Below, one piece after another: positions 1-64,000 of a stretch of DNA of 64,000 bases. Below the pieces are notes generated by a model that saw nothing but the letters and a program-made list of their open reading frames with translations, ran no database searches and was not told the DNA's origin. Position 1 is the stretch's first letter. Every line of letters begins with the position of its first letter. The translations under genes and the position numbers were made by a program. This stretch comes from Hemileia vastatrix (taxonomy: Eukaryota; Basidiomycota; Pucciniomycetes; Pucciniales; Zaghouaniaceae), in the NCBI GenBank assembly GCA_030280995.1, contig JASXTE010000005.1, positions 14,868,001 to 14,932,000 on the forward strand, written 5' to 3'.

Positions 1-1157
1 TCTTCAACAAATGCTACCACCTTCTCCATCAGCACAATAACGCGCAACAATAACTTCTTTTCTTCATCAGACAACCAACCATCAGGACCAAAATTAACAG
101 CCTTAAACCTTTCCATTGTCACCCTAGCTGTTTCCTAAAAATCAGGAGGATTCTTCATCAGAGGAGTACAGTACAGATATCTTGATAATGGAGGTCTCTT
201 CAACGGAGGATTCAAACCTACAGGCATAGGCTCATTGACAGGTCTAATCTTCTGTGCCACCTTCTTGTACTTTGCGGCTCCAAAATCAACTTGAGGGATC
301 TTCAGGACGTTTTCTCCACCAGACCTGGAACAAAAACCAAGGGTTTCCCCATTGCTCACATGTGTGGCTAAGGTAATGTTTTTGAAAGGTGTAGAAGAAA
401 CCCTAGCAGTGCACAATTGGGAGGACTTACTTTTACTCCCCAATCTCACCACTCCAAAATTTTTTGGCAATCCAACATCTTCATCTTCACTTCCATCTTC
501 CAAATCTTCAAATCTTGATTCCTCTTCTGAATCACATCTTCTAAAATTGTGCAGTTTATCCTCATGCAGGAGGCCCAAAACTTGATCTTGACAATCTTCA
601 TTCTTCAAAAATTTGTGCAATTATACCTCTTGCTGGAGGCCCAAAACTAGATCTTGAGGATCTTCACAAAAATAATTTTTGTCTTCTTTCTTCAATATCT
701 TCAGATTTGTTTCTTGATTTTCTTGAATTATCTTGAAATTTTTATCTTCTTTTCTTGGGTTTTCTTCTTTCCTACAAAAATAATCAGGGGTTTCCCCAAT
801 GCTCATGGACGTGGCCAAGTTAATGTTTTTGAAAGGTGTAGAAGAAACCCTAGCAGTGCACAATTGGGAGGACTTACTTTTAGACCCAAATCTCACCACT
901 CCACAGCTTTTCCGCATATCTTTCAATAAAGATATATAACCCATCTTCCTTTTTGAACTTGAATTAAAATTAATTGAAAATCTTGAGAGAGAACAGAGAC
1001 TTGATAAAAAACTTGAAGAATACTTGCAGAGAAGAGAAAGATTATAAAGAGAAAGTTGAAAATCCACTTGGTATATCTCCAAGGGAGCTGACCTACTAAA
1101 ACCTGTGATTTCCTCATCTTGGGGAGAGGTTGTAGCACTTGGGTGATAAGCCCTCAT
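1..1157 (-). pseudogene. B1 pol, N-terminal part (pre-RT region, broken, runs off left edge)
   Basis: Reading leftward from an ATG at 1157, this is the counterpart of B2 pol residues 1 to about 390. The ATG overlaps the stop of the upstream gag-protease frame (TAATG), as in B2. The frame holds an arrangement like B2: the repeat beginning GVVRFGSKSKSS and a second copy near 330-480, then the conserved PPLSRDLY/VNFGPDGW region that precedes reverse transcriptase. In-frame stops fall near 621 and 135. Two hairpin-TAAACTG motifs lie at 552-573 and 618-639; one stop falls inside the second motif. Reverse transcriptase itself would lie left of base 1. Confidence 0.8.
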
Positions 1158-3537
1158 TACTCTAAAAAAGACAGACGCTCACTAGAGCCTGAGCCACACT
1201 CCAAAAATCCAGAAGCAACACCCACTTCCTTTCTTCTCCTGCAACAATCCATGCATTGACACATGGACAACAAACTAGGCCTGGTTTCCCAACCATCATC
1301 TCCAGGAGATGACAACCTCATTTGAAGTCTTCTTTTGTCTTCACCAGTCAACTCCAAACTGATTCCCATGTCAAATCGGTAACCAATTCTTGCTTGAAAA
1401 TACATCAAGAATGGCCCACCCAAAACAGCTTTAAAATTACCTTTAGCAATGTAAAAATGAGCCTTTCCAGAGGCTCCACCAACATCCAATTTCACAAATT
1501 TGGAGGTTCCCATCAACTCAGTGACATGACCACCTATACCTCTCAAATTCCCACCAATACCAGTTTTGATGGGGAGGCCCAAATGAGTAGCCTCAAATAA
1601 GGAAATCAGGTTGGTCTGAGAAACTGAGTTCACTAATTCCCTAGCCTCCCTGTCATTCAGAGTGACGTTGACATATCCCAGAGGAGCAGAAAAAAGAGTT
1701 TCCAACCCCTCTCCAAACTTTTCAGCAGAATCACATATGTATTCTACCTCCCCAGAAGACACCCTTCTTCTGGTCAACAACTTCTTTTGTCTATCAGCCA
1801 ACCAAGGACTGATAGCATACAATTCCCCATAAGTGAGGTAAACCTAACCCTGGTTCATCCTTTCCAGAACAGAGTCCATAAAATTAGATTGGCCAGAAAC
1901 TAATGGCCTCTCAAATTGAGCCCTTGGCTTCACTACCTTGGTCCTAGAATTTTCCAGGAGGACCAGAACCACCAACAGATTTTCAATCAACAGGAATCAA
2001 ACCAGATCCCTCACCAGAACCTCTAGCTCTGGCAGGCCTTGAAAATGAAGCCAAAGGAAACTTCTCCTCAAAGTCAGAATCCACATCCATAGGCATTGGC
2101 TCTCCATTCATGTCCAATGCACCAAAGCTAGGGGGGCCCATATTAGCAATCCCCTTCTGCATCTTGTACAGCTCTTCTTTTCTGTACTTTCTCCTAGCTG
2201 CACTCAGCTTAGGATCCACCTTAGAAGCCTTAGGCTTTGGTTGGGCCTGAGAGCTTCTTTTAGGCCTTCCCACCTTTCCAGCTTCTACATCATAGACACC
2301 AGCCAAGCATTCACCACTTGACTGTCCACCACAAGAATATAATTCCAGCCCACCAAAGTAAGTATAAAAAAGAAACTTTATTAACCTCCTTCCCTTCTCC
2401 CTTGACATCATCAACTTCTTTACCAGAAGACTTCCCTTGATCAGGAATCTCCTCAAACCTTGGCCTCCTCTGATTGAGACCAGCCCTTCTCCTGACCAAA
2501 TCTACAGGAGCCTGCCCCTCACTGGGCTTCACAAATTAACCATCAGGGAACTTGAACACCCTGGCATCAAACTCCATCTTTCCCTCTGACACATCACTGT
2601 TCAGAGCCCAACAATTGTTGGACTGATGCCCCCTCCTACTGCAATAAGAGCAGACCCAAGGTTCACTCCTACCAGCCCTCTTGTCAAAATATCTGGGCTG
2701 AGAAGGAGCCTTATTGGCCTTCTTAGCCACCTGAACAAAAATGTGTAGCTGTTTTGTCAGATCAGCCAACTGCTCCACCACTGGGTCCCTCTCCAGTTTA
2801 GGAACCTTCACCATATTCTTCTCCTCTTCAGCCAAAGCCTCACTGACTTTTCTGACATATTTGGCAAACCCCTCTTGATAGGTGTTCACAGCCAATCACT
2901 TTAAATGGGTCTCCACTGCCTCACTCACCTTGTCCAAGGAAGACAACTTCTTGTCCCCATTAGAAAGAGTCTTCATCAAGTCCTTCCTTGACAGCTCCTT
3001 CAACACATCTATCCTGACATCTCTAGCCAGGGCAGACCAAAAAAAATATTTGGCAGCATTTTCATGTGCCAGCTCCTCCACTTCCACCAAGTATTCCACC
3101 ACAGGATCAAACTGTAGGAGAAACTTTCTGTAACTATGCAAGTTACCGACATTTCCAAAAGACTTCCATTCACTGAAAAACTTTTTCAGTTCCACTATAG
3201 TGAACCTGAAACCCCATCTATCTACCATCTCCCTAAACAGTAGCTTCAAGTCCCTCTTCTTGTATCCAGGCATGGCCACAACCTCCTTCTACACAGCCCT
3301 ATCACCAATGAAGAAGATAATTTGCTTCACCATGTATAGGTAAGAAGCACCACACACACCAGAAGCAGCTACATACTTCTCCAGAAACCACATCAAATCT
3401 TCACCATTAAACTCGGTACCATCCAAAGTTTTAATCCTTACATATTCCCTAACCATCACAGCAGGAGGACCCTCCCCCCACTGACAGTCACCACAGGAAT
3501 AGAAGAACCAGAAGCCATTCTTCCAATCCAAAATCAC
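1157..3537 (-). pseudogene. B1 gag-protease ORF, decayed
   Basis: This is the minus-strand counterpart of B2 21427-23808. Order from 3537 leftward: the N-terminal gag domain (VRIKT, VKQIIFFI, DRWGFRFT), the ELAHENAAK helix region, a zinc knuckle C-x2-C-x4-H-x4-C (near 2610-2660), a basic/Ser-rich linker, and an aspartic protease domain around 1620-1680. The protease motif reads VNSVSQ where B2 has VDSGSQ, so the catalytic Asp and the following Gly are both lost. There are in-frame stops near 3289, 2896 and 2536 and at least two frameshifts between 2532 and 1822. The first methionine is uncertain. Confidence 0.82.
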
Positions 3538-3590
3538 CAGAAAGGGCCAATCAAAGACAACAGAGATTTAAAAGACCTAGCAGATCCACA

Positions 3591-3607
3591 CACCACATTG
3601 GGCGCCA
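3591..3607 (-). promoter_or_regulatory. B1 primer binding site
   Basis: Four bases inside the LTR edge the minus strand reads TGGCGCCCAATGTGG, one base from the TGGCGCCCAACGTGGGG form known as the tRNA-Lys (CUU type) primer binding site of many retroelements. The first CpG is kept; the second has become TG. Confidence 0.6.
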
Positions 3608-3611
3608 GAAA

Positions 3612-4045
3612 TGTAGACAATCCTATAGTACTAGCTATAGGCCTTGACCAAGGGAGTTGGAGTAAAACCAGAGAGAAAACCCCTGTACCATTAGAAAAAT
3701 AGAGTGAGATTTACCTGCTACAGTAAATTGGTTTCTGTTTACCGAAATCCCCTCTTCCAACACACTTGACTGCCTGATCAGTCAAGAAAGTAGTCCCCAG
3801 ACAGACTACCAAACCAAAGAACTGAAATGTAGACCAATGTCCACACCAGAGAAAGAAATGATACTTGATTTAGGTTGCAAATCCAAACCAGAGACAGCAA
3901 TAATAATTCATATAGCTTGCAAGACTACACCAGAGAAAACAGTTGCTAAGTTAAGTTAAATGAAGAACTCACTTTGCAACAAACACAGCAAATTGTGGCC
4001 AGAAAACAATGAAGACTGAGTGAGGAACAAGGATATCACCTCCGG
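3612..4045 (-). repeat. B1 5' LTR, primer-binding-site-proximal part
   Basis: Matches the last ~430 bp of the B2 LTR (20908-21336) in reverse complement, ending in TGTAGACA (the complement of the TGTCTACA LTR end). It is cut at 4045 by A1; the rest is at 61981-62641. Confidence 0.88.
4042..4045. repeat. 4-bp target site of A1 (left CCGG; right CCAG at 61981-61984)
   Basis: The intact family-B LTR reads CACCTCCGGATGG here on this strand. CCGG precedes the A1 5' LTR and CCAGATGG follows its 3' LTR. The single mismatch is a CpG-to-CpA transition. Confidence 0.65.
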
Positions 4046-5379
4046 TGTGGCATTCCACATCTGGGTATGCCACTTAGGTGAAAATTTGATTGAATATTGG
4101 TTGAAAGGAAATTTTGGTGTTACCAGGTGTTTATTTGGTTACTATGGATATTTTTGGGATAATTTTTGGCATTTTTGAATGGTTATATGATGGTATTTTT
4201 CTTGTGATTTGATGGTTTTATGGATTTGGAGATGGTCTTAATAGATTTTTGGGGTGATTCTCTATCTTTTGGGTATTTTCTGAAGCTCTTTTGGGTTTAT
4301 TTTTGGAAGATTAGTAGCAATTTTCTGGATTATCAGGCTTGATATTTGGAATTTTTGAAGGTGATTATTATTATTGGATAGCCCAGATTTTACTCTATCT
4401 TTTGTGTCTTGATGGTTTTTTATCATATTTTACTGTTTTCTTAGTGTTTTACTTGATTTAGTGTCTTTTAGTATTATTGGTGGATATGGTGTGCTGATGG
4501 AATGGCCACTGAGCTCCGGACCTCCTGTGCGCTCCAGTTTGCTCTGGTGATTTTACGGTGCAAAAGCAAAGTGTTCTCCAAAAATTCTGTCATTGTGGCA
4601 AAGTTTGTTCATGGTGGCAAAATTATCTCACTGTGGCAAATTTAGCTCAATCTGGCAAAATTAGCTCATTGTAGCAAAATTTACTCACTGTGGGAAAGTC
4701 TGGTCACTGGGTTAAAAATTGGCTATTGTGGCAAAATTTGGTTAGAAATTTATTATGCTTACTAGATCAATAGTTTATTGTAGATCCTATGCATGTAGGA
4801 TATTGTTGGAAAGCTCAGGAGTAGGAGAATCAGATAGAAAGGGAGGAATCTTAGTCTTCTAGAGGTTTTTTGTCTTTTAGTTTCGATAAGAAGGGTCTTT
4901 TTGGATATAATTAACAACCATATTCATATTTTTTTTATTACACAACAAATTTAAATAAATTGTAATACCCTTATAACATTTATATTTTTTATAACACTTT
5001 TGAAATACAACACAATAATTATATTTTCATCACATATAAGGTATCATTGGAAAGGTCTCCATCTCCGGGACTTGTTTTTATTGTTAACTCATCAAAATAA
5101 AATCTTTATAAAAATATATAAGTCTATCTTTTCAGATATTTCACTGGGACACCTTAATTGTTGTTATCAGTATTTCTTTTCCAACAGCCTCTATTTCTAA
5201 ATCTCAATAAGCATTCATAAAATCACAGTTTCATCTATATTTTAAATCAATTCAAGTAGACTAGTAAGCTTAGTTATTTGAGCAACCCTTATTTTACTTA
5301 GAAGGACAGGGTTTTCTATGGTTTATCCAACTCCTTCGGATTCTGCTTACAGCAAGGCAACTGTAAGAGTCTTTCTACA
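4046..5379 (+). repeat. A1 5' LTR (1334 bp)
   Basis: Begins TGTGGCATTCC and ends TTTCTACA; matches 60666-61980. The 19-bp length difference between the two LTRs is one unit of an internal tandem repeat. The 66-codon ORF inside it (also near 61601) is not supported as a gene. Confidence 0.9.
4590..4741 (+). repeat. 19-bp tandem repeat in the A1 5' LTR, eight units
   Basis: Eight degenerate units of the type TCACTGTGGCAAAATTAGC, all 19 bases long, run head to tail. The 3' LTR has seven (61210-61342). Such an array could bind a factor or position a promoter; function is unknown. Confidence 0.85.
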
Positions 5380-5383
5380 TAGG

Positions 5384-5400
5384 TGGTACCCAAAATGGGG
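5384..5400 (+). promoter_or_regulatory. A1 primer binding site, decayed
   Basis: TGGTACCCAAAATGGGG starts four bases after the LTR end. It aligns to the Lys-type TGGCGCCCAACGTGGGG, with both CpG dinucleotides destroyed. Confidence 0.55.
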
Positions 5401-5538
5401 TTCAAAATCTCTAGCTTTTTCTAGGACTTTCTTAGCCTGCAAGAGGCTTATTCTTTGGAACTCTTATCAATTTATTTTATTAGCCTGAAAGAGGCTTTCT
5501 TATTTTAACGGTTTAAACACTTTTCTTACTTTATTGGG

Positions 5539-7947
5539 ATGTATTCTGCTGCTGCTTCTGGATCTTCTCTTCCTCTTACTCCTTCAGTCAGGATCATTTC
5601 TTGGGATGGCCCAAAGTTTAATGGAGAGGAGGTTAAATGGTTAATTAGCAGGTATGAAGCTTCTGTTTCTGTTGATGGTGCTTCTCATGTGAACATGGTG
5701 AAGCAGGTTAGATTTTTTATTGCTGATAGGGAGGTGGAAAAAGAGGTCATTGCTATGCAGGCTTTCAAGGACAATGATTGGGTGAAGCTTTCTAAGTCTA
5801 TGGCTGCTAGATGGGGTGTTAGATTTACTATGTTGGACCTTAATAAAATTGTTGGTGACTGGCAAGCAAAGGGTGGTGTTTCTTCCATGGCTGATTTTAA
5901 GAAGCTATGTGTTCAATTTGATGAAGTGGTTGAATATCTAATTCTGGTGGACGAATTGGCTCATGAAAACCAAGCTAAAGATCTGTTCTGGTCAGCTTGT
6001 AGCAGGGATATTTGAATGGACATCTTGAAGTATCTCTCAAGAAAAGACTTAATGAAGGAACTACCCAATGGCAAACAAAAATGTCCAGCTTTGGAGATTA
6101 TTAAGGAGAATATCTAGGCCCATTTAAAATTAATGGTGTTGGACAAATATCAAGAGTCATGCACTCAATATGTCAGCAAGATTAGTGAAGTTTTGGCTGA
6201 AAATAACAATATCATGGTCAAAGCTCAAGAGGCCAAGAAGGCTCAAATGGGACTACCGGTGGCAAACGTTGAGGGTACAGTGGACAACAAGATGGTCAAT
6301 CACTTGGCCAATTTAACAATACAATTAAAAATTTTTTTCCAAGAGACTCAAAAGGCCAATAAGGCCCCAATTGCTTCTTCATCAACATCTACTTCTTATC
6401 AATCTAGAGGATATGAACGTCAAAATTTTAATGGCAATGGCAACAGAAACCACTTCTCAGGCAATGGTGGAAATGGTTATAGAGGTGGCTATGATGAGCC
6501 AAAGGTGTGCTCCTATTGTAGTAGGAGGGGGCACAGAGATGGAGTATGTTTTACTCTGGATAAAGACTTGGATTCTGGTAGAGTTTTATTTGATGGTAAG
6601 GTTTATAAATTCCCTGATGGATCTTTCATCAAGCCCAGCGATGGAAAAGTGCCTTCTGATATAGTTAGAAGGAACATGGCAGTTGAAAGAAGAGCCTGGT
6701 TTGAAGAGTTGAAGGATGATGATGATAATGCCAAGGGTGGCAAAAATGGTGATGGTAAAAGTGGTGGAAAAGCTGACAAGGGTAAAGAGAAAGAGGTCAG
6801 TAAGGTGACATTTTCAACTTCTTTTGGTAGTTTGGAGCTGGCAATGGTTGCTAGAGTGGAGGGTAACTGTATGGCTGGCAAATATGATGTTGATGCTGCT
6901 AGAAGAGCAGCTGCTACTAAAGCTAAAAGTAGCATTCAGAGCCAACTAAAGGCTAAAATTGGAAAGGCAATTAACAAGTTGAGACCTTACTCTAAGGACA
7001 AAATTTATAGAATGCAGAAGGGGATGGCTGATATGGGGCCCCCTATTTATGGCAAATTTGATTTAAATGGTGAGCCTATGCCAGATGATGATTTGGATTC
7101 TGAGGAGGATGTAACTTTGGCATCACTACCCAGACCAAGTTTTAGTGGTCCTATCCCAATGGAGGGAGTAAGAAGGACTAGCCATGGATCAGGATTAGTG
7201 AAAGAAGCTGGTAATGGAGCTAGGGTTATCAGTAGTGAAGATGTTATTATGGGGGGTGAAGATGGCAATGTGGGTCCTCAAGAGGTGCCCAGGGCCAAGG
7301 TTGTTAAATCAAAAGTCCAGTATGAGTGGCCAGTAGTATCTGGTCAATAAAATGTGATGGACAACATTTTGAATAGGGCGAATCAACTTCAGATTCCCTT
7401 ATCTTTGGGGGAGCTTTTCACTATTAGTCTGGCACTTGCAGAGAAGCAGAAGAAGAATCTGACGAGGCAACGGGTTTCCGCTGGAGAGGTGGAATATATT
7501 TGTGAAAATGCTGAAAAGTTTGGGGAGGATGTTGAAACACATTTTTCTGCTCCCCTGGGTTACCTGGTGGTGACTCTTAATGGAAAAGAAGTGAAGGCCC
7601 TGGTCAATTCAGGGTCTCAAATTAATTTAATCTCTTTAGAGCAAGCAACAATTATAGGCCTGCCAATTAAAACTGGTACTGGGGGAAACCTCCGAGGTAT
7701 TGGAGGGCATGAAACAGAGCTGATGGGTACAGCTGAGAATTTTAAGTTAGGTATTGGTGGATCTATTGGTAAGGCTCACTTTTATGTGGCCAGAGGGGAA
7801 GTTAAAACTGTTCTTAGTAGTCTTTTTTTGATGGATTTTGAGGCCCGGATTGGCTATCAGTCTGGCATGGGTATTAGTTTGGAGATTACTGGAGAGGATA
7901 TGAGGAGGCTACATATGCGGTTGGCACCTCCTGGAGATGAAGGTTGA
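5539..7947 (+). pseudogene. A1 gag-protease ORF with four in-frame stops
   Basis: A single reading frame runs through the interval and is homologous to the B2 gag-protease. Domains: N-terminal gag (ISWDGPKFNGEEVKW, VKQVRFFIADR, RWGVRFTMLDLNK), an ELAHEN helix region, a zinc knuckle CSYCSRRGHRDGVC near 6510-6550, an acidic/lysine-rich linker, and aspartic protease at about 7590-7860. The protease signature is VNSGSQ instead of VDSGSQ, so catalytic Asp is replaced by Asn (a G-to-A change). Stops occur near 6013, 6115, 7348 and 7945; the TGA at 6013 and at 7945 align with Arg codons in B2, as expected from CGN-to-TGN changes. The start ATG at 5539 follows the PBS by about 140 bp. Nonfunctional copy. 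Confidence 0.85.
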
Positions 7948-8073
7948 GAGAAACGGCCAGGGATCACTACTCTGTGTAAGTGTTGTACTTTCACCAAGAA
8001 GTGGTGTATTAAATGGATGTCTTCTGGTGAATTGTGTTTAGGGGCAATTATGGAGACCCTCATTTTTTGGGGT

Positions 8074-9811
8074 AGCAGGGGCTTATCACTCTAATGTTGC
8101 AATCTCTCCCCAGGATAAGATCCCAGATTGCAATAGGTCAGCTCAATTGGAGATAATTCAAGTGAATTCTCAATTATTTTCTGTGAATAATACATTAAAT
8201 TGTTATTATGTCTTCAAATTTTTGAATTGTCTCACTTCTCTGTCAAGTTTTTTGATCACATTCAAGAATGGATCAAGAGGGAAGATGGGAAATATTATGT
8301 TGAATAAAAATTGGAATGGTTTATTTTCTGACCTCCAGAAAGAGGGTAAACTGCAATTATTTCATCAAAATTTTATAAAAAATCTTAGTATAATTAAAAC
8401 ACAAAAAAATAATTTTTTCAAGTCCTCCAGCAAGAGGATAAAATGCCAACTTTTTTACAGGTGATTTTATGATGGATAAGGGAATTAAAGGTGTTGGAAA
8501 ATTTGTTGATAAATTAGACAAAGGAAACGGGAAAAAGGTTAAATTTAAAAATGAAATAAAATATCATTCTGCTTATTTTGACTCCAATTCTGATGATGAA
8601 GAGAACTCCTTTAATGAAATTTTTAATGGAAACACAAAAATAAATATTTCACCTCAAGTTTATGTAGATGTGGAAGCAGCAAAAAATAAAAAGGTAGCAA
8701 ATAAAATCTGGCCAATTAATGAGCTGCTACCAGCTGAATTAAATCCACCTTTGAGAAGACCAAGGCTATCAAGAGATCTTTATGAATGTCCCTTGGTGAA
8801 GAATCCGCCCAAATTTTTGAAACATCAAGAATCACGGTTGATAGATTAGGTGTTGTAAATTTTGGACCTGATGGTTGGTTTTCTGGAGAAGAGAAGAAGT
8901 TGTTGTTGGACGTGATGGTCAAGCAAGAGAAGGCCATTGCTTTTGTAGAAGAGGAGAGGGGTGTGTTGAAGCATTCCTATGGGGAGCCTTACAAGATTCC
9001 TGTGGTATGTCATGAACCGTGGCAGCAAAAACCATCCTAATTCCAGCTGTATTAAAAGAAGCTTATATCGAAGTTGTCAGAGAACAGATTTGCACTGGAC
9101 TGTATGAGAGATCATCATCAAGTTATTCTAGTCTGGTATTTTGTATCAAGAAACCAAATGGAAAATTTAGAGTAGTTCATGTTCTCAGGGAATTAAATAG
9201 GGTTACAATAAAGGATGCTGGGATACCAACTAGTGCTGAGGAGTTTGTGGGAGTGTTTTCTGGGAGAGTGTGTTATGGTTTAGGAAATATTATGGGGGGA
9301 TATGATGAGAGAGAGTTGTATACAGACTCTAGGCCTCTCACTACTTTTGATACACTGCTAGGACAATTACAATTGACAAGATTACCTCAAGGAGCAGTAA
9401 ATTAAGTTGCTGTTTATCAAGCTCAGATGGCTTGGATTCTTCAAGATGAAATTCCTCAATATGCTGGAATCTTTATTGAAAATGGAGGAATTAAAGGACC
9501 TTCAACAGATTATGATAATGAAGTGTTGGAGGAGAACCCAGGGATACAAAAATTCATCTGGGAGTATGCAATCACTTTAGAGAGGATCTTGTTTAGAATT
9601 GAAGAAGCTGGTTTAACTATTTTGGGTTCAAAATTTTCATGTTGTGTTCCAGCTTTAGAGATTTTAGGTCATGTGGTATGTAGAGAGGGTAGGATTATGT
9701 CCAAGAAGAAAGTGAATAAAATTCAGTCCTGGTCAAGACCCAAGAATATGACCAAAGTTAGGGGGTTTTTAGGCATATGTGTTTATGTTCAAATGTTTAT
9801 CAAGGACTTTT
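8074..9811 (+). pseudogene. A1 pol part 1: pre-RT region and reverse transcriptase
   Basis: Homologous to B2 pol from its first residues to the end of RT. The TAATG stop-start of family B reads TAGCAGG here, so the start is gone. The pre-RT spacer (about 8100-8740) keeps two hairpin-TAAA motifs at 8332-8353 and 8424-8445. RT spans about 9000-9800 (VVHVLRELNRVTIKDAG, GLGNIMGGYDERE, LPQGA). The active-site loop reads FIEN where B2 has FIDD: both metal-binding aspartates are replaced. Frameshifts lie near 8800-8850 and 9020-9040, and a stop near 9403. The gene is cut at 9811 by C1 and resumes at 18289 in frame (IKDF then SSLEALLRRLTRK). Confidence 0.85.
9807..9811. repeat. 5-bp target site duplication CTTTT of C1 (right copy 18284-18288)
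   Basis: CTTTT immediately precedes TGTCAG of the left LTR and immediately follows CTGACA of the right LTR. Removing C1 and one copy restores the A1 pol frame. Confidence 0.93.
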
Positions 9812-10989
9812 TGTCAGTATGTCTAGTATATAAGTATGATATAATAGTATTTATTTATGATCCTACTACTTATTGATAAATGATTTAGTGATTAAACCTC
9901 AGGGGAAGACTAATAAAATAGTTATACTCAAATAAAACTCACAATACTTGGATTTAAATGTGTGTTTAGTGGTGGAAAATAGCTAAATAGAATATAGTTA
10001 TAGCTTATATAATGATAATATCAACTTATAAAAGGCTTTATAATATATTTATAAATTTTAATAATTGTATTGAAGTGTTTTATTGAATTTTAGTAAGTAA
10101 TTGATGATAAATAACCGTCAAAATCCCTCCTTACTTATACCCAAATCCTCTGGAGTGCACAGACTTTCAATCCAGATGATGTCACTGCAATCCCCGGAAA
10201 TTACAGCACTGTGAGCTCCCATCACCTCCCCATGGAATCCACTTCAAGAAGATTCAACACCCAGACCTCCAGTAAGGACCCTCCATCACAATTAATGATA
10301 ACACAGACCCAAAACATAATTAGAAAATCCAGATAAAAGCGGATACCATAAAGAAACAGGTAAAATAAGTAATCCAAAAGAGATTTAATGAAACCCAAAG
10401 CATATAAAGGAGACAAATGAAATTTCCAAGCCCCCAATAACATCCTCAAGCATCCACATAAACATAGCAATGACCTCCCAACCCATAAATCTGTGAATAT
10501 CCATCTAAGGAAGCAGATTAAGTTGTCCAAACTGAGTGTATGCGCCTGATATAGATGTCTATGCTTCTGTAGGTGTTGTGAATCTACTGATTATGTCCAT
10601 ATGACCTAAAATAAGCAGAAAAACAAAGTTTATAGGCTATTAAGAGGCTAAAACCCACTTATAGACCTAAATATACATAATATACTGCATATTTCACTGA
10701 ATATGAGCTTTATGTATACATTTAAGCTTATGTATGTCAATAATTACTTCATATCACTTAAGATAAGTATATTATGACTCCATTAACACCTTAATAAGTA
10801 TTATTAGGCTATGGATAAGCTATTTAAACTACTATAAGTTATATAATAGTGTAATAATTATATATATATGTATTATAATCATATATATAATTGGTTTAAC
10901 CTTATTTTTAAGATATAAACTTAAGGTACTTAAGTTTATCTTATTTTAAGCATAAGAGATAATCAGTCCTAGGGATATCTATGCTGACA
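9812..10989 (-). repeat. C1 3' LTR (1178 bp)
   Basis: Bounded by TGTCAG and CTGACA, a perfect 6-bp terminal inverted repeat. Full length compared with the 1177-bp LTRs of the tandem array. Confidence 0.9.
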
Positions 10990-11000
10990 CTCCCTCACCC
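10990..11000 (-). promoter_or_regulatory. C1 polypurine tract
   Basis: On the minus strand GGGTGAGGGAG abuts the 3' LTR, the expected position for plus-strand priming. The array units have GGGGTGAGGGAG at the equivalent place. Confidence 0.65.
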
Positions 11001-11107
11001 AAAAAAAACAATAAAAAAATGTTAAGACATTTTAATTAATAGTAAGGAGTGAAATAGAAAAATAATTTTTTTAAATTTTCTATAATACATATACTGAATA
11101 AACAGTA

Positions 11108-14100
11108 TTATTTTGATTTAAATTTTTTCAAGAGTTTTTTAAGATCAGAGATTTCATTTTCTGTAATCCACTGGTCATATTCACTTGATTTATTTTTAAA
11201 TCTTAATAGATACTCAACTCCCTTTTCTTTTGTAAGGTGTCTCTTTTTAGGTATCTTTTCAATTTCTGCTTTTTCAACTATTTCTTCAGGTTGCTGTTTA
11301 TGCCTTCCTGATCTTCTTGGAAATAGAGCAGTATCATTAGAATGGTATGGTTTTATAAGAGATATAGGAAATACTGGATGTTTTCTATCATATGGTGCAT
11401 ATAGAATAACCTCAACAGCATTGTTACCAACCATCTTTTTTACTACAAATGGTCCAATGAATGGATCCTTCAATTTAACATTACCATTTAAATTGAAATT
11501 TAGTTTAGAAATAAGGACTTCATCACCCTCTTTGAACATTTGTTCTTAATGGGCTTTATCCCATCTTTTCTTCTCATACTCAAATGCCTTATTTATACAT
11601 TCTTGAGCATGTTTTCTGCATAATTCTTGCATCTGAAGAAAAGACTTAGTACCTGGATAGATATCCAATCTAGTTAATTTATTAAGAGCTTTAGCAGGGG
11701 TATTAGGTACATAACCCAACCATAACTCAAATGGCTTTTTGCCAGTGACAGAATGTACTGTACTATTGTATGCAAATTCTAAACCTGGAATAAGGGTTAC
11801 CCAATCATGTGTGAATTTGTCATTGTCTTTAAAGTTAAGACCAAAAGCACAATATCTTCTTATCATATCTTCTAAATTTTGTATCATTCTTTCTGCTAGC
11901 CCATCAGTTCGTGGATGGTGTGCTGTAGAAAGTTTTAATTGACACCCTGAAACATCCATAAGTGATGTCCAGAACTCAGAAGTAAATTTGGGATCTCTGT
12001 CAGAAACTATTGATTTGGGGAAACCTGCTATATTCAACATTTATGTCCACCAAATAAAAGCTAAGTCCTTTGCAGAAACCTCTTTATGAGTAGGAATAAA
12101 TTTACACATTTTTGTAAATCTATCAACAACTACCCAGCAGGAGTTATAACTCTTTTGTCCTGCTATTGGAAAACCTGTTACAAAGTCCATGTTAACTATT
12201 TCCCATGGAGCTTTGGGTTGCTCAATTTGTTGTAATAAACCAGCTCTTTCGCCTGTTAATCTTTTTGATTTTTGATAATAATCACACGTCTCAACATATT
12301 TTTGAACATCATCAGACATGTTAATCCACCAAGTTGTGTTTTTTACTCTAGTTCATGTTTTATGGAAGTCAAAATGACCCGCTAATATATCATCATGACA
12401 TATACTTAACATTAACTCCTTCATTGAAGGGGGAATTACAATTACATTACTTAATTTTTTCCTGTAATATATAAAACCATCCTCAATGGAAAATTTTCCT
12501 TTTTATAATGCTTCTTTATACTTATTTGGTAATGTTTTTATTAAAAAATTCATTGAAGCATTAGATGGATCATTTAATATTGTAGTGAGTTTACTCAAGT
12601 CAGGATCTGAATTATAATTATCAAGAATTGATTGCATAAGTTCATCCTCAAGATCTACAATATAAATGCCATGAATTTTAATAATCTCTGACTCAGGAAC
12701 ATAAACAGGATTATCATCATTATTAGGCAGAGGTACTTTAGATAACAGATCTACATTAGAGTGCAAGGTTCCTGCTCTATGTGTAATAGTCATCCGTCCT
12801 CTGTATTCTTGTACAGCTAATTGCCATCTAAACATGTGTCTATTAGGAGTTTTCATGTTTAAGAGTGACTTAACTGCACTAAAGTCAGTTATTAACTCAA
12901 ATTTTTGGTCTTCAAGGTAATAATGTAGCTTCTCAAGAGCCCATACTACTTCCAAACATTCAAGTTGAGTAGCACCATATTTCAATTCACTACTTCTCAG
13001 AGTATGTGAAATATAGCAGATTACTACTTCTGACATTTTTCCTTCAATAAGTTGTTTTTGATGCAAAGCAGCACCCAGACCAATAACACTTGCATCTGTA
13101 TATAATACAAAAGGTAATTGGAAATCTGGTAATCCCAAGATAGGAGCTGTCATCAAACATTCTTTCAACTTATCAAAATCCTGTTGTCTTTCATTATTCC
13201 AAATGAAAGCTTCTGATTTCTTTATCAGTGTGGTCAATGGTGCAGCAATTAATTGTTAGTTTTTTATATATTGTCTATAATAACCACACATGCCAAGAAA
13301 AGATTGTACATCCTTTACATTTTGAGGAATTCCAATATTCTTTATTGCAGCCACCTTATTTTTGTCTACACATATTTGTAAGCCAGATACAATATGACCA
13401 AGCACTTTTAAAGATTCAAACCCAAATTTACATTTTTTCAATGCAAGGGTCATTTTTATTTCATCCATTTTCTGAAATACCTTCTTTAAATGGATTAAGT
13501 GTTCATCATATGTTTTAGAGAGCACTATGATTTCATCAATGTATACCATTAACCATCCTTCAATCATTTCATTATGGAATGTTATATCCATTAACTTCTG
13601 AAATACTGATGGAGCATTTTTTTGTCCAAATGGCATCCTGACATATTTATAAATTCCCATGTGTGTTGTTATCAACAAAAAGTTCTGTGAATTCTTTTCA
13701 ACAGGAATTTGATGGTACCCTTTGGTTCCATCTAGGCAACTTATATACTTAGCACCTTTAAGGGTAGCATGTATAGAGGCAATCCTTGGCAAGGGATAAA
13801 TATCATCTACTGTAAATGTATTTAATGCTCTATAATCACCGCACAGTCTTGCTTTATCTTGTTCATAAGAAATTAGCACTGGTGATTTTACACAATATTT
13901 TGGTGTAGTTTCAACCTTCTCAAGAATGTTCATTTTTAATAACATCTTAATATTATCCTCTATGTCTTTCCTCTTCATTGGTGAAGCAGGGTATGGTTTC
14001 TTTTTAAGACTAGCAGGAATATTATCCATATCACAGGTTAAACTAATTTTTATCTCATGATATTTTACAAGGCCAAGTTCATTTGTACCATGTGCAAAAG

Positions 14101-16974
14101 CCATTGGAAATACTTTAATTAAGTCCAAAATATTATTTTTCTCAGCTTCACTTATCTGAGTGCCAAATGATGCTTTAGAAATTTCTGTTTCCAGAAGTTC
14201 CATCTCATTGGATTCTCTTCCTTTGCACAGAGAATTTGTTACTGACTCAATGTGTAAGACTGTGTTAAAAGAATTAATTTTAAATTTCCTTTTACCATTC
14301 ATGCCAATTGTAAAATTATTATTAGCAGGGTCTAATTTCACACCAAACTTAGTCAGAATATCATTTCCAATGATAAAACAGTTACTACAGTTAGTATTGT
14401 CCATTACTACAAAGTCACAAGTTACTCTTACATAACCATGTTGATGTTTAAAGAAAACAGCAGCTTTGTATCTACAATGGGGTGTAGCACTGATCCAAAA
14501 CCTCTCCAATTTTTACTTTGAAGGGGTTCAAGCTTAGACTTATATTCACTATCAATTTTCTGTAATGTATTAGTAGAAACAACAGAACCAGCAGCTCCTG
14601 TGTCCAATACTATATTAACATTTTCACCAGAAATGATAGCTGGAACCTTGATAGGTTTTATTTTAAAGTTATCAGCTTGTATATCTTTAATGATTTCAGC
14701 ATCCTCAAAATTCAGTAAAGATTCACTTGAGTCCATATTTAATATTGGCTTTCCAAAGATGGAAAAATCATCTTCCAACACACAGACTTCATTTTCATCA
14801 CTATATGAGATATTGCTGTCATAATCACTTGATTCTTTACTTTTTTCAGTTTCAGTTTCAGATTCACATTGATTTTCAACAATATTTATATTTTTCTCAC
14901 ATTTGTGACCTTTAACCCAAGGTTTGTTACACTTATAACAAGTATTTGTTTCATACTTTTTAGGTACTACAGGTGCAGTAGGTTTTTTCTGCTTCTCCTG
15001 GAGTGTTTTTGAATTCTGATTTTTCACAGGTTCAACATTTTTTTTATAAGTGGAATACCTTGATTCATACTTATGGTTTAATAATATTTCATTGCAAATA
15101 TTAATAAAGTCAGAATATTCAGTAACATTTAATGTTTTAGCTACAACAATGTCTCTGACAGAGATAGGTAATTTATATATTATCTTATCTTTCCATAAGT
15201 TAAAATCCATGTGAGGCTCAATGGCTTTTAATATTTTATTTGAATTCATTAAAAATACCATAGTTTTGTCACCATTCAACGGATTGTACCTAGTTTTCTC
15301 ATAAAGTCTCTGCTGAGTAAGCCTGAATTTAGAACCTCCAAATTGTTTTTCAATAAGTTGTTTCCATTCAGCCCAAGAGTAATCTTTACCCTCACTTAAA
15401 ACAGCTTCAAACCATAATAAAGCAACATCCTTAAATAAAGAAATTAATTTTGATGTTATTTCTTCATCTGGTAACTTATATGAGAGTTTTAAATTGTCAA
15501 TTCTTTGTATAAAATTTTGCCAATCAGAGCTGGCTTCTCCATCATAAGTTGGGTACTGATCTATCTTAGGCCAGTTCTTCTGATTAGATTTTATCTCACT
15601 AATCTTAGGTAAATTCAATAACTCATTTACTCTTGATAAATGGTCTTGTATTTCCTCCTGTACGGATTTGTGACTTACATTTTCAGATTTGACACTTCCA
15701 CCAGATGGTTTTAGTTGTGGTGGTATAGGGAAGGAATGAGATTCACTTTTTCCAATGAAAGGATTATTATTATATTGAGTATACTTATGATTATCCTGTT
15801 TCATTAGTAGATTGGCAGTTTCAATATCAACTTTAGTTAATCTTTGTAGTAGCTCAGAGACACTTTGATTTGTCTGGGCAAAAGATAACTTAGTTCTTGA
15901 TTCAGTTTTCAACAAGTGTTCTTCATACAATTTTTCCAACTCACAGAATTTGTTTGAAAGTTCACTATATTTGTTACTCAATGAATCATATTTAAGAGTT
16001 AGAGACAAATGTTCTTTCTCTAATTCTTTATTACGTGTTGCCAGTTGAGAAATATTTAATGTCAAGGTTGAAATTGTATCACTAGTGAGCTTAACTGTCT
16101 GTTCCTCACAATCAGTCATTCTATTCCACAATGCTGAAACAATTCTATGGACAGTTGGATTATTGTTAAAATACTCCATGTCTTCCTTTTCAATTCTCTC
16201 ACTCTCCTGTGAACTTCTCATCTCACTAGTAAGTGGTGGCAACTGAGGATTAACTGTATTATTATTATGAATAGTACTGTTATTGTGGACAAAAGGCAAG
16301 TCAGGTGTATCTACATCAAAACCTAAATTTCTTAAATCCTCCTCTATTTTTTTCACAGATTTAACATCAACAGTATTACCTATATTTTAATTATCAGTAT
16401 TGTGTTCAATCTGAGAGGGTAATCTACTTACCAAGGGATAGATTTCAGACCTGATTTTTGGCGCTTTTTTCCTTTGTAGGGGTGAACTGAGGAAGTCTGA
16501 TGAGGTGGAGGATCCCTGTTGCAGCTGTGGCTGGTCCATTGTTGATGGAACCAGTCCCACTTCCATTTCTCTACCAGGATTTTCTCCTGGGAGGGACGTG
16601 ACCCGCCTGGGATAGGGGGTTGCTGAATTGGTTGACTTGGCTGGCCTCCCTTTAGCTCTGCCAGTGTTTTATTCATTTGTTGAAACCCTACCTTGCAATT
16701 GTTCTGTAATTGCTCTACCTCTTTGAGCATGAGTGACTTGGATTCTTCCAACTTCAAAACCTGTTTGGCCAAGTGGGATAGTTGATCCTGAATAGGAGGA
16801 GACGTCTTTTTTATGGTAATCTTTTTTAAAAGGGCTTCTTTTTCCTCTATGCTCATCTTCTCTGCCTGGGGGTATGACTGAACCTCCATGGTTATGTCCT
16901 GGATAGTTTTTGTTAGCTTTAGACCTGGTATTATAAGCAGGCTTTTCACTTACACTGTCCTGAGGAGCACTCAT
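11108..16974 (-). pseudogene. C1 gag-pro-pol, broken
   Basis: Reading leftward, pieces correspond to the 1958-residue array protein: gag N-terminus near 16974; coiled-coil, capsid-like region and CYKCNKPWVKGHKC knuckle (14428-16356); protease DTG near 14600; RT and the following region (13256-14509); RNase H (12503-13237); integrase zinc-binding domain and core (11546-12500); and GPF plus chromodomain (11108-11539). Breaks include a stop near 16740, a TAA near 16388, a frameshift near 14440-14500, and breaks near 13250, 12500, 12330, 12040 and 11545. The RT motif is YIDE instead of YIDD (near 13532), which should abolish catalysis. Zinc-binding CDSC of integrase reads CDYY. Confidence 0.88.
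16428..16949 (-). CDS. Overlapping ORF at the start of C1 gag, still open
   Basis: This frame stays open for 173 codons even though the long gag-pol frame here is broken. It encodes a coiled-coil-like protein (LQ/LSHLAKQVLKLEES region) that aligns without gaps to the same frame in the array (39620-40141), with about 26 differences in 173, many conservative (Val/Ile, Asp/Glu, Phe/Leu). A likely start is an internal ATG in ACCATGG context. An A AAA AAG heptamer at 16464-16470 is in the right phase to shift into the gag-pol frame. I do not recognise a family. Confidence 0.55.
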   Translation of the reverse strand: MKSLLIIPGLKLTKTIQDITMEVQSYPQAEKMSIEEKEALLKKITIKKTSPPIQDQLSHLAKQVLKLEESKSLMLKEVEQLQNNCKVGFQQMNKTLAELKGGQPSQPIQQPPIPGGSRPSQEKILVEKWKWDWFHQQWTSHSCNRDPPPHQTSSVHPYKGKKRQKSGLKSIPW

Positions 16975-17447
16975 ATTGATAAGAATGACAATATATCATG
17001 TCTACAGAAAGGAAAAACTCTATGGAATTAGTAGACAAAAAGTATTAGCAATGTTATTACTAATAAAAAAGCACTGGAGCTTACCCTGAATTTATATCTT
17101 TATTTATTTAAATAAAATATAAGAAAAATTCGAAAAAATCCATTAAAAATATAATAATAAGTTTAACTAGAACTTTATAAGGGTGAATAATTAGCTTACC
17201 AAGCTTTAACAAAATACCAATTTAATTGGGTGTTATATTGGTGTCCAAATACCAAGTGGAATTGGGTTTATATTGGGTACAGTTACTACTGTAAATACCT
17301 AATTTTTATGATAAAAAATTAGTACAATTATTATAAGGACATTCAGCAGACCCAAATATTTGTTTTGTTTTTGAGCTATACTAAGTAAAAATCACATCCT
17401 AAGGCTTATACTAAAAAATCAATAATAATCAAGGAAAGACCCCCAAT
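16975..17447 (-). other. C1 5' leader with candidate primer binding site
   Basis: Untranslated leader between the 5' LTR and gag. At 17429-17445 the minus strand reads TGGGGGTCTTTCC two bases inside the LTR, a candidate primer binding site starting with the required TGG; I cannot name the tRNA. The same sequence is present in each array unit. No gene seen. Confidence 0.5.
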
Positions 17448-18283
17448 TGTCAGTATGTCTAGTATATATGTATGATATAATAGTATTTATTTATGGTCCT
17501 ACTACTTATTGATAAATGATTTAGTGATTAAACCTCAGGGGAAGACTAATAAAATATTTATACTCAAATAAAACTCACAATACTTGGATTTAAATGCGTG
17601 CTTAGTGGTGGAATTAGACAATCCAGATAAAAGCGGATACCATAAAGAAACAGGTAAAATAAGTAATCCAAAAGAGATTTAATGAAACCCAAAGCATATA
17701 AAGGAAACAAATGAAACTTCCAATCCCCCAATAACATCCCCAAGCATCCACATTAACCCAGCAATGACCTCCCAACCCATAAATCTGTGAATATCCATCT
17801 AAGGAAGCAGATTAAGTTGTCCAAACTGAGTGTATGCGCCTGATATAGATGTCTATGCTTCTGTAGGTGTTGTGAATCTACTGATTATGTCCATATGACC
17901 TAAAATAAGCAGAAAAACAAAGGTTATAGGCTATTAAGAGGCTAAAACCCACTTATAGACCTAAATATACATAATATACTGCATATTTCACTGAATATGA
18001 GCTTTATGTATACATTTAAGCTTATGTATGTCAATAATTACTTCATATCACTTAAGATAAGTATATTATGACTCCATTAACACCTTAATAAGTATTATTA
18101 GGCTATGGATAAGCTATTTAAACTACTATAAGTTATATAATAGTGTAATAATTATATATATATGTATTATAATCATATATATAATTGTTTTAACCTTATT
18201 TTTAAGATATAAGCTTAATGTACTTAAGGTTATCTTATTTTAAGCATAAGAAATACTCAGTAATAGGGATATCTAGGCTGACA
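17448..18283 (-). repeat. C1 5' LTR with internal deletion (836 bp)
   Basis: Matches 9812-10989 except that about 342 bp are missing between GTGGTGGAA and the segment beginning ATTAGA. The deletion removes the middle of the LTR and leaves both termini. Confidence 0.88.
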
Positions 18284-18288
18284 CTTTT

Positions 18289-20244
18289 CTTCATTGGAAG
18301 CTCTGTTGAGAAGGTTGACGAGAAAGGATGCAGACAGGGAGTGGGATGAAGAGTGTGAAAGGGCATTTGGGAGATTGAAGAAGGTTGTGGGGAAGGATTT
18401 AGTCCTGCACAAGTTAGATTATGGAAAATATTCTTGTAGGATTTATTTAGCAGTTGACTCAAGTCAGGTTGCTGCTGGGGCAGTTTTGTCTCAGATGGAT
18501 AAAGCTGGTTACATTAGGCCAGTTAGTTATGAATCTGTGGCATTCACCAAAGTCAAATCAAGATATTCTCAGCCAAAATTGGAACTGTGTGGAGTGGCAA
18601 AAATTTTAAAGAAACTTCAAGATGTTTTGTGGGGCCAACACTTCGAATTGCAAGTGGATGCAAAATCTTTAATTCAAATGATTAATTCCCCAAGTTTACC
18701 AAATGCACCTATGACTAGATGGGTAGCATTCATTCAAAATTTTTCTTTCGACTTAGTTCATAAGCCTGGCAAAACTTTCACTATGCCAGATGGTTTGTCA
18801 AGAAGACCACCCACTGAAGATGATTCATACTCAGAAGAGTTTGATGAAGATATGCCTATGATTAAAGCCAGCACTAAAGGAGCTGAAGACTTTCCATACC
18901 TCCCCCATGAGATTAAACTGGCAGGACTATTGTGTATAGATAATTATGGTGATGACCTCTACCAAGAGGATAAACTGGAAAATTATTTTTATGAGGATAA
19001 AATTGATGAAATTGGTGTAGATAAATTTTGTAAAAAAGAGGTAGAAGAAGATGGAGTGGTAGTTTGAGATATTAGTAGGTTAAGGAAGGGTGTATATGTT
19101 GGAGAATTAGAGAATTTGGTTAAAAAGAGGATGGACAAATCTATGTGTATAAAGGGTGAAGAAGAGAAAGAGGTATTTTTGAATTCGGTTTCTAAGAGGT
19201 CAAAAGGTTTAGAAGAAGAATATTGACATAGTTCAATCAAGAATCAAATTTGTGGTCAACGTCTATTGTCTCATTCATGTGCAGGTGATATTGGTGATAG
19301 AGGAGTGCCCATTGATATTATATTAATTGATTTTCAAGATGAAGTCTGGGGTCAGAATGGTTTTTATTTGTTGTTGGTCAAATATTTATTGACTTTAGAA
19401 AGGCCAGAAGATTGTGAAGATGATGAATGGGTGGCTATAAAAAGGAAGTCATATACTTTTTACTTTTCTGGTCAACAATTAATGAAAAGGAGGTATCCAA
19501 ACCCTCAAGTGGAATTATCTAAAAAGAAAGGGCAAGATTCAGTATTGAAATCACTGCATGATGATCTTTGGAATGGAGGCGTTGGAGAAACGTTCAGAAG
19601 AATTTCTGATTGATTTTGGTGGCCTGGCATGAAGATGGCTGTTAAACAGTGGTTTCAGTCATGTGAAGAATGTCAAAGAAGAAGTTATTTAAGGCAGAAA
19701 GAACCTGGACATGCTACTGGAGAAAATACTCTCTTTGGAAGGGTTAGTTTGGATGCTGTTCATATTAAGAGGGAGAGTAATAAATATTTAATTGTAGCCA
19801 GAGATGATTTATCTGGTTGGGTAGAGGAAGCGCCTCTTATTAATTTGACTTCCAAAAATGTGGCAGAATTTATTTTGAAAAATTGGGTGTATCAATATGG
19901 AGTTATGAAATTGGTAACAGTAGATGGAGGTCCTGAGTTTGGGACAGAGTTTAGAGAAGCTATATCAAAAGTTGGGTCAAAGGTTAGGGTAGCAACCCCT
20001 TATTATCCTGAAGTTGAAGGTATGGTTGAAAGAGGGCATCAAGTTATTAAGGATGCTTTAGTCAAAATTTGTGGGCCAAGTGCTGAAAAGTGGAGGCATT
20101 ATTTACCTTTAGTTTTATTTGCTGATCAAATTACTGCCAAAGGGACAATCGTATTTTCACCCTATGAACTTGTTTTTGGACAGAAAGCAGTTTTACCAGT
20201 TGATTTGGAAGCTGAATCATATCTCCGAGTTGACTGGGACACGG
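18289..20244 (+). pseudogene. A1 pol part 2: RNase H and integrase core
   Basis: Continues A1 pol from 9811 in one frame. RNase H (about 18420-18810) shows LAVDSS, ELCGVAK, QVDAKS and MPDGLSRR, so the acidic residues are kept. A linker holds two hairpin-TAAACTG motifs (18899-18921, 18956-18978). Integrase has the zinc-binding domain (SLHDDLW, CEECQRR; the second His region is altered) and catalytic D, D, E in LDAVHIK, VDGGPEFG and MVERGH. In-frame stops are near 19065, 19224 and 19611; the first and last align with Trp and Arg codons in B2. The frame is cut at 20244 by B2 and resumes at 57614. Confidence 0.87.
20241..20244. repeat. 4-bp target site of B2 (left ACGG; right ATGG at 57614-57617)
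   Basis: Joining GACACGG to TCAAGAC restores the A1 integrase frame across the insertion. The one mismatch between the repeats is a CpG-to-TpG transition. Confidence 0.7.
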
Positions 20245-21336
20245 TGTGGTCTTCCAACATTGGCAGGGGCCTTTGTTGTGCGATTTGGCACTGTTTGTGC
20301 ATGTCTTAATTGACATCTGTTAAGGAATAGGGTATTTTTCTGGTTTTATTCCATGGATATTGGGTCTGCGGGTATGTGGGTACTATCATTGGATAGCCCT
20401 GGTTTTTCTCTATATTTTATGTCTGGTAGACATTTTTCATATTCTGAGTTTTAAGGGGTCATTTCCTCATTTTTCATTTATAAAAGATTGCTGTTTAATT
20501 TTGTTTTTCGTGTTTTACGGGCTAACCTTAAGTCTTAGGGTTAAGTGCTTAGTACCATTGGATAGAGCTAATTTTTCTCTATATTTCATGTCTCAATGTT
20601 GTTATAGTGAAATTCTGTGTTTTAAAGGTTTTAGTAGTTGTAGCTAATTTTTCTAAGTAGATTAGTGGTTTTCGTTGGTTTTCTGGCTTCAGGGAGGCGG
20701 GGCCACTTCAGGTGGCATCTCCGACGTCGGGGGGCCCGCCAGCCTCTGTTTTAGGAGGTTGGGAAGTGCTTCAGGAGGGTTTTTTATGAAATTTGGCAGG
20801 TACAGGCGCCAGATTGGTGGGTGCGCATGGGCTTTTAGTTAGTGGTCTGTGTGTACATAGTGAATAAGACAGTTTGGGGCAACCTTAATCATCATACAAC
20901 CATCCGGAGGTGATATCATTGTTCCTCACTCAGTTTTCACTGTTTTCTGGCCACAATTGGCTGTGTTTGTTGCAAGTGAGTTCTTCATTTAACTTAACTT
21001 TGGCAACTGTTTTCTCTGTTATAGTCTTGCAAGCTATAGCAAGTATTATTGCTGTCTCTGGTGTGGATTTGCAGCCTACATCAAGTATCTTTGCTGTCTC
21101 TGGTGTGGACTTTGTTCTACATTTCTGTTCTTTGGTCTGGTAGTCTATCTGGGACTACTTTCTTGGCTCATCAAGCAGTCAAGTGTGTTGAAAAGGAGCT
21201 TTAGCAAAACAGGAACCAACTTACTTTAGCAAGTAAATCTCACTCTATTTTTCTAAAGGGACAGGTGATTTTCTCTCTGGTTTTTCTCCAACTCCCTTGG
21301 TCAAGGCCTATAGCTAGTACTATAGGATTGTCTACA
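20245..21336 (+). repeat. B2 5' LTR (1092 bp)
   Basis: Starts TGTGGTCTTCC, ends GTCTACA; matches the split 3' LTR. Differences seen near the start are mostly CpG transitions, e.g. CG at 20280-20281 versus TG in the 3' copy. Confidence 0.92.
20479..20486 (+). promoter_or_regulatory. Candidate TATA box of the B2 LTR
   Basis: TATAAAAG lies 234 bp into the LTR and is conserved in the 3' LTR at 32545-32552. Position and match fit a Pol II core promoter; not proven. Confidence 0.45.
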
Positions 21337-21340
21337 TTTC

Positions 21341-21357
21341 TGGCACCCAACGTGGGG
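21341..21357 (+). promoter_or_regulatory. B2 primer binding site
   Basis: TGGCACCCAACGTGGGG, four bases after the LTR end, differs at one base (a CpG-to-CpA change) from the tRNA-Lys (CUU type) binding site TGGCGCCCAACGTGGGG. Confidence 0.7.
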
Positions 21358-21426
21358 TAAACTTGCTAGTTCTTTGGAATCTCTGTTTTCTTTGGTTGGC
21401 TCTTTTTGGTGTTTTGGACTGGAGGA

Positions 21427-23808
21427 ATGGCTTCTGGTTCTGCTATTCCTGTGGTGACTGTCAGTGGGGGGGATGGTCCTCCTTCTGTGATGGTTAGGGA
21501 GTGTGTGAGGATTAAAACTTGGGATGGTACCAAGTTTAATGGGGAGGATGTCAAGTGGTTTCTAGAGAAGTATGAAGCTTCTGCTGGAGTGGATGGTGCT
21601 TCCTACCTGGACATGTTGAAGCAGATTATCTTCTTCATTAGGGATAGGGCAGTGGAGAAGGAGGTTGTGGCCATGCCTGGCTACAAGAAGAGGGATTGGA
21701 AATTGTTGTGTAGGGAGATGGTGGATAGATGGGGTGTCAGGTTCACTATGGTGGATCTGAACAAGGTTTTCAGTGAATGGCAATCTTATGGTGGTGTTGG
21801 TAACTTACATAGTTACAGGACGTTTCTGCTACAGTTTGATCCTGTGGTGGAATATTTGAAGGAAGTGGAGGAGCTGGCACATGAAAATGCTGCCAAGGAT
21901 GTTTTTTGGTCTACCCTGGCTAGAGATGTCAGGATGGATGTGTTGAAGGAGCTGTCAAGAAAGAAATTGATGAAGACTCTTTCTAATGGGGATCAGAAGT
22001 TGCCTGCCTTGGATAAGGTGAAGGAGGCTGTTGAGGCCCATTTGAAGTTATTGGCTGTGGACACCTATCAGGAGGGGTGTGCCAAGTATGTCAGCAAAGT
22101 CAGTGAGGCTTTGGCTGAAGAGGAAGTTAAGGAGAAGAAGGAGGAGAAAAATTTGGTGATGGTTCCCAAACAGGAGAGGGACCCAATGGTGGAGCAGTTG
22201 GCTGATCTGACAAAACAGCTTCACATTTTTGTGCAGGAGGCTAAGAAGGTTAATAAGGCACCTTCTCAGCCCAGAGATTTTGAAAGGAGGGCTGGTAGGA
22301 GTGATCCTTGGGTTTGCTCTTATTGCAGTAGGAGGGGGCACAGGTCCAATGATTGTTGAGCATTGAACAAAGATGTGTCTGAAGGAATAGTGGAGTTTGA
22401 TGGCAGATTTTTTAAGTTCCCTGACGGTTCTTTTGTGAAGCCCAGTGAGGGGCAGGCTCCTGTGGATTTGGTCAGGAGAAGGGGTGGTCTCAATCAAAGG
22501 AGGCCAAGGTTTGAGGAGATTCCTGATCAGGGGAAGTCTTCTGTTAAGGTAGATGAGGACGTCAAGGGAGAGGGGAAGGAGGTCAATAAGGTCTCTTTTT
22601 CTACTTCCTTTGGTGGTTTGGAGTTGTATTCTTGTGGTGGATAGTCAAGTGTTGAATGCTTGGCTGGTGTTTATGATGTGGAAGCAGGAAAGGTGGGAAG
22701 GCCTAAGAGCAGTTCTCAGGCCCAACCAAAGCCAAATGCTTCAAAGGGTGATCCTAAGCTGAGTGCAGCTAGGAAGAGGTACAGCAAAGAGGAGCTGTAC
22801 AAGATGCAGAAGGGTTTGGCTGATATGGGCCCCCCTATTTTTGGTGCATTGGACCTGAATGGTGAGCCAATGCCAATGGAGGTGGATTCTGACTCTGAGG
22901 AGGATGTCCCTTTGGCTTCATTGCCAAAGCCTGTTGGAGTCAGAGGTTCTGGTGAGGGATCTGGTTTGGTTCCTGTTAATGGTAAATCTGTTGGTGGTGC
23001 TGGTCCTCAAGAAGCTTCTAGGACCAAGGTGGTGAAGCAAAGAGCTCACTTTGAGAGGCCAGTAGTGTCTGGTCAAGTTAATGTTATGGACTCTGTCCTG
23101 GAAAGGATGAATCAGGGTCAGGTTTCCCTATCTTATGGGGAATTGTATGCTATCAGTCCAGGGTTGGCTGATAGACAGAAAAAGTTGTTGACCAGAAGAA
23201 GGGTGTCTTCTGGGGAGGTGGAATACATTTGTGATTCTGCTGAAAAGTTTGGTGAGGGGTTGGAAACTCATTTCTCTGCTCCTCTGGGATATCTCAATGT
23301 CACTCTGAATGGCAGGGAGGCAAGGGCATTGGTGGATTCAGGCTCTCAGATAAACCTGATTTCTTTGTTTGAGGCAACTCATATGGGCCTCCCCATCAAA
23401 ACTGGTATTGGTGGGAATTTGAGAGGGATTGGTGGCCATGTCACTGAATTGGTTGGAACTTCAGAGTTTGTGAAGTTAGATGTTGGCGGAGCCTCAGGGA
23501 AGGTTCATTTTTACATTTCTAAAGGTAATGTAAAAGCAGTTTTGGGTGGGCCATTCTTGATGGATTTTCAGGCAAGAATTGGTTATCAATTTGATTTGGG
23601 AATCAGTTTGGAGTTGAATGGTGAAGATGAAAGGAGACTTCACATGAGGTTGTCATCCCCTGGAGAGGATGGTCGGGAGACCAGGCCTGGTTTATCTTCA
23701 ATGTGCCAGTGCATGGACTGCTGCAGGAGAAGGAAGGAAGTGGGTGCTGCCTCTGGTTTTTTGGAGTGCGGCTCAGGCTCTATTGAGAGTCTGTCTTTTT
23801 TAGAGTAA
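21427..23808 (+). pseudogene. B2 gag-protease ORF, two nonsense mutations
   Basis: One frame of about 790 codons encodes Gag and protease, making particles and processing the polyproteins. I place the start at the ATG of MASGS (21427); an upstream in-frame ATG at 21406 is possible. Order: gag N-domain (VRIKTWDGTKFNGEDVKW), helical region (ELAHENAAKDVFW), Lys/Glu-rich helix, zinc knuckle CSYCSRRGHRSNDC (about 22315-22357), basic linker, Ser/Pro-rich linker, and aspartic protease with VDSGSQINLIS intact near 23330 and a GIGGNLRGIGG flap-like segment. The frame is interrupted by TGA at 22357 (aligned Trp in B1, right after the knuckle) and TAG at 22642 (Gln in B1). It ends at TAA 23806-23808, overlapping the pol ATG. 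Confidence 0.88.
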
Positions 23809-23810
23809 TG
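23806..23810 (+). promoter_or_regulatory. TAATG stop-start overlap between gag-protease and pol
   Basis: The last base of the TAA stop is the A of the pol ATG. B1 has the same arrangement at 1157. Such pentanucleotides are known to couple termination to reinitiation in some retroelements and viruses; here it would set the Gag:Pol ratio without frameshifting. No slippery site is evident to me at this junction. Confidence 0.65.
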
Positions 23811-24325
23811 AGGGCTTATCACCCTAGTGCTACAACCTCTCCCCAAGATGCGGAAATCCCAGGTTGTAGTAGGTCAGCTCCCTCGGAGATATACCAAGTG
23901 GATTTTCAACTTTCTCTTTTTAATGTTTCTCTTCTCTGCAAGTATTCATCAAGTTTTTTATCAAGTCTCTGTTCTCTCTCAAGATTCTTAATTATTTTTA
24001 ATTCAAGTTCAAGGAAGAAGATTGGTTATATATCTTTATTGAAAGATATATGGAAAAGTTTTGGAGCGGTGAGATTGGGGTCAAAAAGTAAGTCCTCCCA
24101 ATTGTGCACCGCTAGGGTTTCTTCTACACCTTTCAAAAACATTACCTGGGCCACACCTGTGAGCATTGGGGAAACCCCTGGTTATTTTTGTAGGTCAGAA
24201 GAAAACTCAAAAAAAGAAGATAAAAATTTCAAGATAATTCATGAAAATCAAGAAAAAAATCTGAAGATAATGAATAAAGAAGATGCAAAATATTTTTGTG
24301 AAGATCGTCAAGATCTATTTTTGGG

Positions 24326-24413
24326 CCTCCAGCATGAGGTTAAACTGCAGAAAATTTTGAAGAGAGAAGATCATCAAGATCGATTTTTGGGCCTCCAGCA
24401 TGAGGATAAACTG
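24326..24413 (+). repeat. Two hairpin-TAAACTG motifs inside B2 pol
   Basis: CCTC-loop-GAGG followed by TTAAACTG at 24326-24347 and ATAAACTG at 24392-24413. They encode LGLQHEVKL and LGLQHEDKL. A1 and B1 have equivalents at the same places. Confidence 0.7.
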
Positions 24414-26434
24414 CACAAGTTTAGAAGATGTGATTCAGAAGATGAATCAAGATTTGAAGATTTGGAAGTTGGAAGTGAGGATGAAGATGTGGAATTGCGG
24501 AAAAGTTTTGGAGTGGTGAGATTGGGGTGTAAAAGTAAGTCCTCCCAATTGTGCACCGCTAGGGTTTCTTCTACACCTTTCAAAAACATTACCTTGGCCA
24601 CACATGTGAGCAATGGGGAAACCCTTGGTTTTTGTTCCAGGTCTGGTGGTGAAGAATTCCTGAAGATCCCTCAAGTTGAAGGTGGAGTGGCAAAGTATAA
24701 GAAGGTAGCACAGAAGATTAGGCCTGTCAATGAGCCTATGCCTGTGGGTTTGAATCCGCCTTTGAAAAGACCTCCTTTGTCAAGAGATCTGTACTGTACT
24801 CCTTTGGTGAAGAATCCTCCAGAATTTTTAGAGACGGCTAGGGTGACTGTGGAAAGGTTGAAAGTTGTTAATTTTGGTCCTGATGGGTGGTTGTCTGAGG
24901 AAGAAAAGAAGTTGTTGTTGCACGTTATTGTGCTAAGCGAAAAGGCTGTGGCGTTTTTTGAGGAGGAAAGGGGTGTATTGAAGCACTCTTATGGGGAAAC
25001 TTACTTGATTCCTGTGGTTTGTCATGAACCTTGGCAAATCAAACCTATTCCAATTCCAGCCGCTATTAGAGAGGATTTTGTAGAGATTGTTAGGGAAAGA
25101 GTCAGGACTGGGTTATATGAACAATCAACATCCAGTTACTCAAGTCCAGTGTTCTGTGTAAAGAAGCAGAATGGAAGGTTGGGGGTGGTTCATGATCTTA
25201 GAGCCTTGAACAGAGTCACTATCAAGGACGCTGGTATGCCACCAAGTGCAGAGGATTTTTTTGAAGCTTTCGCTGGAAGGGTGTGTTATGGTTTGGGTGA
25301 TATTATGGGTGGTTATGATGAGAGGGAACTACATACGGATTCAAGGCCTCTCACAACTTTTGAGACTCCTTTGGGAAGATTTCATCTCACTAGGTTGCCT
25401 CAAGGAGCAACTAATTCAGTGGCAGTTTATCAAGCACAGATGGCTTGGATTTTGCAGGATGAGGTTCCTACTCATGCTGGTATTTTTATTGATGATGGTG
25501 AAATTAAAGGACCATCCACTGATTATGATAATGAGGTGTTAGCGGAGAACCCTGGCATAAGGAGGTTTGTGTGGGAATATGCAATAACTCTAGAGAGAGT
25601 GTTGTTCATGATTGAAGAGGCTGGTTTAACCATTTCAGGGTCAAAATTCTGTTGTTGTGTTCCTGCTTTGGAAATTCTGGGTCATGTGGTATGTAAAGAG
25701 GGAAGGATTATGGTGAAGAAGAAGATTAATAAAATTCAGTCATGGCCAAGGCCTAAAAATACTACTGAAGTCAGGGGATTTTTGGGTGTATGTGTATATG
25801 TCAGGATTTTTATTAAGGATTTTTCTTTGCTGGCTTCACCTTTAAGGAGGTTGACCAGAAAAGATGCAGATTGGGAATGGACTGAAGAGTGTGAAGAGGC
25901 TTTTCAGAAGTTGAAAAAGGTTGTTGGTGAAGATATTGTTCTTCACAAGTTGGATTATGGTGTTGGTGCTGGAAAAATTTATCTGGCAGTGGACTCAAGT
26001 TATATTGCTGCTGGTGCTGGTTTGTCTCAGGAGGATAAGACTGGGAGGGTCAGGCCAGTAAGGTATGAGTCTGTGGTGTTTAATGAGGTGGAATCTAGGT
26101 ATTCTCAACCTAAGTTGGAATTGTGTGGCGTAGCTAAAATTTTAAAGAAGCTACAGACGGTTTTGTGGGGGCAGCATTTTGAGCTGCAGGTGGATGCAAA
26201 ATCTTTGGTTCAGATGATCAATACACCTAGTCTTCCAAATGCTCCAATGACTAGGTGGGTGGCATTTATTCAACATTTTTCTTTTGGCCTGGTACACAAA
26301 CCAGGTAAAACTTTTACTATGCCTGATGGATTATCAAGGAGGCCACCTACAGATGAGGATTCTGATTCTGAAGAGTTTGACAAAGATGTTCCAGTGGTTA
26401 GGGCCAGCAAAAAGGGTGCTGAGGATTTTTCTTT

Positions 26435-26493
26435 CCTCCCCCATGAGGCTAAACTGGACAATTGTTCTGACCTCCCCCAAGAGGCTAAACTGG
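26435..26493 (+). repeat. Two hairpin-TAAACTG motifs between RNase H and integrase of B2
   Basis: CCTC-loop-GAGG then CTAAACTGG at 26435-26457 and 26471-26493, encoding LPHEAKL and LPQEAKL. A1 has the pair at 18899-18921 and 18956-18978. Confidence 0.7.
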
Positions 26494-28118
26494 CTGGATC
26501 TGATCTTGATTCTGGTGATCAGGATGTTTTTGTTGATGAAGATGGAGTTGTTGTTTGGGAAAGCTCAAAATTTGAAAAGGGTGTTTTTGTTAGTGAACTG
26601 GATTCTCACAAGGTTCAGTGGAAAGAGAAGGACGTGCTGAAATTTAAGGATTGGTGTCCTGGTTGGGCTGCTCAATTAGCTCATGTTCACACTGGTGATT
26701 TTGATGACAGAGTTGTACCCTTGGATGTTGTTTTGTTGGATTTTGAAGATGAGACCTGGGGTCAGTCTGGGTTTTATTTTATTTTGGTGGAGTATCTTTT
26801 GACCTTGGAGAGGCCAGATAGTTGTGATGATGATAGTTGGTTGGCAATCAAGAAGAAGAGTCCTGGATTTTATGTGTCAGGAATGCGTTGATGAGGAGGA
26901 GACATCCAAATCCTCAAGTGGTGGTGACTCAGAAGAAGGGTCAAGAATTGGTTTTGAAGTCTTTGCATGAAGACCTTGGTCATAGAGGCTTTGGGGAGAC
27001 TTATAGAAGAGTAGCAGACAGATTTTGGTGGCCAGGTATGAAGTTGGCTGTGCAGGGTTGGGTTCAATCTTGTGAAGAATGTCAAAGAAGAAGTCACTTG
27101 AAACCTAAAGAGGTAGGCCGTGCTACTGGTTAATCAACTGTTTTTGGAAGGGTCAGTCTGGATGCTGTCCATATTAAAGAGGGCAGGTATAAATACTTGA
27201 TTGTTGCTAGGGATGATTTGTCTGGTTGGGTTGAGGCAGTTCCTCTGGTTAATTTGACTGCCAAGAATGTGGCAGAGTTTTTGAAGAAGGAGTGGATTTA
27301 TAGGTATGGGTTGATGAAGTTGGTGACTGTTGATGGTGGGCCAGAGTTTGGTGCCAAATTTAAAGAAGCTGTGGCTAGTGTTGGTTCTAAAGTTAGAGTG
27401 GCTACACCTTATTATCTTGAAGCTGAAGGCATGGTTGAAAGAGGCCATCAAGTTATCAAGAATGCTTTGGTGAAGATGTGCGGAGATAGTGCTGAAAAGT
27501 GGAGGCATTATTTACCCTTGGTGTTATTTGCTGATAGGGTCACTGTGAAGAGGACAACTGGCTATTCTCCTTATGAGTTAATGTTTGGTCAAAAAGCCGT
27601 TCTACCAGTGGATTTGGAAGCTGTCTCTTATCTTGGAATTGATTGGGATGACGTGCACTCAACAGAAGATTTGCTCTGTGTCAGGATGCAACAGTTTAAA
27701 TGTAGAGAGGAATGTAAGGAGAAGGCATACTCTAGAATGATGAAGATTAGGAATCAATCAGTCAGGTACTGGGACAAGAAGTTGGCTCATAGACTCAGGA
27801 ATCCCTTGAAACCTGGTTGTTTGGTTTTGGTGTATAATAGAAGTTTGGAGAGTCAGTGGGGGAAAATGTTTGCTGACAGATGGAATGGACCTTACAGAGT
27901 CAGATCTCAGGCGTTTGGAGGTTCTTATGTTTTGGAAGAGTTGGATAGTGCAGTCTTGAAAAAGAGGGTGGCTGCAGACCAAGTGAAGAGGTTTTATCCC
28001 AGAGGCACTAGGCATGAAGAAGAATAACTCCGCAATGAGGATAATCTATGGAACATTCTTTTTTTGTTTTGGAATTTTTGTGGTGTTGCAGAGCAACTTT
28101 TGTGTGGAAAATTTTTGT

Positions 28119-28300
28119 TAGAAGGTACCCATGGGTGGGGCTTCTAGATTTGATCTTGGCAAGTGTAGGGGTGACTGATGGGCTGGCTGCTCTATCAACA
28201 GTTACCCCATATTGTCTGTTTCCAACCCTTTTTCTTAATTTGGTTGAACCCTAGTATTGGTTTATTTTCACAGGTTTTAGTCCTCTATGACTTTAAACTG
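28119..28300 (+). ncRNA. Structured 3' module, copy a
   Basis: Three hairpins in order. H1: TAGAAG (28119) pairs with CTTCTA (28141). H2: GGGGTGACTG (28168) pairs with CAGTTACCCC (28199) around the invariant loop ATGGGCTGGCTGCTCT. H3: AGTC...GACT-type motif with TTTAAACTGG at 28279-28300. A partial H3 relative sits at 28027-28047 just after the pol stop. Typed ncRNA as a predicted cis RNA structure, not a separate transcript. Confidence 0.65.
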
Positions 28301-28380
28301 GAATTTACTCTGGTTTTCATGTGCTGGTCTCTTCACTCTTATTGGTTTTGGTTTTTTTGTGTTGGATGTTGTGTTTTTGT

Positions 28381-28561
28381 TAGAAGGTACCCAGGGGGGC
28401 TTCTAGATTTTATTTTGGCAAGTGTGGGGGTAACTGATGGGCTGGCTGCTCTGTAGAACAGTTACCCCAGAATGTCTGTCTCAAGTCTTTTGTTTTTACT
28501 AGTTGAATTCTAGTTCTGTTGTTTATTATTCAGGTTTCAAGTCCGCTATGACTTTAAACTG
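28381..28561 (+). ncRNA. Structured 3' module, copy b
   Basis: Same order as copy a, about 265 bp downstream: H1 TAGAAG (28381) with CTTCTA (28400); H2 GGGGTAACTG (28427) with CAGTTACCCC (28459), a perfect 10-bp stem; H3 at 28540-28561. The two copies look like a tandem duplication. Confidence 0.65.
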
Positions 28562-28607
28562 GTTTGGGACTGGCTTCTTTATCTTTGGTTTTTCAGATTG
28601 GTGGTGG

Positions 28608-28661
28608 ATCACTGGTGGTCTCCCATCATTTTTACTTAATGGAGGGAGCCCACCCAGTGAT
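28608..28661 (+). ncRNA. Hairpin H5
   Basis: ATCACTGG at 28608 pairs with CCAGTGAT at 28654; the inner arms GGTCTCC and GGGAGCC are nearly complementary. A1 has a counterpart at 58558-58607. Confidence 0.55.
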
Positions 28662-28839
28662 CATTTCTATGGACCGGACTTTCTCTTATTGGGCCATCTA
28701 TGGAGCTGGACTTTCTTTGATTTTGCAGTTATGTTTTTGCTAGATAGCAGTTTTAGATTATTTTCTTTTTTCTCTTTTTTTCTTTTAATTTTTTTATGGG
28801 GGTTGTTTAAAATTATAAAATAAAAAATATAGGGTGTTA

Positions 28840-28915
28840 CCACATCAGGGTCACCTGGATGTGGGAAAGCATTGGTGGGGAAAGGCTCATCAATTGGCCG
28901 GGCATTGCTATTCTC
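28840..28915 (+). ncRNA. Hairpin H4, copy 1
   Basis: CCACATC (28840) pairs with GATGTGG (28858), extended inside by AGG with CCT. It is followed by GGC-TCATCAATTG-GCC (28884-28899). Copy 2 is at 29035. Confidence 0.55.
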
Positions 28916-29034
28916 TTTTTTATTTATTATTTATTTTATGTGTTTCTGTGTTTCATTATTTTTATTATCTTCTGAATTTCCAAATTTTTTGAATTTTGTT
29001 TTCTGTTAACCATTTAAAAGAATTAATTGTGTAT

Positions 29035-29104
29035 CCACATCAAGGTGCACTTGGATGTGGGTAAGGTATCAGGGGATCAGCTCATCAATTGGCTGGGGGA
29101 TACC
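29035..29104 (+). ncRNA. Hairpin H4, copy 2
   Basis: CCACATC (29035) pairs with GATGTGG (29054), extended by AAG with CTT. A second stem GGTATC (29065) with GATACC (29099) encloses CAGC-TCATCAATTG-GCTG. The arms differ from copy 1 in a compensating way. Confidence 0.55.
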
Positions 29105-29295
29105 ATTTGTATTATTTTTTATATTATATTTTATTTCATTTATGTTATTTCATTTCATTTTAACTATTAATTTTTTATTTTAGTATATCAGTAGACAAAA
29201 AAAAATAAAAATAAAAAATAAAAAATAAAAAATTCTGAAATTATTTTTATTATTTGTTTTATATTATTATTATGTTTCTAATCTTTTACAGGAGC
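29105..29295. other. AT-rich spacer
   Basis: A and T runs including an AAAAAT-type simple repeat at about 29200-29230. No gene or structured motif seen. It lies downstream of the stop of the antisense gene and could hold its polyadenylation region. Confidence 0.5.
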
Positions 29296-30866
29296 TCATT
29301 GTCTGGATGATGAAGCTCCTGGAGGCTTGTCCGGATTTTGATGATGTTTTTGTTTTTTGTTGGGATTGTGGGAAGCACTGTGTTCTTTGAAGTGCATCCT
29401 TCTGGAGAGATTATAGTGATTGTAATGGTCAGGGATTGGATTAGAGGGAAGTTCAGAGGAGGAAGAAGAAGAGGCAGGAATGGAGTGCTGGAGGGTGTGT
29501 TTAATGATCCTAGACATTTTCCAGTGGTCGTCCAGTAGGCGCTTTCTCAGGGATTTTTCAAAGTCATTCAAAGGTCCATGGAGGGCAAAGGCTTTTAGCA
29601 TATTGGAACATATGGTGCTTAGGTGTTTCTTCATGTCTCCATAATCCAGGGTCAAAGAAGTTTCAAGAGTTTGGCCAACTCCAATAATAGATTCAGGAGG
29701 AGGGGTGCCAACTAGACAGGAAGAATTGGATCAGTAATTATTTTTGTTGAAGAAATGGAATAATTAATTTGGTACTTACAGATTGGAAGCTCATCAAATC
29801 TGTAAGCAGCTGGGATTTGGATCTCTGACAATTTTGTAATGGTTATAGTGGGTGGATCAACTAGGGAAAGATAGGGATTCTCATGGTCTTCCTCTGAAGG
29901 ATCCTGAGAAGGTGAACTGGGATGCTAATGTTCCTGGGGCCTAGTTGGAGCAGTGAGATTGTTGTTGTTGTTGTGGTTGTTATTTCTGTTGGATTCGGTT
30001 GGAGGAGGTGCTGGTGATGGAGTACCAGGGTTGTTAAAGGATGGAGCAGGAGAGGGGGATTTGGAAGCAGACTGCTCTCTTCTGGATGGAGAATTTGAAG
30101 ATATGGAACTTTCAGAAGAGTAGTTGGCTGACAGAGGAGAGGTGTAGTTTCTTTGTCTTAGTTGGGGACGAAGTTGTTGTTGTGGAGCAGTGTGTGGTGT
30201 TCTGGTTTCTTCTTGGGATTCTCTGGCAGGTCTCTTAGAAATCTGGTAAATTTTGGTGCTTTTGGACTTTGGAAGGGTGGATTGCATTGCTCTGGGAGCA
30301 GTAGGAGGTAGTTGGGTTGAGTTGTTGTTGTTGTCTGGATGAATTTGGCTGTTTTCTGGCCGTTTTTGGAGGTTTTGGCCCTGATATTCACTGTTTGGTG
30401 AGGCAGGCAGGCTGCCCGACGTCGGCCGGGCTGCCTGGAGGTGGTCTAGAAGCCTTGGAGTTGATCTTGAAGCTTTTGGAGCTAATTTGGCGGAGATAAA
30501 AGCAGTTTCTTGTGAGGCTAAGGCTGGTCTTTTGGGAAGAGTGCGGGAAGCTGAGCTTCTGGATCTTCTGGAAGGAGCAGAAGATAGAGAGGAAGAGGAA
30601 GGACCAAGCTCTGGGGATCTGGTAGGAGATCTGGAGATGTATTTGTGAGAAGGAGAAGGAGGAGGAGTAGGGTAGTTGGCATCTCTGTCACATCTTGTCT
30701 TTTTGGAATAGCAAGAGTCACAAGCCCTGTTGTAGAATTTGGATTCAGGATTTGGAAGAGTGAATGTGCAAGGTCTGCACATGTGGATGCACTGTTTGCA
30801 GGCATAGTCCTTGGGAGCAGTGAAGCAAGGGAGAGTAGAATGGTTAACATCAGGAGATCCAGCCAT
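29296..30866 (-). pseudogene. Antisense gene 1 of B2: Cys-rich, Ser/Pro-rich protein, two exons, one stop
   Basis: On the strand opposite gag-pol, an ATG at 30866 opens a frame that continues through one TAG (29925-29927) to a 5' splice site GTAAGT at 29779. A 68-bp intron (29779-29712, with ACTGAT branch-like site and TCTAG acceptor) joins in phase to 29711-29296. Ignoring the TAG, the product is about 500 residues. The N-terminus has ACKQCIHMCRPC and then CDSCYSKKTRC, a C-x2-C-x6-C with basic centre like the first half of a fungal Zn2Cys6 cluster. The middle is low-complexity Ser/Pro/Arg. The C-terminal exon (LDYGDMKKHLSTICSNMLKA) looks helical and ends basic. No known full-length family recognised; nucleic-acid binding is inference. 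The TAG may be a CAG-to-TAG mutation. Confidence 0.65.
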
Positions 30867-31018
30867 GATCTGTGGTGAGAAAAGATGATGAAAAGGGATA
30901 GGAGGAGATTTTTTGTCAGTGATGGGTAGATGATGAAGTGAAGGGGAAAGCTCAGGAGGTTGGCTGTAGAGGTGTGCTGCATGAAATTGGCTGCATCCAT
31001 TTTATGCAAAATTCCGTC

Positions 31019-31276
31019 AGTCCATCAAGACTCTAAACTGAAAAAGCTATGTTATCAAGTCAGTCCATCAAGACTCTAAACTGAAAAATCTATGGTATCA
31101 AGGCAGTCCATCAAGACTTTAAACTGAAATCTGGTTTCTGTTAGTCCTCCAAGACTTTAAACTGGCTGGTTTCAAGATGTTATCAAGGCTAGTCCGTCAA
31201 GACTTTAAACTGAACACTGTGTTAGTCCCCCAAGACTTTAAACTGAGGGTTGTGAGTCCCCCAAGACTATAACCTG
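31019..31276 (+). repeat. Array of seven hairpin-TAAACTG (H3) motifs
   Basis: Copies start at 31019, 31062, 31105, 31143, 31191, 31224 and 31255. Each is AGTC, a six-base loop, GACT, then one or two bases and TAAACTG (the last reads TAACCTG). Spacing is irregular (31-48 bp) and the spacers are unrelated, so this is not a simple tandem repeat. Confidence 0.75.
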
Positions 31277-31319
31277 AGGAAAAAGTTTTTGTTGTTGGAG
31301 TTGGTTTTGAAAGATTGGT

Positions 31320-31501
31320 GGAGGGTATCCACAGGGGGAGCCTCCAAATTTAGCAAAGGCAAGTTTGGGGGTAATTGATGGGCTGGCTGCTCTATTTACA
31401 ATTACCCCAGAATGTTAGTTTTTTCTCTGTGTCTTAATGTGGTTGATCTCTGGTTCTGGGTTTATGATTTAGGTTTTTGAGTCCCCCAAGACTTTAAACT
31501 G
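31320..31501 (+). ncRNA. Structured 3' module, copy c
   Basis: H1: GGAGG (31320) pairs with CCTCC (31341), where copies a and b have AGAAG with CTTCT. H2: GGGGTAATTG (31368) pairs with CAATTACCCC (31399) around the same 16-base loop. H3 at 31480-31501. Order and spacing match copies a, b and d. Confidence 0.68.
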
Positions 31502-31511
31502 AGGGTTTTTG

Positions 31512-31560
31512 AGTCCCCCAAGACTATAAAATGAGGATGGTCCCCCAAGACTTAAAACTG
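31512..31560 (+). repeat. Two further H3 motifs
   Basis: AGTC-loop-GACT with TATAAAATG at 31512-31533, and GGTC-loop-GACT with TAAAACTG at 31539-31560. Both are slightly degenerate. Confidence 0.6.
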
Positions 31561-31621
31561 AGGGTTTTTTGTGGTTACATCCTATAGAGGGTGTGGTCAA
31601 TTTTTCTTTTCTGAATCAAAC

Positions 31622-32262
31622 TCAAGTACTAGTGGAATTACAGAGGGAATCAAGAGATGAAATGAAGTTTTCAGAATTAGCCTTGAACTGGTGAATGAGG
31701 TGTCTTCTGTTCTCAATGTCCTGTGGATCTCTAGCAGGAGTGGATTGGAAGTAGTGAAGCAGAAGTTGTTTCTGTTGAGATGTGTGTTGTTGGAACTTGG
31801 CCTTGATAGTGGGCAAGTGCGTTGGTTTTGGTGGTGAAATGGATCCTACATTGTTATCATCACTATCAGAAGAGGGAGGAACTGAGAAGTTATCAGTTTT
31901 AAAGTTGAAGGAAGAAATGAATGTTCTTTACCCACAGATGGACCAGGGATGGGGGAACTAGTTGTTTTATGGGTTGTGGCACTCTTCTGGGAAGGGTGGA
32001 GCTTTTTGATTAATCTGGGTATCAGGATGGATGGCCTAGATCTTTTGGTGTTGGCAGAAGAAGGACCAGGTTGAGGTGGAGGTGAATCTGTTGTGGAAGA
32101 AAGTGGACCAGGTCTGTGGCAGGTCTTCTTTCTGGATTGGCAGACATCGCAGGACGTTCTGTATGGATAGACAGGTGGTGTCATGGCCCAGATTAAATTA
32201 TTGTCAATGCAGTATTGGCAGGGGCCCATTTCAGAGGCAGATTTGGGAAGAAGGTTAAACAT
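31622..32262 (-). CDS. Antisense gene 2 of B2: small Cys-motif protein, two exons
   Basis: The ATG at 32262 starts exon 1, which ends at 31932 before GTAAAG. A 50-bp intron (31931-31882) has a CTGATAA branch-like site and ends TTCTCAG. Exon 2 (31881-31622) joins in phase, giving about 196 residues with no stop. Features: PCQYC then CDVCQSRKKTC (C-x2-C-x6-C, basic), a Ser/Pro linker, an acidic patch (SDSDDNN), and a C-terminal helix with LLLHYFQSTPARDPQDIE. The frame is open upstream into the LTR (to 32382), so the start is uncertain. The N-terminal pattern resembles antisense gene 1, suggesting an ancient duplicate. A decayed homologue sits at 60124-60516 in A1. Function unknown; a regulatory or RNA/DNA-binding role is inference. 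Confidence 0.68.
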
Positions 32263-32300
32263 GGTGGTTGAATGAAGAAAGAATGCGGACATTCTCAATT

Positions 32301-32310
32301 GGAGGGAGGA
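32301..32310 (+). promoter_or_regulatory. B2 polypurine tract
   Basis: GGAGGGAGGA directly abuts the 3' LTR; A1 has the identical ten bases at 60656-60665. Confidence 0.8.
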
Positions 32311-33003
32311 TGTGGTCTTCCAACATTGGCAGGGGCCTTTGTTGTGTGATTTGGCGCTGTTTGTGCATGTCTTAATTGACATCTGTTAAGGAATAGGGTA
32401 TTTTTCTGGTTTTATTCCGTGGATATTGGGTCTGCAGGTATGTGGGTACTATGATTGGATATCCCTGGTTTTTCTCTATATTTTATGTCTTGTAGACATT
32501 TTTCATATTCTAAGTTTTAAGGGGTCATTTCCTCATTTTTCATTTATAAAAGATTGCTGTTTAATTTTGTTTTTCGTGTTTTACAGGCTAACCTTAAGTC
32601 TTAGGGTTAAGTGCTTAGTACCATTGGATAAAGCTAATTTTTCTCTATATTTCATGTCACAAGGTTGTTATAGTGAAATTCCGTGTTTTAAAGGTTTTAG
32701 TAGTTGTAGCTAATTTTTCTAAGTAGATTAGTGGTTTTTGTTGGTTTTCTGGCTTCAGGGAGGCCGGGCCGCTTCAGGCGGCATCTACGACGTTGGGCAG
32801 CCCGCCCGCCTCTGTTTTAGGAGGTTGGGGAGCGCTCCAGGAGGGTTTTTTATGCAATTTGGCGGGTACAGGAGCCAGATTGGTGGGTGCGCAGGGGCTC
32901 TTAGTTAGTGGTCTGTGTGTACATAGTGAATAAGACAGTTTGGGGCAACCTTAATCATCATACAACCATCCGGAGGTGATATCATTGTTCCTCACTCAGT
33001 TTT
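32311..33003 (+). repeat. B2 3' LTR, first part
   Basis: Matches 20245-20937. Broken at 33003 by the family-C array; resumes at 57214. The two parts total 1093 bp, in line with the 1092-bp 5' LTR. Confidence 0.93.
32999..33003. repeat. Target site duplication GTTTT of the family-C array (right copy 57209-57213)
   Basis: GTTTT precedes TGTCAG and follows CTGACA. The uninterrupted 5' LTR has a single GTTTT at this point, so the whole 24.2 kb array sits in one insertion site. Confidence 0.95.
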
Positions 33004-34180
33004 TGTCAGTACAAACTAGTATATAAGTATGATATAATAGTGTTATTTTATGGTCCAACTACTTATTAATAAATGATTTAGTGATTAAACCTCAGGGGAA
33101 GACTAATAGAATAGTTATACTCAATTTAAACTCACAATACTTGGATTTAAATGCGTGCTAGTGGTGGAAAATAGAAGAATAAAATATAGTTATAGCTTTT
33201 ATAAAGATAATATCAATTTATAAGGGCTTTATAATATATTTCTGAATGTTAATAATTGTAGTGTAATGTTTATTTGAAGTGTAGTAATTGAATGATTATA
33301 ATAAACCGTCAAAATCCCTCCTTACTTATACCCAAATCCACTGGAGTGCACAGACCTTCAATCCAGATGATGTCACTGCTATCCCCGGCAATTACAGCAC
33401 TGTGAGGGCCCATCACCTCCCCATGGCGTCCACTTCAAGCAGTTTCAACACCCAGACCTCCAGTAAGGACCCTCCATCACTATTAATAATAACACAGAGT
33501 CATACCATAAATAGAAATCCCAGATAAAAGCGGATACCATAAAGAAACAGGTAAAATAAAAGATCAAAAAGAGATTTAATGAAACTAAAAGCATATAAAG
33601 GAAACAAATAAAATGTCCAAGCCCCCAATAACATCCCCAAGCATCCACATTAACCCAAAAACATATTTCCAACCCATAAATCCGTGAATAACCATCCAAG
33701 GAAGTAATTTTAGTTGTCCAAACTGGGTGTATGCGCCTGATATAGGTGTCTATGCTTCTGTAGGCGTTGTGAGTCCACTGATTTTGTCCATATGACCTAA
33801 AATAAGCAGAAAAACAAAGGTTATAGGCTATTAAGGGGCTAAAACCCACTTATATACCTAAATATACATAATATACTGCATATTTCACTGAATATGAGAT
33901 TTATGTATACATATAAGCTTATGTATGTCAATAATTACTTCATATCACTTAAGATAAGTATATTATGACTCCATTAACACCTTAATAAGTATTATTAGGC
34001 CATGGATAAGCTATTTAAACTATTATAAATTATATAATAGAATAATAATTATATATATATATCATAAAATAATATATATTCTTATTTTAACCTTATTTTT
34101 AAGATATAAGCTTAATCTAGTTAAGGTTATCTTATTTTAAGCATAAGAAATACTCAGTCCTAAGGATATTTAGGCTGACA
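33004..34180 (-). repeat. Array LTR 1 (1177 bp)
   Basis: Terminal TGTCAG/CTGACA. Differs from LTRs 2-4 at 33014-33015 (AA versus GT) and 33785 (T versus C). ORFs of 79 and 134 codons inside all four copies are not supported as genes. Confidence 0.93.
33849..33856 (-). promoter_or_regulatory. Candidate TATA box in the family-C LTR
   Basis: The minus strand reads TATATAAG about 325 bp into the LTR in the sense of transcription. It repeats in the other LTRs at +7676, +15352 and +23028; C1 has TCTATAAG. A weak but positioned candidate. Confidence 0.35.
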
Positions 34181-34192
34181 CTCCCTCACCCC
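34181..34192 (-). promoter_or_regulatory. Polypurine tract of array unit 1
   Basis: GGGGTGAGGGAG on the minus strand abuts the downstream LTR. Equivalents begin at 41857 and 49533. Confidence 0.7.
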
Positions 34193-34298
34193 AAAAAAAA
34201 AACAATAAAAAAAATGTTAAGACATTTTAATTAATCTTAAGGAATGAAATAATAAAATAAAAAATAATTTTTATAATACATATACTGAATGAACAGTA

Positions 34299-37200
34299 TT
34301 ATTTAGATTTAAATTTTTTCAAGAGATTTTTAAGATCAGAGATTTCATTTTCTGGAATCCACTGGTCATATTCACTTGATTTATTTTTAAATCTTAGTAG
34401 ATACTCAACTCCCTTTTCTTTTGTAAGGTGTCTCTTTTTAAGTATCTTTTCAATTTCTGCTTTTTCCACTATTTCTTCAGGTTGCTGTTTATGCCTTCCT
34501 GATCTTCTTGGAAAGAGAGCAGTATCATTAGAATGGTATGGTTTTATAAGAGAAATAGGAAATACTGGATGTTTTCTATCATAAGGTGCATATAGAATAA
34601 CCTCAACAGCATTATTACCAACCATCTTTTTAACTACAAATGGTCCAATGAATGGATCCTTCAATTTAACATTACCATTTAAATTGAAATGTAGCGTTGA
34701 AATAAGGACTTCATCACCCTCTTTGAACATTTGTTCTTTATGGGCTTTATCCCATCTTTTCTTTTCATACTCAAAAGCCTTATTTATACATTCTTGAGCA
34801 TGTTTTCTGCATAATTCCTGCATCTGAAGAAAAGATTTAGTACCTGGATGAATATCCAATCTAGGTAACTTATTAAGAGTTTTAGCAGGGGTATTAGGTA
34901 CATAACCCAACCATAACTCAAATGGCTTTTTGCCAGTGACAGAATGTACTGTACTATTGTATGCAAATTCTAAACCTGGGATAAGGGTTACCCAATCATG
35001 CGTGAATTTGTCATTGTCTTTAAAATTTAGACCAAAAGCACAGTATCTTCTTATCATATCTTCTAAGGTTTGTATCATTCTTTCTGCTAGTCCATCAGTT
35101 TGTGGATGGTGTGCTGTAGAAAGTTTTAATTGACACCCTGAAACATCCATAAGTGACGTCCAGAACTCAGAAGTAAATTTAGGATCTCTGTCAGAAACTA
35201 TTGCTTTGGGGAAACCTGCTGTATTTAACATTTGTGTCCACCATAAAAAAGCTAAGTCCTTTGCAGAAACCTCTTTGTGGGTAGGAATAAATTTACACAT
35301 CTTTGTAAATCTATCTACAATTACCCAGCAGGAGTTATAACTCTTATGCCCTGCTATTGGCAAACCTGTTACAAAGTCCATGTTAATAATTTCCCATGGA
35401 GCTTTTGGTTGCTCAATTTGTTGTAATAAACCAGCTCTTTTTCCTGTTAATCTTTTAGATTTTTGACAAGAATCACATGTTTCAACATATTTCTGAACAT
35501 CCTCAGACATGTTAATCCACCAAGCTGTGTTTTTTACTCTGGTTAATGTTTTATGGTAGTCAAAATGACCTGCTAATATATCATCATGACATATACTTAA
35601 CATTAACTCCTTCATTGAAGGGGGAATTACAATCACATTACTTAATTTTTTCCTGTAATATATAAAACCATCCTCAATGGAAAATTTTCCTTTCTCTAAT
35701 GCCTCTTTATACTTATCTGGTAATGTTTTTATTAAAACATTCATTGAAGCATTAGATGGATCATTTAATATTGTAGTTAATTTACTTAAGTCAGGATCTG
35801 AATTATAATTATCAAGAATTGATTGCATAAATTCATCCTCAAGATCTACAATATAAATGCCATAAATGTTAATAATCTCTGATTCAGGAACATAAGCAGG
35901 ATTATCATCATTATTAGGCAGAGGTACTCTAGATAACAGATCTACATTAGAGTGCAAGGTTCCTGCTCTATGTGTAATAGTCATCCGTCCTCTGTATTCT
36001 TGTACAGCTAATTGCCATCTAAACATGTGTCTATTAGGAGTTTTCATGTTTAAGAGTGACTTAACTGCACTACAGTCAGTTATTAACTCAAATTTTTGGT
36101 CTTCAAGGTAATAATGTAGCTTTTCTAGAGCCCATACTACTGCCAAACATTCAAGTTGAGTAGCACCATATTTTAATTCACTACTTCTCAGAGTACGTGA
36201 AATATAGCAGATTACTACTTCTGACATTTTACCTTCAATAAGTTGCTTTTGATGCAAAGCAGCACCCAGTCCAATAAAACTTGCATCTGTATATAATACA
36301 AAAGGTAATTGGAAATCTGGTAATCCCAAGATAGGAGCTGTCATTAAACATTCTTTCAACTTATTAAAAGCTTGTTGTCTTTCATTATTCCAAATGAAAG
36401 CTTCTGATTTCTTTATCAGTGTGGTCAGTGGTGCAGCAATTGATTGGTAGTTTTTTATATATTGTCTATAATAACCACACATTCCAAGAAAAGATTGTAC
36501 ATCCTTCACATTTTGAGGAATGCCAATATTTTTTATTGCAGCCACTTTATTTTGGTCTACACATATTTGTAAGCCAGATACAATATGACCAAGCACTTTT
36601 AAAGATTCAAACCCAAATTTACATTTTTTCAATGCAAGGGTCATTTTTATTTCATCCATTTTCTGAAATACTTTCCTTAAATGGATTAAGTGTTCATCAA
36701 AAGTTTTAGAGAACACTATGATGTCATCAATGTATACCATTAACCATCCCTCAATCATTTCATTATGGAATGTTATATCCATTAACTTTTGAAATACTGA
36801 TGGAGCATTCTTTGGTCCAAATGGCATTCTGACATACTTATAAATTCCCATGTGTGTTGTTATCAACAAAAAGTTCTGTGAATTCTTTTCAACAGGAATT
36901 TGATGGTACCCTTTATTTCCATCTAGGCAACTTATATATTTAGCACCTTTAAGGGTAGCATGTATAGAGGCAATCCTTGGCAAGGGATAAATATCATCTA
37001 CTGTAAATGTATTTAATGCTCTATAATCACCGCACAGTCTTGCTTTATCTTGTTCATAAGAAATCAGCACTGGTGATATTACACAATATTTTGGTGTAGT
37101 TTCAACCTTCTCAAGAATGTTCATCTTTAATAACATCTTAATATTATCCTCTATGTCTTTCCTCTTCATTGGTGAAGCAGGATATGGTTTCTTTTTAAGA

Positions 37201-40175
37201 CTAGCAGGAATATTATCCATGTCACAGGTTAAACTAATTTTCATTTCATGATCTTTTACAAGGCCAAGTTCATTTGTACCATGTGCAAAAGCCATTGGAA
37301 AAGCTTTAATTAATTCCAAAATATTATCTTTCTCAGTTTCACTTATCTGAGTGCCAAATGATGCTTTTGAAATTTCTGTTTCCAGAAGTTCCAACTCATT
37401 GGATTCTCTTCCTTTAGACGGGGAATTTGTTACTGACTCAATGTGTAAGACAGTGTTAAAAGAATTTATTTTAAATTTCCTTTTACCATTCATGCCAATT
37501 GTAAAATTGTTATTAGCAGGGTCTAATTTTACACCAAATTTAGTCAGAATATCATTTCCAATGATAAAACAGTTACTACAATTTGTATTATCCATTACTA
37601 CAAAGTCACAAGTTACCCTTACATAACCATGTTGGTGTTTAAAGAAAACAGCAGCTTTGTATTTACCAATGGGGTGTAGTACTGATCCAAAACCTCTCCA
37701 ATTTTTATTCTGAAGTGGTTCAAGCTTAAACTTATATTCACTATCAATTTTCTGTAATGTATTAGTGGAAACAACTGAACCAGCAGCTCCTGTGTCCAAT
37801 ACTATATTAACATTTTCACCAGAAATGATAGCTGGAACCGTGATAGGTGTCATCTTAAAGTTATCAGCTTGTATATCCTTAATGATTTCAGCATCCTCAA
37901 AATTCATTAAAGATTCATTTGAGTCCATATTTAATATTGGATTTTCAAAGATGGACAAATCATCTTCCAACATACAGACTTCATTTTCATCACTATATGA
38001 GATATTGCTGTCATAATCACTTGATTCTTTACTTTTTTCAGTTTCAGTTTCAGATTCACGTTGATTTTCAACAATATTTATGTTTTTCTCACATTTGTGA
38101 CCTTTTACCCAAGGTTTGTTACACTTATAACAAGTATTTGTTTCATACTTTTTAGGTGCTACAGGTGCAGTAGGTTTTTTCTGCTTCTCCTGAAGTGTTT
38201 TTGAATTCTGAGTTTTTACAGGTTCAACATTTTGCTTATAAGTGGAATACCTTGATTCATACTTATGGTTCAATAATATTTCATTGCAAATATTAATAAA
38301 GTCAGAATATTCAGTAACATTTAATGTTCTAGCTACAACAATGTCTCTGACAGATATAGGTAATTTGTAAATTATCTTATCTTTCCATAAGTTAAAATCC
38401 ATATGAGGCTCAATGGCTTTTAAGATTTTGTTTAAAGTCATTAAAAATACCATAGGTTTGTCACCATTCAACGGATTATACCTAGTCTTCTCATACAGTC
38501 TCTGCTGAGTAAGTCTGAATTTAGAACCTCCAAATTGTTTTTCAATAAGTTGTTTCCATTCAGCCCAAGAGTAGTCTCTACCCTCACTTAAGACAGCTTC
38601 AAACCATAATAAAGCAACATCCTTAAATAAAGAAATTAATTTTGATGTTATCTCTTCATCTGGTAACTTATATGAGAATTTCAAGTTGTCAATTCTTTGA
38701 ATAAAATGTTGCCAATCAGAGCTGGCTTCCCCATCATAAGTTGGGTACTGATCTATCTTAGGCCAGTTCTTCTGATTGGATTTTATCTCACTAATCTTAG
38801 GTAAATTCAACAACTCATTTACTTTTGATAAATGGTCTTGTATTTCTTCCTGCACGGATTTGTGACTTACATTTTCAGATTTGACACTACCACCAGATGG
38901 TTTTAATTGTGGTGGTACAGGGAAGGAATGAGATTCACTTTTGCCAATGAAAGGATTATTATTATATTGATTATACTTATGATTATCCTGGTTCATTAGT
39001 AGATTGGCAGTTTCAATCTCAACTTTAGTTAATCTTTGTAGCAGCTCAGAGACACTTTGATTTGTCTGTGCAAAAGATAACTTTGTTCTTGATTCAGTTT
39101 TTAATAAGTGTGTTTCATATAATTTTTCTAACTCACAAAATTTGTTTGAAAGGTCATTATATTTATTACTCAATGAATCATATTTAAGAGTTAGAGACAA
39201 ATGTTCTTTCTCTAATTCTTTATTACGTGTTGCTAATTGAGAAATGTTCAATGTTAAGGATGAAATTGTATCACTAGTGAGCTTAACTGTCTGTTCCTCA
39301 CAATCAGTCATTCTATTCCACAATGCTGAAACAATTCTATGGACAGTTGGATTATTGTTAAAATATTCCATGTCCTCCTTTTCAATTCTCTCACTCTCCT
39401 GTGAACTTCTCATCTCACTAGTAGGTGGTTGCAACTGAGGATTAACTGTATTATCATTGTATATAGTACTGTTATTATGGATAAAAGACAAGTCAGGTGT
39501 ATCTACTCTAAAACCCAAATTTCTTAAATCCTCCTCTATTTTTTGTACAGATTTAACATCAATAGAATTACCTATATTGTAATTATCAGTATTATGTCTA
39601 ATCTGAGAGGGTAAGTTACTTACCAAGGGATGGTTGCCAGGCCTGATTTTTGGCGCTTTTTTCCCTTGTAAGGGTGAGCTGAGGAAGTCAGATGAGGGGG
39701 TGGATCCCTGTTGCAACTGTGGCTTGTCCACTGTTGGTGAAACCAGTCCCATTTCCATTTGTCTACCAGGATTTTCTCCTGGGAGTGAGTGGACCCTCCT
39801 TGGGTAGGGGGTTGCTGATTTGATTGACTGGGCTGGCCTCCCTTTAATTCTGCCATTGCCTGATTCATCTGCTGAAATCCTACCTTGCAATTGTTTTGCA
39901 ACTGCTCTACTTCTTTGAACATGAGAGATTTTGATTCCTCTAGCTTCAGAACCTGTTTGGCCAGGTGGGACAGTTGATCCTGAAGAGGAGGAGACGTCTT
40001 TTTGATAGTTATCTTTTTTAAGAGGGCGTCCTTTTCCTCTACACTCATGCTTTCTGGTTGGGGGTACTGTTGTCCCTCCATGGTGATGTCCTGGAAAGTG
40101 TTTATTAGCTTTAGACCTGGTATTATAAGCAGGCTGTTCACTTACACTATCCTGGGGAGCACTCATATTGTTCAA
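34299..40175 (-). CDS. Family-C gag-pro-pol polyprotein with chromodomain, unit 1 (intact)
   Basis: 1958 codons without interruption. Rough residue positions: coiled coil 270-375; capsid-like gag 470-640; zinc knuckle CYKCNKPWVKGHKC 682-695; protease DTG 794-796; RT about 1010-1200 with Asp1085 and YIDD 1148-1151; RNase H 1290-1420 with Asp1297, Glu1342, Asp1367, Asp1412; integrase zinc domain His1530, His1537, Cys1567, Cys1570; catalytic Asp1600, Asp1662, Glu1698 (35 residues between the last two); GPF at 1844; chromodomain about 1903-1945 (ILKKRHL, YLLRFKN, YDQWIPENEI). The protein assembles particles, copies the RNA and integrates it; the chromodomain is expected to steer integration to marked chromatin. 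Residues 1-180 overlap another ORF and may not be the true N-terminus. Unit 1 differs from units 2 and 3 by Lys for Glu near residue 351. Confidence 0.95.
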   Translation of the reverse strand: MNNMSAPQDSVSEQPAYNTRSKANKHFPGHHHGGTTVPPTRKHECRGKGRPLKKDNYQKDVSSSSGSTVPPGQTGSEARGIKISHVQRSRAVAKQLQGRISADESGNGRIKGRPAQSIKSATPYPRRVHSLPGENPGRQMEMGLVSPTVDKPQLQQGSTPSSDFLSSPLQGKKAPKIRPGNHPLVSNLPSQIRHNTDNYNIGNSIDVKSVQKIEEDLRNLGFRVDTPDLSFIHNNSTIYNDNTVNPQLQPPTSEMRSSQESERIEKEDMEYFNNNPTVHRIVSALWNRMTDCEEQTVKLTSDTISSLTLNISQLATRNKELEKEHLSLTLKYDSLSNKYNDLSNKFCELEKLYETHLLKTESRTKLSFAQTNQSVSELLQRLTKVEIETANLLMNQDNHKYNQYNNNPFIGKSESHSFPVPPQLKPSGGSVKSENVSHKSVQEEIQDHLSKVNELLNLPKISEIKSNQKNWPKIDQYPTYDGEASSDWQHFIQRIDNLKFSYKLPDEEITSKLISLFKDVALLWFEAVLSEGRDYSWAEWKQLIEKQFGGSKFRLTQQRLYEKTRYNPLNGDKPMVFLMTLNKILKAIEPHMDFNLWKDKIIYKLPISVRDIVVARTLNVTEYSDFINICNEILLNHKYESRYSTYKQNVEPVKTQNSKTLQEKQKKPTAPVAPKKYETNTCYKCNKPWVKGHKCEKNINIVENQRESETETEKSKESSDYDSNISYSDENEVCMLEDDLSIFENPILNMDSNESLMNFEDAEIIKDIQADNFKMTPITVPAIISGENVNIVLDTGAAGSVVSTNTLQKIDSEYKFKLEPLQNKNWRGFGSVLHPIGKYKAAVFFKHQHGYVRVTCDFVVMDNTNCSNCFIIGNDILTKFGVKLDPANNNFTIGMNGKRKFKINSFNTVLHIESVTNSPSKGRESNELELLETEISKASFGTQISETEKDNILELIKAFPMAFAHGTNELGLVKDHEMKISLTCDMDNIPASLKKKPYPASPMKRKDIEDNIKMLLKMNILEKVETTPKYCVISPVLISYEQDKARLCGDYRALNTFTVDDIYPLPRIASIHATLKGAKYISCLDGNKGYHQIPVEKNSQNFLLITTHMGIYKYVRMPFGPKNAPSVFQKLMDITFHNEMIEGWLMVYIDDIIVFSKTFDEHLIHLRKVFQKMDEIKMTLALKKCKFGFESLKVLGHIVSGLQICVDQNKVAAIKNIGIPQNVKDVQSFLGMCGYYRQYIKNYQSIAAPLTTLIKKSEAFIWNNERQQAFNKLKECLMTAPILGLPDFQLPFVLYTDASFIGLGAALHQKQLIEGKMSEVVICYISRTLRSSELKYGATQLECLAVVWALEKLHYYLEDQKFELITDCSAVKSLLNMKTPNRHMFRWQLAVQEYRGRMTITHRAGTLHSNVDLLSRVPLPNNDDNPAYVPESEIINIYGIYIVDLEDEFMQSILDNYNSDPDLSKLTTILNDPSNASMNVLIKTLPDKYKEALEKGKFSIEDGFIYYRKKLSNVIVIPPSMKELMLSICHDDILAGHFDYHKTLTRVKNTAWWINMSEDVQKYVETCDSCQKSKRLTGKRAGLLQQIEQPKAPWEIINMDFVTGLPIAGHKSYNSCWVIVDRFTKMCKFIPTHKEVSAKDLAFLWWTQMLNTAGFPKAIVSDRDPKFTSEFWTSLMDVSGCQLKLSTAHHPQTDGLAERMIQTLEDMIRRYCAFGLNFKDNDKFTHDWVTLIPGLEFAYNSTVHSVTGKKPFELWLGYVPNTPAKTLNKLPRLDIHPGTKSFLQMQELCRKHAQECINKAFEYEKKRWDKAHKEQMFKEGDEVLISTLHFNLNGNVKLKDPFIGPFVVKKMVGNNAVEVILYAPYDRKHPVFPISLIKPYHSNDTALFPRRSGRHKQQPEEIVEKAEIEKILKKRHLTKEKGVEYLLRFKNKSSEYDQWIPENEISDLKNLLKKFKSK
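39620..40081 (-). CDS. Overlapping ORF at the start of family-C gag, unit 1
   Basis: In the +1 frame relative to the long ORF, an ATG in ACCATGG context (40081) opens about 153 codons; the open frame reaches 40141. It encodes a Lys/Glu/Leu-rich coiled coil (DQLSHLAKQVLKLEESKSLM) and a C-terminal Trp-rich segment (KWKWDWFHQQW). Against C1 this frame is better conserved than the long frame over the same bases. An A AAA AAG heptamer (39656-39662), 11 codons before the stop, would move ribosomes by -1 into gag-pol. It could be a separate small protein or the true gag start. Confidence 0.6.
   Translation of the reverse strand: MEGQQYPQPESMSVEEKDALLKKITIKKTSPPLQDQLSHLAKQVLKLEESKSLMFKEVEQLQNNCKVGFQQMNQAMAELKGGQPSQSNQQPPTQGGSTHSQEKILVDKWKWDWFHQQWTSHSCNRDPPPHLTSSAHPYKGKKRQKSGLATIPW
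39656..39662 (-). promoter_or_regulatory. Candidate -1 frameshift heptamer A AAA AAG
   Basis: In the overlapping ORF the codons are GGA AAA AAG, so the heptamer has the required X XXY YYZ phasing. A -1 slip lands in the gag-pol frame. Also at 47332-47338, 55008-55014 and in C1 at 16464-16470. A downstream stimulator was not demonstrated. Confidence 0.5.
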
Positions 40176-40679
40176 AATAACAATATTTTACGTCTACAAA
40201 AGGAAAAAAACTCTGTGGAATGAGTAGACAAAAGATATTAGCAATTATATTACTAATAAAAAAGCAATGGAGCTTACCCTGAATTTATATATTTATTTAT
40301 TTAAATAAAATATAAGAAAAATTCGAAAAAAATCTGTTAAAAATATAATAATAAGTTTAACTAGACCTCTATAAGGGTGAATAATTAGCTTACCAAGCTT
40401 TAGCCAAATACCAATTTTATTGGGTGTTATATTGGTGTCCAAATACCAAGTGAAATTGGGTTTATATTGGGTACAGTTACTACTGTAAATATCTAATTTT
40501 TATGATAAAAAATTAGTACAATTATTATAAGGATTCTTTTCCGCAATCAATGAGTTATGATGACCCACTAATATGCAGCAGACCCAAATATTTGGTTAAT
40601 TTTGAGTTGTACTAAGGTAAAAATCACGTCCCAAGGCTTATACTAAATAATAAGTAAAATATAAGGAAAGACCCCCAAT
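40176..40679 (-). other. 5' leader of array unit 1 with primer binding site
   Basis: Untranslated region between LTR 2 and gag. The minus strand reads TGGGGGTCTTTCC at 40677 leftward, two bases inside the LTR; candidate primer binding site shared by all units and C1. Units 2 and 3 repeat it at 47852-48355 and 55528-56031. Nothing else recognised. Confidence 0.55.
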
Positions 40680-41856
40680 TGTCAGTACAGTCTAGTATAT
40701 AAGTATGATATAATAGTGTTATTTTATGGTCCAACTACTTATTAATAAATGATTTAGTGATTAAACCTCAGGGGAAGACTAATAGAATAGTTATACTCAA
40801 TTTAAACTCACAATACTTGGATTTAAATGCGTGCTAGTGGTGGAAAATAGAAGAATAAAATATAGTTATAGCTTTTATAAAGATAATATCAATTTATAAG
40901 GGCTTTATAATATATTTCTGAATGTTAATAATTGTAGTGTAATGTTTATTTGAAGTGTAGTAATTGAATGATTATAATAAACCGTCAAAATCCCTCCTTA
41001 CTTATACCCAAATCCACTGGAGTGCACAGACCTTCAATCCAGATGATGTCACTGCTATCCCCGGCAATTACAGCACTGTGAGGGCCCATCACCTCCCCAT
41101 GGCGTCCACTTCAAGCAGTTTCAACACCCAGACCTCCAGTAAGGACCCTCCATCACTATTAATAATAACACAGAGTCATACCATAAATAGAAATCCCAGA
41201 TAAAAGCGGATACCATAAAGAAACAGGTAAAATAAAAGATCAAAAAGAGATTTAATGAAACTAAAAGCATATAAAGGAAACAAATAAAATGTCCAAGCCC
41301 CCAATAACATCCCCAAGCATCCACATTAACCCAAAAACATATTTCCAACCCATAAATCCGTGAATAACCATCCAAGGAAGTAATTTTAGTTGTCCAAACT
41401 GGGTGTATGCGCCTGATATAGGTGTCTATGCTTCTGTAGGCGTTGTGAGTCCACTGATTTCGTCCATATGACCTAAAATAAGCAGAAAAACAAAGGTTAT
41501 AGGCTATTAAGGGGCTAAAACCCACTTATATACCTAAATATACATAATATACTGCATATTTCACTGAATATGAGATTTATGTATACATATAAGCTTATGT
41601 ATGTCAATAATTACTTCATATCACTTAAGATAAGTATATTATGACTCCATTAACACCTTAATAAGTATTATTAGGCCATGGATAAGCTATTTAAACTATT
41701 ATAAATTATATAATAGAATAATAATTATATATATATATCATAAAATAATATATATTCTTATTTTAACCTTATTTTTAAGATATAAGCTTAATCTAGTTAA
41801 GGTTATCTTATTTTAAGCATAAGAAATACTCAGTCCTAAGGATATTTAGGCTGACA
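40680..41856 (-). repeat. Array LTR 2 (1177 bp)
   Basis: Shared between units 1 and 2: it is the 5' LTR of unit 1 and the 3' LTR of unit 2. Confidence 0.93.
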
Positions 41857-41974
41857 CTCCCTCACCCCAAAAAAAAAACAATAAAAAAAATGTTAAGACA
41901 TTTTAATTAATCTTAAGGAATGAAATAATAAAATAAAAAATAATTTTTATAATACATATACTGAATGAACAGTA

Positions 41975-44900
41975 TTATTTAGATTTAAATTTTTTCAAGA
42001 GATTTTTAAGATCAGAGATTTCATTTTCTGGAATCCACTGGTCATATTCACTTGATTTATTTTTAAATCTTAGTAGATACTCAACTCCCTTTTCTTTTGT
42101 AAGGTGTCTCTTTTTAAGTATCTTTTCAATTTCTGCTTTTTCCACTATTTCTTCAGGTTGCTGTTTATGCCTTCCTGATCTTCTTGGAAAGAGAGCAGTA
42201 TCATTAGAATGGTATGGTTTTATAAGAGAAATAGGAAATACTGGATGTTTTCTATCATAAGGTGCATATAGAATAACCTCAACAGCATTATTACCAACCA
42301 TCTTTTTAACTACAAATGGTCCAATGAATGGATCCTTCAATTTAACATTACCATTTAAATTGAAATGTAGCGTTGAAATAAGGACTTCATCACCCTCTTT
42401 GAACATTTGTTCTTTATGGGCTTTATCCCATCTTTTCTTTTCATACTCAAAAGCCTTATTTATACATTCTTGAGCATGTTTTCTGCATAATTCCTGCATC
42501 TGAAGAAAAGATTTAGTACCTGGATGAATATCCAATCTAGGTAACTTATTAAGAGTTTTAGCAGGGGTATTAGGTACATAACCCAACCATAACTCAAATG
42601 GCTTTTTGCCAGTGACAGAATGTACTGTACTATTGTATGCAAATTCTAAACCTGGGATAAGGGTTACCCAATCATGCGTGAATTTGTCATTGTCTTTAAA
42701 ATTTAGACCAAAAGCACAGTATCTTCTTATCATATCTTCTAAGGTTTGTATCATTCTTTCTGCTAGTCCATCAGTTTGTGGATGGTGTGCTGTAGAAAGT
42801 TTTAATTGACACCCTGAAACATCCATAAGTGACGTCCAGAACTCAGAAGTAAATTTAGGATCTCTGTCAGAAACTATTGCTTTGGGGAAACCTGCTGTAT
42901 TTAACATTTGTGTCCACCATAAAAAAGCTAAGTCCTTTGCAGAAACCTCTTTGTGGGTAGGAATAAATTTACACATCTTTGTAAATCTATCTACAATTAC
43001 CCAGCAGGAGTTATAACTCTTATGCCCTGCTATTGGCAAACCTGTTACAAAGTCCATGTTAATAATTTCCCATGGAGCTTTTGGTTGCTCAATTTGTTGT
43101 AATAAACCAGCTCTTTTTCCTGTTAATCTTTTAGATTTTTGACAAGAATCACATGTTTCAACATATTTCTGAACATCCTCAGACATGTTAATCCACCAAG
43201 CTGTGTTTTTTACTCTGGTTAATGTTTTATGGTAGTCAAAATGACCTGCTAATATATCATCATGACATATACTTAACATTAACTCCTTCATTGAAGGGGG
43301 AATTACAATCACATTACTTAATTTTTTCCTGTAATATATAAAACCATCCTCAATGGAAAATTTTCCTTTCTCTAATGCCTCTTTATACTTATCTGGTAAT
43401 GTTTTTATTAAAACATTCATTGAAGCATTAGATGGATCATTTAATATTGTAGTTAATTTACTTAAGTCAGGATCTGAATTATAATTATCAAGAATTGATT
43501 GCATAAATTCATCCTCAAGATCTACAATATAAATGCCATAAATGTTAATAATCTCTGATTCAGGAACATAAGCAGGATTATCATCATTATTAGGCAGAGG
43601 TACTCTAGATAACAGATCTACATTAGAGTGCAAGGTTCCTGCTCTATGTGTAATAGTCATCCGTCCTCTGTATTCTTGTACAGCTAATTGCCATCTAAAC
43701 ATGTGTCTATTAGGAGTTTTCATGTTTAAGAGTGACTTAACTGCACTACAGTCAGTTATTAACTCAAATTTTTGGTCTTCAAGGTAATAATGTAGCTTTT
43801 CTAGAGCCCATACTACTGCCAAACATTCAAGTTGAGTAGCACCATATTTTAATTCACTACTTCTCAGAGTACGTGAAATATAGCAGATTACTACTTCTGA
43901 CATTTTACCTTCAATAAGTTGCTTTTGATGCAAAGCAGCACCCAGTCCAATAAAACTTGCATCTGTATATAATACAAAAGGTAATTGGAAATCTGGTAAT
44001 CCCAAGATAGGAGCTGTCATTAAACATTCTTTCAACTTATTAAAAGCTTGTTGTCTTTCATTATTCCAAATGAAAGCTTCTGATTTCTTTATCAGTGTGG
44101 TCAGTGGTGCAGCAATTGATTGGTAGTTTTTTATATATTGTCTATAATAACCACACATTCCAAGAAAAGATTGTACATCCTTCACATTTTGAGGAATGCC
44201 AATATTTTTTATTGCAGCCACTTTATTTTGGTCTACACATATTTGTAAGCCAGATACAATATGACCAAGCACTTTTAAAGATTCAAACCCAAATTTACAT
44301 TTTTTCAATGCAAGGGTCATTTTTATTTCATCCATTTTCTGAAATACTTTCCTTAAATGGATTAAGTGTTCATCAAAAGTTTTAGAGAACACTATGATGT
44401 CATCAATGTATACCATTAACCATCCCTCAATCATTTCATTATGGAATGTTATATCCATTAACTTTTGAAATACTGATGGAGCATTCTTTGGTCCAAATGG
44501 CATTCTGACATACTTATAAATTCCCATGTGTGTTGTTATCAACAAAAAGTTCTGTGAATTCTTTTCAACAGGAATTTGATGGTACCCTTTATTTCCATCT
44601 AGGCAACTTATATATTTAGCACCTTTAAGGGTAGCATGTATAGAGGCAATCCTTGGCAAGGGATAAATATCATCTACTGTAAATGTATTTAATGCTCTAT
44701 AATCACCGCACAGTCTTGCTTTATCTTGTTCATAAGAAATCAGCACTGGTGATATTACACAATATTTTGGTGTAGTTTCAACCTTCTCAAGAATGTTCAT
44801 CTTTAATAACATCTTAATATTATCCTCTATGTCTTTCCTCTTCATTGGTGAAGCAGGATATGGTTTCTTTTTAAGACTAGCAGGAATATTATCCATGTCA

Positions 44901-47851
44901 CAGGTTAAACTAATTTTCATTTCATGATCTTTTACAAGGCCAAGTTCATTTGTACCATGTGCAAAAGCCATTGGAAAAGCTTTAATTAATTCCAAAATAT
45001 TATCTTTCTCAGTTTCACTTATCTGAGTGCCAAATGATGCTTTTGAAATTTCTGTTTCCAGAAGTTCCAACTCATTGGATTCTCTTCCTTTAGACGGGGA
45101 ATTTGTTACTGACTCAATGTGTAAGACAGTGTTAAAAGAATTTATTTTAAATTTCCTTTTACCATTCATGCCAATTGTAAAATTGTTATTAGCAGGGTCT
45201 AATTTTACACCAAATTTAGTCAGAATATCATTTCCAATGATAAAACAGTTACTACAATTTGTATTATCCATTACTACAAAGTCACAAGTTACCCTTACAT
45301 AACCATGTTGGTGTTTAAAGAAAACAGCAGCTTTGTATTTACCAATGGGGTGTAGTACTGATCCAAAACCTCTCCAATTTTTATTCTGAAGTGGTTCAAG
45401 CTTAAACTTATATTCACTATCAATTTTCTGTAATGTATTAGTGGAAACAACTGAACCAGCAGCTCCTGTGTCCAATACTATATTAACATTTTCACCAGAA
45501 ATGATAGCTGGAACCGTGATAGGTGTCATCTTAAAGTTATCAGCTTGTATATCCTTAATGATTTCAGCATCCTCAAAATTCATTAAAGATTCATTTGAGT
45601 CCATATTTAATATTGGATTTTCAAAGATGGACAAATCATCTTCCAACATACAGACTTCATTTTCATCACTATATGAGATATTGCTGTCATAATCACTTGA
45701 TTCTTTACTTTTTTCAGTTTCAGTTTCAGATTCACGTTGATTTTCAACAATATTTATGTTTTTCTCACATTTGTGACCTTTTACCCAAGGTTTGTTACAC
45801 TTATAACAAGTATTTGTTTCATACTTTTTAGGTGCTACAGGTGCAGTAGGTTTTTTCTGCTTCTCCTGAAGTGTTTTTGAATTCTGAGTTTTTACAGGTT
45901 CAACATTTTGCTTATAAGTGGAATACCTTGATTCATACTTATGGTTCAATAATATTTCATTGCAAATATTAATAAAGTCAGAATATTCAGTAACATTTAA
46001 TGTTCTAGCTACAACAATGTCTCTGACAGATATAGGTAATTTGTAAATTATCTTATCTTTCCATAAGTTAAAATCCATATGAGGCTCAATGGCTTTTAAG
46101 ATTTTGTTTAAAGTCATTAAAAATACCATAGGTTTGTCACCATTCAACGGATTATACCTAGTCTTCTCATACAGTCTCTGCTGAGTAAGTCTGAATTTAG
46201 AACCTCCAAATTGTTTTTCAATAAGTTGTTTCCATTCAGCCCAAGAGTAGTCTCTACCCTCACTTAAGACAGCTTCAAACCATAATAAAGCAACATCCTT
46301 AAATAAAGAAATTAATTTTGATGTTATCTCTTCATCTGGTAACTTATATGAGAATTTCAAGTTGTCAATTCTTTGAATAAAATGTTGCCAATCAGAGCTG
46401 GCTTCCCCATCATAAGTTGGGTACTGATCTATCTTAGGCCAGTTCTTCTGATTGGATTTTATCTCACTAATCTTAGGTAAATTCAACAACTCATTTACTT
46501 TTGATAAATGGTCTTGTATTTCTTCCTGCACGGATTTGTGACTTACATTTTCAGATTTGACACTACCACCAGATGGTTTTAATTGTGGTGGTACAGGGAA
46601 GGAATGAGATTCACTTTTGCCAATGAAAGGATTATTATTATATTGATTATACTTATGATTATCCTGGTTCATTAGTAGATTGGCAGTTTCAATCTCAACT
46701 TTAGTTAATCTTTGTAGCAGCTCAGAGACACTTTGATTTGTCTGTGCAAAAGATAACTTTGTTCTTGATTCAGTTTTTAATAAGTGTGTTTCATATAATT
46801 CTTCTAACTCACAAAATTTGTTTGAAAGGTCATTATATTTATTACTCAATGAATCATATTTAAGAGTTAGAGACAAATGTTCTTTCTCTAATTCTTTATT
46901 ACGTGTTGCTAATTGAGAAATGTTCAATGTTAAGGATGAAATTGTATCACTAGTGAGCTTAACTGTCTGTTCCTCACAATCAGTCATTCTATTCCACAAT
47001 GCTGAAACAATTCTATGGACAGTTGGATTATTGTTAAAATATTCCATGTCCTCCTTTTCAATTCTCTCACTCTCCTGTGAACTTCTCATCTCACTAGTAG
47101 GTGGTTGCAACTGAGGATTAACTGTATTATCATTGTATATAGTACTGTTATTATGGATAAAAGACAAGTCAGGTGTATCTACTCTAAAACCCAAATTTCT
47201 TAAATCCTCCTCTATTTTTTGTACAGATTTAACATCAATAGAATTACCTATATTGTAATTATCAGTATTATGTCTAATCTGAGAGGGTAAGTTACTTACC
47301 AAGGGATGGTTGCCAGGCCTAATTTTTGGCGCTTTTTTCCCTTGTAAGGGTGAGCTGAGGAAGTCAGATGAGGGGGTGGATCCCTGTTGCAACTGTGGCT
47401 TGTCCACTGTTGGTGAAACCAGTCCCATTTCCATTTGTCTACCAGGATTTTCTCCTGGGAGTGAGTGGACCCTCCTTGGGTAGGGGGTTGCTGATTTGAT
47501 TGACTGGGCTGGCCTCCCTTTAATTCTGCCATTGCCTGATTCATCTGCTGAAATCCTACCTTGCAATTGTTTTGCAACTGCTCTACTTCTTTGAACATGA
47601 GAGATTTTGATTCCTCTAGCTTCAGAACCTGTTTGGCCAGGTGGGACAGTTGATCCTGAAGAGGAGGAGACGTCTTTTTGATAGTTATCTTTTTTAAGAG
47701 GGCGTCCTTTTCCTCTACACTCATGCTTTCTGGTTGGGGGTACTGTTGTCCCTCCATGGTGATGTCCTGGAAAGTGTTTATTAGCTTTAGACCTGGTATT
47801 ATAAGCAGGCTGTTCACTTACACTATCCTGGGGAGCACTCATATTGTTCAA
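41975..47851 (-). CDS. Family-C gag-pro-pol polyprotein, unit 2 (intact)
   Basis: 1958 codons with the same domains and catalytic residues as unit 1, so it should encode a competent polyprotein. It carries Glu instead of Lys near residue 351 (G-to-A type difference at 46801) and a silent change at 47321, an Ile codon in this frame. The change at 47321 does alter the overlapping ORF (Leu for Ser). Transcription could start in LTR 3 and end in LTR 2, so it can act as an ordinary element. Confidence 0.95.
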   Translation of the reverse strand: MNNMSAPQDSVSEQPAYNTRSKANKHFPGHHHGGTTVPPTRKHECRGKGRPLKKDNYQKDVSSSSGSTVPPGQTGSEARGIKISHVQRSRAVAKQLQGRISADESGNGRIKGRPAQSIKSATPYPRRVHSLPGENPGRQMEMGLVSPTVDKPQLQQGSTPSSDFLSSPLQGKKAPKIRPGNHPLVSNLPSQIRHNTDNYNIGNSIDVKSVQKIEEDLRNLGFRVDTPDLSFIHNNSTIYNDNTVNPQLQPPTSEMRSSQESERIEKEDMEYFNNNPTVHRIVSALWNRMTDCEEQTVKLTSDTISSLTLNISQLATRNKELEKEHLSLTLKYDSLSNKYNDLSNKFCELEELYETHLLKTESRTKLSFAQTNQSVSELLQRLTKVEIETANLLMNQDNHKYNQYNNNPFIGKSESHSFPVPPQLKPSGGSVKSENVSHKSVQEEIQDHLSKVNELLNLPKISEIKSNQKNWPKIDQYPTYDGEASSDWQHFIQRIDNLKFSYKLPDEEITSKLISLFKDVALLWFEAVLSEGRDYSWAEWKQLIEKQFGGSKFRLTQQRLYEKTRYNPLNGDKPMVFLMTLNKILKAIEPHMDFNLWKDKIIYKLPISVRDIVVARTLNVTEYSDFINICNEILLNHKYESRYSTYKQNVEPVKTQNSKTLQEKQKKPTAPVAPKKYETNTCYKCNKPWVKGHKCEKNINIVENQRESETETEKSKESSDYDSNISYSDENEVCMLEDDLSIFENPILNMDSNESLMNFEDAEIIKDIQADNFKMTPITVPAIISGENVNIVLDTGAAGSVVSTNTLQKIDSEYKFKLEPLQNKNWRGFGSVLHPIGKYKAAVFFKHQHGYVRVTCDFVVMDNTNCSNCFIIGNDILTKFGVKLDPANNNFTIGMNGKRKFKINSFNTVLHIESVTNSPSKGRESNELELLETEISKASFGTQISETEKDNILELIKAFPMAFAHGTNELGLVKDHEMKISLTCDMDNIPASLKKKPYPASPMKRKDIEDNIKMLLKMNILEKVETTPKYCVISPVLISYEQDKARLCGDYRALNTFTVDDIYPLPRIASIHATLKGAKYISCLDGNKGYHQIPVEKNSQNFLLITTHMGIYKYVRMPFGPKNAPSVFQKLMDITFHNEMIEGWLMVYIDDIIVFSKTFDEHLIHLRKVFQKMDEIKMTLALKKCKFGFESLKVLGHIVSGLQICVDQNKVAAIKNIGIPQNVKDVQSFLGMCGYYRQYIKNYQSIAAPLTTLIKKSEAFIWNNERQQAFNKLKECLMTAPILGLPDFQLPFVLYTDASFIGLGAALHQKQLIEGKMSEVVICYISRTLRSSELKYGATQLECLAVVWALEKLHYYLEDQKFELITDCSAVKSLLNMKTPNRHMFRWQLAVQEYRGRMTITHRAGTLHSNVDLLSRVPLPNNDDNPAYVPESEIINIYGIYIVDLEDEFMQSILDNYNSDPDLSKLTTILNDPSNASMNVLIKTLPDKYKEALEKGKFSIEDGFIYYRKKLSNVIVIPPSMKELMLSICHDDILAGHFDYHKTLTRVKNTAWWINMSEDVQKYVETCDSCQKSKRLTGKRAGLLQQIEQPKAPWEIINMDFVTGLPIAGHKSYNSCWVIVDRFTKMCKFIPTHKEVSAKDLAFLWWTQMLNTAGFPKAIVSDRDPKFTSEFWTSLMDVSGCQLKLSTAHHPQTDGLAERMIQTLEDMIRRYCAFGLNFKDNDKFTHDWVTLIPGLEFAYNSTVHSVTGKKPFELWLGYVPNTPAKTLNKLPRLDIHPGTKSFLQMQELCRKHAQECINKAFEYEKKRWDKAHKEQMFKEGDEVLISTLHFNLNGNVKLKDPFIGPFVVKKMVGNNAVEVILYAPYDRKHPVFPISLIKPYHSNDTALFPRRSGRHKQQPEEIVEKAEIEKILKKRHLTKEKGVEYLLRFKNKSSEYDQWIPENEISDLKNLLKKFKSK
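47296..47757 (-). CDS. Overlapping ORF at the start of family-C gag, unit 2
   Basis: Same as in unit 1 apart from one Leu-for-Ser change six residues before the end, caused by 47321. The ACCATGG start and the A AAA AAG heptamer (47332-47338) are unchanged. Confidence 0.55.
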   Translation of the reverse strand: MEGQQYPQPESMSVEEKDALLKKITIKKTSPPLQDQLSHLAKQVLKLEESKSLMFKEVEQLQNNCKVGFQQMNQAMAELKGGQPSQSNQQPPTQGGSTHSQEKILVDKWKWDWFHQQWTSHSCNRDPPPHLTSSAHPYKGKKRQKLGLATIPW

Positions 47852-48355
47852 AATAGCAATATTTTACGTCTACAAAAGGAAAAAAACTCTGTGGAATGAG
47901 TAGACAAAAGATATTAGCAATTATATTACTAATAAAAAAGCAATGGAGCTTACCCTGAATTTATATCTTTATTTATTTAAATAAAATATAAGAAAAATTC
48001 GAAAAAAATCTGTTAAAAATATAATAATAAGTTTAACTAGACCTCTATAAGGGTGAATAATTAGCTTACCAAGCTTTAGCCAAATACCAATTTTATTGGG
48101 TGTTATATTGGTGTCCAAATACCAAGTGAAATTGGGTTTATATTGGGTACAGTTACTACTGTAAATATCTAATTTTTATGATAAAAAATTAGTACAATTA
48201 TTATAAGGATTCTTTTCCGCAATCAATGAGTTATGATGACCCACTAATATGCAGCAGACCCAAATATTTGGTTAATTTTGAGTTGTACTAAGGTAAAAAT
48301 CACATCCCAAGGCTTATACTAAATAATAAGTAAAATATAAGGAAAGACCCCCAAT

Positions 48356-49532
48356 TGTCAGTACAGTCTAGTATATAAGTATGATATAATAGTGTTATTT
48401 TATGGTCCAACTACTTATTAATAAATGATTTAGTGATTAAACCTCAGGGGAAGACTAATAGAATAGTTATACTCAATTTAAACTCACAATACTTGGATTT
48501 AAATGCGTGCTAGTGGTGGAAAATAGAAGAATAAAATATAGTTATAGCTTTTATAAAGATAATATCAATTTATAAGGGCTTTATAATATATTTCTGAATG
48601 TTAATAATTGTAGTGTAATGTTTATTTGAAGTGTAGTAATTGAATGATTATAATAAACCGTCAAAATCCCTCCTTACTTATACCCAAATCCACTGGAGTG
48701 CACAGACCTTCAATCCAGATGATGTCACTGCTATCCCCGGCAATTACAGCACTGTGAGGGCCCATCACCTCCCCATGGCGTCCACTTCAAGCAGTTTCAA
48801 CACCCAGACCTCCAGTAAGGACCCTCCATCACTATTAATAATAACACAGAGTCATACCATAAATAGAAATCCCAGATAAAAGCGGATACCATAAAGAAAC
48901 AGGTAAAATAAAAGATCAAAAAGAGATTTAATGAAACTAAAAGCATATAAAGGAAACAAATAAAATGTCCAAGCCCCCAATAACATCCCCAAGCATCCAC
49001 ATTAACCCAAAAACATATTTCCAACCCATAAATCCGTGAATAACCATCCAAGGAAGTAATTTTAGTTGTCCAAACTGGGTGTATGCGCCTGATATAGGTG
49101 TCTATGCTTCTGTAGGCGTTGTGAGTCCACTGATTTCGTCCATATGACCTAAAATAAGCAGAAAAACAAAGGTTATAGGCTATTAAGGGGCTAAAACCCA
49201 CTTATATACCTAAATATACATAATATACTGCATATTTCACTGAATATGAGATTTATGTATACATATAAGCTTATGTATGTCAATAATTACTTCATATCAC
49301 TTAAGATAAGTATATTATGACTCCATTAACACCTTAATAAGTATTATTAGGCCATGGATAAGCTATTTAAACTATTATAAATTATATAATAGAATAATAA
49401 TTATATATATATATCATAAAATAATATATATTCTTATTTTAACCTTATTTTTAAGATATAAGCTTAATCTAGTTAAGGTTATCTTATTTTAAGCATAAGA
49501 AATACTCAGTCCTAAGGATATTTAGGCTGACA
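48356..49532 (-). repeat. Array LTR 3 (1177 bp)
   Basis: Shared between units 2 and 3. I see no difference from LTR 2 by eye. Confidence 0.93.
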
Positions 49533-49650
49533 CTCCCTCACCCCAAAAAAAAAACAATAAAAAAAATGTTAAGACATTTTAATTAATCTTAAGGAATGAA
49601 ATAATAAAATAAAAAATAATTTTTATAATACATATACTGAATGAACAGTA

Positions 49651-52600
49651 TTATTTAGATTTAAATTTTTTCAAGAGATTTTTAAGATCAGAGATTTCAT
49701 TTTCTGGAATCCACTGGTCATATTCACTTGATTTATTTTTAAATCTTAGTAGATACTCAACTCCCTTTTCTTTTGTAAGGTGTCTCTTTTTAAGTATCTT
49801 TTCAATTTCTGCTTTTTCCACTATTTCTTCAGGTTGCTGTTTATGCCTTCCTGATCTTCTTGGAAAGAGAGCAGTATCATTAGAATGGTATGGTTTTATA
49901 AGAGAAATAGGAAATACTGGATGTTTTCTATCATAAGGTGCATATAGAATAACCTCAACAGCATTATTACCAACCATCTTTTTAACTACAAATGGTCCAA
50001 TGAATGGATCCTTCAATTTAACATTACCATTTAAATTGAAATGTAGCGTTGAAATAAGGACTTCATCACCCTCTTTGAACATTTGTTCTTTATGGGCTTT
50101 ATCCCATCTTTTCTTTTCATACTCAAAAGCCTTATTTATACATTCTTGAGCATGTTTTCTGCATAATTCCTGCATCTGAAGAAAAGATTTAGTACCTGGA
50201 TGAATATCCAATCTAGGTAACTTATTAAGAGTTTTAGCAGGGGTATTAGGTACATAACCCAACCATAACTCAAATGGCTTTTTGCCAGTGACAGAATGTA
50301 CTGTACTATTGTATGCAAATTCTAAACCTGGGATAAGGGTTACCCAATCATGCGTGAATTTGTCATTGTCTTTAAAATTTAGACCAAAAGCACAGTATCT
50401 TCTTATCATATCTTCTAAGGTTTGTATCATTCTTTCTGCTAGTCCATCAGTTTGTGGATGGTGTGCTGTAGAAAGTTTTAATTGACACCCTGAAACATCC
50501 ATAAGTGACGTCCAGAACTCAGAAGTAAATTTAGGATCTCTGTCAGAAACTATTGCTTTGGGGAAACCTGCTGTATTTAACATTTGTGTCCACCATAAAA
50601 AAGCTAAGTCCTTTGCAGAAACCTCTTTGTGGGTAGGAATAAATTTACACATCTTTGTAAATCTATCTACAATTACCCAGCAGGAGTTATAACTCTTATG
50701 CCCTGCTATTGGCAAACCTGTTACAAAGTCCATGTTAATAATTTCCCATGGAGCTTTTGGTTGCTCAATTTGTTGTAATAAACCAGCTCTTTTTCCTGTT
50801 AATCTTTTAGATTTTTGACAAGAATCACATGTTTCAACATATTTCTGAACATCCTCAGACATGTTAATCCACCAAGCTGTGTTTTTTACTCTGGTTAATG
50901 TTTTATGGTAGTCAAAATGACCTGCTAATATATCATCATGACATATACTTAACATTAACTCCTTCATTGAAGGGGGAATTACAATCACATTACTTAATTT
51001 TTTCCTGTAATATATAAAACCATCCTCAATGGAAAATTTTCCTTTCTCTAATGCCTCTTTATACTTATCTGGTAATGTTTTTATTAAAACATTCATTGAA
51101 GCATTAGATGGATCATTTAATATTGTAGTTAATTTACTTAAGTCAGGATCTGAATTATAATTATCAAGAATTGATTGCATAAATTCATCCTCAAGATCTA
51201 CAATATAAATGCCATAAATGTTAATAATCTCTGATTCAGGAACATAAGCAGGATTATCATCATTATTAGGCAGAGGTACTCTAGATAACAGATCTACATT
51301 AGAGTGCAAGGTTCCTGCTCTATGTGTAATAGTCATCCGTCCTCTGTATTCTTGTACAGCTAATTGCCATCTAAACATGTGTCTATTAGGAGTTTTCATG
51401 TTTAAGAGTGACTTAACTGCACTACAGTCAGTTATTAACTCAAATTTTTGGTCTTCAAGGTAATAATGTAGCTTTTCTAGAGCCCATACTACTGCCAAAC
51501 ATTCAAGTTGAGTAGCACCATATTTTAATTCACTACTTCTCAGAGTACGTGAAATATAGCAGATTACTACTTCTGACATTTTACCTTCAATAAGTTGCTT
51601 TTGATGCAAAGCAGCACCCAGTCCAATAAAACTTGCATCTGTATATAATACAAAAGGTAATTGGAAATCTGGTAATCCCAAGATAGGAGCTGTCATTAAA
51701 CATTCTTTCAACTTATTAAAAGCTTGTTGTCTTTCATTATTCCAAATGAAAGCTTCTGATTTCTTTATCAGTGTGGTCAGTGGTGCAGCAATTGATTGGT
51801 AGTTTTTTATATATTGTCTATAATAACCACACATTCCAAGAAAAGATTGTACATCCTTCACATTTTGAGGAATGCCAATATTTTTTATTGCAGCCACTTT
51901 ATTTTGGTCTACACATATTTGTAAGCCAGATACAATATGACCAAGCACTTTTAAAGATTCAAACCCAAATTTACATTTTTTCAATGCAAGGGTCATTTTT
52001 ATTTCATCCATTTTCTGAAATACTTTCCTTAAATGGATTAAGTGTTCATCAAAAGTTTTAGAGAACACTATGATGTCATCAATGTATACCATTAACCATC
52101 CCTCAATCATTTCATTATGGAATGTTATATCCATTAACTTTTGAAATACTGATGGAGCATTCTTTGGTCCAAATGGCATTCTGACATACTTATAAATTCC
52201 CATGTGTGTTGTTATCAACAAAAAGTTCTGTGAATTCTTTTCAACAGGAATTTGATGGTACCCTTTATTTCCATCTAGGCAACTTATATATTTAGCACCT
52301 TTAAGGGTAGCATGTATAGAGGCAATCCTTGGCAAGGGATAAATATCATCTACTGTAAATGTATTTAATGCTCTATAATCACCGCACAGTCTTGCTTTAT
52401 CTTGTTCATAAGAAATCAGCACTGGTGATATTACACAATATTTTGGTGTAGTTTCAACCTTCTCAAGAATGTTCATCTTTAATAACATCTTAATATTATC
52501 CTCTATGTCTTTCCTCTTCATTGGTGAAGCAGGATATGGTTTCTTTTTAAGACTAGCAGGAATATTATCCATGTCACAGGTTAAACTAATTTTCATTTCA

Positions 52601-55527
52601 TGATCTTTTACAAGGCCAAGTTCATTTGTACCATGTGCAAAAGCCATTGGAAAAGCTTTAATTAATTCCAAAATATTATCTTTCTCAGTTTCACTTATCT
52701 GAGTGCCAAATGATGCTTTTGAAATTTCTGTTTCCAGAAGTTCCAACTCATTGGATTCTCTTCCTTTAGACGGGGAATTTGTTACTGACTCAATGTGTAA
52801 GACAGTGTTAAAAGAATTTATTTTAAATTTCCTTTTACCATTCATGCCAATTGTAAAATTGTTATTAGCAGGGTCTAATTTTACACCAAATTTAGTCAGA
52901 ATATCATTTCCAATGATAAAACAGTTACTACAATTTGTATTATCCATTACTACAAAGTCACAAGTTACCCTTACATAACCATGTTGGTGTTTAAAGAAAA
53001 CAGCAGCTTTGTATTTACCAATGGGGTGTAGTACTGATCCAAAACCTCTCCAATTTTTATTCTGAAGTGGTTCAAGCTTAAACTTATATTCACTATCAAT
53101 TTTCTGTAATGTATTAGTGGAAACAACTGAACCAGCAGCTCCTGTGTCCAATACTATATTAACATTTTCACCAGAAATGATAGCTGGAACCGTGATAGGT
53201 GTCATCTTAAAGTTATCAGCTTGTATATCCTTAATGATTTCAGCATCCTCAAAATTCATTAAAGATTCATTTGAGTCCATATTTAATATTGGATTTTCAA
53301 AGATGGACAAATCATCTTCCAACATACAGACTTCATTTTCATCACTATATGAGATATTGCTGTCATAATCACTTGATTCTTTACTTTTTTCAGTTTCAGT
53401 TTCAGATTCACGTTGATTTTCAACAATATTTATGTTTTTCTCACATTTGTGACCTTTTACCCAAGGTTTGTTACACTTATAACAAGTATTTGTTTCATAC
53501 TTTTTAGGTGCTACAGGTGCAGTAGGTTTTTTCTGCTTCTCCTGAAGTGTTTTTGAATTCTGAGTTTTTACAGGTTCAACATTTTGCTTATAAGTGGAAT
53601 ACCTTGATTCATACTTATGGTTCAATAATATTTCATTGCAAATATTAATAAAGTCAGAATATTCAGTAACATTTAATGTTCTAGCTACAACAATGTCTCT
53701 GACAGATATAGGTAATTTGTAAATTATCTTATCTTTCCATAAGTTAAAATCCATATGAGGCTCAATGGCTTTTAAGATTTTGTTTAAAGTCATTAAAAAT
53801 ACCATAGGTTTGTCACCATTCAACGGATTATACCTAGTCTTCTCATACAGTCTCTGCTGAGTAAGTCTGAATTTAGAACCTCCAAATTGTTTTTCAATAA
53901 GTTGTTTCCATTCAGCCCAAGAGTAGTCTCTACCCTCACTTAAGACAGCTTCAAACCATAATAAAGCAACATCCTTAAATAAAGAAATTAATTTTGATGT
54001 TATCTCTTCATCTGGTAACTTATATGAGAATTTCAAGTTGTCAATTCTTTGAATAAAATGTTGCCAATCAGAGCTGGCTTCCCCATCATAAGTTGGGTAC
54101 TGATCTATCTTAGGCCAGTTCTTCTGATTGGATTTTATCTCACTAATCTTAGGTAAATTCAACAACTCATTTACTTTTGATAAATGGTCTTGTATTTCTT
54201 CCTGCACGGATTTGTGACTTACATTTTCAGATTTGACACTACCACCAGATGGTTTTAATTGTGGTGGTACAGGGAAGGAATGAGATTCACTTTTGCCAAT
54301 GAAAGGATTATTATTATATTGATTATACTTATGATTATCCTGGTTCATTAGTAGATTGGCAGTTTCAATCTCAACTTTAGTTAATCTTTGTAGCAGCTCA
54401 GAGACACTTTGATTTGTCTGTGCAAAAGATAACTTTGTTCTTGATTCAGTTTTTAATAAGTGTGTTTCATATAATTCTTCTAACTCACAAAATTTGTTTG
54501 AAAGGTCATTATATTTATTACTCAATGAATCATATTTAAGAGTTAGAGACAAATGTTCTTTCTCTAATTCTTTATTACGTGTTGCTAATTGAGAAATGTT
54601 CAATGTTAAGGATGAAATTGTATCACTAGTGAGCTTAACTGTCTGTTCCTCACAATCAGTCATTCTATTCCACAATGCTGAAACAATTCTATGGACAGTT
54701 GGATTATTGTTAAAATATTCCATGTCCTCCTTTTCAATTCTCTCACTCTCCTGTGAACTTCTCATCTCACTAGTAGGTGGTTGCAACTGAGGATTAACTG
54801 TATTATCATTGTATATAGTACTGTTATTATGGATAAAAGACAAGTCAGGTGTATCTACTCTAAAACCCAAATTTCTTAAATCCTCCTCTATTTTTTGTAC
54901 AGATTTAACATCAATAGAATTACCTATATTGTAATTATCAGTATTATGTCTAATCTGAGAGGGTAAGTTACTTACCAAGGGATGGTTGCCAGGCCTGATT
55001 TTTGGCGCTTTTTTCCCTTGTAAGGGTGAGCTGAGGAAGTCAGATGAGGGGGTGGATCCCTGTTGCAACTGTGGCTTGTCCACTGTTGGTGAAACCAGTC
55101 CCATTTCCATTTGTCTACCAGGATTTTCTCCTGGGAGTGAGTGGACCCTCCTTGGGTAGGGGGTTGCTGATTTGATTGACTGGGCTGGCCTCCCTTTAAT
55201 TCTGCCATTGCCTGATTCATCTGCTGAAATCCTACCTTGCAATTGTTTTGCAACTGCTCTACTTCTTTGAACATGAGAGATTTTGATTCCTCTAGCTTCA
55301 GAACCTGTTTGGCCAGGTGGGACAGTTGATCCTGAAGAGGAGGAGACGTCTTTTTGATAGTTATCTTTTTTAAGAGGGCGTCCTTTTCCTCTACACTCAT
55401 GCTTTCTGGTTGGGGGTACTGTTGTCCCTCCATGGTGATGTCCTGGAAAGTGTTTATTAGCTTTAGACCTGGTATTATAAGCAGGCTGTTCACTTACACT
55501 ATCCTGGGGAGCACTCATATTGTTCAA
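49651..55527 (-). CDS. Family-C gag-pro-pol polyprotein, unit 3 (intact)
   Basis: 1958 codons; the protein is identical to that of unit 2 in the translation, including Glu near residue 351. All protease, RT, RNase H, integrase and chromodomain residues listed for unit 1 are present. It differs from unit 2 only at silent or untranslated sites (54997, 55532, 55980). Confidence 0.95.
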   Translation of the reverse strand: MNNMSAPQDSVSEQPAYNTRSKANKHFPGHHHGGTTVPPTRKHECRGKGRPLKKDNYQKDVSSSSGSTVPPGQTGSEARGIKISHVQRSRAVAKQLQGRISADESGNGRIKGRPAQSIKSATPYPRRVHSLPGENPGRQMEMGLVSPTVDKPQLQQGSTPSSDFLSSPLQGKKAPKIRPGNHPLVSNLPSQIRHNTDNYNIGNSIDVKSVQKIEEDLRNLGFRVDTPDLSFIHNNSTIYNDNTVNPQLQPPTSEMRSSQESERIEKEDMEYFNNNPTVHRIVSALWNRMTDCEEQTVKLTSDTISSLTLNISQLATRNKELEKEHLSLTLKYDSLSNKYNDLSNKFCELEELYETHLLKTESRTKLSFAQTNQSVSELLQRLTKVEIETANLLMNQDNHKYNQYNNNPFIGKSESHSFPVPPQLKPSGGSVKSENVSHKSVQEEIQDHLSKVNELLNLPKISEIKSNQKNWPKIDQYPTYDGEASSDWQHFIQRIDNLKFSYKLPDEEITSKLISLFKDVALLWFEAVLSEGRDYSWAEWKQLIEKQFGGSKFRLTQQRLYEKTRYNPLNGDKPMVFLMTLNKILKAIEPHMDFNLWKDKIIYKLPISVRDIVVARTLNVTEYSDFINICNEILLNHKYESRYSTYKQNVEPVKTQNSKTLQEKQKKPTAPVAPKKYETNTCYKCNKPWVKGHKCEKNINIVENQRESETETEKSKESSDYDSNISYSDENEVCMLEDDLSIFENPILNMDSNESLMNFEDAEIIKDIQADNFKMTPITVPAIISGENVNIVLDTGAAGSVVSTNTLQKIDSEYKFKLEPLQNKNWRGFGSVLHPIGKYKAAVFFKHQHGYVRVTCDFVVMDNTNCSNCFIIGNDILTKFGVKLDPANNNFTIGMNGKRKFKINSFNTVLHIESVTNSPSKGRESNELELLETEISKASFGTQISETEKDNILELIKAFPMAFAHGTNELGLVKDHEMKISLTCDMDNIPASLKKKPYPASPMKRKDIEDNIKMLLKMNILEKVETTPKYCVISPVLISYEQDKARLCGDYRALNTFTVDDIYPLPRIASIHATLKGAKYISCLDGNKGYHQIPVEKNSQNFLLITTHMGIYKYVRMPFGPKNAPSVFQKLMDITFHNEMIEGWLMVYIDDIIVFSKTFDEHLIHLRKVFQKMDEIKMTLALKKCKFGFESLKVLGHIVSGLQICVDQNKVAAIKNIGIPQNVKDVQSFLGMCGYYRQYIKNYQSIAAPLTTLIKKSEAFIWNNERQQAFNKLKECLMTAPILGLPDFQLPFVLYTDASFIGLGAALHQKQLIEGKMSEVVICYISRTLRSSELKYGATQLECLAVVWALEKLHYYLEDQKFELITDCSAVKSLLNMKTPNRHMFRWQLAVQEYRGRMTITHRAGTLHSNVDLLSRVPLPNNDDNPAYVPESEIINIYGIYIVDLEDEFMQSILDNYNSDPDLSKLTTILNDPSNASMNVLIKTLPDKYKEALEKGKFSIEDGFIYYRKKLSNVIVIPPSMKELMLSICHDDILAGHFDYHKTLTRVKNTAWWINMSEDVQKYVETCDSCQKSKRLTGKRAGLLQQIEQPKAPWEIINMDFVTGLPIAGHKSYNSCWVIVDRFTKMCKFIPTHKEVSAKDLAFLWWTQMLNTAGFPKAIVSDRDPKFTSEFWTSLMDVSGCQLKLSTAHHPQTDGLAERMIQTLEDMIRRYCAFGLNFKDNDKFTHDWVTLIPGLEFAYNSTVHSVTGKKPFELWLGYVPNTPAKTLNKLPRLDIHPGTKSFLQMQELCRKHAQECINKAFEYEKKRWDKAHKEQMFKEGDEVLISTLHFNLNGNVKLKDPFIGPFVVKKMVGNNAVEVILYAPYDRKHPVFPISLIKPYHSNDTALFPRRSGRHKQQPEEIVEKAEIEKILKKRHLTKEKGVEYLLRFKNKSSEYDQWIPENEISDLKNLLKKFKSK
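54972..55433 (-). CDS. Overlapping ORF at the start of family-C gag, unit 3
   Basis: Identical to the unit 1 overlapping ORF, with ACCATGG start and heptamer at 55008-55014. Confidence 0.55.
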   Translation of the reverse strand: MEGQQYPQPESMSVEEKDALLKKITIKKTSPPLQDQLSHLAKQVLKLEESKSLMFKEVEQLQNNCKVGFQQMNQAMAELKGGQPSQSNQQPPTQGGSTHSQEKILVDKWKWDWFHQQWTSHSCNRDPPPHLTSSAHPYKGKKRQKSGLATIPW

Positions 55528-56031
55528 AATAACAATATTTTACGTCTACAAAAGGAAAAAAACTCTGTGGAATGAGTAGACAAAAGATATTAGCAATTAT
55601 ATTACTAATAAAAAAGCAATGGAGCTTACCCTGAATTTATATCTTTATTTATTTAAATAAAATATAAGAAAAATTCGAAAAAAATCTGTTAAAAATATAA
55701 TAATAAGTTTAACTAGACCTCTATAAGGGTGAATAATTAGCTTACCAAGCTTTAGCCAAATACCAATTTTATTGGGTGTTATATTGGTGTCCAAATACCA
55801 AGTGAAATTGGGTTTATATTGGGTACAGTTACTACTGTAAATATCTAATTTTTATGATAAAAAATTAGTACAATTATTATAAGGATTCTTTTCCGCAATC
55901 AATGAGTTATGATGACCCACTAATATGCAGCAGACCCAAATATTTGGTTAATTTTGAGTTGTACTAAGGTAAAAATCACGTCCCAAGGCTTATACTAAAT
56001 AATAAGTAAAATATAAGGAAAGACCCCCAAT

Positions 56032-57208
56032 TGTCAGTACAGTCTAGTATATAAGTATGATATAATAGTGTTATTTTATGGTCCAACTACTTATTAATAA
56101 ATGATTTAGTGATTAAACCTCAGGGGAAGACTAATAGAATAGTTATACTCAATTTAAACTCACAATACTTGGATTTAAATGCGTGCTAGTGGTGGAAAAT
56201 AGAAGAATAAAATATAGTTATAGCTTTTATAAAGATAATATCAATTTATAAGGGCTTTATAATATATTTCTGAATGTTAATAATTGTAGTGTAATGTTTA
56301 TTTGAAGTGTAGTAATTGAATGATTATAATAAACCGTCAAAATCCCTCCTTACTTATACCCAAATCCACTGGAGTGCACAGACCTTCAATCCAGATGATG
56401 TCACTGCTATCCCCGGCAATTACAGCACTGTGAGGGCCCATCACCTCCCCATGGCGTCCACTTCAAGCAGTTTCAACACCCAGACCTCCAGTAAGGACCC
56501 TCCATCACTATTAATAATAACACAGAGTCATACCATAAATAGAAATCCCAGATAAAAGCGGATACCATAAAGAAACAGGTAAAATAAAAGATCAAAAAGA
56601 GATTTAATGAAACTAAAAGCATATAAAGGAAACAAATAAAATGTCCAAGCCCCCAATAACATCCCCAAGCATCCACATTAACCCAAAAACATATTTCCAA
56701 CCCATAAATCCGTGAATAACCATCCAAGGAAGTAATTTTAGTTGTCCAAACTGGGTGTATGCGCCTGATATAGGTGTCTATGCTTCTGTAGGCGTTGTGA
56801 GTCCACTGATTTCGTCCATATGACCTAAAATAAGCAGAAAAACAAAGGTTATAGGCTATTAAGGGGCTAAAACCCACTTATATACCTAAATATACATAAT
56901 ATACTGCATATTTTACTGAATATGAGATTTATGTATACATATAAGCTTATGTATGTCAATAATTACTTCATATCACTTAAGATAAGTATATTATGACTCC
57001 ATTAACACCTTAATAAGTATTATTAGGCCATGGATAAGCTATTTAAACTATTATAAATTATATAATAGAATAATAATTATATATATATATCATAAAATAA
57101 TATATATTCTTATTTTAACCTTATTTTTAAGATATAAGCTTAATCTAGTTAAGGTTATCTTATTTTAAGCATAAGAAATACTCAGTCCTAAGGATATTTA
57201 GGCTGACA
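56032..57208 (-). repeat. Array LTR 4 (1177 bp)
   Basis: 5' LTR of unit 3. Differs from LTRs 1-3 by T for C at 56914. Ends CTGACA against the right GTTTT target copy. Confidence 0.93.
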
Positions 57209-57213
57209 GTTTT

Positions 57214-57613
57214 CACTGTTTTCTGGCCACAATTGGCTGTGTTTGTTGCAAGTGAGTTCTTCATTTAACTTAACTTTGGCAACTGTTTTCTCTGTTATAG
57301 TCTTGCAAGCTATAGCAAGTATTATTGCTGTCTCTGGTGTGGATTTGCAGCCTACATCAAGTATCTTTGCTGTCTCTGGTGTGGACATTGTTCTGCATTT
57401 CAGTTCTTTGGTCTGGTAGTCTATCTGGGGACTACTTTCTTGGCTCATCAAGCAGTCAAGTGTGTTGAAAAGGAGCTTTAGCAAAACAGGAACCAACTTA
57501 CTTTAGCAAGTAAATCTCACTCTATTTTTCTAAAGGGACAGGGGATTTTCTCTCTGGTTTTTCTCCAACTCCCTTGGTCAAGGCCTATAGCTAGTACTAT
57601 AGGATTGTCTACA
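57214..57613 (+). repeat. B2 3' LTR, second part
   Basis: Matches 20938-21336 and ends GTCTACA, directly joined to A1 integrase sequence at 57614. Confidence 0.92.
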
Positions 57614-58011
57614 ATGGTCAAGACTACTATAGAGTTATTATGTGCAAGAATGATGCAGCTAGAAAAGAAAGAAGAGTACTTAGAAAAGGCATATTTGCTG
57701 ATGATGAAATACAAAATCAGTCAGTAAGATATTGGGATGAGTGGTTGGAACATTGACTTAGAAAACCTTTGAAAACTGGAGATATGGTTTTGGTGTATAA
57801 TAGGAGTTTGGAGAGCCAATGGGGCAAGATGTTTGCAGATAGGTGGAATGGACCATGTAAAGTCAAGGAACATGTATCTGTTGGTTCATATGTTTTAGAA
57901 GAGTTGAATGGAGTGATACTAAAAAAGAGGGTAGCTGCCAATCAAGTTAAGAGGTTCTATCCTAGAGGTACTACGAGGACAGAAGTTTACTCTGCAATGA
58001 GGATAAACTAA
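57614..58011 (+). pseudogene. A1 pol part 3: integrase C-terminus
   Basis: Joins in frame to A1 pol at 20244 and then matches the end of B2 pol: CARM-like helix, a frameshift near 57700-57715, NQSVRYWD, a TGA near 57754 (aligned Arg codon), VLVYNRSLESQWGKMFADRWNGP and KKRVAANQVKRFYPRGT. It ends about 20 codons past the B2 end. An H3-like motif (57989-58009) overlaps the last codons. Confidence 0.85.
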
Positions 58012-58061
58012 ACAAAAAAAATCACTCATTATCAAGTTTAACTCCGGAATGAGGATAAACT
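57989..58061 (+). repeat. Two H3-type motifs at the end of A1 pol
   Basis: ACTCTGCAATGAGG then ATAAACT at 57989-58009, and ACTCCGGAATGAGG then ATAAACT at 58041-58061. B2 has the same variant at 28027-28047 after its pol stop. Confidence 0.6.
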
Positions 58062-58230
58062 ACTTTCTTATTAAAAATATTACTGTCGTTTTAATATGGT
58101 ATGGGAGGCAAAACTGTTAAAAAAGTGTTATGACATTTATGAAGACATTTGTTTGAAAATTCTTAAAACTCTTAAAAGCGACAAAAATTATGGGGAAGAT
58201 ATATGTTGGATTGATAAATTTTTTATTGGT

Positions 58231-58408
58231 AGAAGTGTTCACAGGGGAACCTTCTGAATTAAATATTGGCAAGTTTGGGGGTAATTGATGGGCTGGCTGC
58301 TCTATACACAATTACCCCACAATGTTCATTACTGATTTCTCCCTGTTTCTAGTTGAATCCTGGCTTTCTTTTTTGAATTATTGGTAGTCCACTAAGACTA
58401 TAAACTGG
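58231..58408 (+). ncRNA. Structured 3' module, copy d (A1)
   Basis: H1: AGAAG (58231) with CTTCT (58251), extended by GTTC with GAAC. H2: GGGGTAATTG (58278) with CAATTACCCC (58309) around the invariant 16-base loop. H3 at 58386-58408. Same order as the three B2 copies although the flanking sequence has largely diverged. Confidence 0.68.
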
Positions 58409-58557
58409 AATGAACAAAAAGACACCGCTCTTAACGCCAGATTTAAGATTTATTTTATTTTGTTTAGTTTTATTTTCTCTTTTATGTTTTTGTTTTGTGA
58501 TTTAAATATATTTCTTTTATATTTTACATCTTTAAAATTATTGTTAAGGGTAATACC

Positions 58558-58607
58558 CACTGGTGGTCTCTAATCATTTTTACAAATTGGAGGGAGCCCA
58601 CCCAGTG
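58558..58607 (+). ncRNA. Hairpin H5 of A1
   Basis: CACTGG (58558) pairs with CCAGTG (58602); TGGTGGTCTC and GGAGGGAGCCCACC are shared with B2 28608-28661. Confidence 0.5.
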
Positions 58608-58733
58608 ATCATTATTTAAAAATTTCTATCATTTAAAAAATAAAAAAAAATATATAAAAAACAATAATAATAATAATAAACTTTCATTTAATTTATTATA
58701 TTTAAATTCTCAAAACTGTGTAACCACATCAAG

Positions 58734-58795
58734 TTGCACTTGGATGTGGGTATGATGTCAAGGGTACGGCTAATCAATTGGCCAGGGGGCATCTA
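58734..58795 (+). ncRNA. Hairpin H4 of A1
   Basis: CCACATC (58734) with GATGTGG (58743), extended by AAG with CTT; then a GATGTC/GGCATC-type stem enclosing GGC-TAATCAATTG-GCC (58768-58783). Third copy of H4 in the window. Confidence 0.5.
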
Positions 58796-59073
58796 TTAAA
58801 TTTTAAATTTTTATTTTCAAATTTTTCAAAATCTTCTTTTAAATATTTTTCTTTCTTAAACTTTCATTAGAAATCAACATTTTTTATTTTATTTCTAAAT
58901 CCACTCTTTTATCATAAAAAAATAAAAAATAAATATATAAATATAAAATTCTATCTCAATTTTTTTTAATTTTCAAATTATTCTTTTTGGTTATTTCTTT
59001 CATAGTATATTTTATACAGGAAAAATGGTCAAGTGAAGTTTGAGAAAAATTGGATCCCATTTCAAGATCTTTA
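58796..59073. other. AT-rich spacer in A1 3' region
   Basis: T- and A-rich runs, no ORF or hairpin recognised; corresponds in position to the AT-rich spacer of B2 at 29105-29295. Confidence 0.45.
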
Positions 59074-59486
59074 AGTCCTCTAAGACTTTAAACTGGCTAA
59101 TTTTCAAGACTTTCTTTAAGGTCTTATTTGTATTCAAAATCTTTAGTCTTCTAAGACTTTAAACTGGATAGTTTTCAAGATTTTCTTAAAGAATTTGGTT
59201 CTCCTTTGGATGCTGTTAGTCCTTCAAGACTTTAAACTGAAAATTTATGAAGATTTCTTTTAATATTTACGAAAGCCTGGTCCACCATGACCTTAAACTG
59301 GCAAGTCAACATTCTTTGGTCCACCATGACTTTAAACTGGATTATCAAAATTATTTAATCTTTGGTCAAGCCTAGGCCTTAATTAGGAAGAAATCATTAT
59401 ATCAATGCACATACACGATCTTTAGTCCACTAAGACTATAAACTGGCAATCAATTAAAAGTTTGGTCCACCAAGACTTTAAAGTGG
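59074..59486 (+). repeat. Array of seven H3 motifs in A1
   Basis: Starts at 59074, 59145, 59218, 59279, 59318, 59424 and 59464. Stems vary: AGTC/GACT in most, GGTC/GACC at 59279 and GGTC/GACT at 59318 and 59464, each followed by a TTAAACTGG-like tail (AAAGTGG in the last). Confidence 0.72.
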
Positions 59487-60123
59487 ATGCTCAAACATTG
59501 TTGGATTTAGGTGCTGTTAAGCTTTAGGAGAGTAAAATTTTAGGTGGTAATGATGCTAAAAAGGCATAATGTTTTAATTAGGTGATATTTGTAGCACTTT
59601 AAAATGGTCTAAAAGATTAAAATAAAATATTGGAAGCCTGAATAAAAGTATTTTGTAAAGGTTGCTGAATAGCAAATGGATGAAGGAATCAGAAGTCAGG
59701 GTGGTAGTTGGATTTATTATTCTTTTATTTTAAAGCCTCAGTGTTAGTTTGTTTGGTGGAAGCTTGGAGGACCTCATGGCAAGATTGAAATAAAAGAATT
59801 TGGCTCAGTGGGGGGACCTATGAGAATTGAATCAAGTGTATTCGGCTCATTAGGGAGATCCACTCTCTCATGCTGTGACATAGATGGAAGACTGGTATAT
59901 GGGAGTCTGAAGGGATTCAAACCTTTCTCTCAGTAGTGGAATCATCACAAAAATTTATTTTATTATTATTATTATTATGATTTATATCAAGAGCCAAAGA
60001 AGACAAACAGTTTAAATTTGTAGAAGACCAGCTAAAACAACATTCATCAAAATAAACTAATTAGAAAAGATAATTTCTATGAAATTGTTTGACATAATTA
60101 TCAAAACTTTGCATTAGGAGTCT
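59487..60123. other. Unassigned part of A1 3' region
   Basis: No ORF above background and no match to B2 that I can see. If antisense gene 1 was ever present in A1, this is where it would be expected; nothing recognisable is left. Confidence 0.4.
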
Positions 60124-60516
60124 TCACTTTAGGATATCTTCATGATTATTGGCTGGAGTTTCTTGAAAATAGGTCAAAATTTTATGCTTCAACTCAACAG
60201 TAAAGTCAAGAAAAAGATAGCAATGAATATTAGGATAATGATTAATATAATCCGTCTTCACTTTACCAACATCATCAGTTCTTACATTTTGAGCCAGGAA
60301 ACATTTTTTCAGTAAAATTTATTGGAGGAACTGGCATTATAGGATCTGGATCTTGAGAAGGCTGAATTAGGCCGGGATCTATTGAAGAAGATTGGACTTT
60401 GGATAAGGAAGCTGTTTTGAAGGAATTCTTTTAACGAAGATCAGGATTAGACATTAGAAAGGTTACTTGGTAGCAAATGCATAATTCACATGGAGCGGCT
60501 AGCTCTTTGAAGGACA
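60124..60516 (-). pseudogene. Decayed homologue of antisense gene 2 in A1
   Basis: An ATG at 60516 begins a frame with PCELC, aligned to PCQYC of B2 antisense gene 2, then stops at a TAA near 60430. Further on, a GTAAGA donor-like site (near 60287) precedes a segment whose product includes KHKILTYFQETPANNHEDI, aligned to LLLHYFQSTPARDPQDI of B2 exon 2; it ends at 60124. The intron appears partly deleted. Position and orientation relative to the 3' LTR match B2. This shows the gene predates the split of families A and B. Confidence 0.6.
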
Positions 60517-60655
60517 TTTTAAAATGATGAGAATGAAGGTTGAATTAGAAGAAACTTGGTTAATGGTGTGATTGGAGATGATGGTGGTAGAAGAGAGAGA
60601 TGGAAGATTTTGTGTGATAAATTATGCAAAGTTGGGAATGAGAACATTCCATATT

Positions 60656-60665
60656 GGAGGGAGGA
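60656..60665 (+). promoter_or_regulatory. A1 polypurine tract
   Basis: GGAGGGAGGA directly before the 3' LTR, identical to B2. Confidence 0.8.
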
Positions 60666-61980
60666 TGTGGCATTCCACATCTGGTTATGCCACTTAGGTG
60701 GAAATTTGATTGAATATTGGTTGAAAGGAAATTTTGGTGTTACCAGGTGTTTATTTGGTTACTATGGATATTTTTGGGATAATTTTTGGCATTTTTGAAT
60801 GGTTATATGATGGTATTTTTCTTCTGATTTAATGGTTTTATGGATTTGGAGATGGTCTTAATGGATTTTTGGGGTGATTCTCTATCTTTTAAGTATTTTC
60901 TGGGGCTCTTTTGGGTTTATTTTTAGAAGATTAGTAGCAATTTTCTGGATTATCAGGCTTGATATTTGGAATTTTGGAAGGTTATTATTATCATTGGATA
61001 GCCCAGATTTTACTCTATCTTTTGTGTCTTGATGGTTTTTTATCATATTTTACTGTTTTCTTAGTGCTTTACTTGATTTAGTGTCTTTTAGTATTATTGG
61101 TGGATATTGTGTGCTGATGGAATGGCCACTGAGCTCCGGTGCTCCTGTGGGCTACAGTTTTCTCCGGTGATTTTCCGGTGCAAAAGCGAAGTGTACTGGA
61201 AAAATTCTGTCATGGTGGCAAAATTATCTCACTGTGGCAAATTTAGCTCAATCTGGCAAAATTAGCTCATTGTGGAAAAATTTTCTCACAGTGGGAAAGT
61301 CTGGTCACTGGGTTAAAATTTGGCTATTGTGGCAAAATTTGGTTAGAAATTTAATATGCTTACTAGATCAATAGTTTATTGTAGATCTTATGCATGTAGG
61401 ATATTGTTGGAGAGGTCAGGAGTAGGAGAATCAGATAGAAAGGGAGGAATCTTAGTTTTCAAGAGGTTTTTTGTTTTTTAGTTTTGATAAGAAGGGTCTT
61501 TTTGGATATAATTAACAACCATATTCATATTTTTTTTATTAAACAACAAATTTAAATAAATTGTAATACCCTTATAACATTTATATTTTTTATAACACTT
61601 TTGAAATACAACACAATAATTATATTTTCATCACATATAGGGTATCATTGGAAAGGTCTCCATCTCAGGGACTTGTTTTTATTGTTAACTCATCAAAATA
61701 AAATCTTTATAAAAATATATAAGTCTATCTTTTCAGATCTTTCACTGGTACACCTTAATTGTTGTTATCAGTATTTCCTTTCCAACAGCTGCTATTTCTA
61801 AATCTCAATAATTGTTCATAAAAGCAGAGTTTCATCTATATTTTAAATCAATTCAAGTAGACTAGTAAGCTTAGTTATTTGAGCACCCCTTATTTTACTT
61901 AGAAGTACAGGGTTTTCTACGGTTTATCCAACTCCTTCGGATTCTGCTTACAGCAAGGCAAATGTAAGAGTCTTTCTACA
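60666..61980 (+). repeat. A1 3' LTR (1315 bp)
   Basis: TGTGGCATTCC to TTTCTACA; aligned end to end with 4046-5379. Confidence 0.9.
61210..61342 (+). repeat. 19-bp tandem repeat in the A1 3' LTR, seven units
   Basis: Same array as 4590-4741 with one unit fewer, which accounts for the whole 19-bp LTR length difference. Confidence 0.85.
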
Positions 61981-62641
61981 CCAGATGGTTGTATGATAAT
62001 TAAAGTTGCCCCAAACTGTCTTATTCACTATATAAACACAGACTACCAACTAAGAGCCCATGCACACCCATGAATTTGGTGTTCCTGACTGCCAAATTGC
62101 ATAAAACCTCCCTAGAAACGCTTCCCATCCCTCTAGCACTGAGGCAGGCAGTCTGCCTGACATCTGGAAGCCCGCCTGAAGCAGCCTAACCACCCTGAAG
62201 CCAGAAAACCATCAATAATACCCAAAATACTTAGAAAAAAATCAACTACAACTACTAAAACCCTTAAAACACATAATTACGCTATAACAACATTGGGACA
62301 TGAAATGTAGAGAAACTTTAGCTCAATCCAACGGTACTAAGCACTTAACCATAAGATTTAAGATTAGCCTGTAAAACACAAAAAACAAAATTCAATAGCA
62401 ATATTTTAAAATGAAGAATGAGAAATTATCCCCCAAATAATTAGACTATGAAAAATGTCATCAAGATAAAAAATATAGGGAAAAACCAGGGCTTTCCAAT
62501 GGAAGTATCCACATCCCCGTAGTCCCAATATTATTGAGTAATTCCAGAAAAACACCTAACTATTAAACAATGCCATTTATGGCATACCAAAACAACACCA
62601 AATAAACCAACAAAGGGCTCCACCAATGTTGGAAGACCACA
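61981..62641 (-). repeat. B1 5' LTR, outer part
   Basis: Reverse complement of the first ~660 bp of the family-B LTR, ending at 62641 in the complement of TGTGGTCTTCC. Together with 3612-4045 it makes one LTR split by A1. Considerably diverged from the B2 LTRs. Confidence 0.88.
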
Positions 62642-62814
62642 ATGTAATTCTAATCATTAATTATAATAATATTTATAAAAATTCTTTACCTCTTTAAATT
62701 GAGTAAATAAATAAAATACAAATTATATGTACTTTTGACTTTGAAACCCCAAAAATCCACCTATTCACCCCGTTGGACCTCCATTAAAATCTTCTAGACC
62801 ATCAGGATCCTTTG
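62642..62814. other. Flank of B1, leader of element D or unknown
   Basis: AT-rich, with stops in all frames; no LTR boundary recognised. It may be D sequence upstream of gag. Confidence 0.4.
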
Positions 62815-64000
62815 AAATCAACCTATTAAAAGACAGCTTCCTGTAACTAGTAGCCCTAATGATGTTCTGAGTAAACTTTATTTTGATGAACCATTACATT
62901 TAACCTCTACCTATTTAATTAATCCTACTCTTGCTACTAAGAATGATTCTGTTGCTCCAGAAATTTATGTTTTACTTGAAAAAACTTCTGAAGAAATATT
63001 GAGAGACTCTCCTGATTTTAATGTTATCAAAGACAAACCTTTGAGAGAATTGTTAAAACATGAGATTGATAGATTAAATAATTTGCATTTACATTTCAAA
63101 TCAAGTTCTTCTGTTCAAGACACAGCTTATTTCAAATTAAAAGACACATTAAATAATGTCCTTGCTCAACATAAGTCTATTAAAATTGATCACAGATCAC
63201 TTTCAGATAAATATAGTCATCTACGCAAAGTTATTGATGATCTAAAAGATGAAAATACTTCTTTAAAGAATGACAATATGCTTCTGCATAGTGAATTAAG
63301 AAAATTGAAAATTTATTCCCAGAATTTGAGTAATAAATGCTCTATAGATGAGGACAGAAATTTTCTATCTATTGCTAGGATTAATGATCAACTATCTTAT
63401 ATTCCTGATTTGAGAAATAAATTTTCTGATCTTGAGAAAAAAATTTCTGCATTACAGGTTGTTCATAATGACCATTGTGATGAGTTGTGAAATATTCCTC
63501 AACCTGCTGTTAATTATAAAAAAATAAACAGCCTGAATATGGTGTTTCTACTCTCCCTTGTAATGTTCCAATTATGCCAGCTGGAAATTTGTCTATGAGA
63601 TCTGTTGCATCAAATAGAAAAGAATTTGATACTCACAATGAGCCATCTACCTCTGTGAATAATGAAATATCTGAATACCTTTCAAGACTTCAAGAATTGA
63701 TAACCTTGAATAGTTCAAACCATAAAACTGACCATACTGGTAGTAATAAAAATTGGCCTAAGCTGGACCAATATCCTACCTTTGATGGTGATTCTTCATC
63801 TGATTGGCAACACTTTATCCAAAGAATTGATAATTTAAAGAGATCATATAAATTTCTAGATGAGGAAATTGTTTCTAGGTTGATTTCTTTATTCTCCAAT
63901 GTAGCCTTGATGTGGTATGAATATTTTTAATTAGATAACAGCCATTATACATGGAATGAATGGAAAACTTTGATTGAGAATCAGTTTGGTGGTTCAAAAT
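62815..64000 (+). pseudogene. D: gag of a divergent family-C relative, broken, runs off right edge
   Basis: The frame through 63490 encodes a long coiled coil (HEIDRLNNLHLHFK, DLKDENTSLKND). After a TGA at 63488 and a frameshift, 63574-63930 encodes the capsid-like gag domain NWPKLDQYPTFDGDSSSDWQ, aligned to the same place in family C (NWPKIDQYPTYDGEASSDWQ). A TAA at 63928 is followed in frame by YTWNEWKTLIENQFGGSKF. Zinc knuckle, protease and pol would lie beyond the window. Orientation is opposite to the family-C array. Confidence 0.75.

What the first reader, a model, noticed from the sequence alone, without database searches (positions are those of the whole stretch)
28119..31501. A repeated three-hairpin module with compensatory changes in the 3' region of family A and B retrotransposons
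Four copies (28119, 28381, 31320 in B2; 58231 in A1) keep the order H1-H2-H3 over about 180 bp. H2 is a 10-bp stem around an unchanged loop ATGGGCTGGCTGCTCT, and its stem changes on both sides: GGGGTAATTG/CAATTACCCC versus GGGGTAACTG/CAGTTACCCC. H1 changes from AGAAG/CTTCT to GGAGG/CCTCC. Paired changes with a fixed loop, outside coding sequence and across two diverged families, argue for a selected RNA structure that I do not recognise. Packaging, nuclear export, or binding of the antisense-encoded Cys-motif proteins are possible roles (inference).
Basis: partly seen in the sequence, partly recalled or inferred. Interest (0 to 1): 0.88.

Follow-up and report, generated by a model that had tools for sequence, protein, structure and literature searches.

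The report
Repeated RNA hairpins in rust retrotransposons
Two families of Ty3-type retrotransposons in a rust-fungus genome carry a chain of conserved RNA hairpins, one of them repeated many times per element, whose base pairs are kept while letters change; they look like recognition marks on the element's RNA.

Summary
Four H1-H2-H3 modules lie where stated; the 18-letter loop has 7,014 exact copies genome-wide, 0 in the reversed control.

Stem changes on branches shared by at least 3 of 101 copies keep pairing in 10.4 of 10.4 events; changes private to one copy keep it in 17.6 of 54 (p = 9e-5). Shared changes end in Watson-Crick or G.U pairs, never A.C on the + strand, which points to sense RNA. 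A tree-based all-pairs test like R-scape was not significant (best helix pair E = 28): one genome offers few families.

The module is part of something larger. H3 is a repeated hairpin, NNUC-YNNNAW-GANN-NUAA, with stems CCUC/GAGG, AGUC/GACU and GGUC/GACC: 24 + strand hits in the window, six inside pol, against a control mean of 0.06. In 19 further loci 253 lie in sense, 0 in antisense. H6 has three different, self-complementary outer stems. No Rfam family matched.

Best reading: a structured, multivalent signal region of the genomic RNA, most likely read by Gag for packaging. Function is inferred, not shown. Antisense proteins are unlikely readers.

The parts
28119..28146 (+). H1 of module 1 (6-bp outer stem TAGAAG/CTTCTA)
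28168..28208 (+). H2 of module 1 (10-bp stem, G.U at pair 6, 18-letter conserved loop)
28214..28273 (+). intron-like 60-nt stretch GTCTGT...CACAG|G of module 1 (splicing not shown)
   Evidence: sequence
28279..28300 (+). H3 unit of module 1 (AGTC/GACT hairpin with TTAAACTG tail)
28381..28405 (+). H1 of module 2
28427..28468 (+). H2 of module 2
28474..28533 (+). intron-like stretch of module 2
   Evidence: sequence
28540..28561 (+). H3 unit of module 2
28027..28044 (+). H3-class unit at the pol stop (ACTC CGCAAT GAGG ATAA; outer pair A/G not formed)
28608..28661 (+). H4 long hairpin ATCACTGG...CCAGTGAT
   Evidence: sequence
28840..28909 (+). H5 (CCACATC...GATGTGG) plus H6 copy 1; this window copy has one mismatch in the H6 outer stem (AGCATTG/CATTGCT)
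   Evidence: sequence
29035..29104 (+). H5 plus H6 copy 2 (outer stem GGTATC/GATACC)
   Evidence: sequence
31019..31276 (+). array of seven H3 units
31319..31346 (+). H1 of module 3 (TGGAGG/CCTCCA)
31368..31408 (+). H2 of module 3 (GGGGTAATTG/CAATTACCCC)
31414..31472 (+). intron-like stretch of module 3 (GTTAGT...TTTAG|G)
   Evidence: sequence
31480..31560 (+). three H3 units after module 3
24326..24409 (+). two H3-class units in pol of B2 (CCTC CAGCAT GAGG)
26435..26488 (+). two H3-class units in pol of B2 after RNase H (CCTC CCCCAW GAGG)
8332..8441 (+). two H3-class units in the pol region of A1 (not in one frame with each other in this copy)
18956..18973 (+). H3-class unit in pol of A1 (CCTC TACCAA GAGG)
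57989..58058 (+). two H3-class units at the pol end of A1 (ACTC...GAGG)
58230..58256 (+). H1 of the A1 module
58278..58318 (+). H2 of the A1 module
58386..58407 (+). H3 unit of the A1 module
58724..58793 (+). H5 plus H6 of A1 (outer stem GATGTC/GGCATC)
59074..59485 (+). array of seven H3 units in A1, including AGTC/GACT, GGTC/GACT and GGTC/GACC
22315..22356 (+). CCHC zinc knuckle of the B2 Gag (candidate reader; A1 counterpart at 6508)

Best explanation
The 3' region between pol and the 3' LTR of these Ty3-type elements, with linker stretches inside pol, is a structured signal region of the sense genomic RNA. It holds unique hairpins (H1, H2, H4, H5/H6) and many copies of one short hairpin, NNUC-YNNNAW-GANN-NUAA. 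Shown: the hairpins exist in many copies, the repeated one lies in sense, and stems are kept through paired changes. Inferred: the repeated hairpin is a multivalent protein-binding site. The likeliest reader is the element's own Gag, whose CCHC zinc knuckle is present, selecting the full-length RNA for packaging into particles, with H1/H2 as stronger or regulatory contact sites. Confidence that it is a selected sense RNA structure: about 0.9. Confidence in the Gag/packaging step: about 0.4.
For: Stem changes shared by 3 or more copies keep pairing, private ones do not (10.35 kept to 0 broken against 17.55 to 36.45 events). Two-sided changes in H1 (pairs 1, 2, 5), H2 pair 8, H3 pairs 1 and 2 and different outer stems of H6. 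Wobble in the + strand sense: shared H1/H2 changes 3.4 G.U to 0 A.C; H3 pair 1 34 G.U to 2 A.C places, 6 to 2 distinct units. 253 sense and 0 antisense units in 19 loci. Four units inside the pol frame of B2 with different flanking residues; the peptide they encode is absent from 17 of 18 homologous proteins looked at, so nucleic acid is likely the conserved thing. CCHC knuckle in Gag of B2 and A1. Ty3 localisation and packaging signals are reported as not precisely defined, with UTRs and POL needed (passages of PMC11381356) or UTRs or POL (PMC4974528), which fits a signal spread over pol and the 3' region.
Against: No binding or packaging data. The all-pairs covariation test with a tree-based null was not significant. 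In H2 the number of pairs with two-sided change (4 against 2.2, 30 of 500 shuffles as high) and of pair types (149 of 500) is not striking. The repeated hairpin has only four pairs (-1.8 to -3.3 kcal/mol) and its outer pair is broken in some repeated unit types (ACTC/GAGG, GGTC/GACA, TGTC/GACT). In yeast, a Ty3 RNA keeping only the two ends still moved when proteins came in trans: positions 429-4979 were dispensable (passage of PMC4974528), which speaks against a need for signals in pol there. Known packaging and dimer signals of Ty1, Ty3 and HIV-1 lie at the 5' end (passage of PMC11381356); the strict H3 pattern had no hit in gag, LTRs or 5' leader.
Confidence: 0.42

Rival explanations
1. Post-transcriptional export or splicing-control element: the module (H1, H2, a 60-nt stretch that looks like a small intron, H3) keeps the full-length RNA unspliced and exported, like constitutive transport elements or the direct repeats of avian retroviruses (the latter recalled).
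For: Position between pol and 3' LTR and duplication of the module. The 60-nt stretch after H2 starts GTYNGT in 55 of 60 distinct stretches, ends YAG before G/A in 54 of 60 and is 59-61 nt long in 50 of those 54 (stretches had to be bounded by an H2 end and an AGTCC hairpin).
Against: The dispersed units inside pol are not explained. No copy lacking exactly this stretch was seen in held DNA (0), a small sample; the genome-wide count was asked and never answered. Pyrimidine at the third position of the 5' site is unusual (recalled).
Confidence: 0.2
2. Sites for a host RNA-binding protein that sets stability, localisation or translation of the element RNA.
For: Fixed loop and tail letters around a variable but paired stem are what protein recognition gives; sense only.
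Against: No host protein identified; whether the motif occurs outside these elements was not counted genome-wide.
Confidence: 0.18
3. DNA-level sites: inverted repeats bound by a dimeric DNA-binding protein, for example the antisense-encoded Cys-motif proteins, regulating the antisense gene.
For: Arrays next to the antisense ORFs of B2; zinc-cluster-like Cys motifs in both antisense proteins (the likeness is recalled).
Against: The two family A copies examined have the arrays without such ORFs. Half-site logic predicts AGTC/GACC as often as GGTC/GACT; seen 2 A.C against 34 G.U places at pair 1. Units in pol and strict orientation.
Confidence: 0.08
4. Mutational by-product: tandem duplication by reverse transcriptase and gene conversion spread a neutral repeat, and pairing is inherited, not selected.
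For: Arrays vary in unit number between copies; the all-pairs test was not significant.
Against: Several stem types and G.U forms arose while loop and tail stayed; shared against private branch contrast; self-complementary H6 stems of two length classes, cross pairing only 35-36%.
Confidence: 0.08

Closest known systems
Dispersed packaging signals of single-stranded RNA viruses and of hepatitis B pregenomic RNA (PMC6281560, passages read; PMC7612645, start of abstract in a search listing)
   Same: Many short stem-loops spread over the genome, sharing a recognition motif while the rest varies.
   Different: Here in LTR retrotransposons; concentrated in pol linkers and the 3' region; binding to Gag not shown.
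Ty3 of Saccharomyces cerevisiae (PMC11381356 and PMC4974528, passages read)
   Same: Ty3-type gene content, Gag with a zinc knuckle; localisation and packaging reported to depend on UTRs and POL.
   Different: No repeated hairpin of this kind is described in the passages read; a 5' palindrome drives dimer formation there, and most of pol is dispensable in trans assays.
Retand (Tat) elements of plants (PMC11963269: abstract, section 11 part 1 and passages read)
   Same: Long pol-to-3'LTR region (4.3 kb in B2), antisense ORFs (in B2), arrays of tandem repeats.
   Different: No TRP28 domain; the paper has no hit for hairpin, stem-loop, secondary structure or packaging; hosts are plants.
Constitutive transport elements of simple retroviruses (search listing only; otherwise recalled)
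   Same: Structured RNA downstream of pol, partly duplicated.
   Different: No Rfam match; many dispersed units; export not tested.

Membership tests
Any family of Rfam 15 | covariance-model score at or above the gathering score | tested here: not met
   0 matches in the window. (28000-29350 only, E up to 10): 7 matches, none in modules 1 or 2, best 18.1 bits against a gathering score of 91 (on H4); module 3 and A1 were not searched at that lax level
Dispersed packaging signals | many stem-loops with a shared loop motif across the genomic RNA, coding regions included | tested here: met
Dispersed packaging signals | bound by the capsid/Gag protein and needed for packaging | not testable with these tools
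   only the presence of a CCHC knuckle in Gag was seen
Retand/Tat lineage | antisense TRP28 domain (PF04195) between pol and 3' LTR | tested here: not met
   no Pfam match at E up to 0.01 for either antisense ORF of B2; no antisense ORF over 64 aa in A1
Retand/Tat lineage | long pol-3'LTR region with tandem repeats | tested here: met
Retand/Tat lineage | position in the reverse transcriptase tree | not tested
   no tree was made
Constitutive transport element | binds NXF1/Mex67 and exports unspliced RNA | not testable with these tools
   no call
Spliceosomal intron (60-nt stretch) | GT...AG ends with branch site, and removal from RNA | tested here: inconclusive
   ends met in most stretches; precise-loss copies 0 in held DNA; genome-wide search not answered
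Small self-cleaving ribozymes | match to a ribozyme model | tested here: not met

The most novel reading that the evidence does not exclude
A code of dispersed RNA packaging signals in LTR retrotransposons: one short hairpin class written from about ten to twenty times into each genomic RNA, in pol linkers and in arrays downstream of pol, read by Gag together with unique anchor hairpins, and evolving by array growth and compensatory stem changes. The tandem repeats often seen between pol and 3' LTR of other large Ty3 elements would then be RNA signals, not junk.
Probability: 0.35. Interest if true: 0.88.

Novelty: new variant of a known kind. Interest (0 to 1): 0.72.

Why it matters
Passages of two papers say that the sequences that bring Ty3 RNA to assembly sites and into particles are not precisely defined. 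A small, countable hairpin class with fixed loop and tail gives a concrete candidate, and it can be looked for in other large Ty3 elements with unexplained 3' tandem repeats. The work also shows a way to argue for RNA selection inside one genome: compare stem changes shared by many transposon copies with those private to one copy.

Tried and rejected
Known RNA family or self-cleaving ribozyme: no Rfam match. Relatives in other collections: the exact loop in viral contigs (3) and genome contigs (39) is chance, no stem; an H3 pattern in viral contigs gave 3 single chance-like hits; a pol alignment in viral contigs gave no relative. Homologs of the larger antisense protein: none at E <= 0.001. 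Pairing of the H2 loop with the rest of the element: best run 13, the commonest value for 41 shuffled loops. All-pairs covariation with simulated null: not significant.

Weak points of the tests. Model R1 has its H1 helix one column off and was used only to find copies. H1 and H2 segments for searches come from copies with at most 4 loop mismatches, at least 7 of 10 H2 pairs and at least 4 of 6 H1 pairs, and the H1 5' arm and H2 3' arm were placed at the best of seven registers; so percentages paired are too high. For one search this hides broken private copies and so works against the contrast found. One search used 48 of 50 distinct H2 segments and 39 of 45 distinct H1 segments; the rest were left out by me, mostly H1 segments of odd length. 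labels single and double changes wrongly (a script slip); its kept/broken classes are right, and the 3 shared double changes are, which still held 3 copies of doubtful H1 register. Branches with exactly two copies (2.9 events, 1.5 of them broken, one A.C) were set aside. The units and the hits were mostly chosen by a pattern that asks for pairing, so the 97.6% is inflated; one search counts without asking for outer pairs. One search pools family A with B copy 2 for H6.
Full report
WHERE IT LIES. The window is a piece of an unnamed 747.6-Mb genome. Among the named best matches of its reverse transcriptase are rust fungi (Puccinia striiformis, P. coronata, Austropuccinia), next to many unnamed contigs, other basidiomycete yeasts at lower identity and two proteins labelled as a bacterial metagenome bin; I take the host to be a rust fungus. 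The finding sits in two nested Ty3-type elements. A1 has LTRs at 4046-5379 and 60666-61980 (94.4% identical). B2 has its 5' LTR from about 20245 and its 3' LTR from about 32311, the latter split by chromovirus copies at 33003-57208 and going on at 57207-57613. The modules lie between the end of pol (28027 in B2; 58011 in A1) and the 3' LTR.

CHECK OF THE OBSERVATION. The four modules, their stems and their order are as described. The 18-letter loop has 7,014 exact places genome-wide and none for the reversed pattern; with up to 3 mismatches 22,240 against 22. Of the exact-loop places 4 have no G at any of the three leading stem positions and 63 have a purine at stem position 8. In bacterial and viral collections the same 18 letters occur without the stem.

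ARE THE STEMS KEPT? H2: over 48 of 50 distinct segments 94.0% of cells pair against 91.9% when partners are shuffled (0 of 500 shuffles as high), with pair 8 C-G in 33 and U-A in 12; but the number of pairs with two-sided change (30 of 500 shuffles as high) and of pair types (149 of 500) is not striking. H1: over 39 of 45 distinct segments 95.3% against 87.9% (0 of 500), with T-A, A-T, T.G and C-G at pair 1, A-T and G-C at pair 2, A-T, G-C and G.T at pair 5. The copies had been filtered for some pairing, so the percentages are too high. The C-G type is a real family: of the 40 places scored (the query's own among them) are identical over all 110 letters.

Copies are related, so these shuffles overstate the case. 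A tree-based null over all column pairs (104 copies, own script in the manner of R-scape) found nothing significant: H2 pair 8 E = 28, H1 pair 1 E = 145. The alignment has only about five families, and many unrelated columns switch together with them.

A second test uses the biology of transposons. Changes shared by at least three copies were made while the lineage still replicated; changes private to one copy are mostly decay after insertion. Over 101 copies (3 of 104 dropped for doubtful H1 register), shared stem changes keep pairing in 10.35 of 10.35 events (mean over 20 reconstructions), private ones in 17.55 of 54 (Fisher p = 9e-5 on rounded counts). Shared changes end in Watson-Crick pairs (6.9) or G.U (3.4), never A.C; private ones end in G.U 11.6 and A.C 11.0, the symmetry expected without selection. 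Branches with exactly two copies (2.9 events, 1.5 broken, one A.C) were set aside. With 104 copies one search gives the same picture for shared changes (7.0 Watson-Crick, 3 of them double changes, 3.8 G.U, 0.2 other). The deepest states are uncertain, as the root is a midpoint. G.U in the + strand is A.C in the - strand, so the structure acts in sense RNA.

H3 IS A DISPERSED HAIRPIN. In the window a pattern of that class (first loop letter C, paired stem) gives 24 hits on + and 1 on -; the latter lies in the fragment 1-4045, which is an inverted B-type element, so it too is sense. First-order Markov sequence gives a mean of 0.06, largest 2, for both strands. The hits lie in the B-type and A1 elements: 6 in pol (8332, 8424, 24326, 24392, 26435, 26471), the rest of the + hits in the 3' regions; the chromovirus copies have none with this pattern. 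Dropping the tail from the pattern gives 25 and 2 against a control mean of 4.2, so the tail matters. Any six-letter loop on the same stem core adds 18956 and 59145, with T as first loop letter, and one chance-like + hit at 7097; on - it gives 6, five of them unrelated. A version with a mismatched outer pair stands at the pol end of both elements. Pairs 1 and 2 change on both sides. A count that does not ask for outer pairs (103 distinct units, 590 places) has pair 1 paired in 500 places (78 distinct) and pair 2 in 575 (90 distinct), with G.U 34 and A.C 2 places at pair 1. In 20 loci taken because they hold the exact loop, 275 paired units were found: 253 in sense and 0 in antisense in the 19 loci with one module orientation, 22 in the one mixed locus, control 0.02 per locus. 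Stem types were AGTC/GACT 138, CCTC/GAGG 58, GGTC/GACC 49, GGTC/GACT 27, others 3.

In B2 the four pol units stand in the pol frame, upstream of RT and after RNase H, and encode L-x-x-E-x-K-L with unrelated flanking residues. In the A1 copy the two units near 8.4 kb are not in one frame with each other. The peptide is absent from 17 of the 18 homologous proteins that I looked at out of 120 listed; one (P0050) has a LPAELNL match, and several of the 18 are partial. The leucine is CTC and the glutamate GAG, as the stem demands; since the sites were found by a pattern asking for pairing, this last point is weaker than it looks. At the pol end A1 carries the motif in another frame than B2, and again past the stop.

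FURTHER HAIRPINS. H4 and H5/H6 follow the modules in both families. H6 keeps its inner loop while its outer stem is AGCATTG/CAATGCT, GGTATC/GATACC or GATGTC/GGCATC. Over 43 of 44 distinct copies the arms pair in 258 of 275 cells within a length class and in 35-36% across the 6-bp and 7-bp classes (family A is pooled there with B copy 2, so those two were not crossed).

LIMITS OF THE FAMILY. Twenty loci were picked, by variety of match ends and not at random, from 137 scored integrase matches (24,218 first-look candidates) to a relative from another source. Twelve have modules 1 and 2 downstream; eight, alike among themselves, have no such loop within the roughly 650 bases fetched downstream. 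All eight have at least one CTC...GAG hairpin at the pol end in sense, and none in antisense (with only pair 2 required). The hairpin class may thus be older than the module; loss of the module is the alternative.

HOW IT MAY WORK. Shown: a chain of sense-RNA hairpins, one of them multivalent. Inferred: fixed loop and tail letters on a free stem are a protein-binding pattern, and the element's Gag, with its CCHC knuckle in both families, is the most economical reader. Packaging is the likeliest use because signals for Ty3 RNA localisation and packaging are described as depending on UTRs and POL and as not precisely defined (PMC11381356 and PMC4974528, passages read). Against it, the same review says that positions 429-4979 of yeast Ty3 are dispensable when proteins come in trans. 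The antisense proteins are unlikely readers (two copies of family A). A 60-nt stretch between H2 and H3 has intron-like ends, so a role in splicing or export stays open; the deciding genome-wide count did not complete.

COMPARED WITH WHAT IS KNOWN. The nearest kind is dispersed packaging signals of RNA viruses (PMC6281560, passages). Retand elements share the long 3' region, antisense ORFs and tandem repeats, but their paper has no hit for hairpin, stem-loop or secondary structure. Searches for a report of such hairpins in fungal Ty3 elements (only the listed part of each result was seen) showed none by title or abstract start; the library is not complete, so novelty is likely, not proven.

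Noticed in passing
33003-57208: Three chromovirus copies in tandem with a period of 7,676 bp and over 99.9% identity, lying in the 3' LTR of B2.
   Followed up: partly
29925-30866 and 31846-32382, minus strand: Two antisense ORFs with CxxC...CDxCxxxKxxC motifs (like half a fungal zinc cluster, recalled); no Pfam match for either, and no homolog for the first (the second was not searched for homologs).
   Followed up: partly
28214-28273, 28474-28533, 31414-31472: Intron-like stretch of 59-60 nt in the three B2 modules, GTYNGT to YAG|G, of nearly constant length across families.
   Followed up: partly
21341-21357: Primer-binding-site-like TGGCACCCAACGTGGGG just after the 5' LTR of B2 (likeness recalled).
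   Followed up: no
L097, L099, L107, L108, L109, L111, L113, L115: Another Ty3 lineage without the H2 loop in the fetched stretch but with CTC...GAG hairpins at the pol end and an H1-like AAGAG..CTCACAGGAG..CTTT stretch.
   Followed up: partly
L073:1600-1800: Array of five CCTCCGCAATGAGGATAAACTA units spaced 45-47 bp at the pol end of a family A copy; unit number varies between copies.
   Followed up: partly
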